From: Herbidospora daliensis
Lineage (GTDB): Bacteria > Actinomycetota > Actinomycetes > Streptosporangiales > Streptosporangiaceae
Direction: 5' to 3'
NCBI RefSeq assembly: GCF_001570585.1
Contig: NZ_BBXF01000003.1
Location: forward strand, 779,353 to 843,352
Length of the DNA: 64,000 nucleotides
Part shown: in pieces, positions 1-64,000 of the stretch
Position numbering within the stretch: the first letter of the stretch is position 1
Layout: the number at the start of each line of letters is the position of its first letter
The notes under the pieces: generated by a model
What the model was told of the DNA's origin: nothing
What the model saw: only the letters and a program-made list of their open reading frames with translations
Database searches by the model: none
Position numbers and translations under genes: made by a program

Positions 1-1074
1 GGTCAGCCGCGCGCCGCCGGGCCGCGCGTCGAGGTCGACCGAGAACGCGGTGCCCTCGGGGGTGTGCGCGAACACGTTCTCCAGCAGCAGGTCGACGAGC
101 GCGGCCAGGTCTTCGGCGCGGACCGGGACGGGGAGGGGGCCGGGCGCGAGCCGTACGGAACGGCGGCGGTTCTGGTCGTCGGCCAGGGCTGACCAGAACG
201 CGACCCGCTCGGCGACCACCTCGGCGGCGTCGCAGCCGGGGCCGCGTTCGGCCCCCGACCGGCGGGCCTCGGTGATGACCTGGGTGACCATGCGCTCGAC
301 GCTGGCCACGGCCGCGCCGACGCGGGCGGCGTCCTCGCGGTCGCGCATCGCGTCGACCTCCAGCCGCAGCGCCGTCACGGGGGTGCGCAGCCGGTGGGAC
401 AGGTCGGCGACCGACTCGCGCTCGCGCCGCAGCAGGCCGTCGATGCGCCCGGCGAGCTGGTTGAGCGCCGCGCCGACGTCGCGGATCTCGGGCGGGCCGC
501 CGGGGGTCACCCGCGCCTCCAGGTCGCCGCCGGCCAGCCGCCGCGACACCCCGGCCGCCTCGGCCACCGGGCCGATCAGCGACCGGGCCAGCCGGTCGGC
601 CACCAGCGCGCCCACGGCCAGCAGCGCCAGGCCGATCAGGCCGAGCACCAGCCAGGTGCGCGTCACCCCTTCGCGCAGCCGCTCGGGCGGCACCAGCGCC
701 CGGACCACGGTCGTGCCGTCGCCCTGCACGGCGACCAGCACCTCGCGGCCCTGCGGCGTGTCGACGGTGAGGCTGCGGCCGAGCCGCGCCAGCCGCACGC
801 CCGGCCCACCGGCGGCGGGCTCGCCGACGAACCGGTCGCCCGGCAGGAACACCGTCACCGGCACACCTGCGGCCTTCGCCTGCGCGATGGCGGCGGCCAG
901 CGCCTCGCGGTCGCCGAGCGCGGCCGTCGCCGCCACCGACCCGGCCCACGCCGCCGCGGTGCCGGTGGCGCGTTCGGCGGCCAGCGCCTGCACCAGCACG
1001 GCCAGCGGGACCAGGAACGCCACCAGCACCAGCGACGTGGTCGCCAGCGCCAGCGACGAGAGCCGCCGCCTCAC
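1..1074 (-). CDS. Sensor histidine kinase, C-terminus cut by window edge
   Basis: Membrane histidine kinase of a two-component system. The visible 358 codons run from a GTG start (GTGA overlap with the upstream response regulator stop) through a first membrane helix near residues 6-28, an extracytoplasmic segment of about 115 residues, a second helix (WLVLGLIGLALLAVGALV), a HAMP-like linker, and the dimerisation/phosphoacceptor box containing SHRLRTPV with the histidine near residue 227. The ATP-binding domain has begun at the left edge, but its G boxes lie outside the window. The 4-bp overlap with the regulator indicates one transcript and a cognate pair. The input signal is unknown. The call is secure; the partial state is only due to the window boundary. 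Confidence 0.93.
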   Translation of the reverse strand, partial: MRRRLSSLALATTSLVLVAFLVPLAVLVQALAAERATGTAAAWAGSVAATAALGDREALAAAIAQAKAAGVPVTVFLPGDRFVGEPAAGGPGVRLARLGRSLTVDTPQGREVLVAVQGDGTTVVRALVPPERLREGVTRTWLVLGLIGLALLAVGALVADRLARSLIGPVAEAAGVSRRLAGGDLEARVTPGGPPEIRDVGAALNQLAGRIDGLLRRERESVADLSHRLRTPVTALRLEVDAMRDREDAARVGAAVASVERMVTQVITEARRSGAERGPGCDAAEVVAERVAFWSALADDQNRRRSVRLAPGPLPVPVRAEDLAALVDLLLENVFAHTPEGTAFSVDLDARPGGARLT

Positions 1075-1754
1075 CGGCCCGGGTCGACGATCTTGACGCC
1101 GACCCCGTGCACGGCGTGCAGGTAGCGGGGCCGCTGGGCGGTCTCGCCGAGCTTGCGCCGCAACCACGACAGGTGGACGTCGACCGTCTTGTCGCCGCCG
1201 CCCCAGGCCATCCGCCACACCTCGGCCAGCAGTTCGCGTTTCTGCACGACCTGACCGGCCCGCGCCGCGAGGTAGGAGAGCAGGTCGAACTCCTTGGGCG
1301 TCAGGTCGAGCCGGCGGTCGTCGAGCCAGGCCTCCCGCGCCGCCGGTTCGACCCGCAGGCCGCCGACGACGATCACCTCGGGCTCGGCCTGCTCCCGGCC
1401 GCGCCGCAGCACCGCCCGCACCCGGGCGTCGAGCTGGGCCGCGCCGAACGGCTTCACGACGTAGTCGTCGGCGCCCGCGTCGAGCGCCTTGACGATCTCG
1501 GGTTCGGCGTCGCGGGCGGTCGCCACGATCACCGGGATCGCGCTGACGGCCCGCAGCATGCGCAGCACCTCGCAGCCGTCGACGTCGGGCAGCCCGAGGT
1601 CGAGCACGACGAGGTCGGGCCGGTCCTCCAGGGCCCGCGTCAGCCCCTCCATGCCGTGGGGCGCCGACGTCACGGCGTGCCCGAGACCGGTCAGCGCCCG
1701 GGTGAGGGCCGATCTGACCTGGGGATCGTCCTCCACGAGAAGCAGGTGTGCCAC
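1071..1754 (-). CDS. OmpR/PhoB-family response regulator
   Basis: DNA-binding response regulator of 227 residues. The receiver domain (residues 1-115) shows the acidic pocket EDD at 8-10, the phosphoacceptor Asp52 in VVLDLGLPD, and the conserved Lys in DDYVVKPFG. The C-terminal winged helix (about 130-225) has the LTPKEFDLL and VDVHLSWLRRKL signatures of the OmpR/PhoB class. I chose the GTG at 1754 because the receiver domain begins right there (VAHLLLVEDD); a longer in-frame ORF upstream has no domain content. It is cotranscribed with the histidine kinase that overlaps its stop codon. Targets are not visible; the divergent small secreted gene is one candidate. Confidence 0.95.
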   Translation of the reverse strand: MAHLLLVEDDPQVRSALTRALTGLGHAVTSAPHGMEGLTRALEDRPDLVVLDLGLPDVDGCEVLRMLRAVSAIPVIVATARDAEPEIVKALDAGADDYVVKPFGAAQLDARVRAVLRRGREQAEPEVIVVGGLRVEPAAREAWLDDRRLDLTPKEFDLLSYLAARAGQVVQKRELLAEVWRMAWGGGDKTVDVHLSWLRRKLGETAQRPRYLHAVHGVGVKIVDPGR

Positions 1755-1806
1755 CTGTCCGCCTTTCTGGGTACTACCTGTCGAGGTTCCCCGAGAAAGG
1801 CGGACG

Positions 1807-2211
1807 ATGCGCGGAGCGGGACTGGCGGCCTGGCTGCTCGCGGCGGTGTGCGCCGCGTCGGCGGGCACCTGGGCGGTCTCGCTGATCGCCCCCGGCGGGG
1901 CCCTGTCCGAGGCCCAGGTGGAGGAGGCGCTCGTCACGGCCTCGGCCCAGCCGCCCCCGCCCCCGGGCGTGACCCTGCGCGCGGGCGGCAGCTTCGCCTA
2001 CGCCGAGGGCTCCGTCACCGCCGCCTGCTCCGGCGACCGGGCCGTGCTGCTGTCGTGGACGCCGGCCCAGAACCACAGCGTGGAGGACGTCGACCGGGGC
2101 CCGGCCCCGCGGGCGTCGGTGACGTTCGAGTCGGCCGACGACCGCACGACCACGGTGACGGTCCGCTGCCCCGGCCCGGTGGCCTCGGTCGTGCGCGGCA
2201 CCGACGACTAG
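1807..2211 (+). CDS. Small secreted or membrane-anchored protein, unknown function
   Basis: A 134-residue protein with an N-terminal hydrophobic segment (about residues 4-26, GLAAWLLAAVCAASAGTWAV) that could be a signal peptide or anchor, followed by a soluble domain of about 105 residues containing two cysteines (TAACSGD and VRCPGP) that could form a disulfide outside the cell. The domain is short, beta-rich in appearance and carries no motif I recognise. It is divergent from the two-component operon with only 52 bp between starts, so it may be controlled by that regulator. Its TAG stop overlaps the TAG stop of the converging kinase gene by 4 bp. Confidence 0.7.
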   Translation: MRGAGLAAWLLAAVCAASAGTWAVSLIAPGGALSEAQVEEALVTASAQPPPPPGVTLRAGGSFAYAEGSVTAACSGDRAVLLSWTPAQNHSVEDVDRGPAPRASVTFESADDRTTTVTVRCPGPVASVVRGTDD

Positions 2212-3980
2212 CGGGTCGTCCAGAAGATCAGGATGCCCTCGTAGACCGACTCGGGGCCCTCGGCCAGCAGCCGGAGCTGTTTCCCGTCGAGGTCGAGCAG
2301 GACCACCTCGAACCTGTCCTCGCCGATCCGGGTCGCCATGACGTGGTCGTCGTCGAGCCAGCCGCCCACGCTCAGCCCCTTGGCCAGGGGGAAGCGGCGG
2401 CGCTCCGCGCCGGTCGCCGCGTCGAGCACGCACAACCGCCCGGCGGCGCAGCCGGTCAGCAGCAGTCCGTCGCGGGTGGCGTGCAGGTCGCCGGTGCCGG
2501 TCAGCTCCCTGACCACCTCGCCGGTCAGGGTGTAGACGGTGGTCGTGCCGCCGGTCTCGCGGGCCAGGGTGCCCTTCTCCGGTCCCCAGCGGAACGGCTC
2601 GGTGCCGCCCGCCGCGACGCGCACCACGGACGAGGTCCCCTTGACGGCGTCGACCAGCACGAACCCGGTGACCGAGTCGCCGTCTTCGGTGCCTCCCGTG
2701 GACATCAGCAGGGTCGAGCCGTCGCCCGACCAGACGGGGTGGCGGCCCAGCTCGGGGCGGGAGACCGTGTCCACCTCGCGGGTCGTGCCGGAGCGGCGGT
2801 CGGTGATCTGGACGAAGTCGAAGTCGGGCGCGAACAACCGCCGCCCCGGGAAGACCGCGACGAACTGCCCCCCGGGTGAGACCCGCACGTCGGCCAGGGC
2901 CCCGGCCGAGGTGAAGGCGCCGGTGCCCGGGTCGCGGACGTACCCGGTGTTGCCCCCGCCGTCCCGCGTGTCCTCGTAGGAGGACGCCCAGAGGCCGTCG
3001 GCGGGGTTCTCGTGCAGCGTGACGCCCACGGACGCGATCTCGACCTCGACGGTGGCGGTCGCGGCCATGGGCCGCGCCACGACCGGGGCGACCACCACCG
3101 CGGGGGCCCGCGGCGGCGCGGCGGCCGGGGCGTCGGGCCGGGTCAGCACGACGGCCGCCGTCACGCCGGCGGCGATCAGGAGGGCGATCCACCACGACCG
3201 GGGACGGCGCGGCCGGCCGGGCTCGCCGGGGACCGTCGTCTCGCCGAGCAGCCGCATGAGCGCCGCCTGGGCGGTCGGCCGGGCCGCCGGGTCCTTGTCC
3301 AGGCACGCCTCCACCAGGTCGCGCAGCTCCCCGTCGAGGCCGGTCAGGTCGGGCTCGCGGGTCAGGATGCGGTTGACGACGGCGGGCACCGGCTCGGTCC
3401 CGAAGGGCGGCCGTCCGGTCGCCGCGCAGACGATCGTCGACCCCCACGCGAACAGGTCGGCCGCGCTGCCCGCCGGGCCGCCGCGGAACTGCTCGGGGGC
3501 CATGTACGGCGGCGTCCCGACGACGTCGGCGACGGCGGCCGAGTCGCCGAGCTGGGCGATGCCGAAGTCGATCACCCGGGGCCCGTCGCGCCCCAGCAGC
3601 ACGTTGGCGGGCTTGAAGTCGCGGTGCACCACGCCCGCCCGGTGGATCGCCGCCAGGGCCGTCATCGTCCCGATGGCCAGCCGCCCCAGCTCCGCGCCGC
3701 GCAGCGGCCCCCGTTCGGCCAGCGCCAGGGCCAGGCTGGGGCCGTCGACGTACTCGCTGACGATGTAGGGCGACCCGTCGGCGACGCCGGTCTCCAGCAC
3801 CTGGGCGGTGCAGAAGGTGCGCACCCGCCGGACCATCTCCGACTCGGCCAGGAACGCCTCGGCGTCGCCGTCGCGCAGCACCTTGACCGCCACCCGCTCC
3901 CCTGAGGGGGACTCGCCCAGGTAGACGACGCCCTGGCCGCCCTCCCCGAGCCGGCCGACGATCCGGTGGCCGCCGATCAT
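2208..3980 (-). CDS. Transmembrane Ser/Thr protein kinase with beta-propeller-like extracellular domain
   Basis: PknB-type kinase of 590 residues. The cytoplasmic kinase domain (about 1-265) has a complete active site: Gly loop GEGGQGVVY, Lys33 in VAVKVL, HRDFKPAN at 119-126, DFG at 138-140 and the APEQF segment. A single membrane helix (SWWIALLIAAGVTAAVVL) follows near residue 280. The remaining ~290 residues are a secreted domain with repeated WSGDGSTLL- and SPGGQFVAV-like blades, suggesting a TolB/WD-type propeller sensor. Its ATG shares the A of the upstream gene's TGA (TGATG), so translation is coupled to the pseudokinase-like paralogue. Ligand and substrates are unknown. Confidence 0.9.
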   Translation of the reverse strand: MIGGHRIVGRLGEGGQGVVYLGESPSGERVAVKVLRDGDAEAFLAESEMVRRVRTFCTAQVLETGVADGSPYIVSEYVDGPSLALALAERGPLRGAELGRLAIGTMTALAAIHRAGVVHRDFKPANVLLGRDGPRVIDFGIAQLGDSAAVADVVGTPPYMAPEQFRGGPAGSAADLFAWGSTIVCAATGRPPFGTEPVPAVVNRILTREPDLTGLDGELRDLVEACLDKDPAARPTAQAALMRLLGETTVPGEPGRPRRPRSWWIALLIAAGVTAAVVLTRPDAPAAAPPRAPAVVVAPVVARPMAATATVEVEIASVGVTLHENPADGLWASSYEDTRDGGGNTGYVRDPGTGAFTSAGALADVRVSPGGQFVAVFPGRRLFAPDFDFVQITDRRSGTTREVDTVSRPELGRHPVWSGDGSTLLMSTGGTEDGDSVTGFVLVDAVKGTSSVVRVAAGGTEPFRWGPEKGTLARETGGTTTVYTLTGEVVRELTGTGDLHATRDGLLLTGCAAGRLCVLDAATGAERRRFPLAKGLSVGGWLDDDHVMATRIGEDRFEVVLLDLDGKQLRLLAEGPESVYEGILIFWTTR

Positions 3981-5854
3981 CACGGGAGCACGCCGAACCG
4001 GAAGAACACTTCGTCGCTCGTGTCGTCGATGGTCGCCAGCACCCGCACGACCTCGCCGAGCAGGTCGACGACCCGGACCTCGTCCCCCTTCTTGAGCGGC
4101 ACCCGCACCAGGACGTGGCGGTCGGTGAACCACCCGTAGAACAGGGAGTCCTTGGGAATCGGCACGGTCGCCAGCCGGGCGCCCGAGCCCATGTCCCAGA
4201 CGCAGATCTCGTCGGACTTCGGGCAGAGCGTCGCCAGCCGCCGGCCCGACGGGCTGAACCAGCTGCGGTCGCGGGGCATGCCCACCCAGTGGAGGGTCCG
4301 GGTCACGAAGCCCCGGCCGTCGTAGATCTTCACCCCGACGTGGGTGGCGTCGGCGTACCCGCGCGCGACCTGCCCGTCGGGGGTGAAGCCGTAGGGGTAG
4401 TTCGGGCCGCCGGTGTACTCCGACTCCACGATCTGCGCGGTGCGCCGGTTCACGTCGACGACGGCGAACCCGTCGGTGCGCTCCTCGTCGGTGTTCTCGA
4501 CGGAGAGCACGACCCTGGTGCTGTCGCGGGACCAGCTCGGGATGACGGTCCGCTGGGGTTTGCGCACGGTGTTCACCGAGAACTCGGCCCCGGTCCGCAG
4601 ATTGCGGAACCGGACGTAGTCGAAGTCCGACTGCAGGTACTTGGCCCACGGGCTCAGCACCACCCACTGGCCGTCGGGCGACACCGAGGGCTCCTCGCCC
4701 CGCCCGACCTCGGTGTAGGTGCCGTCGGCACGCCTGACGTACGCGGCGAAGGGGTTCTTCAGCGTCAGGTAGCTGCTGAACCGCACCGGGTCGTCGGGGC
4801 TCTCGTGCAGCGTGATCGGGGTGCCGGGGACCTTGACCTCGGTCGTGTCCTCGGGCACCGACTCGAGTTCGGGGGCGATCGTCGCGGCGGTGGTGACCGT
4901 GGGCGCGGCCGCCTGCACCCGCACGTACTCGACCCGGGGCGGCACGGCGAGGTAGACCGCCAGGCCCGCGACCAGCGCGCCGGCGAGGAAGGCGGCCGCG
5001 GCCGGCCAGGGGAGCCGGCGCCGCGCCGGGTGGGTCACCCGGCCGGTGACCTGGAGCAGCGACTCCTCGCCGATGAGGCGTAACAGCACGTCACTGGCGA
5101 CCGGCCGTTCGGCGGGGTTCTTCGCCAGGCAGGCCGACAACACGCCGCGCAGGTCGACGTCGATCCCGGTCAGGTCGGCGGGCTCGCGCACCACCCGGTT
5201 CACGGTCGCGGCCACCGAGTCGCCGGCGAACAGGTCGCGCCCGGTCGCCGCGAACACGATCGTCGCCGCCCAGGCGAACACGTCGGCCGGGGGACCGGGC
5301 GGCGCCGCGTCGAACTCCTCGGGCGCCCGGTAGGCGGGCTTGCCGACGTGCCGGGTGACGGTGGTCTCCGACGTCCGCAGGGCCTCGTTCAGCCCGAAGT
5401 CGGCCATTCGGGGACCGTCGGGCCCCAGCACGATGGTGGCGGGCCGGATGTCGCCGTGCAGCACCCCCGCCTGGTGGATGGCGACGACCGCGCTCATGGT
5501 GCCGACCGCGAGACGGTGCAGCGCCGCCCCGGTCAGCACCCCGCTCTCCTGTACGGCCTCCGCCAGCGTCGGGCCCTCGACGTGCTCGGACACGACGTAG
5601 GGCCGGTCGCCGAGCGTGCCGCCGCCGAGCACCTGGGCGACGCAGAACGCGGGCACCCCCCGCAGCGGGTCGACGGCCGCCGTCACCCTGTGGGGCTCGG
5701 CGACGGGCGCCAGCAGCCGGATGACGACGGGAGTGCCCCGTGGATCGGTGGCCAGGTAGGCGTCCTCGGGCCCCGGCTCGTCGATCTTGCCGGTGATCCG
5801 GTACTCCCCGACGTCGGTGGGATCGTCGGGCCCCAGCGGAACGGCGCGCCCCAT
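3980..5854 (-). CDS. Kinase-like receptor with degenerate active site (probable pseudokinase), beta-propeller ectodomain
   Basis: A 624-residue paralogue of the kinase downstream, with the same architecture: kinase fold (about 15-270), one membrane helix (AAAFLAGALVAGLAVYLAV, about 287-305) and a C-terminal propeller-like domain with SPDGQWVVLS- and SPSGRRLAT-type blades. Key catalytic residues differ. The glycine loop is lost (KIDEPGPEDAYL), the ATP-anchoring Lys is Arg46 (VVIRLL), HRD is HGD (133-135), the catalytic-loop Lys is Arg137 and the metal-binding Asn is Thr140. DFG (152-154) and the catalytic Asp135 remain. I read it as a pseudokinase or very weak kinase that may regulate its coupled active partner. 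The start is the ATG at 5854; no other start is as well placed upstream of the domain. Confidence 0.9.
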   Translation of the reverse strand: MGRAVPLGPDDPTDVGEYRITGKIDEPGPEDAYLATDPRGTPVVIRLLAPVAEPHRVTAAVDPLRGVPAFCVAQVLGGGTLGDRPYVVSEHVEGPTLAEAVQESGVLTGAALHRLAVGTMSAVVAIHQAGVLHGDIRPATIVLGPDGPRMADFGLNEALRTSETTVTRHVGKPAYRAPEEFDAAPPGPPADVFAWAATIVFAATGRDLFAGDSVAATVNRVVREPADLTGIDVDLRGVLSACLAKNPAERPVASDVLLRLIGEESLLQVTGRVTHPARRRLPWPAAAAFLAGALVAGLAVYLAVPPRVEYVRVQAAAPTVTTAATIAPELESVPEDTTEVKVPGTPITLHESPDDPVRFSSYLTLKNPFAAYVRRADGTYTEVGRGEEPSVSPDGQWVVLSPWAKYLQSDFDYVRFRNLRTGAEFSVNTVRKPQRTVIPSWSRDSTRVVLSVENTDEERTDGFAVVDVNRRTAQIVESEYTGGPNYPYGFTPDGQVARGYADATHVGVKIYDGRGFVTRTLHWVGMPRDRSWFSPSGRRLATLCPKSDEICVWDMGSGARLATVPIPKDSLFYGWFTDRHVLVRVPLKKGDEVRVVDLLGEVVRVLATIDDTSDEVFFRFGVLP

Positions 5855-5875
5855 GCGGACATTATGGGCGCGTGC

Positions 5876-7306
5876 CTACGGATGCCACATCTTCTCCAGA
5901 GGATGTTTGTGCACCTGCCGGTAGACGGCCCGCTGCGCCCACCGCCCGGTCGTGAGGAGCCCGATGCAGAACACCAGGGTTCCGCAGGTCACGATGATCG
6001 CCCAGCTGATGCGGTAGGCGGCGGTGAAGCCGGGACCGGGCGCGAGCACCGTGACATGGGTGGCGATGACGCTCCCGATGATGGCCACGCCGAAGGTGAC
6101 GCCCGTCTGCCGCATGGTCGAGACGATGCTGGCGGCCACCCCGGCCTGCGCGTTGGGCATCCCGGAGACGGCCGTCGTGGTGATCGCGGCGTTCATCCAG
6201 CCGAGCCCGAACCCCATGAGGCCGTAGCAGAGGAGCATGCGGGGGCCGGTCGGCAGGTCGGCCGGGACGGCGGCCAGCAGCCCGGCGCTGATGCTCCCGA
6301 TGCTGCCGATCACCAGCGACCGGCGGGGTCCGTACCGGCCGACGACCCGCCCGGAGATCGGCCCGCACAGCGCCTGCAGCAGCGGCATCGGCAGGATCGC
6401 CAGGCCCGCCTCCAGCGGTGAGAAGCCCCGGACGTCCTGCAGGTAGAGGGTGTTGGCGATCAGGAAGCCGCCCTGCGCGGTGTACATGAGCAGCGCGATG
6501 GCGGTGGCCCCCGCGAACGGCGGCGCCTTGAAGAACCTGACGTCGATCAGCGGTTCCACGCGGCGGCGTTCGACGACGACGAGCGCGACGAGGCAGACCG
6601 CCGAGCCGAGCAGCGACAGCAGCGTCTGCGGCGACCCCCAGCCGGAGCCGGGCGCCTCGATGATGCCGAACGTCAGCAGGAACACGGTCCCGATGACGAG
6701 GATCTGCCCGGCCGGGTCGAACCGCCGCGCGTGCGCCGCCCGCGACTCCGGGACGTGCAGCTTGGCCAGCACGAAGGCCGCGATCCCGATCGGGACGTTC
6801 ACCCAGAACACCGACCGCCAGCCGACGAACTCGACCAGCGCGCCCCCGATGAGCGGCCCCGCCGCGACGCTGACCCCGACCACGCCGCCCCAGACCCCGA
6901 TGGCTCTGGCCCGCTCGGCCGGTTCGGTGAACGTGTTGGTGATGATCGACATGGCGACGGGGTTGAGCATGCTGCCGCCGACCGCCTGCAGGGCCCGGAA
7001 CACGGTCAGCGTCTCGAGCGTCGGCGCGATGCTGCACAGCAGCGAGCCGATGGTGAAGACGACCAGGCCCGTCTGGAACACCTTCCGCCGGCCGATCCGG
7101 TCGGCCGTCGAGGCCGACAACATCAGGAACGAGGCGAGGGTCAGCGTGTACGCGTCGAGCGTCCACTGCGCGCCCGAGATGCTGCCGCCGAACGCCTGCC
7201 GGATCGAGGGCAGGGCGACGTTCAGGATGCTGCTGTCCATGCCGACGATGAACACGCTCACACAGCAGATGGCCAGCACGACGCCGGGCCGCGCACAGGT
7301 CGACAC
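5876..7306 (-). CDS. MFS multidrug exporter, DHA2 (EmrB/QacA) family
   Basis: Integral membrane drug/proton antiporter of 476 residues, consistent with the 14-helix DHA2 class. The first helix carries DSSILNVALPSI, the motif-C/D1-type signature of this family, and the helix 2-3 loop shows the motif A variant TADRIGRRKVF. A further GRVVGRYGPRR loop lies in the second half. It stands 21 bp upstream of the pseudokinase gene on the same strand, so readthrough into the kinase pair is possible, although a functional link is not evident. Its start is divergent from the RHS toxin gene across 147 bp. Substrate not predictable from sequence. Confidence 0.92.
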   Translation of the reverse strand: MSTCARPGVVLAICCVSVFIVGMDSSILNVALPSIRQAFGGSISGAQWTLDAYTLTLASFLMLSASTADRIGRRKVFQTGLVVFTIGSLLCSIAPTLETLTVFRALQAVGGSMLNPVAMSIITNTFTEPAERARAIGVWGGVVGVSVAAGPLIGGALVEFVGWRSVFWVNVPIGIAAFVLAKLHVPESRAAHARRFDPAGQILVIGTVFLLTFGIIEAPGSGWGSPQTLLSLLGSAVCLVALVVVERRRVEPLIDVRFFKAPPFAGATAIALLMYTAQGGFLIANTLYLQDVRGFSPLEAGLAILPMPLLQALCGPISGRVVGRYGPRRSLVIGSIGSISAGLLAAVPADLPTGPRMLLCYGLMGFGLGWMNAAITTTAVSGMPNAQAGVAASIVSTMRQTGVTFGVAIIGSVIATHVTVLAPGPGFTAAYRISWAIIVTCGTLVFCIGLLTTGRWAQRAVYRQVHKHPLEKMWHP

Positions 7307-7357
7307 TCGCAGGGCTTACCCCGGCTGACCTGTGGCGATGTGGCTCCCGACAGGTCT

Positions 7358-7386
7358 TTGCCGTGATCATCAACGCCGTTTATACG
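7358..7386 (+). promoter_or_regulatory. Candidate housekeeping-sigma promoter for the RHS-phospholipase gene
   Basis: TTGCCG (7358-7363) and TATACG (7381-7386) are separated by exactly 17 bp, 67 bp upstream of the preferred GTG start. The flanks are unusually AT-rich for this genome. This is a pattern match only; no transcript evidence exists here. Confidence 0.4.
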
Positions 7387-7453
7387 AGGGCTATACGGCC
7401 GCTCACGAGGCTGGCCGTCGATAAGCCGGATGACTCTTCTCGGAGGCCCGACG

Positions 7454-10400
7454 GTGTTGCGCGAACGGCGGCAGGGCGCCGCATTACCCACCCTCATCTC
7501 GCTTGCTCTGTTATCCAGTCTGGTCACCTCCGTGCCGGCGAAGGCGGTCGCCCCGCCCGTCCAGGCCCCCGTGAGCGCCGCGGCGGTGAAGTGCCCCGAG
7601 GAGATGCCCACCGAGATCGCCGCGCGGCTGGCCGCCCAGGTCTGCGGCGCGCGGGTCAGGGCCGCCGCGATGACCACGGAGAACGACGAGTACTTCGTGA
7701 ACCCCGACGGCACGCTCACCGTGGAGCACCGCTACCGCCCGGTCAGGATCAAGCGGGACGACCGCTGGGTGCCGGCCGACGCGACGCTGGTGGTGGCCGA
7801 CGACGGCACGGTCGTGCCGAAGGCCGCCTCGGTCTCCTACGGCTTCTCCGGCGGCGGCGACGGGCCCCTGGTGCGCGCGGCCCGCGAGGGCGTGGAGTTC
7901 GCCCTCGGCTCGCCGCTCGGGAAGCTGCCCAAACCGGTGCTCTCCGGTACGACCGCGACCTACCCGGAGGTGCTGCCCGGCGTCGACCTGGTGCTCACCG
8001 CCGACGTCGACGGCTTCGCCCAGAAGCTGATGGTGAAGAACCGGCAGGCGGCCGCCGACCCGAGGCTGAAGTCGCTCACCTTCGGCACCGAGATCGAGAA
8101 GGGCACGCTGAAGGCCGACAAGCACGGCAACCTCACCGTCGTCGGCAGGAAGGACGAACCGGTCTTCGCCGCCGTCGCCACCGAGATGTGGGACGCCGCC
8201 GCCGAGAAGGCCCCGGCCGCCGCGGCCAGGACGGGGGCGTCCAACCCGGGCAAACGGGCCACGATGGGCGTCAAGGTGGGCCGCGACGCGGTCACCGTCA
8301 CCCCCGACGCGGCGCTGCTGGCCGACCCGGCCACCGTCTTCCCGGTGACGATCGACCCGAGCTTCACCGCCGCCAAGTCGGCCTGGACGTACGTCGACTC
8401 GCGCTACCCGACCAGCACGTACTGGAACAGCTCGAACGACGCCACGGCGGGCACCGCCGAGTCGGGCGCGTTCAAGCGGCGCTCGTTCTTCACCATGAAC
8501 CTGTCGGGCATGGGCACCCGCAAGCAGATCGTGGCCGCCACGTTCAACATCTACGAGCACTGGGCCTGGTCGTGCACGCCCAGGAACGTCGAACTGCACC
8601 GCACCGCCGCGGTGTCGTCGTCGACCAACTGGAACAACCAGCCCGCCTCGAACCTGTCGATCGGCGCCAAGAGCGTCGCGCACGGCTGGTCGTCGAGCGG
8701 CCAGGGCGGGCCGTCGAGCTGCCCGTCGGCGTGGGTCGGCTGGAACGTGGCCTCGGCCCTCCAGGGGATCATGGACGCGGGCGGCACCTCGGTGACGTTC
8801 ATGGTCAAGGCGTCCAGCGAGACCGACAACACCTACTGGAAGCGGTTCGCCAACAACCCGAACATCTCCATCACCTACAACTCGGTCCCGGGCACGCCCG
8901 GCTCCCTCGCAGTGGCCCCCTGCTCGACCTGCTCCAGCCCGGCGCTGGTCGGGGCGGCGCAGCCGAACCTGTCGGCGAAGGTCTCCGACGCCGACGGCAC
9001 GGCGCAGCGGGCCGACTTCGAGGTCTGGAACGCCGCCAAGGCCACCAAGATCACCGGCGGCTCGGTGTCGGGCGTCGCCAACAACGGCACCGCCACCTGG
9101 CGGGTCGCCACCCCGCTCGCCAACACCTCCTACAACTGGCGGGTGCGCACCTACGACGGCACCGCCTACGGCGCCTGGTCGTCGTGGTTCGCCTTCACCG
9201 TCGACGCCGCCGCGCCCGACGCGCCCGAGGTGAGCTCGGCCGACTACCCGGCCGACGCGTGGTCGAAGGGCGCCGGCCAGGCCGGGACGTTCACCATCAC
9301 GCCGGCGGGCTCCGACGTGTCGGCCGTGCTCTGGTCGTTCGACGGCGGCGCGCAGCAGTCGGCCGCCAGCAGCGGCGGCGCGCACACGGTGACCTGGACA
9401 CCCGCCGCCGACGGGCCGCACACCCTGCGGGCCTGGGTGAAGGACAAGGCCGGCAACCTGTCGGAACCCGCCCAGTACGACTTCGGCGTGGGCCGCTTCG
9501 CGGTGACCTCGCCGCAGGACGCGAGCTCCACGGCCCGGCGGACCGTGCTGGCCGCGGCCGGCAGCGCCGGCGTCACCGCCGTCAGCTTCTCCTACCGGCG
9601 CGGCGAGGCCGACGACTGGCACCAGGTCCCGGCCGCCGACGTGCGCCGCCGCTCCGACGGCGCGGCGATCACCTGGCCGGTGGCGATGGCCGCGGGCGTC
9701 TCGCCCGACCTGGTCTGGGACGTCACCCGCACGCTGGCCGAAGACGGCGCGATCGAGATCCGCGCCGAGTTCACCACCTCGGGCGGCACCGCCGCCTCCC
9801 CGAAGGTGGACCTGACCGTCGACCGCGACGCCGAGGGCGCGACCACCGGCCCGATCGGCCCCGGCACCGTCAACCTGCTCAACGGCGACTTCCGGATGAC
9901 CGCCACCGACGCCAGCATGTTCGGCGTCGGCCTGATGCGCTCCTTCTCCTCCCGCGACCCGCGCAAGGGCTCCTCCCTGCCGGGCGTGGCCCCCATCTTC
10001 GGCGCCGAGTGGACGCCGAACGGCCTGGCCCAGTCGGGCGACGGCACCTTCACCGAGCTGCACGCCACCTCCGCCACCTCGGTGGAGATCACCGGCGACG
10101 GCTCCTCGGTCGCGTTCACGAAGAACGCCGACGGCTCCTGGACGCCGCAGTCGGACGCCGGGAACCTGAAGCTCACCTACGACGCGGGCGCCGACCGCTA
10201 CACCCTGACCGACTCGACCACCGCGGGCAGCACCGTGTTCGCCAAGGTCAACGACGCCTACCTGGTGCGGGCGGTCTACCCGGCCGGCGGCAAGGGCGGC
10301 ACCGTCTTCGTCTGGGAGCCGGTGACCGCCGCCGACGGCACCCGGCTCGCCCGGCCCACCCGGATCATCGCCCCGGCCTGGTCGGTCGGCTCGGCCGCCG

Positions 10401-13400
10401 ACTGCGACGTCGCCACTCTGGCCGCGCTGCCCGAGGGCTGCCGCCTGATCGTGGTCACGTACGCCACCACGACGACCGCCGGGGCGCAGCTCGGCGACGT
10501 CGCCGGGCAGGTCAAGCTGATCAGCCTGTGGGAGGGCGGCGCCGCCGACCCGCAGCACCTGTCCGAATACCGCTACGACGACCTCGGCCGGCTCCGCGAG
10601 CGCTGGGACCCGGCCACCCCGGCCGTGAAGACCCGCTACGACTACGACCTCGCCGGCCGCGTCAACCGCTTCACCCCGCCCGGCGAGCTGCCGTGGACGC
10701 TCACCTACGGCCGCGCCGGGAACGCCGACACCGCCGCCGACGGCATGCTGCTGGCCGCCTCCCGGCCGACCCTGCGCCCCGGCACCCTGAACGAGACCAA
10801 CGGCACCGCCGTCACCTCGGTCGTGTACGACGTGCCGACCAGCGGCAGCGGCGCGCCCTACAACCTCTCGCCGGCCGCCACCCTGACGTGGGGCCAGACC
10901 GACCCGCCGTCGGACGCCACCGCGGTCTTCCCGCCCGACCAGGTGCCCGCCAACCACACCGGGCGCGGCGGGCTGGCCGGGTCGGACTACGGCCGGGCCA
11001 CCGTCACCTACCTGAACGCCAACGGCGCGACCGTCAACCGGGCCGAGCCCGGCGGCGGCCTGTCGGCCAGCCAGTACGACGCCCAGGGCAACACCGTGCT
11101 CAACCTGTCGGCGGGCAACCGGGCGCTGGCCTTCGGCCAGGGGCCGGGCGCGGCCGAGGAGCTGACCCGCCTGGGCCTGATCAACAGCTCGACCGCCGAA
11201 CGGGCCCGGCTGCTGTCGGAGGAGACCGTCTACTCCGCCGACGGGCAGCGCATGCTCGGCGAGTTCGGCCCGCTGCACCTGGTGCGGCTGAACGGCGTCC
11301 CGACGCCCGCCCGCAAGCACCAGGTCAACACCTTCGACGAGGGCCGGCCCGACGACGCCAAGGTGTCGGGCCTGGTCACCACCACCGCCGTCGGGGCCTG
11401 GACGCCGGGCGGCGGCGCGGACGCCGACGTGCGCCTCAGCCGCACCTCCTACGACTGGGCCACCGGCAAGGTCGTCAGGTCGGTGACCGACCCGGGCGGC
11501 CTGGCCGTCACCCGGACCACCGGCTACGACGCCGACGGCCGGGTCGTCAGCGCCACCATGCCCAGGTCGTCGGGCGACGACGCCGGCACCACGACCAGCG
11601 CCTACTACACCGCCGACGGCTCCGGCGAGTGCGGCGGCAGGCCCGAATGGGCCGGGCTGCTCTGCCGGACCAAGGCCAAGCAGGCCGTGTCGGGCGGCGG
11701 GTCCAACCCGTCCGAGCTGGTCACCAAGGTGTACTCCTACGAGGAGGGCGGCCGGGTCGCCTCGGTCGCCGAGACCGCCAACGGCGTCACCCGCACCACC
11801 GCCACCACCTACGACAGCGCCGGCCAGGTGCTGACCACCACGGTCACCGGCGGCCTCGGCGCGGCCGTGCCCGCCGTCACCAACACCTACGACGCCGCCG
11901 GCCGGCTGACCAGGACGACCGCCTCCACGGGCGGGTCGATCACCCGCGAGTTCGACGTCCTGGGCCGCCAGACCTCCTACACCGACGCCGACGGCGGCGT
12001 CACCCGGGTCGAGTACGACGCGCTCGACCGGGTCGTCAGGAAGACCGACGGCGCCCCGTCCACGATGACCTACGAGTACGACCTCGACGCCGACCCGCGC
12101 GGCCTGCTCACCGCGATGACCGACTCGGTCGCCGGGCGCTTCACCGCGACCTACGACGCCGAGGGCGGCATCGTCGCCGAGCAGCTGCCCGGCGGGGTGG
12201 CCTACACGGTGAGCAAGGACCCGACCGGCGCGCCGACCCGGCGCGTCTACCAGAACGCCGCCGGGGTGAAGCTGCTCGACGACGCGGTCGCCTGGTCGAT
12301 CCACGGCCAGCAGGTCGTCCGCACCGGCCTGTCGGCGCAGCTCGTCGGCTACGACAGGATCGGGCGCATCGCCTCCGTCGACGACACCGTGGGCGGCGTC
12401 TGCACCCGGCGCGCCTACGGCTACGACGCCAACTCCAACCGCACCTCGCTGACCAGCGGCGGCTGCGACGGAAGCGGCGTCACCACCCGCACCCACGCCT
12501 ACGACACCGGCGACCGGCTGGTCGACGAGGGCTACGTGTACGACGCCTTCGGCCGCACCACCGCCACCCCCGACGGGCTGGCCGTCGACTACTACGCGAC
12601 CGACCTGGTCAAGACGATGACCTCGGGGGACGCGCGGCAGTCGTACACGCTGGACCCCCAGCTCCGCCGCAACAGCACCCTGACGGAGGCGCGGACCGGC
12701 GGGACGTGGGCCGCCGCGGCCCGGCGGGTCGAGCACTTCGACGCCGACGACGACACCCCCGCCTGGGTGGTGGAGGACGTCGCCACCGGGCGGGTCTCCC
12801 GGAACGTGCACTCGGTGTCGGGCGGCCTGGCGGCGATCACCTCCGCCACCGGCGAGGTCCGGCTCCAGCTCACCAACCTGCACGACGACATCAACGTCGT
12901 GCTCGACCTGACCACCGGGGTGCCGCTCGCGCTCGACTTCGACGAGTTCGGCAACCCGCGTCCCGGCCAGCCGGCGGGCCGCTACGGCTGGCACGGCGCG
13001 GCCGAGCGGGTCACCGACACCCCCGACGGCACGATCCTCATGGGCGTGCGGCTCTACCAGCCGAAACTCGGCCGGTTCCTGCAGACCGACCCGGTCGAGG
13101 GGGGCAGCGCCAACGCCTACGACTACGCCGCCCAGGCGCCGACGTCCAACGCCGACCTCGACGGCCGCAAGTGGTACTGGTGCCGCACGTTCTCGCACTT
13201 CGCCTTCAACCACTGCGGCGTCACCCGCGCCTGGTACCACGGCAGCTGGCGCACGGTGCGCTGGGTGAAGACCCCGCGGGGCTGGTGGGTGCGCGGCGTG
13301 CTGTACGACTACTGCACCAGCAGCCCCGACCGCCCGCTGGGCTTCGACTTCCGGCAGGCGTGCATGATGCACGACTACGGATACGCCCTGCGGCGGATGG

Positions 13401-13552
13401 GCTACATCTCCAGCAAGTACCAGGCCGACAGCATCTTCTACCACGTGCTCTACAACGGGGTCTGCCCCGCGTACGCCTGGTACCGGCGCGGCCTGTGCCG
13501 CAACCTCGCCACCAACTACTACCTGGCCGTCTACTACTTCGGCCGGGTCTGA
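7454..13552 (+). CDS. Secreted RHS-repeat protein with C-terminal phospholipase A2 toxin domain
   Basis: A 2,032-residue polymorphic-toxin-type protein. GTG at 7454 is preferred over the in-frame ATG at 7430 because GGAGG (7442-7446) sits 7 bp before it and the reading then begins with a signal peptide (LRERRQ, a hydrophobic core, then AKAVA). The N-terminal ~850 residues are a DNRLRE/fibronectin-like shell (DNTYWKRF, WRVATPLANTSYNWRV). Many YD repeats (YDYDLAGRVNRF, YDAAGRLTRT, YDALDRVVRK) build the RHS cage, closed by the core GRFLQTDPVEGGSANAYDY. The final 126 residues (13172-13549) form a bacterial/fungal-type phospholipase A2: CMMHDYGY with the catalytic His at 13370, a second Asp in ADSIFY, five cysteines and a terminal NYYLAVYYFG. 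Two TTA codons lie in the signal peptide. No immunity-like gene is adjacent. Confidence 0.92.
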   Translation: MLRERRQGAALPTLISLALLSSLVTSVPAKAVAPPVQAPVSAAAVKCPEEMPTEIAARLAAQVCGARVRAAAMTTENDEYFVNPDGTLTVEHRYRPVRIKRDDRWVPADATLVVADDGTVVPKAASVSYGFSGGGDGPLVRAAREGVEFALGSPLGKLPKPVLSGTTATYPEVLPGVDLVLTADVDGFAQKLMVKNRQAAADPRLKSLTFGTEIEKGTLKADKHGNLTVVGRKDEPVFAAVATEMWDAAAEKAPAAAARTGASNPGKRATMGVKVGRDAVTVTPDAALLADPATVFPVTIDPSFTAAKSAWTYVDSRYPTSTYWNSSNDATAGTAESGAFKRRSFFTMNLSGMGTRKQIVAATFNIYEHWAWSCTPRNVELHRTAAVSSSTNWNNQPASNLSIGAKSVAHGWSSSGQGGPSSCPSAWVGWNVASALQGIMDAGGTSVTFMVKASSETDNTYWKRFANNPNISITYNSVPGTPGSLAVAPCSTCSSPALVGAAQPNLSAKVSDADGTAQRADFEVWNAAKATKITGGSVSGVANNGTATWRVATPLANTSYNWRVRTYDGTAYGAWSSWFAFTVDAAAPDAPEVSSADYPADAWSKGAGQAGTFTITPAGSDVSAVLWSFDGGAQQSAASSGGAHTVTWTPAADGPHTLRAWVKDKAGNLSEPAQYDFGVGRFAVTSPQDASSTARRTVLAAAGSAGVTAVSFSYRRGEADDWHQVPAADVRRRSDGAAITWPVAMAAGVSPDLVWDVTRTLAEDGAIEIRAEFTTSGGTAASPKVDLTVDRDAEGATTGPIGPGTVNLLNGDFRMTATDASMFGVGLMRSFSSRDPRKGSSLPGVAPIFGAEWTPNGLAQSGDGTFTELHATSATSVEITGDGSSVAFTKNADGSWTPQSDAGNLKLTYDAGADRYTLTDSTTAGSTVFAKVNDAYLVRAVYPAGGKGGTVFVWEPVTAADGTRLARPTRIIAPAWSVGSAADCDVATLAALPEGCRLIVVTYATTTTAGAQLGDVAGQVKLISLWEGGAADPQHLSEYRYDDLGRLRERWDPATPAVKTRYDYDLAGRVNRFTPPGELPWTLTYGRAGNADTAADGMLLAASRPTLRPGTLNETNGTAVTSVVYDVPTSGSGAPYNLSPAATLTWGQTDPPSDATAVFPPDQVPANHTGRGGLAGSDYGRATVTYLNANGATVNRAEPGGGLSASQYDAQGNTVLNLSAGNRALAFGQGPGAAEELTRLGLINSSTAERARLLSEETVYSADGQRMLGEFGPLHLVRLNGVPTPARKHQVNTFDEGRPDDAKVSGLVTTTAVGAWTPGGGADADVRLSRTSYDWATGKVVRSVTDPGGLAVTRTTGYDADGRVVSATMPRSSGDDAGTTTSAYYTADGSGECGGRPEWAGLLCRTKAKQAVSGGGSNPSELVTKVYSYEEGGRVASVAETANGVTRTTATTYDSAGQVLTTTVTGGLGAAVPAVTNTYDAAGRLTRTTASTGGSITREFDVLGRQTSYTDADGGVTRVEYDALDRVVRKTDGAPSTMTYEYDLDADPRGLLTAMTDSVAGRFTATYDAEGGIVAEQLPGGVAYTVSKDPTGAPTRRVYQNAAGVKLLDDAVAWSIHGQQVVRTGLSAQLVGYDRIGRIASVDDTVGGVCTRRAYGYDANSNRTSLTSGGCDGSGVTTRTHAYDTGDRLVDEGYVYDAFGRTTATPDGLAVDYYATDLVKTMTSGDARQSYTLDPQLRRNSTLTEARTGGTWAAAARRVEHFDADDDTPAWVVEDVATGRVSRNVHSVSGGLAAITSATGEVRLQLTNLHDDINVVLDLTTGVPLALDFDEFGNPRPGQPAGRYGWHGAAERVTDTPDGTILMGVRLYQPKLGRFLQTDPVEGGSANAYDYAAQAPTSNADLDGRKWYWCRTFSHFAFNHCGVTRAWYHGSWRTVRWVKTPRGWWVRGVLYDYCTSSPDRPLGFDFRQACMMHDYGYALRRMGYISSKYQADSIFYHVLYNGVCPAYAWYRRGLCRNLATNYYLAVYYFGRV

Positions 13553-13567
13553 CGACCCGGTGACACC

Positions 13568-13608
13568 GCCGGCGGGGGCCGTCCCACGGTCCCCGCCGGC
13601 GTCTTTCT
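13568..13608 (+). terminator. Rho-independent terminator after the RHS gene
   Basis: A 13-bp GC stem (13568-13580 against 13588-13600, a single G-U wobble) around a 7-nt loop, followed by GTCTTTCT. It lies 16 bp after the RHS stop and before the SARP promoter, so it insulates the two genes. Confidence 0.8.
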
Positions 13609-13618
13609 GACCCACGGG

Positions 13619-13647
13619 TTGACGCTGGTGACTCCATCGTGCACATT
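13619..13647 (+). promoter_or_regulatory. Candidate promoter of the SARP gene
   Basis: TTGACG (13619-13624) and CACATT (13642-13647) are spaced by 17 bp, 45 bp before the TTG start. The -35 is good and the -10 is poor, as expected for an activator-dependent promoter. Pattern match only. Confidence 0.35.
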
Positions 13648-13691
13648 TGAGCGGCTTTGATCGTTTTCATCGCCGTTTCACTGGAGCCTGA

Positions 13692-16600
13692 TTGGAATTC
13701 GCCGTCCTGGGGCCGCTCCGCGTGTCGGACGACGCCGGGGTGCTGGCGCTGAGCGCCGGCAAACAGTGCGTCATGCTCGCCGAACTGGTCTGCCGCGCCA
13801 ACCGGCCGGTGTCCGCCGACACCCTGGTCGAAGCGCTCTGGGGGCACCGTCCGCCCCGAACCGCCGCCGACAACCTGCGGCTGTACGCCCACCAGCTGCG
13901 CCGCGTGCTCGGTCAGGACCGGGTCACCCGCACCGGCCACGGCTGGATGCTCACCGTCCACCCGGGGGAGCTCGACGCCGAGGTGTTCGAGACCCTGGCC
14001 GAGCAGGGGCGCGCCCTCCTGGCCGCCGGCGACCACGAACGGGCCTCCGGGGTGCTCGCGCGGGCGCTGGAGTTGTGGCGCGGCCCCGTCTACGACGGCC
14101 TCAACGTCACCGACGGGCTGCGCGACCACGCCCGCCGCCTGGAGGAGGAGCGCCTCGGCGCGCTGGAGAACCGGGTCGACGCCGACCTCGCGCGCGGCCT
14201 GTCGGCGGCGCTGGTGCCGGAGCTGACCGCGCTCGTCGACGAGCAGCCGCTCCGCGAGCACCCGCGCGCCCAGCTCATGACGGCCCTGGCCAGGTCGGGG
14301 CGGCAGGCCGAAGCGCTGGCCGTCTTCCACGACGCGCGCCGGGTGTTCGCCACCGAACTCGGCCTCGACCCCGGCGACGAACTGCGCGACCTCCACCAGG
14401 CGATCCTCACCGGCACCCTCCCCGACGACCCGGTCCCGCCGCCCCCGCCGCCGAGGGAGGCCACGCCCGCCCAGCTCCCCGCCGACATCTCCGACTTCAC
14501 CGGCCGCGACGACCAGCTCGACCGGATCACCGCCCTGCTGGGCGGCCCGCCGCCCGCCGGGCCGGGGCACGTCCGGGTGTGCGTGATCGCCGGCATGGGC
14601 GGGGTCGGCAAGACGACCCTGGCCGTGCACGCCGCCCACCGCCTCGCCCGCGACTACCCCGACGGCCAGCTCCACGTGAACCTGCACGGCGTCGAGCCGT
14701 CGCCCGCCGACCCCGGGCAGGTGCTGGCCTCCTTCCTGACCGCGCTCGGCGTGCCCCGGACCGCGATGCCGGAGACCACCGAGGAACGCGCCGCCTACTT
14801 CCGCAGCCAGGTCGCCGACCGCCGCATGCTGATCGTGCTCGACAACGCCGCCTCCGAACGTCAGGTGCGCCCGCTGCTGCCCGGCTCGTCGGGCTGCGCC
14901 GTCGTCGTCACCAGCCGCACCCGGCTGACCGGCCTGTCGGGGGCGACCCTCATCGAGTTGTCGGTGCTGCTGCCCGCCCAGGCGGTGCAGCTGCTGTCGC
15001 GGATCGCCGGGGCGGGGCGGGTGGCCGCCGAACCCGAGGCCGCCGCCGAGATCGCCCGCCTGTCCGACCGCATCCCGCTGGCGGTCAGGGTCGCCGGGGC
15101 GCGCCTCGCGGTGCGCCCCAACTGGCCGCTCAAACGGCTCGCGGGCCAGCTCACCGACGAGCGGCGGCGGCTCGACCAGTTCGCCACCGGCGACCTGGCC
15201 GTACGGGCCAGCCTGGCGCTCAGCTACCTCGGCCTCGACCCGCTCACCCGCCGGGCCTTCCGCCTGCTCGGCGCCCTGGACGCCCCCGACTTCGCCGCCT
15301 GGACCGCCGCCGCCCTGCTCGACCTGCCGCTGGCGGCCGGCGAGGAGCTCGTCGAGTCCCTGGTCGACCGCCAGCTGCTGCTCATCAGCGGCGCCGACGC
15401 GGCCGGCCAGTCCCGCTACCGCTTCCACGACCTGGTGCGCCTGTACGCCCGCGAGTGCGGCGACCTGGAGGACGACGCCGCCGCCGTGCGGGCCGCGCTG
15501 GCCCGCGCCTTCGGCGGCTGGCTGGCCCTGGCCGAACACGCCACCGAGCGGGTGCACGGCACCTCGCTGGCCATCATCCACGGCGACGCCCCCCGCTGGC
15601 GGCCGCCCGGAGAGGCGCCCGGGGAGTCGTGGGAGCCGCTGGCCGGCCACGACCCGCTCGCCTGGTTCGACGGCGAACGGGCCGCCCTGGTCGCCTCGGT
15701 CCGGCAGGCGTGCGGGCTGGGCCTGGTCGCCCTCGCCTGGGACACCGCCTGCTCGCTGGAGCGCTACCTCGACGTGCGCGGCCGGTTCGACGACTGGCGC
15801 ACGATGCACGAACCGCTGCTGGACGCGTGCCGGGAGGCCGGCGACCGGCTCGGCGAGGCGACCGTGCTGCGCGGCCTCATCTCGGCGACGAGCTGGATGG
15901 ACAACGAGGCCATGGCCGCCCACTACGACGGCGCCGGGCAGCTCATCGCCCTGTTCACCGAGGTCGGCGAGGACCGCGGGCTGGCCGACGCCTACGTGAT
16001 GCGGGCCTGGGGCCAGGCCGCCCGGGGGGCCCTGGCCCTGGGCCTGGAATCGGGCCGGACCGCGCTGCGCCTGGCCGAGGGGGCCGGCCACCTGAGCGGC
16101 CAGGCCCGCGCCCACGTCTGCATGGCCGTGACGTACGGGCTGTCCGACCTCGACAGGGCGATCGTCCACCTGCACCAGGGCCTGGAGCTGGCCGAGCGGG
16201 TGGGCAACGCCCGCTTCGAGGCGACCGCTCTCCAGTTCCTCGGCCTGGCCCACGCCCACCTGCGCCAGTACGAACCCGGCATGGCCCACCTGAGCCGCGC
16301 CATGGCCGGCCGCCGTTTCGGCGACGCCCTGGTCGACGCCACCGGCATGGTCGCCCTGGCCCGCCTCTACGCGGTGGCCGGCGACCCGAGGGCGCGCGGC
16401 GCGGCCGAGGCCGCCGAGGAGCTGTGCCGCAACCACCGGCTGGCCCACCACCGCGCCGACGCGTTGTGGGTGCTCGGCGAGGTCGACCTGGCCGAGGGCC
16501 TGGTCGACGACGCCGTCGCCCATCTGGAGGAGTCGGTGCGCCTGTGGCGGGTGCGCGGCTGGCAGGCGTTCATCGCCGCCGCCCTGGCCAGCCTCGCCGA

Positions 16601-16703
16601 GGCGTACACGGCGGCCGGGCGGACCGAGGAGGCGGCACGCGCCCGCGAGGAGGCCGAGACGCTGAAGCAGAAGGGCCGGGAGCAGATCGGCCTGCCGGGC
16701 TGA
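13692..16703 (+). CDS. SARP/AfsR-family transcriptional regulator (BTAD, NB-ARC, TPR)
   Basis: A 1,003-residue AfsR-like regulator. It starts at TTG 13692 with TGGAG 5 bp upstream; the protein opens directly with the SARP DNA-binding fold (EFAVLGPLRV, then ALWGHRPPRTAADNLRLYAHQLRRVLG). The bacterial transcriptional activation domain extends to about residue 245 (LGLDPGDELRDLHQAIL). An NB-ARC ATPase follows with Walker A GMGGVGKTT near residue 301 and a RMLIVLDNA Walker B, then about 300 residues of TPR-like helices. Such proteins act as ATP-dependent switches for secondary metabolism or development. No biosynthetic cluster is adjacent, so its target is remote or it is pleiotropic. It converges on the phytase gene with 3 bp between stops. 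Confidence 0.93.
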   Translation: MEFAVLGPLRVSDDAGVLALSAGKQCVMLAELVCRANRPVSADTLVEALWGHRPPRTAADNLRLYAHQLRRVLGQDRVTRTGHGWMLTVHPGELDAEVFETLAEQGRALLAAGDHERASGVLARALELWRGPVYDGLNVTDGLRDHARRLEEERLGALENRVDADLARGLSAALVPELTALVDEQPLREHPRAQLMTALARSGRQAEALAVFHDARRVFATELGLDPGDELRDLHQAILTGTLPDDPVPPPPPPREATPAQLPADISDFTGRDDQLDRITALLGGPPPAGPGHVRVCVIAGMGGVGKTTLAVHAAHRLARDYPDGQLHVNLHGVEPSPADPGQVLASFLTALGVPRTAMPETTEERAAYFRSQVADRRMLIVLDNAASERQVRPLLPGSSGCAVVVTSRTRLTGLSGATLIELSVLLPAQAVQLLSRIAGAGRVAAEPEAAAEIARLSDRIPLAVRVAGARLAVRPNWPLKRLAGQLTDERRRLDQFATGDLAVRASLALSYLGLDPLTRRAFRLLGALDAPDFAAWTAAALLDLPLAAGEELVESLVDRQLLLISGADAAGQSRYRFHDLVRLYARECGDLEDDAAAVRAALARAFGGWLALAEHATERVHGTSLAIIHGDAPRWRPPGEAPGESWEPLAGHDPLAWFDGERAALVASVRQACGLGLVALAWDTACSLERYLDVRGRFDDWRTMHEPLLDACREAGDRLGEATVLRGLISATSWMDNEAMAAHYDGAGQLIALFTEVGEDRGLADAYVMRAWGQAARGALALGLESGRTALRLAEGAGHLSGQARAHVCMAVTYGLSDLDRAIVHLHQGLELAERVGNARFEATALQFLGLAHAHLRQYEPGMAHLSRAMAGRRFGDALVDATGMVALARLYAVAGDPRARGAAEAAEELCRNHRLAHHRADALWVLGEVDLAEGLVDDAVAHLEESVRLWRVRGWQAFIAAALASLAEAYTAAGRTEEAARAREEAETLKQKGREQIGLPG

Positions 16704-16706
16704 CCG

Positions 16707-18020
16707 TCAGAACCGGGGGTCGTTGCCCGCCCTGGTGCTGACCTTTAGCTTCAGCGCGCGGGCCACCTCACCCCACGACACGTAGGAGAAGTTGGTCGCG
16801 TCGCGCTCTTCGTCCACGTTCGCGCCGGTGTCGGGCTCGTCGTGGGTGACCAGGAGGCCCTGGGTGTACTTGCCGACCGGGCGGTTGGTCACCGTGAGGC
16901 CGTCGGAGCCGTTGACGTCGTCCACGCCCTTGACGCCCTTGACCCGGAAGGTGCCCAGGGACTTGTTCGCGCCCTGGCGGTCGTAGACGGTGAAGGTGTC
17001 GTCGCCCTGGCTGGAGACGATGACGTAGCCGGTCGCGCCGCCCGCGTAGTAGACGTCGACGCCCTCCGCGTCGGCGGTCAGGTGGTCGCCGCCGAAGCCC
17101 GAGGCGTTCGGGTCGACCGGGGCGCACTCCTCGGTCTCCTCGTCGTAGACGTCCTCGACGCCGAAGTCCCTGACCTTGTCGACGAGCGTCGGCTGCTTCG
17201 TGCCGAGCGGCAGCGGCACCCGCCACAGGCCGACGTCCTCCTGGGCGGCGTACAACACCCCCGAACGCTGGTCGACGGCCAGGCCCTCGAAGTGGGGCAG
17301 CACCCCGGGCTCCTCGCAGGGCTTCCAGGTCGTCCCGTCCGGGAGGGGGAACTCCGACGGCATGGTCAGCCGCTCGACCGAGGAGTAGCCGAGGCGGCCG
17401 TCCTTCTCCACGATCCGGGCGGTCGCCAGGGTCGTCGCGCCCTCCTGGGTGACGACCGCGTAGGCCGTGCCCGGCGTGGGCTGCCAGACGGCGAGGCCGT
17501 AGGCGGTGTGCTCCTCGCCGACCGTCTTCCGGTCGGGGCTGAACAGGAACCTCTGGTCGGGCGCGGTCACCTCGCGCAGCGGCTTCGCCGCCGACGGGTC
17601 GATGGCGAAGAAGCGGATCTGGTCGTTGTAGCGGTCGGAGACGACCGCCACGTCGACCTTCCGGCCGCCGAGCCGCAGGCCGTAGGCGATGTCGACGTTG
17701 TTGTAGCGGCCCTCGACGCCGTCGCGCCGCGGGGCCTTCGCCGCCTTCAGCGACTGGATCTCGCGCGACTTCAGGTCGTAGACGCGCAGGCCGCCCTCCT
17801 TGGCGGTCACGATCACGATCGACTTGCGGGAGTCGTGCGGGTCGACCCAGATGGCCGGGTCGTCGCCGGAGGCGTCGCCGCCCCGGTCGTCGTCGTAGAG
17901 GACCGGGGTCTCGTTGTCGGTCGTCACGACCGCGGGGCCCTCCGCCGAGGCGGGGGCGGCGGACAGCAGGACGGTGGAGAGGAGGCCGATCGCGAGCGCG
18001 GCCCTGGAGGTGCTGATCAC
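16707..18020 (-). CDS. Secreted beta-propeller phytase
   Basis: A 437-residue extracellular 3-phytase of the calcium-dependent six-bladed type, which releases phosphate from phytate. GTG at 18020 begins a clear signal peptide (AALAIGLLSTVLLSAAPASA). Family signatures include DDPAIWVDP, GRYNNVDIAYG, VVSDRYNDQIRFFAI, HFEGLAVDQ and ADAEGVDVYY, whose acidic residues bind calcium and phosphate. Its start is 35 bp after the DUF305 stop, implying cotranscription. The GTG has no strong ribosome-binding site, which suggests partial dependence on upstream translation. Identity is secure. Confidence 0.93.
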   Translation of the reverse strand: MISTSRAALAIGLLSTVLLSAAPASAEGPAVVTTDNETPVLYDDDRGGDASGDDPAIWVDPHDSRKSIVIVTAKEGGLRVYDLKSREIQSLKAAKAPRRDGVEGRYNNVDIAYGLRLGGRKVDVAVVSDRYNDQIRFFAIDPSAAKPLREVTAPDQRFLFSPDRKTVGEEHTAYGLAVWQPTPGTAYAVVTQEGATTLATARIVEKDGRLGYSSVERLTMPSEFPLPDGTTWKPCEEPGVLPHFEGLAVDQRSGVLYAAQEDVGLWRVPLPLGTKQPTLVDKVRDFGVEDVYDEETEECAPVDPNASGFGGDHLTADAEGVDVYYAGGATGYVIVSSQGDDTFTVYDRQGANKSLGTFRVKGVKGVDDVNGSDGLTVTNRPVGKYTQGLLVTHDEPDTGANVDEERDATNFSYVSWGEVARALKLKVSTRAGNDPRF

Positions 18021-18055
18021 GTGTGCGAGGCTGCCCGAGCAATCTGACCGGCAGG

Positions 18056-18583
18056 TTAACGCTGCGGTGCCGCCAGGAGCCGGAGCATCTCCTGGATCTG
18101 CGCGCCGCGCGACTCCTCGATGCGCTTGGCCAGGTCCTTCGTCGAGGTGTCCAGGCCCGTCTTCACCTCGGTGCGGGCCATGTCGACGGCGTTGTGCTGG
18201 TGGCCGGCGAGCAGGTTCAGGAAGTTCACGTCGAACTGGCCGGCCGGGGCCTTCTCCAGCGACAGGATGTCGGACGGGCGGGTCTCGTGCAGGCCGCCGT
18301 GGGCGTCGTGGGAGCCGGGCGGCGCCTCCATCGGCTGCTCCCACCGGGTCAGCCGCGATGTCATGGTCTTCGCCTCGTCCGACTGGGTGGCCCGGATCGC
18401 CGACGCCAGGGCCCGCACCTCGGGGCGCGCGGCGCGCTCCTCGGCGATCGCCGCCATCTGGATGCCCTGCTCGTGGTGCGGGATCATCATCTGCAGGAAC
18501 ATCACGTCGGCGGCGTTGAACGCGGGCTCGGCCGGGGCGGAACATCCGGCCACGAGGGCGAGGACGATTGCCAGACGCTTCAT
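18056..18583 (-). CDS. DUF305-family lipoprotein
   Basis: A 175-residue lipoprotein. The ATG at 18583 follows GGGAG at a good distance and opens a lipoprotein signal (LALVAGC lipobox, Cys17). The mature domain has the DUF305 pattern: a first helix with DVMFLQMMIPHHEQGIQMA and a second with FLNLLAGHQHNAVDMA, each with paired histidines and methionines that can bind metal. Related proteins such as CopM bind copper in the periplasm; metal binding here is inference from the His/Met content. It is the first gene of a short operon with the phytase. Confidence 0.9.
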   Translation of the reverse strand: MKRLAIVLALVAGCSAPAEPAFNAADVMFLQMMIPHHEQGIQMAAIAEERAARPEVRALASAIRATQSDEAKTMTSRLTRWEQPMEAPPGSHDAHGGLHETRPSDILSLEKAPAGQFDVNFLNLLAGHQHNAVDMARTEVKTGLDTSTKDLAKRIEESRGAQIQEMLRLLAAPQR

Positions 18584-18663
18584 GGCTCCCTCATTGTTGG
18601 TCGGAGCCGGCACGGCGCGCGGACTGCGCCGTGCCGGCGGCTTTCAGGTGACAGGACGCGTCA

Positions 18664-19407
18664 CTACACGCGGGACCAGAGCGCGGGCACGTTCGGCGGC
18701 TCCCAGCCGGCGAGCGAGGTGTGCGCCTGGAGGCAGCGGTAGGTGGCGCCGCCGTAGGTCACGGTCGACCCGGTGGCGTAGTAGGTGCCGGTACGCCAGG
18801 TGCCACCCGCCGGGGGCGGGGTGACGGTGGGCGTGGGCGACGGCGGACGGGGGGTCACGGTCGGCGTCGGGGTGGGCTGCGGGTTGCCGCCGCCACCGCC
18901 GATCTGGAGGTCGACGCAGCTGTAGAAGGCCATCGGGGTGTCGGCGATGTTCCAGATGGCCAGCAGGCGCTGACGGCCGGAGAAGCCGCCGAGGTTCACG
19001 TTGTGGGAGACCGTCGCACCCGGCTGGCGTCCGCCGTCGTTGAAGACGGCGACCCGGGTGTTGCCGATGTAGTACTCCCACGTGCTGGTCGCGTGGCGGG
19101 CGGTCAGGATCCAGTTGAACGTCACGTTCTGCCCGACCGACGTCGCCGGCCAGGGCTTGCTCTCGTCGCTCAGCTGGGCGAACTGCGAGAGACCTCCGTG
19201 ACAGTTGCGCTGGCCCTTGGCGCCCTCGACCGACTGCGGCTCGTAGATGATCGGACCGCAGTTGGCCACCCGGCCCTGGGCGCAGTTCGCCTGCCGGCTC
19301 GGCGGCGAGGAGATGTAGCCGTGGGCCTGGGCGGGACCGGTGAGCACGACCAGAGTCGACGCCACGGCCGCCAAGGCCGTGACGATCGACAAGATCGTTT
19401 TTCTCAT
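18664..19407 (-). CDS. Secreted lytic polysaccharide monooxygenase (AA10) with chitin-binding CBM5/12
   Basis: A 247-residue copper enzyme that oxidatively cleaves chitin or cellulose. The ATG at 19407 follows AGGAAGGAG. The signal peptide ends at AQA, leaving His29 (HGYISSP) as the mature N-terminus, the first half of the copper histidine brace; the second His is in TARHATSTW. Cysteines in QANCAQG, VANCGP and RNCHGG match AA10 disulfides. A Pro/Thr linker (about 176-200) leads to a short C-terminal CBM5/12 module (GSTVTYGGATYRCLQAHTS, AGWEPPNVPALW). The CBM suggests a chitin preference. Single-gene unit. Confidence 0.95.
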   Translation of the reverse strand: MRKTILSIVTALAAVASTLVVLTGPAQAHGYISSPPSRQANCAQGRVANCGPIIYEPQSVEGAKGQRNCHGGLSQFAQLSDESKPWPATSVGQNVTFNWILTARHATSTWEYYIGNTRVAVFNDGGRQPGATVSHNVNLGGFSGRQRLLAIWNIADTPMAFYSCVDLQIGGGGGNPQPTPTPTVTPRPPSPTPTVTPPPAGGTWRTGTYYATGSTVTYGGATYRCLQAHTSLAGWEPPNVPALWSRV

Positions 19408-19447
19408 GTGAAGCACTCCTTCCTGGGGGGCTTCCGAGCAATGTAAA

Positions 19448-19462
19448 AGAAAGTTTCCTAAG
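19448..19462. promoter_or_regulatory. Imperfect palindrome upstream of the LPMO gene
   Basis: AGAAAGTTTCCTAAG, centred on GAAA-G-TTTC, lies about 40 bp upstream of the LPMO start in an AT-rich patch. A related string GGAAACTTC occurs upstream of the GH99-like gene near 30260. It could be the operator of a sugar-responsive repressor, but only position and symmetry support this. Confidence 0.3.
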
Positions 19463-19571
19463 AGTAAATGGTGTGCAGAGTCTCCTGTCAGGGCCTTGGT
19501 CAACTTCTCCGTTTAGTTGTCGGTACACCCAGATACGGTGCCTTGGACGCTCGCGTTCAAGGAGGTTTCCG

Positions 19572-19919
19572 ATGGTCGGAGTCGACGACGTACGCCGGGT
19601 CGCGCTGGCCCTGCCGCGCACCACCGAGCACCTGATCCGCGACCGGGTCAAGTTCCGGGTCGGGCGCATCGTCTACGTCGCCTTCTCGCGCGACGAGACC
19701 ACGATGGGCTTCGGCTACCCGAAGGAGGAACGCGCCGCCCTGGTCGCGGCCGAGCCCGACGTCTTCTTCCTGCCGGGGCCGGTCGACCTGCGCTACCAGT
19801 GGGTGGAGTGCCGGCTCGACCGCCTCGACCCCGCGCGCATGCACGAGCTGGTCGTCGACGCCTGGCAGATGTGCGTCCCGAAGAAAGTGGCCCGCGAGCA
19901 CCTGGGAGATCCCTCATGA
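19572..19919 (+). CDS. MmcQ/YjbR-family protein
   Basis: A 115-residue cytoplasmic protein of the MmcQ/YjbR fold. ATG 19572 is preceded by GGAGG (19561-19565). The family pattern is visible: an N-terminal helix with VRRVALALPRTTEH, beta strands around VKFRVGRIVYVAF and MGFGYPKEERAALV, and a C-terminal helical WQMCVPKKVAREHL. The fold is linked to DNA binding in some homologues, but no molecular function is established. Its stop overlaps the next gene's start (ATGA), so it is coupled to the aldo/keto reductase. Confidence 0.85.
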   Translation: MVGVDDVRRVALALPRTTEHLIRDRVKFRVGRIVYVAFSRDETTMGFGYPKEERAALVAAEPDVFFLPGPVDLRYQWVECRLDRLDPARMHELVVDAWQMCVPKKVAREHLGDPS

Positions 19920-20722
19920 CCGTCCCCACCGGCACGATCGGCTTCGGCGCGATGCGGCTCGCCGACGCCGGCATCTGGCACGGCCCCGCCGACCGCCCGG
20001 CCGCCGTCGCGGTGCTGAGGAAGGCGGCCGAGCTCGGCGTGCCGCTGATCGACACCGCCGACGCCTACGCCCTCGGCGACAACGAGACCCTCATCGCCGA
20101 GGCGCTGCACCCCTACCCCGACGGCCTGATCGTGGCGACCAAGGCCGGGGAGGCCCGGCCCTCACCCGGCGAGTGGGTGCCCGTCGGGCACCCCGCCTAC
20201 CTGCGCCAGCAGGCCGAGCTCAGCCTGCGGCGGCTGCGCACCGACCACATCCCGCTGTTCTACCTGCACCGCGTCGACCCGCTCGTCGCGCTCGACGACC
20301 AGCTCGGGGCGCTGGTCGAGCTGCGGGAGGCGGGCAAGATCGGGGCCATCGGCCTGTCGGAGGTGAGCGTCGAGCAGCTCGACGCCGCGCTGCGCGTCAC
20401 CGACATCGCGGCGGTGCAGAACGCGTACAACGCCGCCGACCGCAGCCACGAGGCGATGGTCGAGCGGACCGCCGAGCTCGGCATCGCGTTCGTGCCCTTC
20501 TACCCGATCGCGTCCTCGCACCCCGGCGTGAAGGAGGTCGCCGCCGAGCTCGGCGCGACCACCTCGCAGGTGTCGCTGGCCTGGCTGCTCCGCCGCGCGC
20601 CGAACATGCTGCCCATCCCGGGCACCACCTCGCAGGTCCACCTCGCCGAGAACGTGCGCGCCGCCGAGCTGGTGCTCACCGACGAGCAGTACGACCGGAT
20701 TCAGTCGCCCGCCGGAGGATAG
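19916..20722 (+). CDS. Aldo/keto reductase
   Basis: NADPH-dependent oxidoreductase of 268 residues on a TIM barrel. It shows the family catalytic set: Asp and Tyr in LIDTADAYALG, Lys in LIVATKAGEARP, and His in IPLFYLHRVDP. The C-terminal part has IPGTTSQVHLAEN, the cofactor-binding loop. It is translationally coupled to the MmcQ/YjbR gene and overlaps the convergent TetR gene by 22 bp at the 3' ends. Substrate unknown; this type reduces aldehydes or sugar derivatives. Confidence 0.93.
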   Translation: MTVPTGTIGFGAMRLADAGIWHGPADRPAAVAVLRKAAELGVPLIDTADAYALGDNETLIAEALHPYPDGLIVATKAGEARPSPGEWVPVGHPAYLRQQAELSLRRLRTDHIPLFYLHRVDPLVALDDQLGALVELREAGKIGAIGLSEVSVEQLDAALRVTDIAAVQNAYNAADRSHEAMVERTAELGIAFVPFYPIASSHPGVKEVAAELGATTSQVSLAWLLRRAPNMLPIPGTTSQVHLAENVRAAELVLTDEQYDRIQSPAGG

Positions 20723-21339
20723 AGGGTGGTCGCCGCCGTCAGCACGAAGTCGATCAGCCGGTCGGCGTACTCGGGCGCCTGGGCGCGCATGTCCTCGCGG
20801 AGCTCCTCCGGCGTGGCCAGCACGTGCTGCAGCACCGCGCCCAGCAGCGTGTCGAGGATCAGCGTGGGCGACGCCCCGGGGCCGAGCTCGCCCCGGGCGA
20901 TGGCGCGGCGGATCATCTGCCGCGCCTCCAGCACCCGCGACTTCCTGATCACGCCCGTCACCGGGGAGAACAACTCGGGATACGCCCGCGCCTCGACGTG
21001 CAGCCGCAGCCCCGCCAGGCCGTAGGGGCCCAGGTAGTGCGCCAGCATCGAGCCGATGAGCTCGCGTAGGTCCTGGCGCAGGGTGCCGGTGTCGATGTCG
21101 AACGAGGGCACGACCAGCGCCGATTCGATCGCGTCGGCGATGAGCTTCTCGCGGCTGGGCCAGCGCCGGTAGAGCGCGGCCTTGCCGATGCCGGCCCGGC
21201 GGGCGACCGCGTCGAGCGTGAACTTCGCCCAGCCCAGCTCGGCGTACAGGGCCAGCGCGGCTCTGAGGGCCTTCCGGTCGACCTGGGCGTCGCGCGGACG
21301 GCCGGGTCCCGGAACGGGCATGCCGGGGTCGGTGCTCAC
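20701..21339 (-). CDS. TetR-family transcriptional regulator
   Basis: A 212-residue repressor. Its N-terminal HTH is canonical (FTLDAVARRAGIGKAALYRRWPSREKLIADAI, quoted in part: RRAGIGKAALYRRW) and the C-terminal ligand-binding domain is about 140 residues (LGAVLQHVLATPEEL). GTG 21339 gives a Pro/Gly-rich leader before the helix; the internal ATG (MPVPGPGRPR) is an alternative. It is divergent from the thiolase-like gene across 166 bp that contain a palindrome, so control of that gene or of itself is plausible. Its 3' end overlaps the aldo/keto reductase. Confidence 0.9.
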   Translation of the reverse strand: MSTDPGMPVPGPGRPRDAQVDRKALRAALALYAELGWAKFTLDAVARRAGIGKAALYRRWPSREKLIADAIESALVVPSFDIDTGTLRQDLRELIGSMLAHYLGPYGLAGLRLHVEARAYPELFSPVTGVIRKSRVLEARQMIRRAIARGELGPGASPTLILDTLLGAVLQHVLATPEELREDMRAQAPEYADRLIDFVLTAATTLYPPAGD

Positions 21340-21454
21340 AAGGTCAGCAGGCTAACCGCGCGGCCTGCGGCCGAACCCCGTTCGCGGGGGGCTGTCGCCG
21401 AGCAGTCGGGCCGGTGAGATGAACGGCGTTTCAGTCAAATTGACGATTCCGCTG

Positions 21455-21470
21455 GTCACCAGTGACGTCA
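21455..21470. promoter_or_regulatory. Palindromes in the TetR/thiolase divergent region
   Basis: GTCACCAGTGAC (21455-21466, 5-bp arms) overlaps TGACGTCA (21463-21470, a perfect palindrome). They lie between the divergent TetR and thiolase-like starts and are a candidate TetR operator. Symmetry and position are the only support. Confidence 0.3.
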
Positions 21471-21505
21471 GGGCGTGAGGCCCAGGTTGATACGTTGATG
21501 ATGAT

Positions 21506-22987
21506 ATGAACGATCACCGCATCCCCGTCCTCGTCGGGGTAGGGCAGGTCTCCGAGCGCCTCGGCGACCCCGGCTACCGGGCCCGCTCACCCGTCGCCCT
21601 GGCCGCCGACGCCGCCGCCCTGGCGCTCGCCGGCGTCGACCCCCGCGAGCTCGACACGATCGCGGCCGTACGGCAGTTCGAGATCTCCGCCCCGCAGGCG
21701 GTGGCCCCGCTCGGCCGGTCGGACAACTTCCCCCGCTCCGTCGCCCGCCGCGTCGGCGCCGACCCCGCCCGCGCGATCCTCGACGTGGTGGGCGGCCAGT
21801 CGCCGCAGCGCCTGGTGACCGAACTGGCCGCCGCGATCGCGGCGGGGGAGTCGTCGGCCGCCCTGGTCGTCGGCGCGGAGGCCATCTCGACCGTCGCCCA
21901 CCTGATCGCCCGCCCCGACCGGCCCGACTTCACCGAACACGAGCCGGGCAGTCTGGAGGACCGGGGCCACGGCCTCGACGGCCTCTTCGACCCGGAACTG
22001 GCCCGCCACGGCCTGACCGGTGCCCCCGCCCAGTACGCCCTGTTCGAGAACGCCCGCCGCGCCCGCCTCGGCCAGACCCGCGAGGTGTACGCCCACGGCA
22101 TGGGCGCCCTGTTCGCCCCCTTCACCCGGGTCGCCGCCGCCAACCCGCACGCCGCCGCCCCCACCGAACGCACCGCGGCGGAACTGGTCACGGTCTCGGA
22201 CCGGAACCGGCTGATCGCCGACCCCTACCCGCGGTACGTGGTGGCCAGGGAGAAGGTGAACCAGGGCGCGGCCGTCCTGCTGACGTCGGTGGCGACCGCC
22301 CGCCGCCTGGGCATCCCGTCAGGCCGGTGGGTGTACGTCCACGGCCACGCCGACGTCCGCGAACAGGACGTCCTGGCCCGCCCCGACCTCAGCCGCAGCC
22401 CCGCCGCCGTGCTCGCCGTGACCGACGCCCTCGCCCAGGCGGGCGCGACCCCCGCCGACGTCGCCGCCGCCGACCTCTACAGCTGCTTCCCGATCGCCGT
22501 CACCAACGTCACCGACAGCGTCCCGCTGACCTGCCCGCTGACCCTGACCGGCGGCCTGCCGTTCTTCGGCGGCCCCGGCAACGCCTACTCCCTGCACGCC
22601 GTCGCCGAAGCGGTGGCCTTCTGCCGCGCCCACCCCGGCGACCTGGCCCTGGTCGGCGCCAACGGCGGCCTGCTGAGCAAATACTCCACCGCCCTGTACG
22701 CCACCACCCCCGCCCCGTGGCGCGAGCAGTCGAACCTGCAGAGCCAGGTAGACGCCTGGCCGAAGGTCGCCACGACCACCGAACCCGAGGGGGAGGCGAT
22801 GATCGAGACGTACACGATCAGACAGAGCCGAGACGGCCGCCGGACGGGCATCGTGGTAGCCCGCCTGACCGACGGCCGCCGCTTCGTCGCCACCGCCGAC
22901 CCGGCGTCACTGACGGTGGGGGAACCGATCGGCACCCGCGTGGTCGCCCACACGTCGAGGGAGGGCAACCGCGTGACCGCTCTTTAG
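21506..22987 (+). CDS. Thiolase-superfamily protein lacking the nucleophilic Cys, with C-terminal OB-like extension
   Basis: A 493-residue protein annotated in homologues as acetyl-CoA acetyltransferase. The thiolase fold covers about residues 5-415: IPVLVGVGQVSER at the N-terminus, RYVVAREKVNQGAAVLLTS in the middle and the Gly-rich GGLPFFGGPGNAYSLHAV with the His region near the C-terminus. At the position where thiolases carry NxxCxSG it reads VVGGQSPQ (96-100), without cysteine, so normal Claisen chemistry is doubtful. A further ~80 residues (EGEAMIETYTIRQSRDGRR to the end) form a beta-rich tail. Possible partner or atypical acyl-CoA lyase; function unproven. Controlled possibly by the divergent TetR. 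Confidence 0.85.
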   Translation: MNDHRIPVLVGVGQVSERLGDPGYRARSPVALAADAAALALAGVDPRELDTIAAVRQFEISAPQAVAPLGRSDNFPRSVARRVGADPARAILDVVGGQSPQRLVTELAAAIAAGESSAALVVGAEAISTVAHLIARPDRPDFTEHEPGSLEDRGHGLDGLFDPELARHGLTGAPAQYALFENARRARLGQTREVYAHGMGALFAPFTRVAAANPHAAAPTERTAAELVTVSDRNRLIADPYPRYVVAREKVNQGAAVLLTSVATARRLGIPSGRWVYVHGHADVREQDVLARPDLSRSPAAVLAVTDALAQAGATPADVAAADLYSCFPIAVTNVTDSVPLTCPLTLTGGLPFFGGPGNAYSLHAVAEAVAFCRAHPGDLALVGANGGLLSKYSTALYATTPAPWREQSNLQSQVDAWPKVATTTEPEGEAMIETYTIRQSRDGRRTGIVVARLTDGRRFVATADPASLTVGEPIGTRVVAHTSREGNRVTAL

Positions 22988-23087
22988 CCGAGGCTCATGT
23001 GTGTGGGCAGTGTGTCCTGGTGACTGCTGTCTAGCCGGTGCTCGTGCGGCATGGGACCGCGTCGGGTCGGTCACCTATGCGGGCGCG

Positions 23088-25844
23088 TCAGGTGAGGGCT
23101 GCGGTGAGGTCGGCGCGGTTCGATACGCCCAGTTTCCGGTAGACGTTGGACAGGTGCACTTCGACCGCCTTCGGGGTGACGAACAGGGTCTGGGCGATCT
23201 CGCGGTTGCCCGCCCCCTCCCCGGCGAGGGCCGCGACGCGGCGTTCGCTCGGGGTCAGGCTTGCGGCGCCCGTCTCGGTCAGCGGTCTCGGCTGGGCGCC
23301 CAGGGCGCGGAGTTTCGCCGTCGCCTCGTCCACCAGTGGTCCCGCGCCGCACCGGAACGCCAGTTCGCGGCCGCGTGAGACCATCGCGGCCGAGTCGCCG
23401 AGCGCGACCAGCGTCTTCGCGTGTTCCAGCCGGGCCGGTGACAGGGCCAGCACCTCGGACGACTCCTCCAGCAGCGCCCGCGAGCCGGTCACCGTGCCGG
23501 CCACCCGCAGCGCCCGGCCGAGCGCAGGGGCCGAGCCCCACGTCCGGGCCAGCGCGAGTTCTTCGCGGGCGTAGTCGGCGGCCAGGTCGCGGCGGCCCTG
23601 GCCGCACAGCGCGAGCGCGGCTTCCGAACGCCACGGCACGACGGCGGGGTTGCGGCCGCCGAAGGCGGCGTACCCGGCGCCGGCCTTCACTGCGGCGGCG
23701 CGGGCTTCGGCGAAGCGGCCGCGGGCCCGGTGGATGCGGGCGCGGGCGAACTCCAGGTGGTGGGGCGGGCCCGAGCGCGGCGCGGACGCGATCTCGCGGA
23801 AGCAGTCGAGCACGGCGGCGGCCTCCTCGGGGCCGCGCCGCTCCAGGACCGCTTCGGCCAGCCAGCCGACGCTCTGGCCGACGGTCACCTCGCTGTGGGT
23901 GAGCCGGGCGGTCCGGATGCTCTCCCGCAGGTCGTTCTCGGCCTCGGCCAGGTCGCCGCGCAGCAGCCAGCAGCCGCCCCTGATGTGGGTGTGCAGGCCG
24001 AGCAGCGCCAGCGACCCTTGCGCCAGCGACGTCTCCACCGCAGCCGTCGCCCCGGCCAGGCCCTCGTCGAGGTCGCCGAACGGCAGCACGCTGTAGGACG
24101 GCGCGAGCGAGCGGCCCCGGATCTCGGGGGAGTCGTGCGGGTCGGCGGGGTCGACCGGCCGTGCCGCCAGGCTCGCGACGGCCCGGCGGGCCAGGCCGAG
24201 GCCGCGTGGGTCGCCGGTGTGCAGGTCGTAGACGGCCAGGGTGCCGTCGAGGCTGGCGGCGGCGACGGTGCCGGTGCGGGGGAGGGCGTGCAGGCGGTCG
24301 ACCTCCTCGGGGGTGAGGGGCGGCGCCGCGCCGGTCGACGGCCCGGCGACGACGATGGTCTCCAGGCGGCGGCACAGGTCGTCAAGGCCGGGAGGCAGCG
24401 TGCCGAGCAGGCCGGTGGCGAGTTCGGTCGCCTCGGCGCCGCGGCCGGCGTACACGAGAGACAGGCCGGTCAGCACCGTTAGCCTGACCCGGGTCGCGAG
24501 GTCGGGCTCCATCGCCAGCGCGCCCGACAGGTGGCCGACGGCGAGGTCGTGGTCGAAGCGCAGCGCCGCCAGGCCCGCCTCGATCTCCAGCTCGACGCGC
24601 TCGGGGCCGGGCGGCAGCGCGGTCAGGGCGTGCCGGAGATATTCGTGCGCCGCCTGCGGCGCGCCCCGCGACAGGGCGTCGGCACCCGCCTCCCGGAGCG
24701 GGCCGCTCATCGTGGCGGCGTCGACCGGGGTGACCCGCAGCAGGTGGGCGGCCACCTTCTCGGCGCCGGCCCCGGCCGCGCGCAGGCACGCGGCCGCGCG
24801 GGCGTGCGCCTCGGCGGCCCGGCCGTGCTCCATTCGCTCGTGGACGGCCGCGCCCACCAGCGGGTGGACGAACTCGTAGCCGCGCGGCCCCGAGCAGACA
24901 AGATCGGCGCGTTCCAGCGCCGCGACCGCCCCTTCGACCTCAAAAACGGGCGCGCCGGTCAGCGCGGCCAGGTTCGCGGTCGTCGCGTGCGGCCCGAGCA
25001 CCGCCACCGCCTCGGCCACCCGCACGTGCCCCTCGGGCAGCGCCGCCAGCTCCAGCCCGACCCGCCGGGTCAGCGCCCGCGCGCCCAGCTCCCGCAACCG
25101 CCCCGCGTTGGCCGCCGTCGGCGCGGTGCCGGTCGCGACCAGCGCCCGGGACGCCTCGCCGACCAGCAGCGGAACCCCGCCGGTCGCCTCGGCGCAGGCG
25201 CGGGCGAACGCCTCGTCGGGCGCCCGCCCGGTGACGCCGCCGAGCACCGCCGCCACCCCGCCGGGCGTCAGCGGCGGCAGCGGCACCCGCTCGGCCTCGG
25301 TGAGCACGACGTCGAGCAGCCCGCCGTCGGACTCCGGCCGCGACCCGGCGGCCACCAGCAGCGGCAGCCCGTCGACCCGCGGCAGCAGATAGGCCAGGAA
25401 CCGCAACGACGCCTCGTCGGCCCAGTGCAGGTCATCGACGAGCAGGACCGTCGGCCCGTCCTCGCAGAGGTTCGCCACCAGCCAGAACAGCCCGTTCAGC
25501 ACGGCATGGTCGCCCGGCGGCTCCCCGGCGACCCCGAGCACCGCCGACGCCGCGGCAGCGGGCCCGGCCAGCAGCCGCTCCCGGTCGGCGGCCCGCGCGA
25601 CGACCGGTTCGAGCAACTGCCGCACCACCCCGAACGCGTAGGTGCGCTCCAGCCGCGACGCCCGCGCCGACACCACCCGGCACCCGTCGGCGGCGGCCCG
25701 GACCGCCGCGAGCAACCGGCTCTTGCCCGCCCCGGGCCCGCCGTCGACCACGACGAACCGCCCGGCCCCACGGGCCAGCGCACGAAGATGACCGTCGAAC
25801 GCGGCCAACTGCCGCTCCCGCTCGACCAGAGGTGTCTCGATCAC
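23088..25844 (-). CDS. LAL-type LuxR-family regulator (AAA ATPase, C-terminal HTH)
   Basis: Large ATP-binding LuxR regulator of about 918 residues. The N-terminal ATPase domain has Walker A GGPGAGKSR and Walker B TVLLVDDLHWADE; a long helical TPR-like middle follows; the C-terminus is a GerE/LuxR HTH (LTPSERRVAALAGEGAGNRE then TPKAVEVHLSNVYRKLGV). The GTG at 25844 (IETPLVERERQL) is preferred because homologues begin near this sequence; an in-frame GTG at 25892 would add 16 residues. Members activate sugar catabolism or secondary metabolism. It is monocistronic, and its target is not apparent from the neighbours. Confidence 0.9.
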   Translation of the reverse strand: MIETPLVERERQLAAFDGHLRALARGAGRFVVVDGGPGAGKSRLLAAVRAAADGCRVVSARASRLERTYAFGVVRQLLEPVVARAADRERLLAGPAAAASAVLGVAGEPPGDHAVLNGLFWLVANLCEDGPTVLLVDDLHWADEASLRFLAYLLPRVDGLPLLVAAGSRPESDGGLLDVVLTEAERVPLPPLTPGGVAAVLGGVTGRAPDEAFARACAEATGGVPLLVGEASRALVATGTAPTAANAGRLRELGARALTRRVGLELAALPEGHVRVAEAVAVLGPHATTANLAALTGAPVFEVEGAVAALERADLVCSGPRGYEFVHPLVGAAVHERMEHGRAAEAHARAAACLRAAGAGAEKVAAHLLRVTPVDAATMSGPLREAGADALSRGAPQAAHEYLRHALTALPPGPERVELEIEAGLAALRFDHDLAVGHLSGALAMEPDLATRVRLTVLTGLSLVYAGRGAEATELATGLLGTLPPGLDDLCRRLETIVVAGPSTGAAPPLTPEEVDRLHALPRTGTVAAASLDGTLAVYDLHTGDPRGLGLARRAVASLAARPVDPADPHDSPEIRGRSLAPSYSVLPFGDLDEGLAGATAAVETSLAQGSLALLGLHTHIRGGCWLLRGDLAEAENDLRESIRTARLTHSEVTVGQSVGWLAEAVLERRGPEEAAAVLDCFREIASAPRSGPPHHLEFARARIHRARGRFAEARAAAVKAGAGYAAFGGRNPAVVPWRSEAALALCGQGRRDLAADYAREELALARTWGSAPALGRALRVAGTVTGSRALLEESSEVLALSPARLEHAKTLVALGDSAAMVSRGRELAFRCGAGPLVDEATAKLRALGAQPRPLTETGAASLTPSERRVAALAGEGAGNREIAQTLFVTPKAVEVHLSNVYRKLGVSNRADLTAALT

Positions 25845-25955
25845 GCGGGCATGGTCTCCGAACAGAGGCCTGCCGTCTATGGACGATTTCACGCTCGATC
25901 AAACCGGGCGCATGTCCGCTCGACGGCCGGGCGGATGCGCTGCTCGCCCGCTCGA

Positions 25956-25987
25956 CCGCTCGCCCGCCGTGCCGCTCGCCCGCCGTG
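25956..25987. repeat. Tandem 16-bp repeat (two exact copies)
   Basis: CCGCTCGCCCGCCGTG occurs twice head-to-tail (25956-25971, 25972-25987). Diverged pieces (GCTCGCCCGCT) flank it at about 25941 and 25996. It lies in the 209-bp gap between the LAL start and the RecD2 stop. No gene or clear promoter is visible in the repeat itself. Confidence 0.7.
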
Positions 25988-26053
25988 CCGGTGAGCCGCT
26001 CGCCCGCTGGGTCGCAGTCCCGATGTGCCGATCGGCCGCGGGGCTTATGACCG

Positions 26054-28174
26054 CTACACGTTCAGTCGGCGGGCCAGGCCGGTGTTCCTGGCCGTGCCCA
26101 GTTGGTGGACCGCCTGTTCGAGGGCGTCGCGGTGGCCCACCAGGACCACCCAGGACTTCGCCCTGGTCACCAGCGTGTAGAGCAGCCGCCTCCGCAGCAT
26201 GACGCCGCCCGACTCGGCCACCAGGGGCGCGACCACGAACGGGTATTCGCTGCCCTGCGCGCGGTGAACGCTGATCGCGTAGGCGTGGGTGAGGTCGTCG
26301 AGTTCGTCGAAGCCGTAGTCGACCTCGCGCCCGTCGTCGACCCGGAGGGCGGCCGTGCGGCCGGGGAGGTCGATCGCGGTGATGGTGGCGGTTTCGCCGT
26401 TGAAGACGCCCTTGTCGTAGTTGTTGCGGACCGGCATGACCCGGTCGCCCACCCGGAACACCTCGGGACCCGACCAGAACTCGGCCACGCCGTCGCGGGC
26501 CGGGTTGCGGCGTTCCTGGAGCAGCCGTCCGATCTCGACCGTGCCGGTCACGCCGCGCCGCATGGGGCAGAGCACCTGCACCTGGTCGGGCGGCACCCCC
26601 TGCTTGCGGGGGATGCCCTCGGTCGCCAGCTCGACCACCCGTTCGGCGACGAGCTCGGGGTCGCCCGCCTCCTCGAACCAGAAGCCGCCGCGCCCCGGCA
26701 GGTCGGGCAGGTTCCCCGACCGGATCAGGTGGGCCGCCCGGACGATCCCGCTGCCCTCGGCCTGGCGGAACACGTGGGTCAGCCGCACCCGGGGCACACC
26801 CGGCACCTTCAGCACGTCGGCCAGCACGTTGCCCGGACCGATGCTGGGCAGCTGGTCGGTGTCGCCCACCAGCAGCAGGTGGCCGCCGTCGGGGATCGCG
26901 GCCGTCAGCCGGACCGCCAGGTGGAGGTCGAGCATCGACGCCTCGTCGACCACGACCAGGTCGGCCCCGGCGGGGAACTCGGCGAACAGGGTGGTGCCGT
27001 CGTCGTCGGGGGGCCGCAACATCCTGTGGACGGTCATCGCCGGCAGGCCGGTCAGCTCCGACAGCCGCTTGGCCGCCTTCCCGGTCGGCGCGGCCAGCGT
27101 CACCGTGCCGCCCATGGCGCGGACCGCCCGCGCGATCGAGCGCACGGTGTGGCTCTTGCCGCAGCCGGGGCCGCCGGTCAGCACCGTCACCTGGCAGGTC
27201 AGCGCGAGCGTCACGGCCGCCCGCTGGTCGTCGTGGAGGGAGGCGTCCTCGTCGTAGTGGCGCATCGGCATGCCCGACGTGGCCGACATGAGGCGCTGCA
27301 GGTGCCCGGCCAGCGCGACCTCGCGGCTGTGCAGCTCCTTGTCGTACACGACGACCCTGCCGGGTTGTTCCCCGGCCTCGACCACCACGCGGCGTTCGGC
27401 GGTCAGCGCGTCGACCATCGTGCGGACCAGCTCGGGATCCTGTTCGACCAGCTCGGCCGTCTGGGCGAGCAGGGCGGGCATCGGCAGGTAGCAGTGGCCG
27501 CCCCGCGCGGCGGCCGATTCGAGGCGGTCGAGGATCGCGGCCTTGATCCGCTGCGGGCTGCGTTCGGGCACGCCCGACCGCAGGGCGATGCGGTCGGCGA
27601 CGTGGAACCCGACGCCGCGCACCCGCCCGATCAGCCGGTAGGGGTCGGTGGTGACGACCTCTTCGCTGTCGGAGCCGAACGCCTGGTAGATCTTGGCGGC
27701 CAGCAGCGGGGAGACCCCGAACCCCTGCAACGTCACCATGAGGGCGGCGACCGCCTTCTGGTCGAGCCACGCCTCGACGATCTGGGCCCGCCGTTGCGGG
27801 CCGATGTTGATCACCTCGGTCAGCCGGCCGGGCTCGGCGTCGATCACGGTCAGGGTGTCCGCGCCGAAGTGCCCGACGATCGCCGCCGCCAGCCGGGGGC
27901 CGATGCCCCTGATCAGCCCCGACCCCAGATAGGCCTGGATGGCCGGGATCGTCGCCGGGGTCACCCGCTCGCACGCCTCGGCCGCGAACCTGCGCCCGTG
28001 GCGGGGGTGGTCGGACCACGCCCCGGTCAGCCTCAGGGTCTCGCCGGGCTGCACGCCCGCCAGCACGCGACCGGCGGCGACGAAACCGCCGCCGCCGTCG
28101 CTCATCCGCGCGACCGTGTATTCGTCGTCGCGGACGAACACCAGCCGCTCGACCGTCGCCTCCACGGGCGCCAC
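26054..28174 (-). CDS. recD2: RecD2-type ATP-dependent DNA helicase
   Basis: SF1B 5'-3' helicase of 706 residues, the RecBC-independent RecD2 class. The N-terminal part has an OB-like segment and tandem helix-hairpin-helix motifs (LIRGIGPRLAAAIVGHFG, VRGVGFHVADRIA). The helicase core has Walker A TGGPGCGKSHT, Walker B VVVDEASMLD, the GDTDQLPSIG motif III, and the C-terminal SVHRAQGSEYPFV motif VI. It starts at GTG 28174, immediately before the conserved EATVERLVF. It probably acts in recombination or replication-fork repair. No recB/recC genes are nearby, as usual for this class. It lies 27 bp downstream of the GH99-like gene on the same strand, so readthrough is possible. Confidence 0.95.
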   Translation of the reverse strand: MAPVEATVERLVFVRDDEYTVARMSDGGGGFVAAGRVLAGVQPGETLRLTGAWSDHPRHGRRFAAEACERVTPATIPAIQAYLGSGLIRGIGPRLAAAIVGHFGADTLTVIDAEPGRLTEVINIGPQRRAQIVEAWLDQKAVAALMVTLQGFGVSPLLAAKIYQAFGSDSEEVVTTDPYRLIGRVRGVGFHVADRIALRSGVPERSPQRIKAAILDRLESAAARGGHCYLPMPALLAQTAELVEQDPELVRTMVDALTAERRVVVEAGEQPGRVVVYDKELHSREVALAGHLQRLMSATSGMPMRHYDEDASLHDDQRAAVTLALTCQVTVLTGGPGCGKSHTVRSIARAVRAMGGTVTLAAPTGKAAKRLSELTGLPAMTVHRMLRPPDDDGTTLFAEFPAGADLVVVDEASMLDLHLAVRLTAAIPDGGHLLLVGDTDQLPSIGPGNVLADVLKVPGVPRVRLTHVFRQAEGSGIVRAAHLIRSGNLPDLPGRGGFWFEEAGDPELVAERVVELATEGIPRKQGVPPDQVQVLCPMRRGVTGTVEIGRLLQERRNPARDGVAEFWSGPEVFRVGDRVMPVRNNYDKGVFNGETATITAIDLPGRTAALRVDDGREVDYGFDELDDLTHAYAISVHRAQGSEYPFVVAPLVAESGGVMLRRRLLYTLVTRAKSWVVLVGHRDALEQAVHQLGTARNTGLARRLNV

Positions 28175-28201
28175 TCTAGGAGCACCCGGCGACAGTTCCG
28201 G

Positions 28202-30136
28202 TTACTGCGTCACGATGTCGAACTGCTCCCAGCCGCCGATGGCCGCCCGGTTGGCGATCAGCGCGGCGGCGCCGTTGTTCTCGGCGCAGACGTACTGGTT
28301 GTTGGCCTGCGACCGGAGGCTGACCGAGCCGTTCGGGTTCTGCACCAGCGTGAACGTCTCCCACGGGCCGACGGCCGTCCGGTTGGCGATCAGCGGCGCG
28401 GCGCCCGCGTTCTCGGCGCACACGTACTGGTTGTTCGAGCGGGCCCGCAGCGCGATCTGGCCGTTGGCGAGATTGACGCGCTCGAACTGCTGGGCGGTGC
28501 CGACCGTGGTGGCGTTCGCGATCAGGTTCTGGCCGGCGCTCGCCGTCACGAACCTGCTGTTGACGCGGGCCCGCAGCGCGACGTAGGCGGTGGTCTGCGC
28601 CAGCGTCGTGGCCGACACCCCGCTCGACGGCGCCGAGGCGTTCCCGGCGGCGTCGCGGGCGACGACGGTGAAGGTGTAGGCCGTGTTCGGGGTCAGCCCG
28701 GTCACCGTGTACGTCGTCGCCGAGGTCGTGCCGGCCGCCGTGCCGCCCCGGTTGACCTGGTAGGACGCCACGCCGACGTTGTCGGTCGAGGCGGCCCACG
28801 ACAGGGTGACCGACGTCGCCGTCCGGTTGGTCACCACCAGGTTCGCGGGCACCGACGGGGCCTGGGTGTCGCCGCCCGACGAGGCGACCGGCGGGGTCGG
28901 CCGGGTCGCGGTGAGCGCGATCTGGCCCTTCAGCATGCGGCCGCCGTCGCCGGTCAGGCGCAGGTAGTAGTCGCTGGAACAGAAGGTGCCGTCTTCGTCG
29001 AGCGACAGGATGCCCGAGCCCGCGGGCACGGTGGCCTGCGTCTCGGTGGTCTTCGCGATCTGGTTGCCCTCGTTGTACTCGTCGAACATCGAGATGTAGA
29101 GGCCGTGCGACCCGGCGCGGATGGTGTTGTAGAACATGCGCCACATGAAGTCGCCGTGCGCGCGGGCCCGCGACTGGAGGTCGCCGGGCATGACGCACGG
29201 CTGGTAGTCGATGCCGTTGGCGTTGCAGTCGGCCACGTCGGGCACGACGTTGTTGGCGTAGAAGCCGTCGAGGCCCGAGATGGTGTGGGTGCGGCCGACC
29301 ATCCACGGCGAGATCATGTTGAAGGCGCGGTAGACCTCGCCGAACCCGCTGCGCGAGTCGTTGATGCCCTGCCGCCAGTAGGTCGGCACGCCGCCGATGA
29401 CGTAGCAGCCCTGCGCCTTGAACCAGTTGATCACTTCGAGGCAGGGCGCCGGGGGGAACGGGCGGCCGGGGTCGTTGAACCCGAATCCCCAGATGCAGAC
29501 GACGGGCTTGCCGTTCTGGCGGGCGTACATGGGGCTCTGGGTGTACGCCGACATCTTCGACGTCCAGTCGGTCTTGATCTCCGACTGGAAGTTCGTCCAG
29601 CTGGTGACGTCGTACATGATGTAGAACTTGCGGCCGTAGGCCTCGGCGGCCTGCCGGACCTTGGCGGTGATGCCGTCGCGGATCGGGCCCTCGGCCCCGA
29701 ACGGGTTGAAGCGCTGCAGCGCCGCGGTGTCGCAGTTGTAGTCGCGCATCCACTTGAAGTGGGTGTCGATCGTCTGCTGGTCCCACGAGGAGAACAGGTT
29801 GGCCGTCTGGCCGTTGTTCAGGTTCTGGTAGAGCGTCGGGTAGGTGCGCGTGTAGTCGCGGATGTCCGGCCACGACACGATCGTGGTGTTGGAGGGCGAC
29901 GGCGGCACGGTGTTGTCCTGGCCGCTCCAGTGCCACCACCGGTCGATGGGCGAGCCGTCGCCCCGGCAGGCGAACCAGCCCTGATATCCGACGGTGATCT
30001 TCCCCACCACGTCGCCGGGCGGGCTCGCCGCGTGCGCCGGGCTGGAGAGCGCGGACAGCACACCGGTCGAGGACACCGCGGCGAGGGCGGAGCCGGTCAT
30101 GGCGGAGGTCATGAACCCCCGGCGGGAGACGGCCAC
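28202..30136 (-). CDS. Tat-exported GH99-like glycoside hydrolase with FnIII and fascin-like beta-trefoil
   Basis: A 644-residue secreted enzyme. The Tat signal is clear (SRRGFMTSA, hydrophobic stretch, AHA cleavage). The catalytic barrel spans about 40-385 with the GH71/GH99-like features VGYQGWFACRGDG, KFYIMYDVTSW, VVCIWGFGFNDPGR and LYISMFDEYNEGNQI; the acidic residues in the last motif are likely catalytic. A fibronectin type III domain follows (about 415-500, PANLVVTNRTATSVTLSW), then a fascin/ricin-like beta-trefoil in three repeats of the type YVCAENAGAAPLIANR that may bind polysaccharide. Probable target: mannan, xylan or another plant or fungal glycan. Substrate not resolved. Confidence 0.88.
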   Translation of the reverse strand: MAVSRRGFMTSAMTGSALAAVSSTGVLSALSSPAHAASPPGDVVGKITVGYQGWFACRGDGSPIDRWWHWSGQDNTVPPSPSNTTIVSWPDIRDYTRTYPTLYQNLNNGQTANLFSSWDQQTIDTHFKWMRDYNCDTAALQRFNPFGAEGPIRDGITAKVRQAAEAYGRKFYIMYDVTSWTNFQSEIKTDWTSKMSAYTQSPMYARQNGKPVVCIWGFGFNDPGRPFPPAPCLEVINWFKAQGCYVIGGVPTYWRQGINDSRSGFGEVYRAFNMISPWMVGRTHTISGLDGFYANNVVPDVADCNANGIDYQPCVMPGDLQSRARAHGDFMWRMFYNTIRAGSHGLYISMFDEYNEGNQIAKTTETQATVPAGSGILSLDEDGTFCSSDYYLRLTGDGGRMLKGQIALTATRPTPPVASSGGDTQAPSVPANLVVTNRTATSVTLSWAASTDNVGVASYQVNRGGTAAGTTSATTYTVTGLTPNTAYTFTVVARDAAGNASAPSSGVSATTLAQTTAYVALRARVNSRFVTASAGQNLIANATTVGTAQQFERVNLANGQIALRARSNNQYVCAENAGAAPLIANRTAVGPWETFTLVQNPNGSVSLRSQANNQYVCAENNGAAALIANRAAIGGWEQFDIVTQ

Positions 30137-30379
30137 GTGGGACTCCTTCGGTCTGGCGGAGGGAAGGGCGCGTCACGGTGTTATCGCCGCGTAACATCGG
30201 ACGGCTCGGCGTCATCTTGACAGCCGTCGACACACGAACGCAACATTCGGCAGCCTTTTGGAAACTTCTGGATGAAACCTCGGTAAGAGTCCGCAGGTCA
30301 GGGTGTCGAGGTGGACCGGTCCAGGTTGTCGAGTTCTGTAAAGAACCCTTCGACTTACTCGAAAAGATCGGATCTCTAC

Positions 30380-30424
30380 GTACTCACTTGAATGGGAGTT
30401 GAGTACTTGGTAGCGTTTGAGTAC
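30380..30424. promoter_or_regulatory. Triple TGAGTAC operator candidate upstream of the membrane protein/regulator pair
   Basis: In the 306-bp non-coding stretch 30137-30442, GTACTCA (30380-30386) faces TGAGTAC (30400-30406), and TTGAGTAC recurs at 30417-30424, 18 bp from the previous copy. The array ends 19 bp before the preferred GTG start and right before the ribosome-binding site, a repressor-like position. The winged-helix protein encoded second in this operon is the obvious candidate to bind it. The rest of the stretch holds a perfect -35 hexamer TTGACA at 30217 with only a weak -10; I see no gene in it. Confidence 0.45.
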
Positions 30425-30442
30425 CGGAACGGAGGAGGAGTT

Positions 30443-30865
30443 GTGGAACTGTCCGCTGGTGCGGCTCTCGACGAGGTGCGCAGGGTCGAGGAAGAGGTGC
30501 GCAAGACGCGCCGGTCCTACGGTGCGGTCCTGCTGGCGCTGGGCCTGGCGTCCGGCCCCTATTGGGGGGCCATGCTGCTCGGCCCCGACTGGGCCGGCTA
30601 CGTCGCGGGCGCCGGCTGGATCGCCCTTTTGATCTGGCTGCTGGCCCGTCCGCGCCGGTCCGGCCTGGGAGGGCGGATCAACACGCCCTGGGTCTCCCGC
30701 CTCGCGCTGCTGGGCGGGGTGACGTTCCTCGCGCCGATGGTGGTCGCGACCGGTCTTAAAATCGCGGGTGTGGAGAGCGCGAACTGGCTGGTGGCGTCGT
30801 TGTGCCTGGTCTCGGGTCTGCCGATGATCTATGCCGGGTGGCGGCTGCGGAGGGCCAGCCGATGA
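30443..30865 (+). CDS. Small four-helix integral membrane protein, unknown function
   Basis: A 140-residue protein. The GTG at 30443 is chosen because GGAGGAGGAG (30431-30440) lies directly upstream; the in-frame ATG at 30392 would place the operator-like repeats inside the gene. A charged N-terminal helix (LDEVRRVEEEVRKTRR) is followed by four predicted membrane segments. It overlaps the winged-helix regulator by ATGA. Such membrane protein/regulator pairs recur in actinomycetes; the membrane partner may be the regulator's target or sensor. No known family assigned. Confidence 0.8.
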   Translation: MELSAGAALDEVRRVEEEVRKTRRSYGAVLLALGLASGPYWGAMLLGPDWAGYVAGAGWIALLIWLLARPRRSGLGGRINTPWVSRLALLGGVTFLAPMVVATGLKIAGVESANWLVASLCLVSGLPMIYAGWRLRRASR

Positions 30866-31188
30866 GCGCGGCCCGGCCGCCGCAGGAGCACACCCACCCG
30901 CGCCACGACCTCGACGACCTCATCCACGCCCCCGTGCGCCTGTCGATCATGGCGACCCTGGCGGCGGCCGAGCAGGCCGACTTCCGCTTCCTCAAGGAGA
31001 CCATCGAGGTCAGCGACTCGTTGTTGTCCAAGCACCTGCTGGCGCTCGAAGAGGCGGGCTACGTCAACGCGACCAAGGCGTTCGAGGGCAAACGCCCCCG
31101 AACCTGGTTGTCGCTGACCGACGAGGGCCGCGCGGCGTTCACCCGATACATGGACGTGCTCCATCAGATCATCGGGAAACCCTCCTGA
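30862..31188 (+). CDS. Winged-helix transcriptional regulator (HTH_34/ArsR-like)
   Basis: A 108-residue DNA-binding protein made of a single winged helix: HAPVRLSIMATLAAAEQ, a recognition helix in SDSLLSKHLLALEEAGYV, and a wing with KRPRTWLSLTDEGRAAF. This size and order match PF13601-type regulators, which often autoregulate. Translation is coupled to the upstream membrane protein. Its 3' end overlaps the convergent sensor kinase by 25 bp. It probably binds the TGAGTAC elements before the operon (inference). Confidence 0.9.
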   Translation: MSAARPPQEHTHPRHDLDDLIHAPVRLSIMATLAAAEQADFRFLKETIEVSDSLLSKHLLALEEAGYVNATKAFEGKRPRTWLSLTDEGRAAFTRYMDVLHQIIGKPS

Positions 31189-32546
31189 GCCGACGGCGGC
31201 AGGTCCTCCAGGGGTAGGCGGAGGACCATGCACGCGCCCCCGTTCGCGTCCTCGACGGCGAGCGAAGCCTGGTGGGCCTGGGCGATCTCGCGGCAGATGG
31301 CCAAGCCGAGGCCGGTGCCGCCGGGGTCCAGCTCGCGCGATTCCGGCAACCGCGCGAACCGCTCGAAGACGAGCTCGCGATATTCCGGGGCGATGCCGGC
31401 GCCGTCGTCCGCGACCACCAGCACCCCGGTGCCCTCCTCGGCCCTGACCGCGACGGTGACGCGGCTGGCGGCGTGCCGCTGGGCGTTGTCGAGCAGGTTC
31501 GTCAGCAGCCGGGAGATCAGCAGCCGGTCGCACGAGACGATCACGCCTTGGGCCAGGTCGGTCTCGATCGGCACCCGGCCGGGAAGGCGGCGCTCGACCT
31601 CGCGTCTGGCCAGCAGGCCCAGGTCGGCCGGCGCCTGCGGGGGCAGGTGCTCGCCGCTCAGGCGGGCCAGGGTGAGGATGTCCTCGGCCAGCGCCTGCTG
31701 GCGTTCCATGTCGTTGAGCAGGTCCCTGGCCGTGCGCGGCCAGTCGACGTCGGGATCCGTCAGCGCCTCCTCCAGCCGCAGCCGGGCCGCGGTGATGGGG
31801 GCGCGCAGGTCGTGGGAGACGTCCGAGGTGAACCGGCGCTCCCGCTCGATCGCCTCCTCCAGGTGCCGCAGGGTGCGGTTGGCGGTCGTGGCCAGATAGC
31901 GGATCTCGTCGTGGTGGGCCGGGACGGGCACCCGGCGGCCGGGGTGTCTCTCGGTGATCTCGGCGAGTTCCGAGGTGATGGCCACCACGGGACGCAGCGC
32001 GCGGCCGACGAGGAAGTCGGTGCCCACCGCCACCAGGATCAGCCAGATCAGCGCCCCGGCGACGAGGATCGCCGCGAACGCGCCGTCGCCGTACCAGGGG
32101 TGGACCGGCTCCCCTCCGTAGACGATCAGGGGGCCGCCCGGGGCCATGATCCACATCGCCGCGACGGTCAGGCACTGGCCGGGGAAACCGGGCACGTCGC
32201 AGACCTCCTGGTCCATGCCTCCGGGCCGCTTCGGCGGGACGAAGTAGGCCATCCGCGGCTGACCGGCCATCTGGGCGTTGGCCGACACGACCCGGCCGCC
32301 CGCGTCCACCACCTGCATCGCGACCGGCCCCTGGTCGGGCAGCACCGGAGGCACCACCGTGGCGCCGGCCAGCCGGTGCAACACCCGCAGGTCGGCCGAG
32401 TACACCTCGCGGAGCTGGTCGGACGTCCTGGACTCATGGTTGCTGTCGAGGACGAACCCCACGGTCACCGCGCACGCCAGCGTGGCCGCCGCCGTCGCCC
32501 AGACGGTCAGCCGCAGCCGCACCGGCCACTGCCGGGGAGACCTCAT
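31164..32546 (-). CDS. Orphan sensor histidine kinase
   Basis: A 460-residue membrane kinase with two helices (about 12-32 and 155-177) flanking a ~120-residue sensor containing two cysteines (CDVPGFPGQC). A HAMP domain and phosphoacceptor motif (DVSHDLRAPITAARL) follow, then the N box LLDNAQRHA and G boxes DDGAGIAPE and GTGLGLAICREI. All kinase motifs are intact. No response regulator gene is adjacent: the upstream genes are an ABC exporter and the downstream one is convergent. It therefore works with a remote regulator or the partner was lost. Confidence 0.93.
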   Translation of the reverse strand: MRSPRQWPVRLRLTVWATAAATLACAVTVGFVLDSNHESRTSDQLREVYSADLRVLHRLAGATVVPPVLPDQGPVAMQVVDAGGRVVSANAQMAGQPRMAYFVPPKRPGGMDQEVCDVPGFPGQCLTVAAMWIMAPGGPLIVYGGEPVHPWYGDGAFAAILVAGALIWLILVAVGTDFLVGRALRPVVAITSELAEITERHPGRRVPVPAHHDEIRYLATTANRTLRHLEEAIERERRFTSDVSHDLRAPITAARLRLEEALTDPDVDWPRTARDLLNDMERQQALAEDILTLARLSGEHLPPQAPADLGLLARREVERRLPGRVPIETDLAQGVIVSCDRLLISRLLTNLLDNAQRHAASRVTVAVRAEEGTGVLVVADDGAGIAPEYRELVFERFARLPESRELDPGGTGLGLAICREIAQAHQASLAVEDANGGACMVLRLPLEDLPPSAQEGFPMI

Positions 32547-32600
32547 CCCGGCCGGTCCGTGCGGCGCTCATCCAGGTCCATCACTAAAAGTTAGCAATGG

Positions 32601-34424
32601 CTACTTTTCGTGAGTGATGGCGGGATCGGCCCGGTCGTGCCAGTTCGGGATGACCGTGCCGAAATAGATCATCACGGCCCCCAGGGCGACGAACGCCACG
32701 GCCACCGGGACCCGCCACGGGTCGTGCAGGTGCAGGGCCAGGAACCAGAGCCGGGAGTCGCCGCCGGTCCAGATCGTCCACAGCGGCACCAGCCCCTGCG
32801 GGAACAGCGGGATCCAGCAGAAGATCCACAGGAACGTGACCAGCGCCTGCTTTCCGGCCGGGAGCTTCACCTTCGCCCGCCCGAGGGCCGCCGCGCCGGA
32901 GCCCGGCGTCACGGTCCCGCCCGAGCGCATCAGGCCCAGCAGTTCGGGCCCCTTCGACGCCAGCCGCCGGTGGGCCAGCCGCCCGAACCACCACGTCAGC
33001 CCGGCGCCCGTCGCCGCCCCGGCCACCACGGCCAGCCACGAGACGACCGGCAGGTCGAGCGCGTCGCCGAGATACGCGACGGCGCCGGCCGGGACGGCCG
33101 TCACGGTCACCAGCAGCAGCATCAGCACGACCTGGCCGAAGATCGCGCCCGCCTCCAGCGGGTTGCCGCTGCGCCGGTTCGGCTCGGTCACCGGCACCAG
33201 CATGGTGACCGACACCAGGGCGATCAGGCCGGCCCCGCCGCCCAGCACGGCGGCCAGGATCGACAGGGTCCACGGCCAGGTCCAGCCCTCGCCGCCGGCG
33301 ATGGTCCCGGCGACGGTCAGGACGGTCGCGATCGGGGCCACCCGCAGCAACCAGGCGACCTGGCGGCCGCGTACCTCAGCCCTTTCGGTGCCGGGGTTGA
33401 CCAGGGTCAGCCACAGGGAGGTGCCGTCGAGGCCGAACAGGTTGGCCGAGGTCGCGGCGGCCATCACGACCACCAGCACGCCGGCCCACGGCAGCATGCC
33501 CCACCAGCCGATGATCAGCGGGACCAGCGTGTAGAGCACGCCGAAGAAGACGGCGAACCACAGCAGGTGGGTGCGCATCAGGTCGCGCGACCAGGTCCGC
33601 AGCTCCTTGGCCGCCACCGCGCCGACCGGGCCGCGGGCGGGCAGGTCACGCCCGGTGCCCTGGGGCACCCAGTGCAGGGGCTTAGTGGTGGTCCGCCTGA
33701 CCAGCAGCCGCGACCACACCAGCAGCGCCAGCGCGATGAGCGCGCAGATCCCGAGGAGGGCCGCCGCCGCCACGAGCCAGTCGCCGCGCCCGGCCGCCTC
33801 CACGGCCGCCAGGCCCCAGCCCGACGGCAACCAGCGCACCACCGACGAGAAGGCCGGCGGGAAGCCCGAAGACAGCAGGTCGAACTGGATCGCCGCCCAG
33901 ATCAGCACCCACGACTGGTTCAGCACGACGTTCATCGACGCGTTGACGAACGCCGCCAGGATCGCGCCGGTCCGCGACCTGACCGCCACGCCCAGCACGC
34001 CGATCATCAGCCGCGACAGCGCCACGACGAGCGCCACCATCAGCGGGATCGCGACCAGCGCGACGGTGAACCCGGCCAGGCCGAACGAGGCGGCGTAGAC
34101 CGCCAGGGCGCTGAACGCGACCAGGCTGACCAGCGGCGGGACGCCGACGAAGGCGGTGCCGAGCAGGCCGAGGGCCAGCTTGCGCGGGTCGATCGGCAGC
34201 AGCGAGAAGTGCTCGGGGCGCACGCTCTCGTCGCCGCCGCCGGTGTAGACCGGGCCGAGCATCCAGCCGAACAACCAGACCGCGAAGACGGCCGCGAGCA
34301 GGTCGCCGTCGAGGCCCGCCACCACGATCGTGCCGACCGCCAGGGCCAGGCCGGCCAGGCCGCCCATGACCATGCCGGCCGCGCGGGACCCGCCGATCGA
34401 GTGCCGCAGCACCCGGACCTTCAT
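32601..34424 (-). CDS. ABC-2-like exporter permease, ~12 membrane helices
   Basis: A 607-residue integral membrane protein composed almost entirely of hydrophobic helices in two halves, linked by a cytoplasmic region around LRTWSRDLMRTH. It follows the ATPase gene by 5 bp and uses the ATG at 34424; no ribosome-binding site is evident, so translation is probably coupled. It forms an exporter with the ATPase downstream in name but upstream in transcription order. Early residues (LLAAVFAVWLFGWMLGPVYTGGGDESVRPEHFSLLPI) place an exposed loop between helices 2 and 3. Substrate unknown; similar pairs export lipids, antibiotics or peptides. Confidence 0.85.
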   Translation of the reverse strand: MKVRVLRHSIGGSRAAGMVMGGLAGLALAVGTIVVAGLDGDLLAAVFAVWLFGWMLGPVYTGGGDESVRPEHFSLLPIDPRKLALGLLGTAFVGVPPLVSLVAFSALAVYAASFGLAGFTVALVAIPLMVALVVALSRLMIGVLGVAVRSRTGAILAAFVNASMNVVLNQSWVLIWAAIQFDLLSSGFPPAFSSVVRWLPSGWGLAAVEAAGRGDWLVAAAALLGICALIALALLVWSRLLVRRTTTKPLHWVPQGTGRDLPARGPVGAVAAKELRTWSRDLMRTHLLWFAVFFGVLYTLVPLIIGWWGMLPWAGVLVVVMAAATSANLFGLDGTSLWLTLVNPGTERAEVRGRQVAWLLRVAPIATVLTVAGTIAGGEGWTWPWTLSILAAVLGGGAGLIALVSVTMLVPVTEPNRRSGNPLEAGAIFGQVVLMLLLVTVTAVPAGAVAYLGDALDLPVVSWLAVVAGAATGAGLTWWFGRLAHRRLASKGPELLGLMRSGGTVTPGSGAAALGRAKVKLPAGKQALVTFLWIFCWIPLFPQGLVPLWTIWTGGDSRLWFLALHLHDPWRVPVAVAFVALGAVMIYFGTVIPNWHDRADPAITHEK

Positions 34425-34429
34425 GGCGA

Positions 34430-35188
34430 TCAGGACGCCAACCACGACGGCCCCTTCATGTCGTCGACGTCGGCCCCGACCAGCTCGACGAACCGGTCTT
34501 CGAGCGACCGCCCGTCGCGCACCTCGTCGAGGGGTCCGGCGGCGGCGACGCGGCCCCGGTCGATCACCGCGACGTGGTCGCAGAGCTGCTCGACCAGCGC
34601 CATGACGTGGCTCGACAACACGACCGAGCCGCCCCCGGCGACGAAGCCCTTCAGCATGCCCCGGATGGTCAGCGCGGAGACGGGGTCGACCGCCTCGAAC
34701 GGCTCGTCGAGCACCAGCAGGCGGGGGCCGTGCAGCATTGCGGTGGCCAGGCCGATCTTCTTGCGCATGCCCGTCGAGTAGTCGATCACCAGGGTGCGTT
34801 CGGCCTGGTCGAGCTCCAGGATCTCCAGCAGCTCCCCGGCCCGCGCGCCGGCCGTCTCGCGGTCGAGCCCGCGCAGCCGGCCGAGGTAGGTGAGCAGTTC
34901 GCGGCCCGTCAGGCGCTCGGGCAGGGCCAGCCCGTCGGGGAGCACGCCGACCCGCGCCCGCGCGGCGACGGGGTCGGCCCACACGTCCACGCCGAAGATC
35001 CGGGCGTGGCCGGTGTCGGGGCGGAGAAGGCCCACCGCCATCGACAGTGAGGTCGTCTTTCCGGCGCCGTTGGGACCGACCAAGCCGTAAAAGGATCCGG
35101 GTGGGACAGAAAGGCTCACATGGTCGACCGCAATTTTCGGGCCGAACCGTTTGCCGAGTGCGTCGAGTTCCAAAGCCGCAGCCACCAC
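34430..35188 (-). CDS. ABC exporter ATP-binding protein
   Basis: A 252-residue ATPase with every hallmark: Walker A GPNGAGKTT, a signature YSTGMRKKIGLA, Walker B LLVLDEPFEAVD, and the H-loop SSHVM. The LSTGM-type signature variant and short C-terminus are typical of ABC-2 exporters of the CcmA class. It starts at the tandem GTG GTG at 35188. First gene of the two-gene exporter operon; the 142-bp region before it is AT-rich, with CATATTTATATATG at 35212-35225, probably the -10 area. Confidence 0.95.
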   Translation of the reverse strand: MVAAALELDALGKRFGPKIAVDHVSLSVPPGSFYGLVGPNGAGKTTSLSMAVGLLRPDTGHARIFGVDVWADPVAARARVGVLPDGLALPERLTGRELLTYLGRLRGLDRETAGARAGELLEILELDQAERTLVIDYSTGMRKKIGLATAMLHGPRLLVLDEPFEAVDPVSALTIRGMLKGFVAGGGSVVLSSHVMALVEQLCDHVAVIDRGRVAAAGPLDEVRDGRSLEDRFVELVGADVDDMKGPSWLAS

Positions 35189-35330
35189 GGCACCTTATCG
35201 GCCCGAAGCCCCATATTTATATATGCGGCAATTAACCAAAAATGTCCCGCTTGCGCCATCTTCGCCCGGAGCCCGAACTTCTCTCGTCGAACTCGCGTAA
35301 CGAACGTCGAAATCCCGGCAATATGCTCAT

Positions 35331-36389
35331 ATGACTTCACCGGACGAGGACGTCGAACGGGCCCTCCGCGCGTTGAAGCACGACCCCACGCCCGCCGCCG
35401 CGATCGAGGCGGCCCGTGTCGTCGACGAGCGGCTGCGGACCGCGGGGGCCACCCCCGCCCTCGTCCAGGCCGCCGCGACCGCGCACTCCCGCGCGGGGGA
35501 GCTCCTCCTGGAGCACGCGATCCCGGGGCTGGGCATCTCGTTCCTCGACGCCGCGGTCATGGCGCGGCGGACCTCGCCGGATCTCGCCGAGGCGGCGCGG
35601 CACCTGCTCGCGGGGCTGCGCCACGACCCGCACGACGCCCACGCCCTCCTGTTACTCGGCTCCGTCGTGCTGGTCACCGGCGAGCACGGGACGGCCGCGC
35701 TCGGGGCGGTCGGGAAGGCGCGCCCGGCCGATCCCGAGCACGCCGCGATGCTCGGCACCCTGTACGCCTGCCTCGCGGCCTACGACCCCGGCAGCCCCGA
35801 CGGCCGGAGGTTGTCGATCCTGCGCGCCGCCGTGGGCGCCCCGCCCAGCCTGATGCGGCTGCCCGCGCTGCTCGCCCTGGGCAACCTGCAGACCACCAAG
35901 TCGGAGGCCCCGCACGACCTGGCCGAGGGCGTCGACGCCTTGGTCGAGCTGATGGAGCAGGCCAAGCCCGGCGACCCCGAGTTCGACCACGCGATGATCC
36001 TGGTGCTGACGGCGATGTGCCGCCACCTGACCGTCGAGTTCCCCGCCGACTTCGGCCGCCTCGCCGTGGCGCTGCCGTGGGGCACCCGCGACGACCTCAC
36101 CCTGGCCTGCGCGGCGGCCTGCCGGGCGCGGGTCGAGCGCGAGCCCGGATACCTCACCGAGGCCGCCCGCCACCTGCGCAAGGTGGTCGAGCGCCCCCGG
36201 CCCGACGACCGGGAGATGTTCCTGCTGGCGGGGGCGGGGCTGGCGCTCTTCTACGACCGGTTCGTGGCCGAGTTCGCGCTCGAATGGCTGAACGCGGCCG
36301 ACCGGTGCTGCGACATCCTGGAGGCGCTGCCCTACCACGCGGACGTGTCGGCCATGCGGCGGCGCATCGCCGAGCAACGGTCGGCCTAG
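35331..36389 (+). CDS. TPR-like helical repeat protein, unknown function
   Basis: A 352-residue all-helical soluble protein with repeated Ala/Leu-rich helix pairs (ARHLLAGLRHDPHDAHALLLLGSV, quoted in part), compatible with tetratricopeptide repeats and CHAT/TPR-type proteins of actinomycetes. No catalytic motif is visible. Codon 108 is a TTA (35652-35654), rare in this genome, so expression may depend on the bldA tRNA. ATG 35331 lies in a region AT-rich compared with the rest of the window. It may share a transcript with the GNAT 6 bp downstream. Confidence 0.75.
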   Translation: MTSPDEDVERALRALKHDPTPAAAIEAARVVDERLRTAGATPALVQAAATAHSRAGELLLEHAIPGLGISFLDAAVMARRTSPDLAEAARHLLAGLRHDPHDAHALLLLGSVVLVTGEHGTAALGAVGKARPADPEHAAMLGTLYACLAAYDPGSPDGRRLSILRAAVGAPPSLMRLPALLALGNLQTTKSEAPHDLAEGVDALVELMEQAKPGDPEFDHAMILVLTAMCRHLTVEFPADFGRLAVALPWGTRDDLTLACAAACRARVEREPGYLTEAARHLRKVVERPRPDDREMFLLAGAGLALFYDRFVAEFALEWLNAADRCCDILEALPYHADVSAMRRRIAEQRSA

Positions 36390-36395
36390 AGCAAA

Positions 36396-37133
36396 ATGTC
36401 CCTTATGACCGACACGCTCACCCGGTACGCCCGCCTGCTCGCCGCCTCCGCCGACGCCCACGTCGCCCTCCAGGGCGGCAAGGTGGCGCGGAGCGACGAC
36501 ATGTGGCTGGCCGACTTCGGGGGAGCGGCCGGGTTCGCCAACGGCGCGACGCTCGTGCGGGAGCCGCGGAACCTCGACAGGCTGGCGGGCGAGGCGCTCG
36601 AGTTCGCCGGGCTGCACGAGGGGCCCGGCCTGTTCTACTTCTGGGGCGGCTGGCCGCTGCCCGAGCCGGTCGCGCCCTGGCGGGCCGACGGTCAGCCGCC
36701 GCTGATGATCCGGGAGCCCGGCGAGCCGCCGGTCCTGGCCCACCACGTCGAGGAGGTCACCGGCGACGCCGCCGAGTTCGAAGCGACGGTCGCGCGGGCC
36801 TACCCGCTCGACCGGGCGGGCTGGCGGCCCGGCCGCCTGTTCGGCCCGGACATCCACCGCACCGGGTGGCGGTTGTTCCTCGGCCGGCTCGACGGAGCGC
36901 CGGTGGCGACGGCGGCGGCGTACACCCATGACGGGCTGACCGAGGTGAACTACGTCTCGGTGGCTCCCGAGGCGCGCGGGCGGGGGTTCGCGGCGGCCGT
37001 GACCTTCGCGGCGGCGTGCGCCGACCCGGCCGCCTCGGCCATGCTCTTGGCCAGCGACCTGGGCCTGCCCGTCTACCGGAAGATGGGGTTCCGGGAGCTG
37101 ACCCGGTTCCACATGTGGGCCTACGAGCGCTGA
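36396..37133 (+). CDS. GNAT-family N-acetyltransferase
   Basis: A 245-residue protein with the acetyl-CoA-binding fold in its C-terminal half: VNYVSVAPEARGRGFAAAV, where the Q/RxxGxG/A pyrophosphate loop is visible, and a final strand with LPVYRKMGFRELT typical of the family. The N-terminal ~115 residues are a second, diverged domain with no recognised motif. Start ATG 36396, or ATG 36405 three codons later. It overlaps the convergent DUF1295 gene by 13 bp. Substrate unknown. Confidence 0.88.
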   Translation: MSLMTDTLTRYARLLAASADAHVALQGGKVARSDDMWLADFGGAAGFANGATLVREPRNLDRLAGEALEFAGLHEGPGLFYFWGGWPLPEPVAPWRADGQPPLMIREPGEPPVLAHHVEEVTGDAAEFEATVARAYPLDRAGWRPGRLFGPDIHRTGWRLFLGRLDGAPVATAAAYTHDGLTEVNYVSVAPEARGRGFAAAVTFAAACADPAASAMLLASDLGLPVYRKMGFRELTRFHMWAYER

Positions 37134-37915
37134 CGCGGCGGCAGCGGGAAGAACCCGCTGGTCCGGTTCACGTAGTCGACGAACTCCTGGCCCTTGCTCT
37201 GCGCCATGCGCTTCTCGGTGAGGGCCTTGCCGCTCTTGGAGATCAGCAGGTACGTCATCAGCCACGGGCACACGATCGTGACGAGCGCCCACGGGGTGCC
37301 CAGGGCGATGAGGAACAGGCCCCACCACACGGCGGCGTCGCCGAAGTAGTTGGGATGCCGCGTCCACGCCCACAGGCCCTGGTCCATGACCCGGCCCTCG
37401 TTGGCGGGGTCGGCCTTGAACCGGGCCAGCTGCGCGTCGCCGATCGCCTCGAACGCGAACCCGACGATCCAGAGCGCCACGCCGAGCCAGGTGAAGACGT
37501 TCAGCGGCTGCGGCTGGAACATGGCGATCTGCACCGGCAGCGACACGAACCACATGACCGCGCCCTGCGGCAGGTAGATCTTCTTGAGCACGAAGGGCAC
37601 CACCGGGCCGCTGTTCTGGCGCAGCATGGCGGCGTACCGGGGATCTTCGCCCTTGCCCCGGTTGCGGTGGTGGATGTAGGCGCCGAGCCGCACCCCCCAG
37701 ATCGCGGTGAGCACCAGCGCGAGCAGCGACCGCGCGAGGTTGCCCTCGCCGGCGGCCAGTGAGACGACGAACGACACGATCGCGACGACGACGAAGCCGA
37801 GGCCCCAGACCGAGTCGACGATCGACTGGTTGTTCGTGCGCAGCGCGTAGGTCATGGTCAGGGCCATGGTCAGCGCGACGGCCACGAGGGTCGCCGCCAG
37901 ATTCATCCAGATCAC
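37121..37915 (-). CDS. DUF1295 / steroid 5-alpha-reductase-like membrane protein
   Basis: A 264-residue protein with about seven membrane helices. The C-terminal third carries the reductase-like signature (WTRHPNYFGDAAVWWG, YLLISKSGKALTEKRM) seen in DUF1295 and isoprenylcysteine methyltransferase/steroid reductase relatives. GTG 37915 sits 1 bp after the upstream thiolase stop, so the two are one operon. With the thiolase and divergent carotenoid oxygenase this suggests a lipid, sterol or isoprenoid role, which is inferred from context. Confidence 0.88.
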   Translation of the reverse strand: MIWMNLAATLVAVALTMALTMTYALRTNNQSIVDSVWGLGFVVVAIVSFVVSLAAGEGNLARSLLALVLTAIWGVRLGAYIHHRNRGKGEDPRYAAMLRQNSGPVVPFVLKKIYLPQGAVMWFVSLPVQIAMFQPQPLNVFTWLGVALWIVGFAFEAIGDAQLARFKADPANEGRVMDQGLWAWTRHPNYFGDAAVWWGLFLIALGTPWALVTIVCPWLMTYLLISKSGKALTEKRMAQSKGQEFVDYVNRTSGFFPLPPRQRS

Positions 37916-37916
37916 G

Positions 37917-39089
37917 TCAACCGTCTACCCGTTCGATGAGGACTGCCACCCCGAGCCCGGCCGCGCCGCTGACGGCGGCCACCCCGTAGCGGCCGCCGAG
38001 GCGGGTCAGGTTCTCGGCGCACTGGCCGACCATGATCGCGCCGGTCGCGCCGAACGCGTGGCCCATCGCGATCGTGCCGCCGCCGGGGTTGAGCCGGTCG
38101 GGGCCCGGCCCGAGGTCGCGCCGCAGCCGCAGGCACAGGGCCGAGAAGGCCTCGGCGAACTCGTAGACGTCGACGTCGGCGGGGGTGAGCCCGGCCCTGG
38201 CGACGACCTTCTCGACGGCGGCCTGCCCGGCGGTCAGCATGATCACCGGGTCGACGGCGGCGGTCGCCGCGCCCACGATCCTGATCGGGCTCTCCGCGGC
38301 GCCCAGGACCAGCAGCGCCGCGCCGTCGGCCAGCGCGGGGGAGGAGCCGACCGTGTGGTGGTGGACGATCTCGCCCGCTTCGGGGTGGGCCTTCAGCACG
38401 ATGGCGTCCTGCGCCGGGTCGGCGAAGGCGGGGGGCAGCGTCGCCAGCGACTCCATCGTGGTGCCCGGCCTGATCAGCTCGTCGCGGTCGAAGACCGACC
38501 CGTCGGCACGGGCCGCCGGGATCACCGAACCGGCGAAGTCGCCCCGGTCCCAGGCCGCCGCGGCCTTCGTGTGGGTCTCGACGGCGTAGGCGTCGAGCTG
38601 CTCGCGGGTCCAGCCGTCGAGGGTGGCGTTGAGGTCGGCGGCCACCCCCATGTGGACGGAGCCGACCCGCTCGATCGTCTCGGGGTCGGTCCAGAGGGGC
38701 GCGCGGTCGCTGAACATGGCCACCCGGGACACGCTCTCGACGCCCCCGGCGACCGCGAGGTCCATTTCCCCGGTACGGATGCGCGCCGCCACCTGGGCCA
38801 CCGCGTCGATCCCGCTGGCGCAGAAGCGGTTGACCGTGCCGCCGGGGATCTCGTCGCCCCATCCGGCCAGCAGCGTGGCCACGCGGGCGAGGTTGCCGCC
38901 CTGCTCGCCGACCTGCGAGGCCGACCCGACGATCACGTCGCCGACGGCGGCCGGGTCGAGCCCCCGCTCGACGAGCGCCCGTTGCAGCCCGGTCACCAGG
39001 TCGACCGGGCTCCGGTGGTGCAGCGAGCCCTTGGGGGAGCCCTTGGCCCGGGGGGTGCGCACGTAGTCGTGAACGTAGACGTCAGACAC
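37917..39089 (-). CDS. Acetyl-CoA acyltransferase (thiolase)
   Basis: A 390-residue degradative-type thiolase. The nucleophilic cysteine is in VNRFCASG, the second His region HTVGSSPALADGAA precedes the C-terminal NPGGGTIAMGHAFGATGA, and a C-terminal cysteine lies in GQCAENL. The catalytic set thus looks complete although the usual GHPxGxSG is GHAFGATG. GTG 39089 is used because the protein begins with VYVHDYVRTPRAKG. It faces the second thiolase across only 37 bp, so the two starts share one compact divergent promoter. Probable beta-oxidation function. Confidence 0.93.
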   Translation of the reverse strand: MSDVYVHDYVRTPRAKGSPKGSLHHRSPVDLVTGLQRALVERGLDPAAVGDVIVGSASQVGEQGGNLARVATLLAGWGDEIPGGTVNRFCASGIDAVAQVAARIRTGEMDLAVAGGVESVSRVAMFSDRAPLWTDPETIERVGSVHMGVAADLNATLDGWTREQLDAYAVETHTKAAAAWDRGDFAGSVIPAARADGSVFDRDELIRPGTTMESLATLPPAFADPAQDAIVLKAHPEAGEIVHHHTVGSSPALADGAALLVLGAAESPIRIVGAATAAVDPVIMLTAGQAAVEKVVARAGLTPADVDVYEFAEAFSALCLRLRRDLGPGPDRLNPGGGTIAMGHAFGATGAIMVGQCAENLTRLGGRYGVAAVSGAAGLGVAVLIERVDG

Positions 39090-39126
39090 GTTTGCACTGT
39101 AACTCTGTTTGTTGTAGTACGGAAAG

Positions 39127-40341
39127 ATGCCGGAAGCCGTATGGGTCCTGGGCGGCCACCAGACCGACTTCGCCCGCAACTGGTCCCGCGAGGGGCTCGA
39201 CTTCGCCGACCTGACCGCAGAGACGGTCCGCGGCACCCTCGACGACGCGGGCGTCTCCGCCGCCGACGTCGACGTCATCCACGTCGGCAACGCCTTCGGC
39301 CAGCTGTTCACCGGCCAGGGCCAGCTCGGCGGCATGCCCGCCACGGTCGTGCCCGAGCTCTGGGACGTGCCCGCCACCCGCCACGAGGCCGCCTGCGCCT
39401 CCGGCGGCGTGGCCCTGCTCGCGGCGATGGCCGACATCGAGTCGGGCCGCTACGACTGCTCCCTCGTCCTCGGCCTGGAGCTCGAACGCACCGTCCCCGG
39501 CGACGACGCGGCCGGCCACCTCGGCGCCGCCGCCTGGGTCGGCCACGAGGGGCAGGAGGCGAAGTTCATGTGGCCCCACATGTTCAGCGCCCTCACCGAC
39601 GAGTACGACCGCCGCTACGGCCTCGACGAGGCCCACCTGCGCGCCATCGCCCGGCTGAACTTCTCCAACGCCACGGCCAACCCCAACGCCCAGACCCGCA
39701 AGTGGGCCTTCACCGACGCGAGCTTCGCCGCCGACGACGCGGCCAACCCGGTCGTGGAGGGCCGGGTCAGGCGCACCGACTGCTCCCAGATCACCGACGG
39801 CGGCGCGGGCCTCGTCGTGGTCGGCCGCCGGTTCCTGGAGCGCACGCGGGCCCGCCCGATGGCGCAGATCCTCGGCTGGGGCCACCGCACGGTCGGCCTG
39901 CCGCTGGCCCAGAAGCTCGCCCGCAGCTTCGACGAGCCCTACGTGCTCCCGCACGTCCGCCGGGCGATCACCGACGCGTTCACCCGCGCGGGCGTCTCTT
40001 TGCCGGAAATCGACGGCATAGAGACCCACGATTGCTTCACCATGTCGGAGTACGCCGCGATCGACCACTTCGGCATCACCGAGCCCGGGGAGAGCTGGAA
40101 GGCCGTCGAGAACGGCGACCTGGAGATCGGCGGGCGCATCCCGGTCAACCCCAGTGGGGGCCTGATCGGCGGCGGCCACCCGGTCGGGGCGTCCGGCGTA
40201 CGGATGGTGCTCGACGCGTGCAAGCAGGTGTCGGGACGGGCGGGGGCCTACCAGGTCGAGGGGGCCCGCCGCTTCGGCACGCTCAACATCGGCGGCAGCA
40301 CGACCACGACCGTCGGCTTCGTGATCGGGACAGGGGAGTAA
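39127..40341 (+). CDS. SCP-x-like thiolase / acetyl-CoA acetyltransferase
   Basis: A 404-residue thiolase of the SCP-x/non-specific lipid-transfer subgroup. The cysteine lies in EAACASGGVALL, and the C-terminal motif is NPSGGLIGGGHPVGASGVRM; the HDCFT segment contributes the His. Such enzymes cleave branched or sterol side chains. It is the first gene of a plus-strand operon with the carotenoid oxygenase (2 bp gap) and the HxlR regulator. The usual DUF35 partner is not present here. Confidence 0.93.
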   Translation: MPEAVWVLGGHQTDFARNWSREGLDFADLTAETVRGTLDDAGVSAADVDVIHVGNAFGQLFTGQGQLGGMPATVVPELWDVPATRHEAACASGGVALLAAMADIESGRYDCSLVLGLELERTVPGDDAAGHLGAAAWVGHEGQEAKFMWPHMFSALTDEYDRRYGLDEAHLRAIARLNFSNATANPNAQTRKWAFTDASFAADDAANPVVEGRVRRTDCSQITDGGAGLVVVGRRFLERTRARPMAQILGWGHRTVGLPLAQKLARSFDEPYVLPHVRRAITDAFTRAGVSLPEIDGIETHDCFTMSEYAAIDHFGITEPGESWKAVENGDLEIGGRIPVNPSGGLIGGGHPVGASGVRMVLDACKQVSGRAGAYQVEGARRFGTLNIGGSTTTTVGFVIGTGE

Positions 40342-40343
40342 CA

Positions 40344-41852
40344 ATGGACGTCGACGTCGTCGCACGGGTCCTGTCGACCCTTCCGGAGGATGACGACCAC
40401 CCCTACCGGACCGGCCCGTGGCGGCCGCAGACCACCGAGTGGCGGGCCGACGGCCTCGACGTCGTCGGCGAGATCCCGGCCGACCTCGACGGCGTCTACC
40501 TGCGCAACACCGAGAACCCCGTCCACCCGGCCTTCGAGCGTTACCACCCGTTCGACGGCGACGCCATGGTCCACGTGATCGGCTTCCGCGACGGCACGGC
40601 CTTCTACCGCAACCGCTTCGTGCGCACCGACGGCTTCCTCGCCGAGGCCGAGGCGGGCGGGCCCCTGTGGGCGGGCCTGGCCGAACGCCCCTCGCTCTCG
40701 CTGCGCGACGGCTGGGGCGCGCGCGGCGGCCTCAAGGACGCCTCCTCGACCGACGTCGTCGTGCACGCCGGAGTGGCGCTGACGAGCTTCTACCAGTGCG
40801 GCGACCTCTACCGGCTCGACCCGCTCACCCTGGAGACGCTCGGCAAGGCCGACTGGCACGGCGACTTCCCCTACGCCTGCGGCGTCTCCGCGCACACGAA
40901 GGTCGACCCGCGCACCGGCGAACTGCTGTTCTTCAACTACGGCACCGACGAGCCCTACATGCACTACGGCGTCGTCTCCGCCGACAACCGGCTGACCCAC
41001 TACGTCGACGTCCCGCTGCCCGGCCCCCGGCTGCCGCACGACATGGCGTTCACCGAGAACTACGCGATCCTCAACGACTGCCCGATGTTCTGGGACCCGG
41101 CGCTGCTGAGACAGGGCAGGCACGCCGCGCGTTTCCACCCCGACCTCCCGCTGCGCATCGGCGTCATCCCCCGCACGGGCACGAGGGTCCAGTGGTTCGA
41201 GGCCGCCCCCACCTACGTCCTGCACTGGGTGAACGCCTACGAGGAGGGCGACGAGATCGTGCTCGACGGCTTCTTCCAGGAGGACCCGGAGCCCAAGGAC
41301 ATCGGCGACGGCAGCTACTACCAGCGCATGTTCCGCTTCCTGGCGCTCGACCGGATGAAGACCAAACTGCACCGCTGGCGGCTGAACCTGAAGACGGGAC
41401 AGTGCAGGGAGGAACGCCTCACCGACTCCGTCACCGAGTTCGGGGTGCTCAACGCCCGCCACGGCGGCGTCGGCTACCGCTACGCCTACGCGGCCACCGG
41501 GGTCGAGGGCTGGTTCCTGTTCGACGGGGTGACCAAGCACGACCTGCTCACCGGCAAGGAGGAGACGTACAAGCTGCCGGCGAACGTCTACGGCAGCGAG
41601 CCCGCCATGGCCCCCCGCGCCGGGGCGGCCGCCGAGGACGACGGCTATCTGGTCACGCTGACCACGGACATGAACCACGACCGGTCGGAATGCCTGATCT
41701 TCGACGCCGCCCGGGTCGCCGACGGCCCGCTGGCCCGCATCCGGCTGCCCGAACGGATCTCCAGCGGCACCCACGCCACCTGGGCCCCCGGCCACACCAT
41801 CCCCGGCTGGGGCACCGCGGAGTCACCCGAACGGGCCGTCGGGCTTGCCTGA
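40344..41852 (+). CDS. Carotenoid cleavage oxygenase (RPE65/CCD family)
   Basis: A 502-residue non-heme iron oxygenase. All four iron-binding histidines are in place: His184 (SAHTKVD), His232 (LPHDMAF), His294 (VLHWVNAYE) and His477 (SGTHATW). The N-terminal YLRNTENPVHP matches the family. These enzymes split conjugated double bonds in carotenoids, stilbenes or phenylpropenes. ATG 40344 lies 2 bp after the thiolase stop, implying cotranscription. Fusing a CCD with thiolases suggests conversion of a cleaved isoprenoid or aromatic side chain into acyl-CoA, an inference from operon structure. Confidence 0.93.
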   Translation: MDVDVVARVLSTLPEDDDHPYRTGPWRPQTTEWRADGLDVVGEIPADLDGVYLRNTENPVHPAFERYHPFDGDAMVHVIGFRDGTAFYRNRFVRTDGFLAEAEAGGPLWAGLAERPSLSLRDGWGARGGLKDASSTDVVVHAGVALTSFYQCGDLYRLDPLTLETLGKADWHGDFPYACGVSAHTKVDPRTGELLFFNYGTDEPYMHYGVVSADNRLTHYVDVPLPGPRLPHDMAFTENYAILNDCPMFWDPALLRQGRHAARFHPDLPLRIGVIPRTGTRVQWFEAAPTYVLHWVNAYEEGDEIVLDGFFQEDPEPKDIGDGSYYQRMFRFLALDRMKTKLHRWRLNLKTGQCREERLTDSVTEFGVLNARHGGVGYRYAYAATGVEGWFLFDGVTKHDLLTGKEETYKLPANVYGSEPAMAPRAGAAAEDDGYLVTLTTDMNHDRSECLIFDAARVADGPLARIRLPERISSGTHATWAPGHTIPGWGTAESPERAVGLA

Positions 41853-42861
41853 TCCGGGATCCCGCCCCACCGTCCTCGAACCGGGGGGCACGAACGCGGT
41901 CGGCATGACCCTCGGCCTGGTCGGCGACGAGTGGAACCTGCTCATCCTCCGGTACGCCATGATGGGCGTCCGGCGCTACGGGGAGTGGCGCAGGGCGCTG
42001 CCGATCTCCCACGCCGTGCTGACCGGGCGGCTGGCCGCCCTCACCGAGGCGGGCGTCTTCAAGAAGACCTCCACGGTCTCGAAGCGGCCGGAGTACCGGC
42101 TGACCAAACGCGGGCGCGACCTCTGGCCGGTGCTGCTCACCGTCTGGGCGTGGGAGTCGGCCTGGGTGCCCGACCACGCCGAGTCGCTGCCGGTGATGGT
42201 CCACCGGGGTTGCGGGTCGGCGTTCACGCCGGTCCTGGGCTGCCAGGCGTGCGGCGCGGCGACGGCGCCCCGCGACGTCGCCGGGACCTTCGGCCCGTCG
42301 GGCACGTGGGCGCGGTCGGCGCCCTCGGGCACCACCCGGCGGCGGGTCGCCTCCCCCTCGGCCGGGCTCTTCCCGCAGACCATGAGCCTGATCGGGAACC
42401 GCTGGTCGGCGGCCATGCTCGGGGGCGCGTTCCAGGGCCTCCACCGGTTCCGCGACTTCGAGCGGCTCCTCGGCGCGCCGCCCGCCATCGTGGCCGACCG
42501 GCTGCGCGTCTTCTGCGACCTGGGCATCTTCGAGCAGGCGCCGTCGGCCGACCGGGCCGACTGGTCGACCTACCACCTCACCGGCAAGGGGCGGGCGTTC
42601 TTCCCCGTCGTGGTGACGGCCATCACCTGGGGGCAGCGCTGGTTCCTCGCGCCCGAGGGGCCGGCGCTGCTCTACCGGCACCACGGGTGCGGACAGGACT
42701 TCCTGCCCCGGCTGGCGTGCGGGACCTGCGCGACGGCGCTGCGCGGGCAGGACGTCGTGGTTCAGGCGACGAGCGGACCGGCCGCCTTGATCTCGCCGTC
42801 GTCGACCAGCCGGCGGACCGACTCCAGGATGGCGGCCTCCGGCGAGTACCCCGGGTCGTAG
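41845..42861 (+). CDS. Double HxlR-type regulator with two cysteine-knuckle segments
   Basis: A 338-residue protein with two HxlR/MarR-like winged helices in one chain. The first is about residues 20-110 (GDEWNLLILRYAMMGVRRYG, a HxlR core) and the second about 175-265 (GNRWSAAMLGGAFQGLHRFR). Each is followed by a short cysteine-rich stretch (GCGSAFTPVLGCQACG and GCGQDFLPRLACGTCA) that looks like a zinc ribbon. TTG 41845 overlaps the oxygenase stop; the ATG at 41905 is too late to keep the first helix whole. Probably a local regulator. Its last 100 bp run antisense through the convergent epimerase. Confidence 0.82.
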   Translation: MPDPGSRPTVLEPGGTNAVGMTLGLVGDEWNLLILRYAMMGVRRYGEWRRALPISHAVLTGRLAALTEAGVFKKTSTVSKRPEYRLTKRGRDLWPVLLTVWAWESAWVPDHAESLPVMVHRGCGSAFTPVLGCQACGAATAPRDVAGTFGPSGTWARSAPSGTTRRRVASPSAGLFPQTMSLIGNRWSAAMLGGAFQGLHRFRDFERLLGAPPAIVADRLRVFCDLGIFEQAPSADRADWSTYHLTGKGRAFFPVVVTAITWGQRWFLAPEGPALLYRHHGCGQDFLPRLACGTCATALRGQDVVVQATSGPAALISPSSTSRRTDSRMAASGEYPGS

Positions 42862-43733
42862 CCGAGCAGGGCCGTCGCCTTCGCGATCGAGCAGTAGTGG
42901 TCGCGGTGGAGGTGCTCCCAGCTCGCCTGCGCGTGCTCGGCGGGCGTCTCGGCGCGGAACTCCTCCCAGGTCACCGTCTCCAGCGTCGCCTCCTGCCCGA
43001 ACCAGGCCGCCGCGTGGTGGGCGTAGCCGCGCACGTTCAGGGCGGTGGCGGCGACGACGTTGAAGTCCTGGCCCGCCGCCGCGTCCCGCCGGCCGAGGGC
43101 CAGTTCGAACGCCTGGGCGACGTCGTCGGCGTGGACGTGGTGCATGAGCTCGGCGCCGATCCCCGGAATCCGCAGCGGGCGGCCCGCCGAGAGCGTGGTC
43201 CAGACGCCCGGGTCGAGGTTGCCCAGGGGGCCGATCGGGTGCCAGCCGGGGCCGACGATGTGGCCGGGGTGGAGGGAGGTGGTGACCAGGCCGCCGCCGG
43301 CCGTCTCCTCCTTCAGCATGCGGGCGATCAGGTCCTTCTGGACGCCGTACTCGCCGACCGGCGGGGTGCCGGTGGCCTCGGTGATCGGCAGGGCGTGGCT
43401 GGGGCCGTACCGCCAGATGGAGCCGCAGTGGAGCAGGTGGCCGGTCGCGCCGCGCAGCCGCCCGACCAGCGCGGTGGCCGATTCGAGGGTGAAGCAGACC
43501 AGGTCGACGACCGCGTCGGGGTTCAGGGCGGCCACCGTGTCGCCGAAGACGCCCTCGCGGTCCTGCTGCTCCCGGTCGGCGACGACCTGGCGCACCTCAC
43601 GCCATTCGGGCGAGTCGGTGTAGGCGGCCCGGGAGCCCCGGCTGACGGTGACGACCTCGTGCCCGGCTCGTACCAGCCGGGGCACCAGGTAGGTGCCGAT
43701 GTGTCCGCTTCCACCGATGACGACGACGCGCAT
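42762..43733 (-). CDS. NAD-dependent epimerase/dehydratase (extended SDR)
   Basis: A 323-residue SDR with the Rossmann motif GGSGHIGTYLV at the N-terminus, a GSIWRYGPSHAL active-site strand and YGVQKDLIARML, where the catalytic Tyr-x-x-x-Lys pair can be read. A substrate-binding C-terminal lobe follows (SWEHLHRDHYCSIAKATALLGYDP). The start ATG 43733 is 38 bp downstream of the EamA stop. The nucleotide-sugar substrate is not predictable. Its 3' end lies entirely inside the antisense end of the HxlR gene. Confidence 0.9.
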   Translation of the reverse strand: MRVVVIGGSGHIGTYLVPRLVRAGHEVVTVSRGSRAAYTDSPEWREVRQVVADREQQDREGVFGDTVAALNPDAVVDLVCFTLESATALVGRLRGATGHLLHCGSIWRYGPSHALPITEATGTPPVGEYGVQKDLIARMLKEETAGGGLVTTSLHPGHIVGPGWHPIGPLGNLDPGVWTTLSAGRPLRIPGIGAELMHHVHADDVAQAFELALGRRDAAAGQDFNVVAATALNVRGYAHHAAAWFGQEATLETVTWEEFRAETPAEHAQASWEHLHRDHYCSIAKATALLGYDPGYSPEAAILESVRRLVDDGEIKAAGPLVA

Positions 43734-43771
43734 GTTCGTTCCAATCCGTGCCGGATGTCCGCTGCGTCCCA

Positions 43772-44671
43772 TCATCGTGCCAATGACGCCTCGCGGGGGG
43801 CGTCCACCGGGGGTTCGGGCGTCTTGCGGGTGACCGGGCGGCCCAGCAGGATGCCGGCGAAGGTCAGGACCAGCCCGCCGACCTGCACCGGGGTGAGGGT
43901 CTCGGCGGCGACCACGGTGCCGACCACCACGCCGGTCACCGGGTTGAGCAGGCCGATGAGGCCGACCGTGCCGGCCGGCAGGTGGCGCAGGCCGGTGAAC
44001 CAGGCGGCGAAGGCCAGGGCGGTGCCGACCAGCGCGATGTAGGCGAACGCGCCGATCGCCGGGGCGTCCACGGCCGGGGGCGCGCCCTCGGCGATGACGG
44101 CGACCGGCAGCAGCACCAGGCCGCCCGCCGTGAGCTGCCAGGCCGTGGACGGCAGCACGCCGGCCCCCCGGCCCCATCGTTTGGCCAGGATGAAGCCCAC
44201 CGACGAAAGGATCATCGCGGAGACCGACGCCAGCACGCCCCAGCCGTTGACCGCCTCCGCGCCGGTCAGCACGGTCAGCGCGACGCCGGCCACGCCGACG
44301 CCCGCGCCGATCAGGTGGGTGACGGCGGGGCGTTCGGCGACCAGGCCCCAGGCGAGCAGCATCATCACCATCGGGGAGGTCGCCATGATCGTGGACGCCA
44401 CGCTCGACGGGAGGAGCTGCGCGGCCAGGTAGATCAGGGCGAAGAAGACGCTCATGTTCAGCGTGCCGAGCACGAGCGAGCGCCACCACCACGAGCCGTG
44501 GGGCAGCTTCCTGGTCACCAGCAGCAGAAGCAGACCGGCGGGGAGGGCGCGGAACACGGCGCCGTAGAGGGGGTGGGAGGCGGGGAGGAACTCGTGGGTG
44601 ACGTAGTAGGTCGTGCCCCACGCGATGGGGGCGACGGCCGTGATCGGGACCCACCGCCAGGTAGCTTCCAT
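43772..44671 (-). CDS. EamA/RhaT-family drug/metabolite transporter
   Basis: A 299-residue transporter with ten membrane helices in two EamA repeats (PIAWGTTYYVTHEFLPA and GLIGLLNPVTGVVVGTV). Its ATG (44671-44669) sits in the middle of the palindrome CTTCCATGGAAG, so a bound repressor would block both transcription and access to the start. It is divergent from a MarR gene, and the pair looks like a regulated efflux system. Physiological substrate unknown. Confidence 0.92.
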   Translation of the reverse strand: MEATWRWVPITAVAPIAWGTTYYVTHEFLPASHPLYGAVFRALPAGLLLLLVTRKLPHGSWWWRSLVLGTLNMSVFFALIYLAAQLLPSSVASTIMATSPMVMMLLAWGLVAERPAVTHLIGAGVGVAGVALTVLTGAEAVNGWGVLASVSAMILSSVGFILAKRWGRGAGVLPSTAWQLTAGGLVLLPVAVIAEGAPPAVDAPAIGAFAYIALVGTALAFAAWFTGLRHLPAGTVGLIGLLNPVTGVVVGTVVAAETLTPVQVGGLVLTFAGILLGRPVTRKTPEPPVDAPREASLAR

Positions 44672-44697
44672 GGAAGTAAATATAGCTTCCATGGAAG
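44665..44697. promoter_or_regulatory. Twin palindromic operator between EamA and MarR genes
   Basis: CTTCCATGGAAG occurs twice (44665-44676 and 44686-44697), each a perfect 12-bp palindrome, in longer direct repeats TAGCTTCCATGGAAG. Centres are 21 bp apart, two helical turns, so both sites face the same side. One copy contains the EamA start codon; the other lies about 20 bp before the MarR start. The divergent MarR protein is the natural ligand. Confidence 0.8.
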
Positions 44698-44716
44698 ATA
44701 TATCCTGACCCGCGTG

Positions 44717-45223
44717 ATGGATCACGTCGCGCGCATCCAGCAGGAATGGGCCCGCGAGCGGCCCGACCTCGACGTCACGCCGGCCGGGGTGATCGGCCGC
44801 CTCCACCGCGTCGCCGGGCACCTGACCGAACGGCTCTGCCTCGTCTACCGGCGGTTCGGGCTGGCCGAGGGCGAGTTCGACGTGCTGGCCACGCTGCGCC
44901 GGGCCGGGGCCCCCTACGAACGGGCCCCCGGCGAGCTCGCCGCCCACACCATGGTCACCACCGGGGCGATGAGCAAACGCGTCGACCGGCTGGAGCAGGC
45001 CGGGCTCGTCACCCGCCGCCCCAGCGAGTCGGACGGCCGCGGCCGCGTGGTCGCCCTGACGACGGCCGGGCTGGAGCTGATCGACGCGGCCTTCGCCGAG
45101 CACATGGCCAACGAACGCCGCCTCCTCGACGCCCTGCCCCCCGAAGACGCCGAACGCCTCGAAGCGATCCTCACCACGTGGCTGGCGGTCTTCGAACTGC
45201 CCGTCGCCGAACCTCCCGCCTGA
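44717..45223 (+). CDS. MarR-family transcriptional regulator
   Basis: A 168-residue MarR repressor with helices LTERLCLVYRRFGLAEGEFD, a recognition helix in MVTTGAMSKRVDRLEQAGLV and the wing SESDGRGRVVALTTAG. ATG 44717 is chosen; GTG 44714 directly before it is an alternative. It is divergent from the EamA transporter, with the twin palindromes between the genes. It probably represses both genes until an inducer binds, though the inducer is unknown. Confidence 0.95.
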   Translation: MDHVARIQQEWARERPDLDVTPAGVIGRLHRVAGHLTERLCLVYRRFGLAEGEFDVLATLRRAGAPYERAPGELAAHTMVTTGAMSKRVDRLEQAGLVTRRPSESDGRGRVVALTTAGLELIDAAFAEHMANERRLLDALPPEDAERLEAILTTWLAVFELPVAEPPA

Positions 45224-45385
45224 GGCGGTCCGTCGCGGCGCGGGCCTTGAGCGGGTGCGGAGCGCCGGTCACGGCGACCGCCCGGGTGCGGCGGGCGGTG
45301 CCGTGGCGGGCGGAGCCGTAACGGAAAAGAGCCGTTAAGGACCTCGGCCGGAGCGGACCCGGGTTGTGCACGGGCCGCCCTCGGT

Positions 45386-46543
45386 TCAGCGGCGGAAGGG
45401 GCCGGTCACGCAGTAGGTGATGCCGCCCGACGACGAACCCGACGTGCCCCGCTGGGAGGAGAAGTAGAGGCGGTCGCCCGCCGGGTTGAAGGCGGGGCCG
45501 GTGATCTCCGAGGAGCTCTGGCCGCTGATGCGGAGGAACGGGGAGATCCGGTCGTCGGGGGTGATCATGCAGATCTCCATGTTGCCGCCGTCCTCGGCGA
45601 CGTAGAGGTCGCCCGAGGTCGAGCCGGTCACGTTGTCGACGCCGGTCAGCGGGGGCGTGCCCGAGGTGACGAGGCTGTCGTCGTAGGCCAGTTCGTAGGT
45701 GTTGTTCACCAGGTTGACCTGCCACACCCGGTTGTCGCCCTTGGTGGTGAACCAGACGGTGTCGTTCGCGTAGTAGCAGCCCTCGCCGCCGTTGAACGAC
45801 TTCGACCCCGGCACCTGGTTGCGGGTCAGGGTCGGGCTGCCGTCGGGGTCGGGGACGGTCGCCCAGGTGAACGAGCCGCTGGTGCCCGAGCCGGCCACCA
45901 TGACCTGCAGGGTGCCCGCCGACAGGTCGCCCCAGGTGGCCGGGACGAAGCGGTAGAAGCGGCCGTTCGTCTCGTCTTCGGTCAGGTAGACGACCCGGCG
46001 GACCGGGTCGGCCGCGGCGGCCTCGTGGGTGAACCGGCCCATCGCCGGGCGCTGCACCGCCGCACCGCCGAAGGGGTAGGTCTCGTAGACGAAGCCCCGG
46101 CTGACCTCCTCGCACGACAACCAGGTGTTCCACGGGGTCTTGCCGCCCGCGCAGTTCTGCCGGGTGTCCGACAGGATCCGGTTGGCCGAAACGACGGTGC
46201 CGGCCGCGTTGAAGCGGAGCGCCGACGCGCCGCCGCCGGGGTTGATCTCGGAGTTGGAGACGTAGATCCAGCCGGACCCGTCGGCGAAGCAGGCCCCGCC
46301 GTCGGGGGCGTCGTGCCAGGTGTACGAGGTGCCGGAGACCACCTGCCGCGACCGGGCGACCACCCGGCTGGTGAAGCCCGCGGGCAGCCGGATGCCGTTG
46401 GCGTCGGCCGCCTGGAGCGCGCCGTAGGGGCCGGTCGCGGGCTGGGCCGGGGCCGCCAGCGCGGCGCCCTGCCAGAGCGATCCGGAGAAGGCCACCGTGC
46501 TCGCACCCAGGACGGAAGCGCGAAGGAAATTGCGTCTTTCCAT
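45386..46543 (-). CDS. Tat-exported PhoX/DUF839-family protein
   Basis: A 385-residue secreted protein. The Tat signal is clear (MERRNFLRASVLGAS, hydrophobic core, ALAAPAQPA cleavage) after a strong ribosome-binding site (AAGGAGG). The mature part is a beta-propeller of the PhoX type, with TPWNTWLSCEE, a metal-binding-like segment YLTEDETNGRFYRFVP, and NGGEGCYYANDTVWFTTKGDN. PhoX proteins are calcium/iron alkaline phosphatases; this one lies well below the usual PhoX length (about 600-700 residues), so phosphatase activity is uncertain. Monocistronic. Confidence 0.88.
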   Translation of the reverse strand: MERRNFLRASVLGASTVAFSGSLWQGAALAAPAQPATGPYGALQAADANGIRLPAGFTSRVVARSRQVVSGTSYTWHDAPDGGACFADGSGWIYVSNSEINPGGGASALRFNAAGTVVSANRILSDTRQNCAGGKTPWNTWLSCEEVSRGFVYETYPFGGAAVQRPAMGRFTHEAAAADPVRRVVYLTEDETNGRFYRFVPATWGDLSAGTLQVMVAGSGTSGSFTWATVPDPDGSPTLTRNQVPGSKSFNGGEGCYYANDTVWFTTKGDNRVWQVNLVNNTYELAYDDSLVTSGTPPLTGVDNVTGSTSGDLYVAEDGGNMEICMITPDDRISPFLRISGQSSSEITGPAFNPAGDRLYFSSQRGTSGSSSGGITYCVTGPFRR

Positions 46544-46658
46544 GATTTCTTACCTCCTTGACTGGGACTGTAAGCCTCGTAATGTTTACACACGGTGAAC
46601 GCAGTGCGGGCGCTGAGTGACGGGTTTGGTATGTCCGAGTTTCCGGCATCATCCCGAA

Positions 46659-49007
46659 ATGAGCCCGTACACCCTGCCCTTGACCAGCGAATCCGCCGAC
46701 GCCGGCACCGCCGGGGGCAAAGGCGCGTCGCTCGCGCGGCTCGCGTCGGCGGGGCTGCCGGTGCCGGGCGGGTTCCACGTCACCGTCGCCGCCCGCGAGG
46801 CCGGCATGAACCGCGAGGTGACCGCCGAGATCACGGCGGCCTACCGGGCGATGGGCGACGACGTGCCGGTCGCTGTGCGGTCGTCGGCCACCGCGGAAGA
46901 CCGGCCCGACGTGTCGTTCGCGGGGCAGCACGACACCTACCTCGGGGTCCGGGGGGCCGCGGCGGTGATCGACGCGGTGGAGCGGTGCTGGGGCTCGCTC
47001 GACAACGACCGGGCGCGGGCCTACCGCGAGCGGGCGGGCATCGAGCGGCCGGGCATGGCGGTGGTCGTCCAGGAGCTCGTCGACGCGTCGGTGTCCGGGG
47101 TGATGTTCACCGAGCTCGACGGGAAACTGGTGATCAACGCGGCCTGGGGCCTGGGGGAGACCGTCGCGGGCGGCACGGTCACGCCCGACGTCTACGCCGT
47201 CGACCGCGACGGCCACATCGAGGAGACGATCTCCGAGAAGACCGTCATGGCGGGCACGTCGGGGCTGGTTCCGGTGCCCGGCGACCTGCGGTCGGTGCCC
47301 ACGCTGACGCGCGAGCAGGTGATGGCGCTGACCGGCCTCGGCCGGCGCATCGAGATCCTGTACGGAATGCCGATGGACGTCGAATGGGGCATCGCCGCGG
47401 CGAAGCCGTACATCCTGCAGGCTCGGCCGATCACCGGGCGGCGGGAGGTGTGGAACGACTCCCTGCTCGGCGACTACCTGTGGAGCAACGGCAACCTCGG
47501 GGAGGCCATCCCGAGCGTCATGACGCCGGTGACCTGGTCGGTCATCCAGCGGTTCATGGCCGACGCGATGATCGCCGGGTCGTTCGCCGGGCACCCGATG
47601 TGCGGCAACATCGGCGGGCGCTTCTACATGAACCTGTCGGTCCTGCTGACCATCGGCGACGCCTTCGGCCTCAACCGGGTGATCAGGGACGGCCTGCGCC
47701 CGGTCTTCGGCCGGCTGCCCGACGACGCCGAGGTCCCGCTCCTGCGGCTGACCAGGCCCCAGCTCGTGCGGGCGATGATCCCGCTGCTGCGCGGGCGGCT
47801 GGCGCTGATCCCCTACGCCCGGCGGCTCGACCGCATGCTGCCGCGCGTCCGCCGCCGGGCCGACGACCTGCGCACCCTGATCGCGGTCAGCAACGACCTG
47901 ACCGGCCTGTGGCGGGGCGCGGTCGAGCCCTACTTCCGCGAGTGCAACCGCCTGCTGGCCGCCGCCGGACGGCAGGACGCCGGCAGCCTGATCTACCTGC
48001 GCAACCGCTTGGAGGACCTCGTCGGCGCGGCCGACGCCAACGCGCTGACCAGCGGGTTCGGCGCCCACCTGGAGAGCATGGGGCCGCTGCTCGGCCTGGG
48101 CGAGGTGAAACGCGGCCGGCTGTCCCGGGAGGAGTACGCCCACCGCTGGGGGCACCGCTGCCCCGACGAGCTCGAACTGTCGGCCGCCCGCCCGGGGGAG
48201 GACCCGGAATGGCTCGGCAGCGAGCTCGACGGCCTGTCGGAGGACCCGATCGAGCTGCTCAACCGGCAGGAGGGGGCTTCGCGGGCGGCGTGGCGGCGGT
48301 TCAAGGAGCACGACCCGCGCAACGCCTACCGCTACTGGGGCCGGATCCGGCGGTGGAGCGAGATCGTCCAGGACCGGGAGGAGGCGCGGTCGGAGGCGGT
48401 CCGGGCGTTCTGGGTGCTGCGCGACTGGGTGCGCCGGGCCGGGTCGGTCACCGGGATCGGCGAGGACGTCTTTTTCCTGCGCGTCGGCGAGATCCTGCGG
48501 CTGCTCCGGGGCGACCGGGGCGTGCTCGGCCTGATCGACGCGCGGCGCGCCGCCTACCACCACTACCGGTCGCTGCCGCCCTACCCGGGGGTCGTCCGGG
48601 GCGCGTTCGACCCCGAACGCTGGGCCGCCGACCCCGACCGGCGGTCCGACTACGCGGGCGAGACGACGGGGGCCGCCGTCGGGAACGGGGCGATCAGCGG
48701 CTTCCCCGGCGCGGCCGGGGTGGTCGAGGGCATCGCCCGGGTCATCCCGTCGATGACCGAGGCCGGGCACCTGGCCGCCGGGGAGATCCTGGTGACGAAC
48801 GTGACCAACGTCGGCTGGACCCCGCTGTTCCCGCGCGCCGCCGCCGTGGTCACCGACGTCGGCGCGCCCCTGTCGCACGCCGCGATCGTGGCCCGCGAAC
48901 TGGGCATCCCCGCCGTCGTCGGCACCGGCGACGCGACGAGCCGCATCCGCGACGGCGCCCGCGTGCGGGTCGACGGCTCGGCCGGGACGGTCGAGGTCCT
49001 GGACTAG
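46659..49007 (+). CDS. Rifampin phosphotransferase-like PEP/pyruvate-binding enzyme
   Basis: A 782-residue protein with three parts. An N-terminal PEP synthase/PPDK ATP-grasp (about 1-260: GGKGASLARLASAGLPVPGG, VAVRSSATAEDRPDVSFAGQ, LQARPITG); a middle, mostly helical region of about 430 residues; and a C-terminal swivelling phosphohistidine domain (GAPLSHAAIVARELGIPAVVG, His740). This ATP-grasp/middle/His order is that of rifampicin phosphotransferases, normally about 860 residues; this one is shorter. No start with a convincing ribosome-binding site is seen; ATG 46659 fits the domain start. Activity on rifamycins, and hence a resistance role, is inference; related YvkC-type proteins have no known substrate. 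Confidence 0.8.
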   Translation: MSPYTLPLTSESADAGTAGGKGASLARLASAGLPVPGGFHVTVAAREAGMNREVTAEITAAYRAMGDDVPVAVRSSATAEDRPDVSFAGQHDTYLGVRGAAAVIDAVERCWGSLDNDRARAYRERAGIERPGMAVVVQELVDASVSGVMFTELDGKLVINAAWGLGETVAGGTVTPDVYAVDRDGHIEETISEKTVMAGTSGLVPVPGDLRSVPTLTREQVMALTGLGRRIEILYGMPMDVEWGIAAAKPYILQARPITGRREVWNDSLLGDYLWSNGNLGEAIPSVMTPVTWSVIQRFMADAMIAGSFAGHPMCGNIGGRFYMNLSVLLTIGDAFGLNRVIRDGLRPVFGRLPDDAEVPLLRLTRPQLVRAMIPLLRGRLALIPYARRLDRMLPRVRRRADDLRTLIAVSNDLTGLWRGAVEPYFRECNRLLAAAGRQDAGSLIYLRNRLEDLVGAADANALTSGFGAHLESMGPLLGLGEVKRGRLSREEYAHRWGHRCPDELELSAARPGEDPEWLGSELDGLSEDPIELLNRQEGASRAAWRRFKEHDPRNAYRYWGRIRRWSEIVQDREEARSEAVRAFWVLRDWVRRAGSVTGIGEDVFFLRVGEILRLLRGDRGVLGLIDARRAAYHHYRSLPPYPGVVRGAFDPERWAADPDRRSDYAGETTGAAVGNGAISGFPGAAGVVEGIARVIPSMTEAGHLAAGEILVTNVTNVGWTPLFPRAAAVVTDVGAPLSHAAIVARELGIPAVVGTGDATSRIRDGARVRVDGSAGTVEVLD

Positions 49008-49021
49008 GGAAGAATGGCCGG

Positions 49022-49399
49022 GTGGTCGAGACGGGCTGTCCTTGCGGATCCGGCAAGGGATATCGGGAGTGTTGCGGGCGGTTCCACGCCGGCGCGGCGG
49101 CGGCGCCGACCGCCGAGGCGCTGATGCGGTCGCGGTTCGCCGCCTACGCCAAGGGCGACACCGCCTACCTGCTCACCACCTGGCACTCCACGACCAGGCC
49201 GGCGCGCCTCGACCTCGACCGCAAGACCCGCTGGACCAGCCTGGAGATCCTGGAGACCTCCGGCGGCTCGGCGGTGCACACCGAGGGGACCGTCCGGTTC
49301 CGGGCCCACTACGCCGAGCGCGGCCGGGCCGGGGTGCTGGAGGAGCACAGCACGTTCTCCCGGGAAGACGGCCGCTGGGTCTATGTCGCCGCTCTCTGA
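49022..49399 (+). CDS. YchJ-like SEC-C motif protein (UPF0225)
   Basis: A 125-residue protein. Near its N-terminus it carries a SEC-C zinc motif (CPCGSGKGYRECCG), then the YchJ core with ALMRSRFAAYAKGD and a beta-rich NTF2-like body. GTG 49022 follows the previous stop by 14 bp, and the 3' end overlaps the RlmG-like gene by 17 bp, so it is the middle gene of a three-gene operon. Molecular function unknown; SEC-C motifs bind zinc. Confidence 0.92.
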   Translation: MVETGCPCGSGKGYRECCGRFHAGAAAAPTAEALMRSRFAAYAKGDTAYLLTTWHSTTRPARLDLDRKTRWTSLEILETSGGSAVHTEGTVRFRAHYAERGRAGVLEEHSTFSREDGRWVYVAAL

Positions 49400-50462
49400 C
49401 CTCGGCCTGCGCCGCTTCCCCGACGACCCGCGCGACCCGTTCCGGGCCTGGGACGCCGCCGACGAATACCTTCTTGACGAGCTCGGCGAGCCCCACGGCA
49501 CGGTCGTGGTGTTCGGCGACCGCTGGGGCGCGCTGGTCACCGCGCTCGCGGCACACCGGCCCGTCCAGATCACCGACTCCTACCTGACCCAGCAGGCCAC
49601 CCGCGCCAACCTGGCCCGGCTCGGCCGGCCCGAGGCCACGCTGCTGTCGACCCACGACGCCCCGCCGCCGCGCATCGACACGCTGCTGGTCCGCATCCCC
49701 AAGAGCCTCGCCCTGCTCGAAGACCAGCTGATCCGGCTCGCCCCGGCGGTCCACGAGGGCACCCGCATCCTCGGCGCGGGCATGGTCAAGGAGATCCACA
49801 CCTCCACGCTGGCCCTGTTCGAGAAGATCCTCGGCCCGACCCGCACCTCCCTGGCGGTGAAGAAGGCCCGGCTGATCTTCACCGAGCCGCGCCCGGCGCC
49901 GGTCGCGAGCCGGTTCCCGGTGACGTACACGCACGAGGGTCTCGACCTGGTCAACCACGCCGGGGTGTTCTGCGCCGACCGGCTCGACGTCGGCACCCGG
50001 TTCTTCCTGAAGTACCTGCCCGCGACCGCCAAGGGCCAGCGGGTGGTCGACCTCGGCTGCGGCAACGGGATCGTCGGGGCGTTCGTGCTGCGCGCCAACC
50101 CCGACGCCGAGGTGCTGTTCGTCGACGAGTCCTACGCGGCCGTCGCCTCCGCCCGCGCCAACGCGCCGGGCCCGGCCGATTTCCTGGTCGGCGACGGGCT
50201 GGCCGGCGCCGAGCCCGGGTCGGTCGACCTGGTGTTGTGCAACCCGCCGTTCCACGAGCACCAGGCCGTCACCGACGCGACGGCGTGGCGCATGTTCACC
50301 CAGGCCAAGCGGGCCCTGCGGCCCGGCGGCGAGTTGCGGATCGTCGGCAACCGGCACCTCGGCTACCACGTGAAGCTGAAGCGCCTGTTCGGCAACGCGG
50401 TTCTGGTCGCCGGCGACCCCAAGTTCGTCGTGCTCAGCGCCGTCAGACGCGGGCCTCGATGA
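49383..50462 (+). CDS. rlmG: RlmG-like class I methyltransferase
   Basis: A 359-residue two-lobed methyltransferase. The N-terminal lobe is a degenerate Rossmann fold; the C-terminal one has the SAM site VVDLGCGNGIVGAFV and the substrate motif LCNPPFHEHQ, where NPPF is the base-modifying signature. The duplicated layout matches RlmG/RsmC, which methylate guanine N2 in 23S or 16S rRNA. Specificity (G1835 of 23S) is an inference from this layout. The 3' end overlaps the convergent methyltransferase by 20 bp. Confidence 0.85.
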   Translation: MSPLSDLGLRRFPDDPRDPFRAWDAADEYLLDELGEPHGTVVVFGDRWGALVTALAAHRPVQITDSYLTQQATRANLARLGRPEATLLSTHDAPPPRIDTLLVRIPKSLALLEDQLIRLAPAVHEGTRILGAGMVKEIHTSTLALFEKILGPTRTSLAVKKARLIFTEPRPAPVASRFPVTYTHEGLDLVNHAGVFCADRLDVGTRFFLKYLPATAKGQRVVDLGCGNGIVGAFVLRANPDAEVLFVDESYAAVASARANAPGPADFLVGDGLAGAEPGSVDLVLCNPPFHEHQAVTDATAWRMFTQAKRALRPGGELRIVGNRHLGYHVKLKRLFGNAVLVAGDPKFVVLSAVRRGPR

Positions 50463-51498
50463 CCAGGTTGAAGTCGGTCGTCAGGGCGGTCCGCACCCGG
50501 CCGAAGCCGGCCTCCCGCAGCAGCGCCTCGATGCGCGCGGGGCCCGACTGGTTGCCCAGCCCCAGCCTGGCGCCCTCCGACAGGCTGTGCGGCAGGCACA
50601 ACATGACCGACGACCCCGCGTAGATCGCCGCGATCGGGTTGCCGATCGTGTCCTCCAGCCGGTCGGCCGAGAAGGGCTCGACGACCAGGACGGTGCCGCC
50701 CTCGGCCAGCGCCGCGCGGGCCCGGGTCGCCGCCGCCAGCGGGTCGCCCATGTCGTGGAGGGCGTCGAAGAAGCAGATCAGGTCCCATTCCCCGTACTGC
50801 TCCTCGCCCGAGTCGGCGACGTGGAAGCACACCCGGGCGTCGACCCCGGCGTCCTTGGCGGCCAGGCGCGCCGCCTCGATCGACGGCTCGTGGGTGTCGA
50901 GGCCCTCGAAACGGGAGTTCGGGTAGGCCTCGGCCATCAGGATCGACGAGGTGCCCATGCCGCAGCCGACGTCGAGCACGCGCGCCCCGGCCTCCAGCCG
51001 TTCGGTGACGCCGTCGAGGGCGGGCAGCCAGTGGTCGACCAGGCTGAAACGGTAGAGCGGGGCGAAGAACCGCGACACGCCGTCGAACAGGTTGACGTCG
51101 TGGCGGTCCCAGGCGAAGCCCTCGCCGGTGCGGAACGCCTCGGCCAGATGGTCGGCGGCCTTCCACGAGGCGGCCTGGATCTGCGACGCCGAGGCGCGGG
51201 CGGCGATCGTCTCGTCGTCGGCCAGCACCAGTGCGTGCTCCTCGGGCAGGTCGTACGTGCCCGCCGCCGGGTCGTAGACGACGTGCTCGGCGACGGCCTG
51301 CACCCGCAGCCACTCGCGGACGTACCGCTCGGACAGGCCGGTGCGGGCGGCCAGTTCGGCGCTGGTCAGCGGGCCGGCGCCGGCCATGGCGCGGAAGAGG
51401 CCGAGCCGGTCGCCCAGGTGGGTCTGGAGGGTGAGGCCGGAGCCGAGGGCCTCCAGGGTGATCTTCATCGCGAAGTCTTCGAGTTTCTTGGTGTCCAT
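50443..51498 (-). CDS. SAM-dependent methyltransferase with N-terminal winged helix
   Basis: A 351-residue protein. Its N-terminal helical/winged domain ([20 protein letters not shown]) resembles O-methyltransferase dimerisation domains, and the C-terminal domain has the SAM motif [13 protein letters not shown] and an acidic segment [14 protein letters not shown]. The ATG at 51498 ([14 protein letters not shown]) is chosen; in-frame upstream codons (to 51594) add no domain. Natural-product or quinone methylation is plausible; substrate unknown. Confidence 0.88.
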
Positions 51499-51635
51499 GT
51501 CGTCCACCCTGCCCGATTCGCATTTCACCGCCCTTTCACCGTTCTGTCGCCGGTCATGAAAGGGTGAAATCTCGGCCATTAGTATTGACGCCATTTCGCT
51601 GGGTAATGTGCATATTCCGGAACGGGGGATTCGAA

Positions 51636-52439
51636 ATGCCGTACATCACCACGAACGACGGGGTCAGGATCTTCTACAAGGACTGGGGGACCGGGCAGCC
51701 CGTCGTCTTCAGCCACGGCTGGCCGCTCACCGCCGACGTCTGGGACGGCCAGCTGCGGATGGTCGCCGAGCACGGCTTCCGGGGCCTCGCCCACGACCGG
51801 CGCGGCGGCGGGCGCTCCGACCAGCCGTGGAACGGCAACGACATGGACACCTACGCCGACGACCTGGCCGCCCTGCTCGACACGCTCGACCTGCGCGAGG
51901 TCGTCCTCGTCGGCCACTCGACCGGCGGCGGCGAGGTCGCCCGCTACATCGGCCGCCACGGCACCGGCCGGGTCGACAAGGTGGTGCTGGCGAGCGCGGT
52001 GCCGCCGCACATGGCGGCCTCGATCCCGATCGAGGTCTTCGACGAGATCCGCGACGGCGTCGCGGGCGACCGGTCGCAGTATTACAAAGACCTCGCGATG
52101 CCCTTCTACGGATTCAACCGGCCCGACGCCGAGATCAGCCAGGGCGCGATCGACGCGTTCTGGATGTGGAGCATGCAGGTCGGGGTCAAGAGCGCCTTCG
52201 AATGCGTACGGGCGTTCTCGGAGACCGACTTCACCGAGGACCTGCGCCGCATCGACGTGCCGGCCCTGGTGGCCCACGGCGACGACGACCAGATCGTGCC
52301 GTTCGAGGCGTCGGCCCCGAAGACGGCGCGGCTGATCCCCGACGCCACCCTGCAGATCTACCCGGGGGCGCCCCACGGGATCAGGGGCGCGTACGAGAAG
52401 GCGTTCGACGCCGACCTGCTGACGTTCATCTCGAAGTAG
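51636..52439 (+). CDS. Alpha/beta hydrolase, non-heme chloroperoxidase type
   Basis: A 267-residue hydrolase. The nucleophile elbow GHSTGGGE, the acidic [11 protein letters not shown] and the histidine in PGAPHGI form a full Ser-Asp-His triad. The oxyanion segment is [12 protein letters not shown]. This composition is that of cofactor-free perhydrolases/chloroperoxidases. ATG 51636 has GGGGGA 7 bp before it. It converges on the deaminase with a 14-bp overlap. Substrate unknown. Confidence 0.93.
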
Positions 52440-52908
52440 CGACGCGGTGGTGCAGGGCCTTCATCTCGGCCTCCAGCGAGGGGACCGGGCCCTCGACGAC
52501 CACTTCCGGCGCGACCTCCTGGATCGGGAGGGGGCGCACCGGCGCCGACGGCGCGCCCCACCCGTCGCGCCACTCGGTCAGCTGAGCGGCCGAGACGGCG
52601 TACACGATGCGGCCCAGGCCGACCCACGCGTGGGCGGCCGAGCACATCGGGCAGTGTTCGCCGGAGGTGTAGACGGTCGCGCCCGCCCGCTGCTCCGGCG
52701 TCAGGTTGTTGGCGGCCCAGCGGGCCAGGTCGAACTCGGGGTGGCGGGTCTGGTCGCCGGCGGCGGTCCGGTTGTGGTCTTCGGCGAACACCGTCCCGTC
52801 GGCCGAGGCCAGCACCGAGCCGAACGGCTCCTCGCCCGCCTCGACCGCCTCGTGGGCCAGCTCGACGCAGCGCCGCAGATGCCGCAGGTCCGTCTCGGAA
52901 ACCGCCAT
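52426..52908 (-). CDS. Nucleoside/guanine deaminase (CDA superfamily)
   Basis: A 160-residue zinc deaminase. Zinc ligands are in [10 protein letters not shown] (His plus catalytic Glu) and [17 protein letters not shown] (the PCxxC pair). It begins 2 bp after the last permease stop, so it belongs to the ABC operon and is probably translationally coupled to it. The substrate could be guanine, cytosine or a related base. A deaminase at the end of a sugar-uptake operon is unusual and suggests the transporter may import nucleosides. Confidence 0.88.
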
Positions 52909-52910
52909 CG

Positions 52911-53735
52911 TCACCCTTTCACCGCACCGACCAGCCCGTTGACGAAGTAGCGCTGCAGGAACGCGAACAGCACGATCACCGGCAGCACCATGATCAATGA
53001 TGCCGCGAGCACCTCGTTGTAGCGGACGACGGTACCGGAAATCAGGGACTCCAGCCCGAGGGGCAACGTGTAGAGCGACTCGTCGTTGAGGGAGACCCGG
53101 CTGAGCACGTACTCGTTCCACGTCGGCACCGCCGTCAGCACCGCGATCGTGACGTGCGCGGGCCGGGTCAGCGGCAGGTAGACGCGCAGGAAGATGCGCG
53201 CCTCGCTGGCGCCGTCGGCCCGCGCGGCCTCGCGCAGTTCCTTCGGCACGCTCCGGTACGCCGCCGTCAGCAGCAGCACCGTCAGGGGCGCCGTGCCGTT
53301 GACGAACGGCAGCACCAGCCCCATGTGGGTGCCGAGCAGGCCGAGCCGGTTCTCCAGGATCACCACCGGCAGCAGCACCGTGATGCCCGGCACGAACAGC
53401 AGCGCCACGAACAACCAGTAGAGCGCCTTCGCGCCCGGGAACCGGAGCACCGCGAACGCGTAGGACGCCAGGCTGTAGACCACCAGCACGCCCAGCACCG
53501 TCAGCCCGGTCACGATCAGGCTGTTGCGGAAGTAGTCGACGAACGCCAGCTGGTTCCACGTGGTGACGATCGTGTCGAACGTCGGCGCGCGCGGGATCAG
53601 GTGGCCGCCGTCGAGGATCTCCTCGCGGGTCTTGAACGCCCCCGACACCATCCACAGGAACGGATAGAGGCTCAGCGCGGCGTAGGCGGTCAGCGCCGCG
53701 TAGGCGGCGGTCTTCGCGATGCGGGCGGCGGTCAC
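52911..53735 (-). CDS. CUT1 ABC sugar permease (MalG-like)
   Basis: A 274-residue inner-membrane permease with six helices. The EAA loop is readable as EAARADGASEARIFLRVYLP and contacts the ATPase. The GTG start overlaps the upstream permease stop by 4 bp (GTGA). It pairs with the permease upstream and the lipoprotein. No ATPase gene is in the operon, as is common in CUT1 systems that share MsiK. Confidence 0.95.
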   Translation of the reverse strand: MTAARIAKTAAYAALTAYAALSLYPFLWMVSGAFKTREEILDGGHLIPRAPTFDTIVTTWNQLAFVDYFRNSLIVTGLTVLGVLVVYSLASYAFAVLRFPGAKALYWLFVALLFVPGITVLLPVVILENRLGLLGTHMGLVLPFVNGTAPLTVLLLTAAYRSVPKELREAARADGASEARIFLRVYLPLTRPAHVTIAVLTAVPTWNEYVLSRVSLNDESLYTLPLGLESLISGTVVRYNEVLAASLIMVLPVIVLFAFLQRYFVNGLVGAVKG

Positions 53736-54655
53736 CGCACCCTCCTCAGCAGCCGGGCGTTGGCCAGGGTCAGCAGCACGGCCCCGACGAAGAGCAACCA
53801 GCCGAGCGCGCTCGACAGGCCCAGCGTCGGCGCCAGCCCCTTGAAGAAGGCCAGCTCGTAGGTCTCCAGGGCGAGCACGTTGGTGTGCCCGCCGGGCCCG
53901 CCGTTCGTCATGATCAGGAAGATCTGGAACCCGTGCAGCGAGTCGCGCACGCCCAGCAGCACGATCCCGGCCGTCATCGGCGTCAGCAGCGGCACGATGA
54001 TGCGCCGCAGCACCTGGCGCGGGGCCGCGCCGTCGATGCGGGCCGCCTCGACCATGCTCGGGTCGATCGCCTGGAGCCCGGTCAGGTAGAGCAGCGTCGC
54101 GGTCGGCACCGACGACCACACCAGGATCAGGATCAGCGTCCAGAGCGCCGTCGACGGGTCGGCCAGCCAGCCCTGCGGCCGCGCCAGCGAGCCGAGGCCC
54201 GCGGAGCGCAGCAGCAGGTTGATCGAGCCCTCGGGTTCGAGCAGGTAACGCCACGCGTAGTAGGTGGCGATGCCGGTGGTGACGTACGGGAGGAAGTAGA
54301 CCGAGCGCAGCAGCCCCCGCAGGCGGCGCACGGAGTTGAGCATGACCGCCAGCGGCAGCGAGATCAGCACGGTCAGCAGCGGCACCGCCACGCACACCTG
54401 GAGGGTGTTCCAGGCGGCCCGGCGCACCCCCGGGGCGAGCGAGGGGTCGGCCCACAGCAGGTCGGCGTAGTTCTCCAGGCCCACCCAGATCCACTCGGGG
54501 GTGAACCCGTTCCACGACGCGAAGCTGAGGGCCAGGCCGCTGCCGATCGTGTAGACGCCCATCACCGCGAAGAGGGCCACGGCCGGGAAGACGAACGCCC
54601 AGCCGGTGAGCCACTCCTTCCACCGGGTCGCCCTGGCTACTCGGCTGACTTCCAC
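53732..54655 (-). CDS. CUT1 ABC sugar permease (MalF-like)
   Basis: A 307-residue permease with six helices and an EAA loop (EAARIDGAAPRQVLRRIIVP). GTG 54655 overlaps the end of the binding-protein gene by 19 bp, so synthesis is coupled to it. It heterodimerises with the permease encoded next. Confidence 0.95.
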   Translation of the reverse strand: MEVSRVARATRWKEWLTGWAFVFPAVALFAVMGVYTIGSGLALSFASWNGFTPEWIWVGLENYADLLWADPSLAPGVRRAAWNTLQVCVAVPLLTVLISLPLAVMLNSVRRLRGLLRSVYFLPYVTTGIATYYAWRYLLEPEGSINLLLRSAGLGSLARPQGWLADPSTALWTLILILVWSSVPTATLLYLTGLQAIDPSMVEAARIDGAAPRQVLRRIIVPLLTPMTAGIVLLGVRDSLHGFQIFLIMTNGGPGGHTNVLALETYELAFFKGLAPTLGLSSALGWLLFVGAVLLTLANARLLRRVR

Positions 54656-56031
54656 ATCGCTCCGAAGATCGCGTCGAGCTCCTTGCCGGCCTGCGCCGGG
54701 TCGAGCTCCTTGAGCGGGGTCAGCCGGACGAAGGCGTCACCCGGTTTGACCTGGTCGTAGCCGCCCGGGAAGAACGTCGTGTCGCCCGCGTCGTAGGTGC
54801 TCGCGGGGTCGCCGGTGAAGTACTTCTGCAGCGCGGCCAGCTCGGGCCCCATCAGCGTCGCCGCCTCGGCGCCCAGGTCGGTGGCCGGCAGGTCGAGCGA
54901 CTCCTTGGCCACGATGCCCGCCCCGGCCGGCGAGGTGACGTAGTCGATCCACTTCAGCGCGGCGGCCCGGTTCTTGGAGGTGGACGTGACACCGAGGGAG
55001 GTCAGGGCCAACGGGGCCATCACGATGTCCTTGTGCGCCCCGGTCGCCGAGGGCGGGATCGGGAAGGTGAGCACCTTGTCGGGCGACATGCCGTTCTGCG
55101 CCAGGAACGCGAGCGTGAACGTGCCGCCGACGTTGTAGGCCGACTTGCCCTGGGCGAACGCGATGTCGGCCTCGTCGATGCCGAGGGTCGTCGCGCCGGG
55201 CATCCAGTAGGGGGTGAGCTGCGCGAACAGGTCGAGGGTCTTGACCCCGTCGGGCGAGCCGAACCCGGCCGTGGTGTCCTTGGCGAACAGCCCCTGGAAC
55301 TTCTCCTTGCCCAGGTAGGCGTGGGCGAGCGGCTGGTAGATCCAGTTGAAGCCGACCTGGCTGACCTTCAGGCCGAGCGAGAGGCCGCCCGCCTGCGGGT
55401 CCTTCTCCGTGGACGTCTTCAGCGCCGCCACGAACTCCTCCCAGCTGGCCGGGGGAGTGTCGGGGCTGAGCCCGGCGGCCTGGAGCTTCTCCTTGTTGGC
55501 GTAGACGATGCCGAACGCGCCGGCGGTGAACGGGACGGCGTACATCGACCCGGCCTTGGCCTGCTTGAACGGCGAGTCGGCGGCCGCCCGGTCGATGCGG
55601 CCCTGGTCGAGCACGCCCGCGTTCTGCGTGGACGGCAGGAACCGCCCCTTCCAGGCGTCGTTCACGTCGCCGCTGATGTCGGCGAGCAGGCCGGAGGCGC
55701 CGAGCTCCAGGTCCTCACCGGCGGCGTGGGCCTCCAGCACGTCGGGCAGGTCGCCCGTCTGGGCGGCGCTCTGGATCTTGCTCTTGAAGACGTCGTCGGG
55801 CGTGACGGCCTCGACCTTCACGCTGATGCCGGTCTGCGTGGTGAACTGTTCGGCGGCCTTCTGGAGTGCGGCCGCGTGGGACTGTTTGAAGGTCCACATC
55901 GTTATCGACTGTCCGGACGCGGCCGGTTCGCCGGTCTGCCCGCCGGTCTGCCCGCCGCCTGACGAGCAACCGGCGGCCACCAAGGTGGCGACGGCGGCCA
56001 GGGACAGGATTCGCGCTTTCATAGATGCCAT
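54637..56031 (-). CDS. ABC transporter solute-binding lipoprotein (family 1)
   Basis: A 464-residue lipoprotein. The signal ends in LVAAGCSS, with a Gln/Gly-rich linker behind the lipidated cysteine. The mature part is a type-1 sugar-binding protein: ITMWTFKQSHAAALQKAAEQ at the N-terminus, VPFTAGAFGIVYANKEKLQ in the hinge region, and aromatic residues (NWIYQPLAHAYL) lining the likely pocket. ATG 56031 follows AGGGGG. First gene of the uptake operon, separated by 77 bp from the fusion regulator. Ligand likely a sugar, sugar acid or nucleoside. Confidence 0.93.
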   Translation of the reverse strand: MASMKARILSLAAVATLVAAGCSSGGGQTGGQTGEPAASGQSITMWTFKQSHAAALQKAAEQFTTQTGISVKVEAVTPDDVFKSKIQSAAQTGDLPDVLEAHAAGEDLELGASGLLADISGDVNDAWKGRFLPSTQNAGVLDQGRIDRAAADSPFKQAKAGSMYAVPFTAGAFGIVYANKEKLQAAGLSPDTPPASWEEFVAALKTSTEKDPQAGGLSLGLKVSQVGFNWIYQPLAHAYLGKEKFQGLFAKDTTAGFGSPDGVKTLDLFAQLTPYWMPGATTLGIDEADIAFAQGKSAYNVGGTFTLAFLAQNGMSPDKVLTFPIPPSATGAHKDIVMAPLALTSLGVTSTSKNRAAALKWIDYVTSPAGAGIVAKESLDLPATDLGAEAATLMGPELAALQKYFTGDPASTYDAGDTTFFPGGYDQVKPGDAFVRLTPLKELDPAQAGKELDAIFGAMWKSAE

Positions 56032-56053
56032 GTCGGCCCCCTGGGGGTGGGAC

Positions 56054-56067
56054 GCAAATCGTTAAGA
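56054..56067. promoter_or_regulatory. Degenerate LacI-type site before the binding-protein gene
   Basis: GCAAATCGTTAAGA matches 10 of 14 positions of the perfect operator found at 59828-59841. It lies 23 bp upstream of the binding-protein ATG, between it and the stop of the regulator. The match is partial, so this is a weak call; a separate imperfect inverted repeat (GGAATTT and AAATCCC, 56076-56098) is next to it. Confidence 0.35.
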
Positions 56068-56108
56068 CTGTCCCTGGAATTTACACGCGGGAAATCCCCT
56101 GTCAAGGG

Positions 56109-57650
56109 TCAGGCCGACTCGCGGCGGACCAGCCGCGCCGGGATGATCGTCTCGGTCGAGCTCTCGGCGACCGTGCCCGCCAGGCGGGCGAGCAGCCGTT
56201 CGCCGCAGGCCCGGCCGATCTCGCGGGCCGGGTTGGCCATCGTGGTCAGCCGCGGCGAGACCAGGCTCGCGGCCTCGATGTCGTCGAAGCCCATCACCGC
56301 CAGGTCGCCGGGGATGCGCAGGCCGCGGGCCATCGCGGCGTCGATCGCGCCCAGCGCCATGATGTCGTTGGCGCACAACACCGCGTCGGGCGGGTCGGGC
56401 AGGCCGAGCAGCCACGACGTGCCGCCCGCGCCGCCCGACCGGCTGAAGCTGGTGTGCACGACCAGCCGGGGGTCGGCCTCGATCCCGGCCGACGCCAGGG
56501 CCAGCCGGTAGCCCGAGACGCGCTCGGCGGCGGGCCCCTCGGCGCGCGGCCCGCAGACGAAGCCGATGCGCCGGTAGCCGGTCTCCAGCAGGTGGCGGGT
56601 CGCCTCGGCCGCGCCGCCCTCGTCGTCGCTGTGCACCAGGTCGACGCCGTCCTGCACCTGCACGCCGCCCAGCCGGACCACCGGCAGCCCGGCCTCGATC
56701 ACCGGCAGCAGGTCTTCGGCGTGGGTGTGGAAGACGGCGAACGCCAGGCCGTCGACCTGCCGGGCGATCATCTGCTCGATCGCGGCACGTTCCATGTCGC
56801 GGTCGCCGTCGGTGTTGCTGATGATCTCGTCGTAGCCGGCCGGGCGCAGCACGTCCTGCAGCCCCCGGGCCAGCGCCGGGTAGAACGGGTTGGTGATGTC
56901 GGGGATGACCAGCCCGATCGTCTGGCTGCGGTTGGTGCGCAGCCCCCGGGCCAGCACGTTGGGCCGGTAGCCGAGCCGGTCGATCGCCTCGAGCACCCGC
57001 CGGCGGGTCTCGGCCGCGACCGGCCGCCGCCCGTTGAGCGTGTGGGACACCGTGGTCGCGCTCACCCCGGCCGCCTGGGCGACCAGCAGGATGCTCGGCC
57101 GCCGGGCGTCGGCGCGCGGCGCGGGGGCGCGGCGGACCGGCGGCGCGGCGAAGGAGGCCAGCGCCTCCTTGAGCTCGCCGACGGCCTGCTCGGCGGCGTC
57201 CGGCGCGGGGGCGCCCTCGGCCACCCGCAGGATCGCCGACTCCCACACCCGCCGGGCCGCCGCCGCGACCAGCGCGCCGGTCACCCCCGCGCCGAGCTCC
57301 TCCTCGCGCGCCGCGAACGCCTCGCGGGCGTGCGCCCGCAGGTGGGCGTCGTCGCGGTAGACCCGGGCCCGCGCCGGGTCGAGCACGCCGGTCGCGGCCA
57401 CCCACCCGGCCACGACCTGCGGCACCGGCTCGGCGGGCAGCGGCCCGCGCGGCAGCAGCGGCGGGTCGGCGTCGAAGAACAGCTGCTCCTTGGCCGGGAA
57501 GTAGTTGAACACCGTCTTGACCGCGACGTCGGCCTCGGCGGCGACGTCGGCGACCGTGACGGCCGCGAACCCGCGTTCGGCGAACAGCCGCAGCGCGGCC
57601 CCGGTGATCGCCCGGCGCGTCTCGGCCTTCTTCCGCTCCCGCCGATCCAT
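56109..57650 (-). CDS. TetR-LacI fusion transcriptional regulator
   Basis: A single 513-codon frame combines two repressors. Residues 1-170 are a TetR-type HTH ([20 protein letters not shown] with [15 protein letters not shown]) and a shortened helical domain of about 110 residues. After an Ala/Pro/Arg linker (about 170-185), a complete LacI HTH (residues 186-235: [19 protein letters not shown], hinge helix [16 protein letters not shown]) leads to a periplasmic-binding-like sensor (240-513: [41 protein letters not shown]). ATG 57650 is preferred over GTG 57671; neither has a good ribosome-binding site, so coupling to the upstream dehydratase is likely. It probably controls the surrounding sugar-acid genes. 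Confidence 0.93.
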
Positions 57651-57695
57651 GGAGGGATCGTATATCCACACGCACCTTGCACCCGATGTAAGTTC

Positions 57696-58946
57696 TTAAG
57701 GCGGCTCGATGCCGCCATCGGGGCGGCGCACGCGGGCCGACCAGCGTTCGTGGAGATGGGTCACCGGCGGGTGCTTCGCGGCGGCGCGTTCGTCGAGGTC
57801 GACGCCCCAGCCCGGGGCGTCGTGGGGGAAGAGGTAGCCGCCGACCGGGTTGATCGTGCCGGGGAAGACCTCGACGACCGGATCGGGGTAGACGTGGCCC
57901 TCCTGGATCTGGAACGCGTGGGTGGTGACGTCGAGGGCGATGTTGGCCGCCGAGCCGACGGGCGAGACGTCGGCGGGGGAGTGCCAGGCCGTGCCGACCC
58001 CGTTCAGCTCGCAGAGCGCGACCAGTTTCCTGACCGGCGTGAGGCCGCCGACCGCCGAGACGTGCAGCCGCAGCAGGTCGACCCCGCCGTTCATGACGAG
58101 CCGCGCCGCGTCGGCGACCGACCCGAGCTGCTCCCCGGCCGCGATCGGCATCGGCGCCGCGCCGCGCACCTCGGGCAGGCGGTCGTAGTACTCGGGCGCG
58201 ACGGGGTCTTCGAGGAAGAACAGCCGGTACGGTTCGAGCGCCCGCGCCAGCTGCACCGCCTGCTTCACGGTGAGCCGCGAATGGACGTCGTGCAGCAGCC
58301 CCGGCTCGTCGCCCAGTTCCTGGCGGGCCCGCTCGAACAACGCCGGGGTCTCGCGGAGGTAGCGCTGTACGTCCCACCCGTCGGGGTAGGGCGCGCCGGG
58401 GTAGCCGTTCGGGGAGCCCGGAGCGCCGTAGTGGCCGAGACCGGGCGCGCCCGTCTGCAGCCGGACGTTGCGGTAGCCCGCGTCGAGCAGCCGCCGGGCG
58501 TGGTCGAGGGTCGCCTCGACCGTCGCCCCCTCGGCGTGCAGGTAGGTGTCGGCGGCGGCCCTGACCCGGCCGCCGAGGAGCTCGTACACGGGCATGCCGG
58601 CGCGTTTGCCCATGATGTCCCACAGGGCCTGGTCGACCCCGGAGAGCGCGCTGTTCAGCACCGGCCCGCCCCGCCAGTACGACGAGTAGTGCACCATCCG
58701 GACGATGTCCTCGATGTCGGCCGGATGCCGGCCGACCAGCATCGGCCCGACGTGCTCGTCGACGGCGGCGGCCACGGCGTGGAAGCGCTGGGTGAAGGTG
58801 GCGCAGCCCAGGCCGTACAGGCCCGGATCGGAGGTGTCGACCCGCACCACCACCAGCGGCGGCCCGCCCGGCGCGGTCACGATCGACCGCACCCCGGTGA
58901 TCCTGAGGTTGTCGCGGGCGGGCCAGGGGGCCTGCGTTTCCGGCAT
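57696..58946 (-). CDS. Enolase-superfamily sugar-acid dehydratase (ManD/RspA-like)
   Basis: A 416-residue enzyme of the mandelate racemase group. Metal and catalytic residues follow the D-mannonate dehydratase pattern: the Asp and His in LLHDVHSRL, the Glu in FFLEDPVAPE, the Glu in IAAGEQLGS, and the His in TAWHSPADVSP. The N-terminal capping domain is complete. ATG 58946 shares its A with the epimerase stop (TGATG), so the two are coupled. It would remove water from a sugar acid (mannonate or gluconate) to give a 2-keto-3-deoxy acid. Exact substrate cannot be fixed. Confidence 0.92.
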   Translation of the reverse strand: MPETQAPWPARDNLRITGVRSIVTAPGGPPLVVVRVDTSDPGLYGLGCATFTQRFHAVAAAVDEHVGPMLVGRHPADIEDIVRMVHYSSYWRGGPVLNSALSGVDQALWDIMGKRAGMPVYELLGGRVRAAADTYLHAEGATVEATLDHARRLLDAGYRNVRLQTGAPGLGHYGAPGSPNGYPGAPYPDGWDVQRYLRETPALFERARQELGDEPGLLHDVHSRLTVKQAVQLARALEPYRLFFLEDPVAPEYYDRLPEVRGAAPMPIAAGEQLGSVADAARLVMNGGVDLLRLHVSAVGGLTPVRKLVALCELNGVGTAWHSPADVSPVGSAANIALDVTTHAFQIQEGHVYPDPVVEVFPGTINPVGGYLFPHDAPGWGVDLDERAAAKHPPVTHLHERWSARVRRPDGGIEPP

Positions 58947-59812
58947 CACGGGGCGACTCCGAAGGTGTCGGCGGGGAAGAGGTGCTCGGCGCGGAAGCCG
59001 AGCAGGGTCTCGGCCACCGTCAGGTCGACCGGCGCCTCGCGGCCCGTGAAGGTCCTCCGGCGGGCCGCGTCGGGGTGGAAGCGGTCGAGCAGTTCCTCCG
59101 TCGGCTGCGGGGCGAGCGTCGTCGGTGCGGTCACGAACACCGCGTGGTAGCCGGTGAGCGGGGCGGTCACGGCGAGCCAGGCCGCGCGGGCGGCGTCGCG
59201 GTCGTCGAGGTAGGTCCACAACTCGGCGGCCCCCGAGCCGGGGTCGTCGGCGTAGCGGGCGGCGGTGGTGTCGAACTTGTCGCCCGGCCCGCCGAGCAGC
59301 GGATAACGCAGCGCCACTACGCCCATGCCGAACCGCCGCGCCATCATCGCGCCGGTGGCCTCGTCGGCCTGCTTCGACAGGCCGTAGGGGTCCTCGTTCT
59401 GGAGCGGGAGCCGCTCATCGATGGGCACGTAGGCGGGGTGCAGCGGCTTGGCCGCCCACGGCATCCCGGTCACCGACAGGCTGCTGGCCAGCGCCGCCCT
59501 CGGCACCCCCGCCCGCCCGGCCTCCTCCAGCACCACGAAGGTCGACCGGGTGTTGCCCGCGTAGACCGCCACCGGCGTGCCGAGCGTGGGCGCGGGGATC
59601 GCCGCGAAGTGCAGCACCGCGTCGACCCCGTCGAGCGCCCGCCGGACCGTCTCCGGATCGCCCGCGTCGCCTGCCACGACCCTCGGCGCGACCAGCGGTT
59701 CCCGATCGAGCGCGGTCACCTCGACCCCCAACTCGGCCAGCAGCGCGAGCGTGGCTCTCCCCAGCCTGCCCGCGGCCCCCGTGACCAGCACCCGGCGGGG
59801 TGTGTCGGCCAT
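58946..59812 (-). CDS. NAD-dependent epimerase/dehydrogenase (extended SDR)
   Basis: A 288-residue Rossmann enzyme with VTGAAGRLGRATL at the nucleotide site and the catalytic YGLSK motif. It is the first gene of the sugar-acid operon and precedes the dehydratase, suggesting a role as a uronate dehydrogenase-type or C-epimerase step. ATG 59812 has GGGAGG 9 bp upstream. A strong LacI-type palindrome lies just before it, so the operon is likely induced by its sugar. Confidence 0.9.
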   Translation of the reverse strand: MADTPRRVLVTGAAGRLGRATLALLAELGVEVTALDREPLVAPRVVAGDAGDPETVRRALDGVDAVLHFAAIPAPTLGTPVAVYAGNTRSTFVVLEEAGRAGVPRAALASSLSVTGMPWAAKPLHPAYVPIDERLPLQNEDPYGLSKQADEATGAMMARRFGMGVVALRYPLLGGPGDKFDTTAARYADDPGSGAAELWTYLDDRDAARAAWLAVTAPLTGYHAVFVTAPTTLAPQPTEELLDRFHPDAARRRTFTGREAPVDLTVAETLLGFRAEHLFPADTFGVAP

Positions 59813-59827
59813 TCGATCATCCCTCCC

Positions 59828-59855
59828 GCAAAACGTTTTGCTTTCGAGCAAAACG
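59828..59855. promoter_or_regulatory. LacI-family operator at the sugar-acid operon
   Basis: GCAAAACGTTTTGC (59828-59841) is a perfect 14-bp palindrome with the central CG typical of LacI-family sites, and GCAAAACG repeats as a half site at 59848-59855. It is about 15 bp upstream of the epimerase start, at a position suited to block transcription. Confidence 0.8.
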
Positions 59856-59957
59856 CAGGGTGCGGGGGTCTGTCAACGTACTACGCGGGGTGATCTTATA
59901 GCGGGTATATCTGACAGGCCCTCGGGCCCAGGCTGGGCGCATGGCGGGCCGGGGGAG

Positions 59958-60521
59958 TCAGCAGTTGAGGGCGGCCGTGGTTTGCGGCCGGCCCGAGGAC
60001 GGGTCCAGGGTGATGGGGAAGGTGCGGCCGTCCTGCACCCGGATCTCGATCGCGGCCGGGCCCGTCCACCTGACCGAGGCGAAGCCGTCGCCGGACTCGT
60101 CGTCGTTGAAGCAGCCGAGGTGCCACTCCCGGGTGAGCAGCCCCTCCTCCCGGCGGAGGCTGAGCCATGTCACCTGGTCGGGCCCGAGTCCCGCCGTCGA
60201 CGTCTGGAGCCGGATCCGGTACGGGGCCGGCCCGTCGACGTGACCGGCCTCCTCAGCGGCGCCGAACATGACGGCGATCATCCCCTCGAACAGCGCGACG
60301 ACCAGGCCCAGCGCCGCGAGCACGATGACCGCGACCCGCAGCCAGACCCGGCGCAGCCGGAACGTCGTCGGCATCGCCAGCAGGCAGGCCAGCGCGCCGA
60401 AGGCGAACGGGTGGTCCAGGTACGTCCGCAGGATCACCAGCTCGAAGGTGTGGACGTAGGCCACGACCGCGAGGCCGGCCGTACAGAGCGCGAGGACCGG
60501 CAGCACTGATCTCATCGCCAT
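59958..60521 (-). CDS. Membrane protein with extracellular C-terminal domain, unknown function
   Basis: A 187-residue protein. Three hydrophobic helices occupy the N-terminal half (LPVLALCTAGLAVVAYV, FAFGALACLLAMPTTF, VAVIVLAALGLVVALF); the rest (about 95-187) is a beta-rich soluble part with a cysteine pair (HLGCFNDDESG, ALNC). No family recognised. It begins 6 bp after KptA, so it is cotranscribed with it. ATG 60521 or the nearby ATG 60515 may start it. Confidence 0.75.
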   Translation of the reverse strand: MAMRSVLPVLALCTAGLAVVAYVHTFELVILRTYLDHPFAFGALACLLAMPTTFRLRRVWLRVAVIVLAALGLVVALFEGMIAVMFGAAEEAGHVDGPAPYRIRLQTSTAGLGPDQVTWLSLRREEGLLTREWHLGCFNDDESGDGFASVRWTGPAAIEIRVQDGRTFPITLDPSSGRPQTTAALNC

Positions 60522-60527
60522 GACGGC

Positions 60528-61067
60528 CTACGGGAAGCGCAGGAAGGCCGGCGGGACGTGGGAGACCAGCCACACGCCGTTCGCGCTGACCCGGAACTCG
60601 TGGCCCTCGGCGTGCATGCGGCCCGACTCGACCGTCAGCACGACCGGACGCCCCCGCCGCGTTCCCACCCGCTCGGCCGTCGCGACGTCGGGTGACAGGT
60701 GCACGTGGTGCCGCGCCATCTGCCGCAGCCCCTCGGCTCTGATCGCGGGCAGCGCCGCCGGGGCGGTCCCGTGGTAGAGCACGACGGGCGGCTCGACCAC
60801 GGGCAGGTCGAGGTCGACCTCGATCGAGTGGCCCTGGCTGGCCCGGATGAGGCCGTCGCTGATGACGTACCGCTTCTTGTCGTTGGCCTCGACCACGTGG
60901 TCGAGCTCGGCCCGGTCGAAGGGGAAGCCGTGCGCGGCGGCGGCCGCGATCAGGTCGTCGACGGGGGTCCAGCCCTGCTCGTCGAGGACCAGGCCGATGC
61001 GTTCGGGCTCGTGCCGCAGGTGCTTGGCCAGGTATTTCGAGATGCGCACCATGCGCCGTTGGTCCAT
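60528..61067 (-). CDS. kptA: RNA 2'-phosphotransferase (KptA/Tpt1 family)
   Basis: A 179-residue enzyme that in eukaryotes moves the splice-junction 2'-phosphate to NAD. It has the winged N-terminal domain (VRISKYLAKHLRHEPERIGL) and the ART-like C-terminal domain with LYHGTAPAALPAI, HHVHLSP and an Arg/His set. The usual RxxxRHxxxE-type active residues (Arg in RISKYLA, His/Arg in LRHEPE) are present. ATG 61067 is taken because family members begin near MDxRRxVR. Bacterial substrate unknown. Cotranscribed with the membrane protein downstream. Confidence 0.93.
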   Translation of the reverse strand: MDQRRMVRISKYLAKHLRHEPERIGLVLDEQGWTPVDDLIAAAAAHGFPFDRAELDHVVEANDKKRYVISDGLIRASQGHSIEVDLDLPVVEPPVVLYHGTAPAALPAIRAEGLRQMARHHVHLSPDVATAERVGTRRGRPVVLTVESGRMHAEGHEFRVSANGVWLVSHVPPAFLRFP

Positions 61068-61172
61068 GGTCGTCGAGTGTGGCCGGAAAAACCGGCCGCC
61101 GTCTTCCCGATTTCTGTTATCCGCAGGTCGTCGCGGGGTCTCCGGTTCAGACATCCCCTACGAAGGACAACC

Positions 61173-62489
61173 ATGACTCAGACGACAGTTCCCCGCCGGC
61201 GCGCCGCGCTCGGGGGCTCCCTCGCGGTGGCCCTGAGCGCGTCCCTGATCACCGGGGTCGGGCCCGCGCAGGCCGCCGACTCGCTGGTCTCGCAGGGTCG
61301 TCCCGCGGTGGCCTCGTCGGTCGAGCGGGGCGACCTGTCGGCGGCCGCGGCCTTCGACGGCAAGACGAGCACCCGCTGGTCCAGCAAGTTCGCCGACCCG
61401 CAGTGGATCCGCCTCGACCTGGGCAAGGTCACGCCGATCAGCCGGATCGTGCTCAACTGGGAGCGCGCCTACGCGACCGCCTTCCAGATCCAGACCTCGA
61501 ACGACGCCGCGACGTGGCGGACCATCCACACCACCACGGCCGGCCGGGGCGGCGTCCAGACGATCAACGCGTCGGCGAGCGCCCGCTACGTGCGCCTGCA
61601 CGCCACCAAGCGCTCCAGCCAGTACGGCGTCTCCCTCTGGGAGTTCCAGGTCTTCGGCAACGGCACCCCCGGGACCACCCCCACCACCACGCCGAGCACG
61701 ACGCCGAAGCCGACCCCCTCGTCGAGCCCCAGCACGCCCCCGGCCACCGCCAAGGGCAAGAAGGGCGTCGCGGTCTGGCAGATCCCCGGCGTCAACGCCG
61801 CCGTGGCCAACGCCAAGGCCGGCTGGTACTACACCTGGGCCGTCGACCACCCCAACATCACCACCCCGGCCGACAGCCAGTTCGTCCCGATGATCTGGGG
61901 CGCCAACAGCGTCACCGACGCCAACCTCGCCAAGGCCAAGGCCGCCGGCCCCTACCTCCTCGGCTTCAACGAGCCCGACTTCGCCGACCAGGCCAACATG
62001 ACGGTCGAGAAGGCCCTCGAACTGTGGCCGAAGCTCCAGGACGCCGGCAAGATCCTCGGCGCCCCGGCCGTCGCGTGGGGCGGCGACCGCGCGGGCGGCT
62101 GGCTCGACCGCTTCATGACCGGCGCCAAGCAGCGCGGCTACCGCGTCGACTTCATCCCGCTGCACTGGTACGGCGGCGACTTCGTCACCGAGCGCGCCGT
62201 CCAGCAGCTCAAGGGCTACCTCCAGGCCGTGTACGACCGCTACAAGAAGCCCATCTGGCTGACCGAGTTCGCCCTGATCGACTTCAGCAACGGCGTGCGC
62301 TTCCCGACCGAGGCCCAGCAGGCGGCGTTCGTCACGGAGTCGGCCAAGATGCTCCAGTCGCTCCCGTTCGTCGAGCGCTACGCGTGGTTCGGCATCGGCG
62401 CGGGCGCGAGCGGCGTCAACAGCGGCCTCTTCCGCGACAACGGCACCCCGACCGCAGCCGGCCGCGCCTTCCAGGCGCTGCCCCGCTAG
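61173..62489 (+). CDS. Secreted discoidin-type CBM32-GH128-like glycoside hydrolase
   Basis: A 438-residue enzyme with a signal peptide ending at AQA. An F5/8 type C module (about 35-160: AFDGKTSTRWSSKF, QWIRLDLGKVTPISRI) is joined by a Thr/Pro linker (about 163-190) to a GH128 (Asl1-like) barrel. GFNEPDFA holds the acid Glu and WLTEFALID the nucleophile Glu; IPLHWYGGDF is also typical. Such enzymes hydrolyse beta-1,3-glucan. ATG 61173 follows GAAGGA. Ends at a strong terminator. Confidence 0.9.
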   Translation: MTQTTVPRRRAALGGSLAVALSASLITGVGPAQAADSLVSQGRPAVASSVERGDLSAAAAFDGKTSTRWSSKFADPQWIRLDLGKVTPISRIVLNWERAYATAFQIQTSNDAATWRTIHTTTAGRGGVQTINASASARYVRLHATKRSSQYGVSLWEFQVFGNGTPGTTPTTTPSTTPKPTPSSSPSTPPATAKGKKGVAVWQIPGVNAAVANAKAGWYYTWAVDHPNITTPADSQFVPMIWGANSVTDANLAKAKAAGPYLLGFNEPDFADQANMTVEKALELWPKLQDAGKILGAPAVAWGGDRAGGWLDRFMTGAKQRGYRVDFIPLHWYGGDFVTERAVQQLKGYLQAVYDRYKKPIWLTEFALIDFSNGVRFPTEAQQAAFVTESAKMLQSLPFVERYAWFGIGAGASGVNSGLFRDNGTPTAAGRAFQALPR

Positions 62490-62508
62490 TCACCCGAACG
62501 GCAGGACC

Positions 62509-62568
62509 GCCATCCCGGGACCCGCACCCCCGGCGTTTACGCCCGGGTCCCGGGATGGCCCTTTTCTT
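62509..62568 (+). terminator. Rho-independent terminator after the GH128-like gene
   Basis: A perfect 16-bp stem (62509-62524 against 62544-62559) with a 19-nt loop, followed by CCTTTTCTT. It separates the GH gene from the following tandem pair. Confidence 0.85.
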
Positions 62569-62584
62569 GCGACATAATCCGACG

Positions 62585-63364
62585 ATGCTCCGCCTGTTGA
62601 TCTCCGTGGCCCTGGTGCTGACCGCCGTGGCGGCGGACGGGGGCGCGGCGGCCCGGGACCCGTGGCCGCACACGTGGGACGTGTCGGTGTTCCTGTGCGG
62701 CGGTCTCGGCGCCGACAACTGGGGATGCCCGGAAGGCGACCCGACGCCGGCCCAGCTGGAGGCCGCCACCGCCGCGGTCGCCGCCGATCCGAGGATCACG
62801 GAGGCCCGTCTCGCCGACCGGCAGGAGGCGGCCGACGACTTCAACCGCCCCGAACTGTCGAACGCTCCCGGCGAGAAGGGCTTCTCGAACCTCTTCACCG
62901 CCGACGACCTGGCCTTCCAGATCGAGGCCATCGCGGTAGGCACGGCCGACCCCGACGAACTGATCGAGGATCTCGGCGAGATCCCCGGCGTCACCGTCGT
63001 CTACGTCATGCCGGTCATGTACTGGACCGGCAGGGCCGACGTCCGCGTCCAGATGTGCGGACCCGCGACCGAGAAGGACCTCAGCTGCGTGGGGCGCGGC
63101 GCCGCCACGGACGCCGAACTGGCGGCGGTCGCCGCCCACCTGCGCGCCCTGCCCGGCGAGCCGATCGTCTACGAGGCGACCCCGGCGCACTCCCGGTGGA
63201 ACCACCTCACCTACCTGCGCCGCCTCGGCCCCCGGTGGAAAGTGCCCGCCGACGTCGCCTTCAGCACGACGTTCTGGCTGGACCTGGATGACACGACAGG
63301 GCGCACCGAGCTCCTCTACCGCCTGGTCAAGCTGCCCGGAGTTCGCGAAGTCGGCCCGAACTGA
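62585..63364 (+). CDS. Secreted two-module protein resembling FtsX extracellular domain
   Basis: A 259-residue protein. A signal peptide (LRLLISVALVLTAVAADGGA) is followed by two related modules. Each starts with a beta strand and a cysteine pair (VSVFLCGGLGADNWGCPEG, VRVQMCGPATEKDLSC), then a helix of the type PTPAQLEAATAAVAADP or TDAELAAVAAHLRALP. The order strand-Cys-Cys-TxaQ-helix-xDPxV is that of the FtsX extracellular domain, but no membrane helices of FtsX are present. Function unknown; it could bind a cell-wall hydrolase. Its duplicated neighbour shares its 5' leader. Confidence 0.75.
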   Translation: MLRLLISVALVLTAVAADGGAAARDPWPHTWDVSVFLCGGLGADNWGCPEGDPTPAQLEAATAAVAADPRITEARLADRQEAADDFNRPELSNAPGEKGFSNLFTADDLAFQIEAIAVGTADPDELIEDLGEIPGVTVVYVMPVMYWTGRADVRVQMCGPATEKDLSCVGRGAATDAELAAVAAHLRALPGEPIVYEATPAHSRWNHLTYLRRLGPRWKVPADVAFSTTFWLDLDDTTGRTELLYRLVKLPGVREVGPN

Positions 63365-63385
63365 CACATACGCGATAATCCGACG

Positions 63386-64000
63386 ATGCTCCGCTTGTTG
63401 ATCACCCTCGCCCTCGTCTACGGCGGCGCGTCCGCCGCCGGTGGGGTGGCCGCGAAGGACCCTTGGCCGGAGGGAGGCCGCCTCGCCGTCTACATGTGTG
63501 CCGAGGACGCGATGGTGAACGGTTGTGACGCGGGCGCGGCGACGCCCGAGATGGTGCAGGCGGTCCGCAGGACGCTGGAGGCCGATCCCCGCCTCTCCGA
63601 TCTGACCTACACCAGTCCCGAGGCCATGCTGGCGGACTCGAAGAAGCTCCGGGAGGACAACCGGTCCAACGTCACGCCGCTCTTCGACGCGGAGGAGCTG
63701 GCGGATTTCGAGCCCGAGCTCTCGGAATTCGGCGGTATGTTCAACGCCGTGATCGCCCGCACGGCGGACCTGGTGGCGGTGGACGCCGACTACCCCGGCT
63801 ATCCGCGCACACCCGGCTTTCCCGGGTCGTGGGGCGCTTCGGTGACTCCGAGGCCGTACTGGGAGGGCAAGGGCGGTGATCTCTTCGTGATGATGTGCGG
63901 CGAACGGGCGAAGTGGTCGGCGCGCACCTGCGCGGGGGGACGGGGCGCGGCGACCCCGGCCGAGATGCGGGCCGTCGAGGAGGTGCTCAGGGGACTCGAT
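63386..64000 (+). CDS. Second FtsX-ectodomain-like secreted protein, cut by right edge
   Basis: At least 205 codons, running past the right edge; not interrupted by any stop. It opens with MLRLLITLALVYGGASAAG, almost the same start as its neighbour, then a module LAVYMCAEDAMVNGCDAG with AATPEMVQAVRRTLEADP, a Tyr/Pro-rich linker, and a second module LFVMMCGERAKWSARTCAGG with ATPAEMRAVEEVLRGLD. It is thus a paralogue made by tandem duplication. The 63376-63392 leader repeats that at 62575-62591. Function unknown. Confidence 0.75.
   Translation, partial: MLRLLITLALVYGGASAAGGVAAKDPWPEGGRLAVYMCAEDAMVNGCDAGAATPEMVQAVRRTLEADPRLSDLTYTSPEAMLADSKKLREDNRSNVTPLFDAEELADFEPELSEFGGMFNAVIARTADLVAVDADYPGYPRTPGFPGSWGASVTPRPYWEGKGGDLFVMMCGERAKWSARTCAGGRGAATPAEMRAVEEVLRGLD

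What the first reader, a model, noticed from the sequence alone, without database searches (positions are those of the whole stretch)
56109..57650. TetR-LacI fusion regulator in one uninterrupted frame
Both HTH domains read intact: TetR at residues 1-60 and a full LacI HTH plus sensor at 186-513, with an Ala/Pro/Arg linker between. One chain would carry two DNA-binding domains and two potential ligand sites, an architecture I do not know as an established family. The truncated TetR sensor (about 110 residues instead of ~150) suggests it now mainly supplies DNA binding or dimerisation. It sits within the sugar-acid locus it could control, between the dehydratase and the transporter genes.
Basis: partly seen in the sequence, partly recalled or inferred. 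Interest (0 to 1): 0.85.

Follow-up and report, generated by a model that had tools for sequence, protein, structure and literature searches.

The report
A natural TetR–LacI double regulator
One bacterial gene joins two normally separate kinds of DNA-binding switch protein, TetR and LacI, into a single chain, and its neighbourhood carries a candidate DNA site for each half, so it probably controls a sugar-acid pathway through both.

Summary
Window 56109-57650(-) is one 513-codon frame with significant TetR_N, LacI and sugar-sensor matches. It is not a sequencing join: of 35 family genomes with a match at 69% identity or more, 29 carry the fusion uninterrupted in seven genus codes, 5 have LacI alone and 1 is cut by a contig end. 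Linkers vary from 18 to 103 residues in frame.

The key new evidence is in the DNA. LacI-type operators sit at 59828-59841 and, in degenerate form, 56054-56070. A different 17-bp TetR-like palindrome lies 42-43 bp before the start codon in 27 of 29 fused genes and at no such place in 14 LacI-only genes. A second copy (59895-59911) lies upstream of the dehydrogenase promoter, 68.5 bp from the LacI site; 11 of 18 fused loci have a convincing one.

I infer a two-operator regulator with its own autoregulated, leaderless promoter. Nothing was shown biochemically. The TetR half is not visibly truncated: nine helices are predicted. My searches listed no natural TetR-LacI fusion; the nearest precedent is the double-TetR protein Mce3R.

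The parts
56109..57650 (-). TetR-LacI fusion regulator, 513 residues, ATG start
   Evidence: Open frame and domains; 29 fused orthologues in 29 genomes
57147..57650 (-). TetR module, residues 1-168: HTH (TetR_N 15-59) plus helices to 168, nine helices predicted
   Evidence: Pfam; AlphaFold2 mean pLDDT 82.6 for residues 1-177; best solved relative by profile is TetR-family 2of7
57093..57146 (-). Linker, residues 169-186, Ala/Pro/Arg-rich, predicted disordered; 18-103 residues long across orthologues
56958..57083 (-). LacI HTH, residues 190-231
   Evidence: Pfam PF00356
56121..56924 (-). LacI-type periplasmic-binding-protein-like sensor, residues 243-510
   Evidence: Pfam PF00532, PF13377; Foldseek hits CcpA, RbsR, PurR
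57676..57692 (-). TetR-type palindrome CTTACATCGGGTGCAAG upstream of the regulator gene
   Evidence: Motif 42-43 bp before ATG in 27 of 29 fused genes, not there in 14 LacI-only genes; best site of the 12-kb stretch
57657..57662 (-). -10-like TACGAT (often TAAGAT in other genera), 6 nt before the ATG: possible leaderless promoter
   Evidence: Sequence; promoter role inferred, and the sigma-70 consensus scan did not report it
59895..59911 (-). TetR-type palindrome GATATACCCGCTATAAG upstream of the dehydrogenase promoter
   Evidence: Second best site of the 12-kb stretch, 18.2 bits against 5.3 for the third, with a matrix built from regulator-promoter sites only
59871..59876 (-). TTGACA, probable -35 of the dehydrogenase-dehydratase promoter
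   Evidence: Sequence; TTGAC begins 35 bp before the LacI site
59828..59841 (.). LacI-type operator GCAAAACGTTTTGC
   Evidence: 0 of 100 window shuffles; only place in the genome at up to 1 mismatch, the reversed control pattern giving the same count
56054..56070 (-). Degenerate LacI-type operator CAGTCTTAACGATTTGC just after the SBP promoter
   Evidence: same type in 17 of 21 fused and 10 of 12 LacI-only loci
56078..56105 (-). SBP promoter TTGACA-N16-TAAATT
58946..59812 (-). NAD-dependent sugar dehydrogenase/epimerase-like gene
   Evidence: NCBIfam, matches far below cut-off only; conserved neighbour
57696..58946 (-). Sugar-acid dehydratase, mandelate racemase/enolase superfamily (below the D-mannonate and galactonate dehydratase cut-offs)
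54637..56031 (-). ABC transporter sugar-binding protein
53732..54655 (-). ABC transporter permease 1
52911..53735 (-). ABC transporter permease 2

Best explanation
This is a stable, single-chain regulator made by fusion of a complete TetR-family repressor to the N-terminus of a complete LacI-family repressor. The LacI half keeps its ancestral job: it binds operators just downstream of the two catabolic promoters (dehydrogenase-dehydratase and transporter) and releases them when a sugar acid or sugar binds. The TetR half binds a different 17-bp palindrome. One copy lies over the promoter region of the regulator's own, probably leaderless, gene, so it should autorepress. In many fused loci a second copy lies upstream of the -35 of the dehydrogenase promoter. 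That promoter then carries one site for each half, so the chain can act on it through both and can relay two ligands. Shown here: single frame, conservation, both motifs and their distribution. Inferred: that each half binds its motif, that both bind together, repression, and ligands.
For: Both domains are significant and the frame is open in 29 of 29 fused orthologues from seven genus codes. The TetR motif was scored with the test genus (my grouping) left out: 27 of 29 fused genes have it 42-43 bp before ATG at 10.7-23.1 bits, reached by none of 500 windows drawn downstream of each start; 14 LacI-only genes do not have it there. With a matrix from the regulator-promoter sites alone, the two best sites of the 12-kb window stretch and of three more Herbidospora loci are this one and the one before the dehydrogenase (18.2 against 5.3 for the third in the window). 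The two sites lie 68.5 bp from each other's LacI/TetR partner at that promoter in 4 of 4 Herbidospora loci. Half-sites covary: 5.27 of 8 pairs complementary against 4.78 after swapping right halves, reached in 39 of 5000 swaps. The degenerate LacI site also occurs with unfused LacI orthologues, 10 of 12 loci, which assigns it to the LacI half; the palindromic site shares its CG(A/T)TTTGC half. Within the genus dN/dS is 0.21 for the TetR HTH, 0.38 for the TetR core, 0.037 and 0.091 for LacI HTH and core.
Against: No binding, expression or ligand data exist. Two of 29 fused genes lack the regulator-promoter motif (L009, L038). At the dehydrogenase promoter 5 of 18 fused loci have no site, and in two Acrocarpospora loci the best site (14.3) is no better than a match inside a permease gene (14.6) and lies 111.5 bp from the LacI site, so 11 of 18 are convincing. 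Chance matches of that strength exist: LacI-only L055 has one of 15.9 elsewhere in its locus, and two LacI-only genes have 9.3-bit matches 245-316 bp upstream. The genome-wide pattern was built from the two window sites, so it shows only that no further sites exist; the reversed control pattern had 3 matches. The palindromic LacI site was found in 16 of 21 fused but only 1 of 12 LacI-only loci, so its assignment to the LacI half is less direct. Spacing varies from 53.5 to 76.5 bp without a fixed helical phase and does not track linker length (Spearman -0.13, eight loci), so obligate bridging by one dimer is not supported. The TetR half evolves faster than the LacI half. The half-swap test treats related sites as independent.
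Confidence: 0.65

Rival explanations
1. The TetR half is used only for autoregulation, or as a dimerisation and stability module; the LacI half alone controls the catabolic genes, and the upstream site at 59895 is incidental or serves another promoter.
For: LacI-only orthologues sit beside the same transporter genes with the same type of operator. A convincing dehydrogenase-promoter TetR site is missing in 7 of 18 fused loci. The TetR core is under weaker constraint. The window copy contains a TATAAG string that could be a -10 element.
Against: The site is the second best of the Herbidospora stretch, far above the third, and sites of differing sequence recur upstream of the same promoter in Nonomuraea, Streptosporangium and Microtetraspora loci.
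Confidence: 0.25
2. The fusion acts as two proteins, through proteolysis at the linker or an internal start producing LacI alone.
For: The linker is predicted disordered and varies in length. 7 of 29 fused genes have an internal ATG/GTG/TTG with a partial Shine-Dalgarno match within 60 codons before the LacI HTH.
Against: 22 of 29, including all 7 Herbidospora, have none, whereas 12 of 14 LacI-only genes have one 8-9 codons before the HTH. The conserved upstream block is placed for translation from the TetR ATG.
Confidence: 0.06
3. The TetR half is a passenger that no longer binds DNA; the 17-bp motif is an unrelated promoter element.
For: The motif sits at a fixed distance from a -10-like element, as a promoter element would.
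Against: The HTH is under purifying selection (dN/dS 0.21) with many invariant positions. The motif is palindromic with covarying halves and is not found before LacI-only genes.
Confidence: 0.04

Closest known systems
Mce3R and other double-TetR (double-TFR) repressors of Actinomycetes
   Same: One chain with two HTH DNA-binding modules, made by fusion of two repressor genes; passages of PMC11667970 mention 204 predicted double-TFR proteins and report a Mce3R-DNA structure
   Different: Both halves are TetR-type there and fold into one asymmetric TetR-like unit on a nonpalindromic operator with a single ligand-binding domain. Here the halves are from different families and each seems to have its own palindromic operator
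LacI/GalR family local regulators of sugar catabolism
   Same: HTH, sensor, CG-centred palindromic operator, local target genes; passages of PMC4052901 describe even palindromes with a central CG for most members
   Different: Carries a full TetR module at the N-terminus, and a second palindrome class at the locus
TetR/AcrR family repressors, e.g. 2of7 and MftR (8x0a)
   Same: TetR_N HTH and nine predicted helices; palindrome over the regulator's own promoter region
   Different: Fused to LacI. The module has no close stand-alone relative in 338 family genomes: fused copies score at least 225 bits, the best other TetR 155

Membership tests
LacI/GalR family | LacI HTH followed by periplasmic-binding-protein-like sensor | tested here: met
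   Pfam PF00356, PF00532, PF13377 above cut-offs; Foldseek CcpA, RbsR, PurR
LacI/GalR family | HTH lies at the N-terminus of the chain | tested here: not met
   HTH starts at residue 190, behind the TetR module
LacI/GalR family | CG-centred palindromic operators at regulated promoters | tested here: met
   GCAAAACGTTTTGC just after the -35 of the dehydrogenase promoter; binding not tested
TetR/AcrR family | TetR_N HTH | tested here: met
   PF00440, 58.9 bits, cut-off 24
TetR/AcrR family | All-helical ligand and dimerisation core | tested here: met
   Nine helices, pLDDT 82.6. The best Foldseek hits are TetR-family but weak (best E 1.5e-4, TM 0.58); no C-terminal Pfam family matched
TetR/AcrR family | Palindromic operator over own promoter | tested here: met
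   Motif in 27 of 29 fused genes; binding not tested
Double-TFR (Mce3R type) | Two TetR modules in one chain | tested here: not met
   Only one TetR_N match; second module is LacI
TetR and LacI families | Ligand-controlled DNA binding | not testable with these tools
   No biochemical data

The most novel reading that the evidence does not exclude
A natural two-family regulator whose two DNA-binding halves occupy two different operators at one promoter (TetR-type upstream of -35, LacI-type just after -10), clamping or looping about 54-77 bp of promoter DNA and integrating two ligands in one chain as a logic gate, with the variable linker tolerating different spacings.
Probability: 0.33. Interest if true: 0.8.

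Novelty: new variant of a known kind. Interest (0 to 1): 0.64.

Why it matters
TetR and LacI are among the most used building blocks for synthetic gene switches (recalled). A natural fusion kept across at least six actinomycete genera, with a candidate operator for each half, would show how evolution wires two repressors into one and what linker and operator spacings work. It also makes a clear prediction: one promoter, two operators, one protein, possibly two ligands. The LacI-only orthologues are a ready-made comparison for what the TetR half adds.

Tried and rejected
Sequencing error or chance frame: rejected by 29 genomes with in-frame linkers of varying length.

A second, independent TetR-LacI fusion: G037 looked like one (match 5-509 with two stops) but is a TetR gene divergent from a LacI gene. 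L022 has a long open N-terminal extension but no TetR_N match. A profile of the full fusion gave a full-length match only in the window's own genome among 396 phylum genomes at E<=1e-60. That search scored at most 3 candidates a genome and favours LacI similarity, so it could miss unrelated fusions.

Stand-alone source of the TetR half: not found; the best non-fused TetR among 338 family genomes scores 155 bits against at least 225 for fused copies (at most 8 candidates scored a genome).

Helical phasing or linker length setting the spacing between sites: no pattern.

Genome-wide motif counts as proof of specificity: not usable. The TetR pattern was built from the two window sites, and reversed control patterns gave 3 (TetR-type) and the same single-place count (LacI-type).

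Origin: the LacI tree puts the LacI-only Microbispora siamensis copy (L055) in an unresolved group with the fused ones (support 80/87). The 29 fused rows were one clade in 0% of 200 bootstrap trees, yet the AU test did not reject that clade (p 0.354, tree without the long-branch row L071). One fusion event with a later TetR loss in Microbispora is likely but not shown.

Literature: eight full-text searches ran. I saw listings and starts of abstracts only, mostly capped (for example 20 of 2,367 papers, 30 of 643, which were mostly organic chemistry, and none found); none listed a natural TetR-LacI fusion, and most subscription journals are not held. I saw passages, not the whole text, of PMC11667970, PMC5882156 and PMC4052901.

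Rows dropped: L053 (contig end) was left out of the LacI-only counts, which are therefore 14 of 15; near-identical loci were merged before counting the 29 and 14.

Gene-neighbour labels 'epim' and 'dehyd' in scripts are mine; no NCBIfam cut-off was reached, so the substrate is unknown.

Odds: on rechecking, best-explanation confidence went from 0.68 to 0.65 and the novel case from 0.35 to 0.33, because two Acrocarpospora sites are not convincing and the genome-wide pattern was not independent.

Full report
What is there. Window 56109-57650 on the minus strand is one open frame of 513 codons from ATG. Pfam finds TetR_N at 15-59, LacI HTH at 190-231 and the LacI-type sensor at 243-510, all above cut-off. 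AlphaFold2 on an alignment of 29 orthologues gives nine helices for residues 1-168, a low-confidence stretch at 169-182 and a LacI HTH, hinge and sensor after it (mean pLDDT 74.7). The TetR part alone models better (82.6). Its best Foldseek matches are TetR-family but weak (best E 1.5e-4); by sequence profile the best solved relative is 2of7. The LacI part matches CcpA, RbsR and PurR.

It is a conserved gene. The genome is close to Herbidospora (98% identity of this protein to H. sakaeratensis). A search of 341 genomes of its family, which the named loci show to be Streptosporangiaceae, gave 35 with a match at 69% identity or more. Of these, 29 are fused in one frame, 5 have LacI alone (four of genus code g32, matched by sequence to Sphaerisporangium loci, and Microbispora siamensis) and 1 is cut by its contig end. 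A TetR-part profile over 338 family genomes separates the same 29 (at least 225 bits) from every other TetR listed (at most 155 bits). By named loci the fused set includes Herbidospora, Acrocarpospora, Nonomuraea, Planotetraspora, Streptosporangium and Microtetraspora, seven genus codes in all. Linkers run from 18 to 103 residues, median 41, always in frame. Phytohabitans, Asanoa, Virgisporangium and Rhizocola have LacI-only orthologues at about 70-75%.

Selection. Among the seven Herbidospora copies pooled dN/dS is 0.21 (TetR HTH), 0.38 (TetR core), 0.14 (linker), 0.037 (LacI HTH) and 0.091 (LacI core). The TetR half is constrained, but less than the LacI half.

One product. 12 of 14 LacI-only genes have a start codon 8-9 codons before the HTH with a Shine-Dalgarno-like match. 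In the fused genes 22 of 29, all Herbidospora included, have no such start within 60 codons before the LacI HTH; 7 have one. The fused genes instead mostly share a -10-like TAAGAT (TACGAT in Herbidospora) about 6 nt before the TetR ATG, the layout expected of a leaderless transcript (that actinomycete leaderless promoters look so is recalled). A sigma-70 consensus scan of the window did not report this promoter.

LacI-type operators. GCAAAACGTTTTGC at 59828-59841 lies 35 bp after the start of TTGACA of the dehydrogenase promoter; no other place in the 8.5-Mb genome matches with up to one mismatch, though the reversed control pattern had the same count. CAGTCTTAACGATTTGC at 56054-56070 follows a TTGACA-N16-TAAATT promoter before the transporter operon. 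The degenerate type recurs in 17 of 21 fused and 10 of 12 LacI-only loci examined, at up to 3 mismatches, so it belongs to the LacI half. The palindromic type recurs in 16 of 21 fused loci but only 1 of 12 LacI-only loci (L055), at up to 1 mismatch; in at least three LacI-only loci the dehydrogenase gene is internal to an operon.

TetR-type operators. In 27 of 29 fused genes a 17-bp imperfect palindrome (consensus CTTACAGCCGCTGTAAG after symmetrising) sits 42-43 bp before the ATG. Scored with the test genus left out of the matrix, these 27 reach 10.7-23.1, and none of 500 windows drawn downstream of each start matches; L009 and L038 lack it. None of 14 LacI-only genes has it at a like place, but two (L052, L054) have a weaker match of 9.3 more than 240 bp upstream. 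The half-sites covary (5.27 of 8 pairs against 4.78 after swapping, 39 of 5000).

The second site. Upstream of the dehydrogenase promoter the best site scores 14.3 or more in 13 of 18 fused loci tested; four Planotetraspora and one Streptosporangium lack it. In the two Acrocarpospora among the 13 the site is 111.5 bp from the LacI site and no better than a match inside a permease gene, so I count 11 as convincing; four of these are the window and three Herbidospora relatives. Of four LacI-only loci tested none has it, but in three the gene is internal to an operon, so only L055 is a fair comparison, and L055 has a 15.9-bit match elsewhere. In the window's 12-kb stretch the regulator site (20.6) and this one (18.2) stand far above the third (5.3). 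In the genome a pattern built from these two sites has no further match with up to one mismatch; its reversed control had three.

How it probably works. The LacI half blocks the two catabolic promoters just downstream of their -10 and lets go on sensing the substrate. The TetR half represses the regulator's own promoter. At the dehydrogenase promoter both halves have a site, 68.5 bp apart in four of four Herbidospora loci and 53.5-76.5 bp in seven loci of other genera. Whether one dimer bridges the sites is open: spacing follows neither helical phase nor linker length, and an 18-residue linker could span the distance only if the DNA bends (inference). Two dimers bound independently are equally possible.

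Locus. Of 23 large fused loci examined, 12 keep dehydrogenase - dehydratase - regulator - binding protein - permease - permease (two of them, L035 and L133, with extra coding sequence before the binding protein; in the three Herbidospora the second permease was masked in the listing by an overlapping frame). Five (four Planotetraspora, one Nonomuraea) lack the adjacent dehydratase, and six Nonomuraea lack most of these neighbours. The dehydratase resembles ManD and galactonate dehydratases but stays below both cut-offs. In Nonomuraea jiangxiensis (L035) the extra gene is a glycosyl hydrolase of family 99.

Comparison and novelty. Sequence features of both families are met, but the LacI HTH is not N-terminal, so it is neither an ordinary LacI nor an ordinary TetR regulator. 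The nearest precedent I found is Mce3R, a double-TetR chain that folds as one unit on a nonpalindromic operator (passages of PMC11667970). No solved chain was listed as matching both halves (one search showed 60 of 146 TetR-profile matches; one search listed 26 matches at E<=1e-40, all on the LacI part). Eight literature searches listed no natural TetR-LacI fusion. I rate it a new variant of a known kind.

Noticed in passing
L055 (Microbispora siamensis), 5941-7008: LacI-only orthologue in the same gene order as the fused loci, with a possible start overlapping the dehydratase stop and no TetR-type site at the regulator; may be a secondary loss of the TetR half.
   Followed up: partly
L035:7761-8828: A glycosyl hydrolase family 99 gene (PF16317, 1e-60) lies between regulator and binding protein in Nonomuraea jiangxiensis; similar coding sequence precedes the binding protein in Planotetraspora loci. 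It hints at an alpha-mannan-type substrate (recalled activity of GH99).
   Followed up: partly
L034, L042, L044, L116, L129: Linkers or TetR-core loops contain short amino-acid repeats of changing copy number, suggesting repeat-driven length change.
   Followed up: no
L045, L039, L050 around 5931-5964: Planotetraspora regulator promoters carry a second, weaker palindrome-like match 17 bp downstream of the first, over the -10-like region.
   Followed up: no
window 45389-46543 and 46617-49004: PhoX-like phosphatase gene (minus strand) beside a PEP-synthase-like gene (plus strand).
   Followed up: no
window 7511-13615 and 7430-13552: Overlapping 2,000-codon open frames on opposite strands; the minus-strand frame has no Pfam match at E<=1e-5, the plus-strand frame was not scanned.
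   Followed up: no
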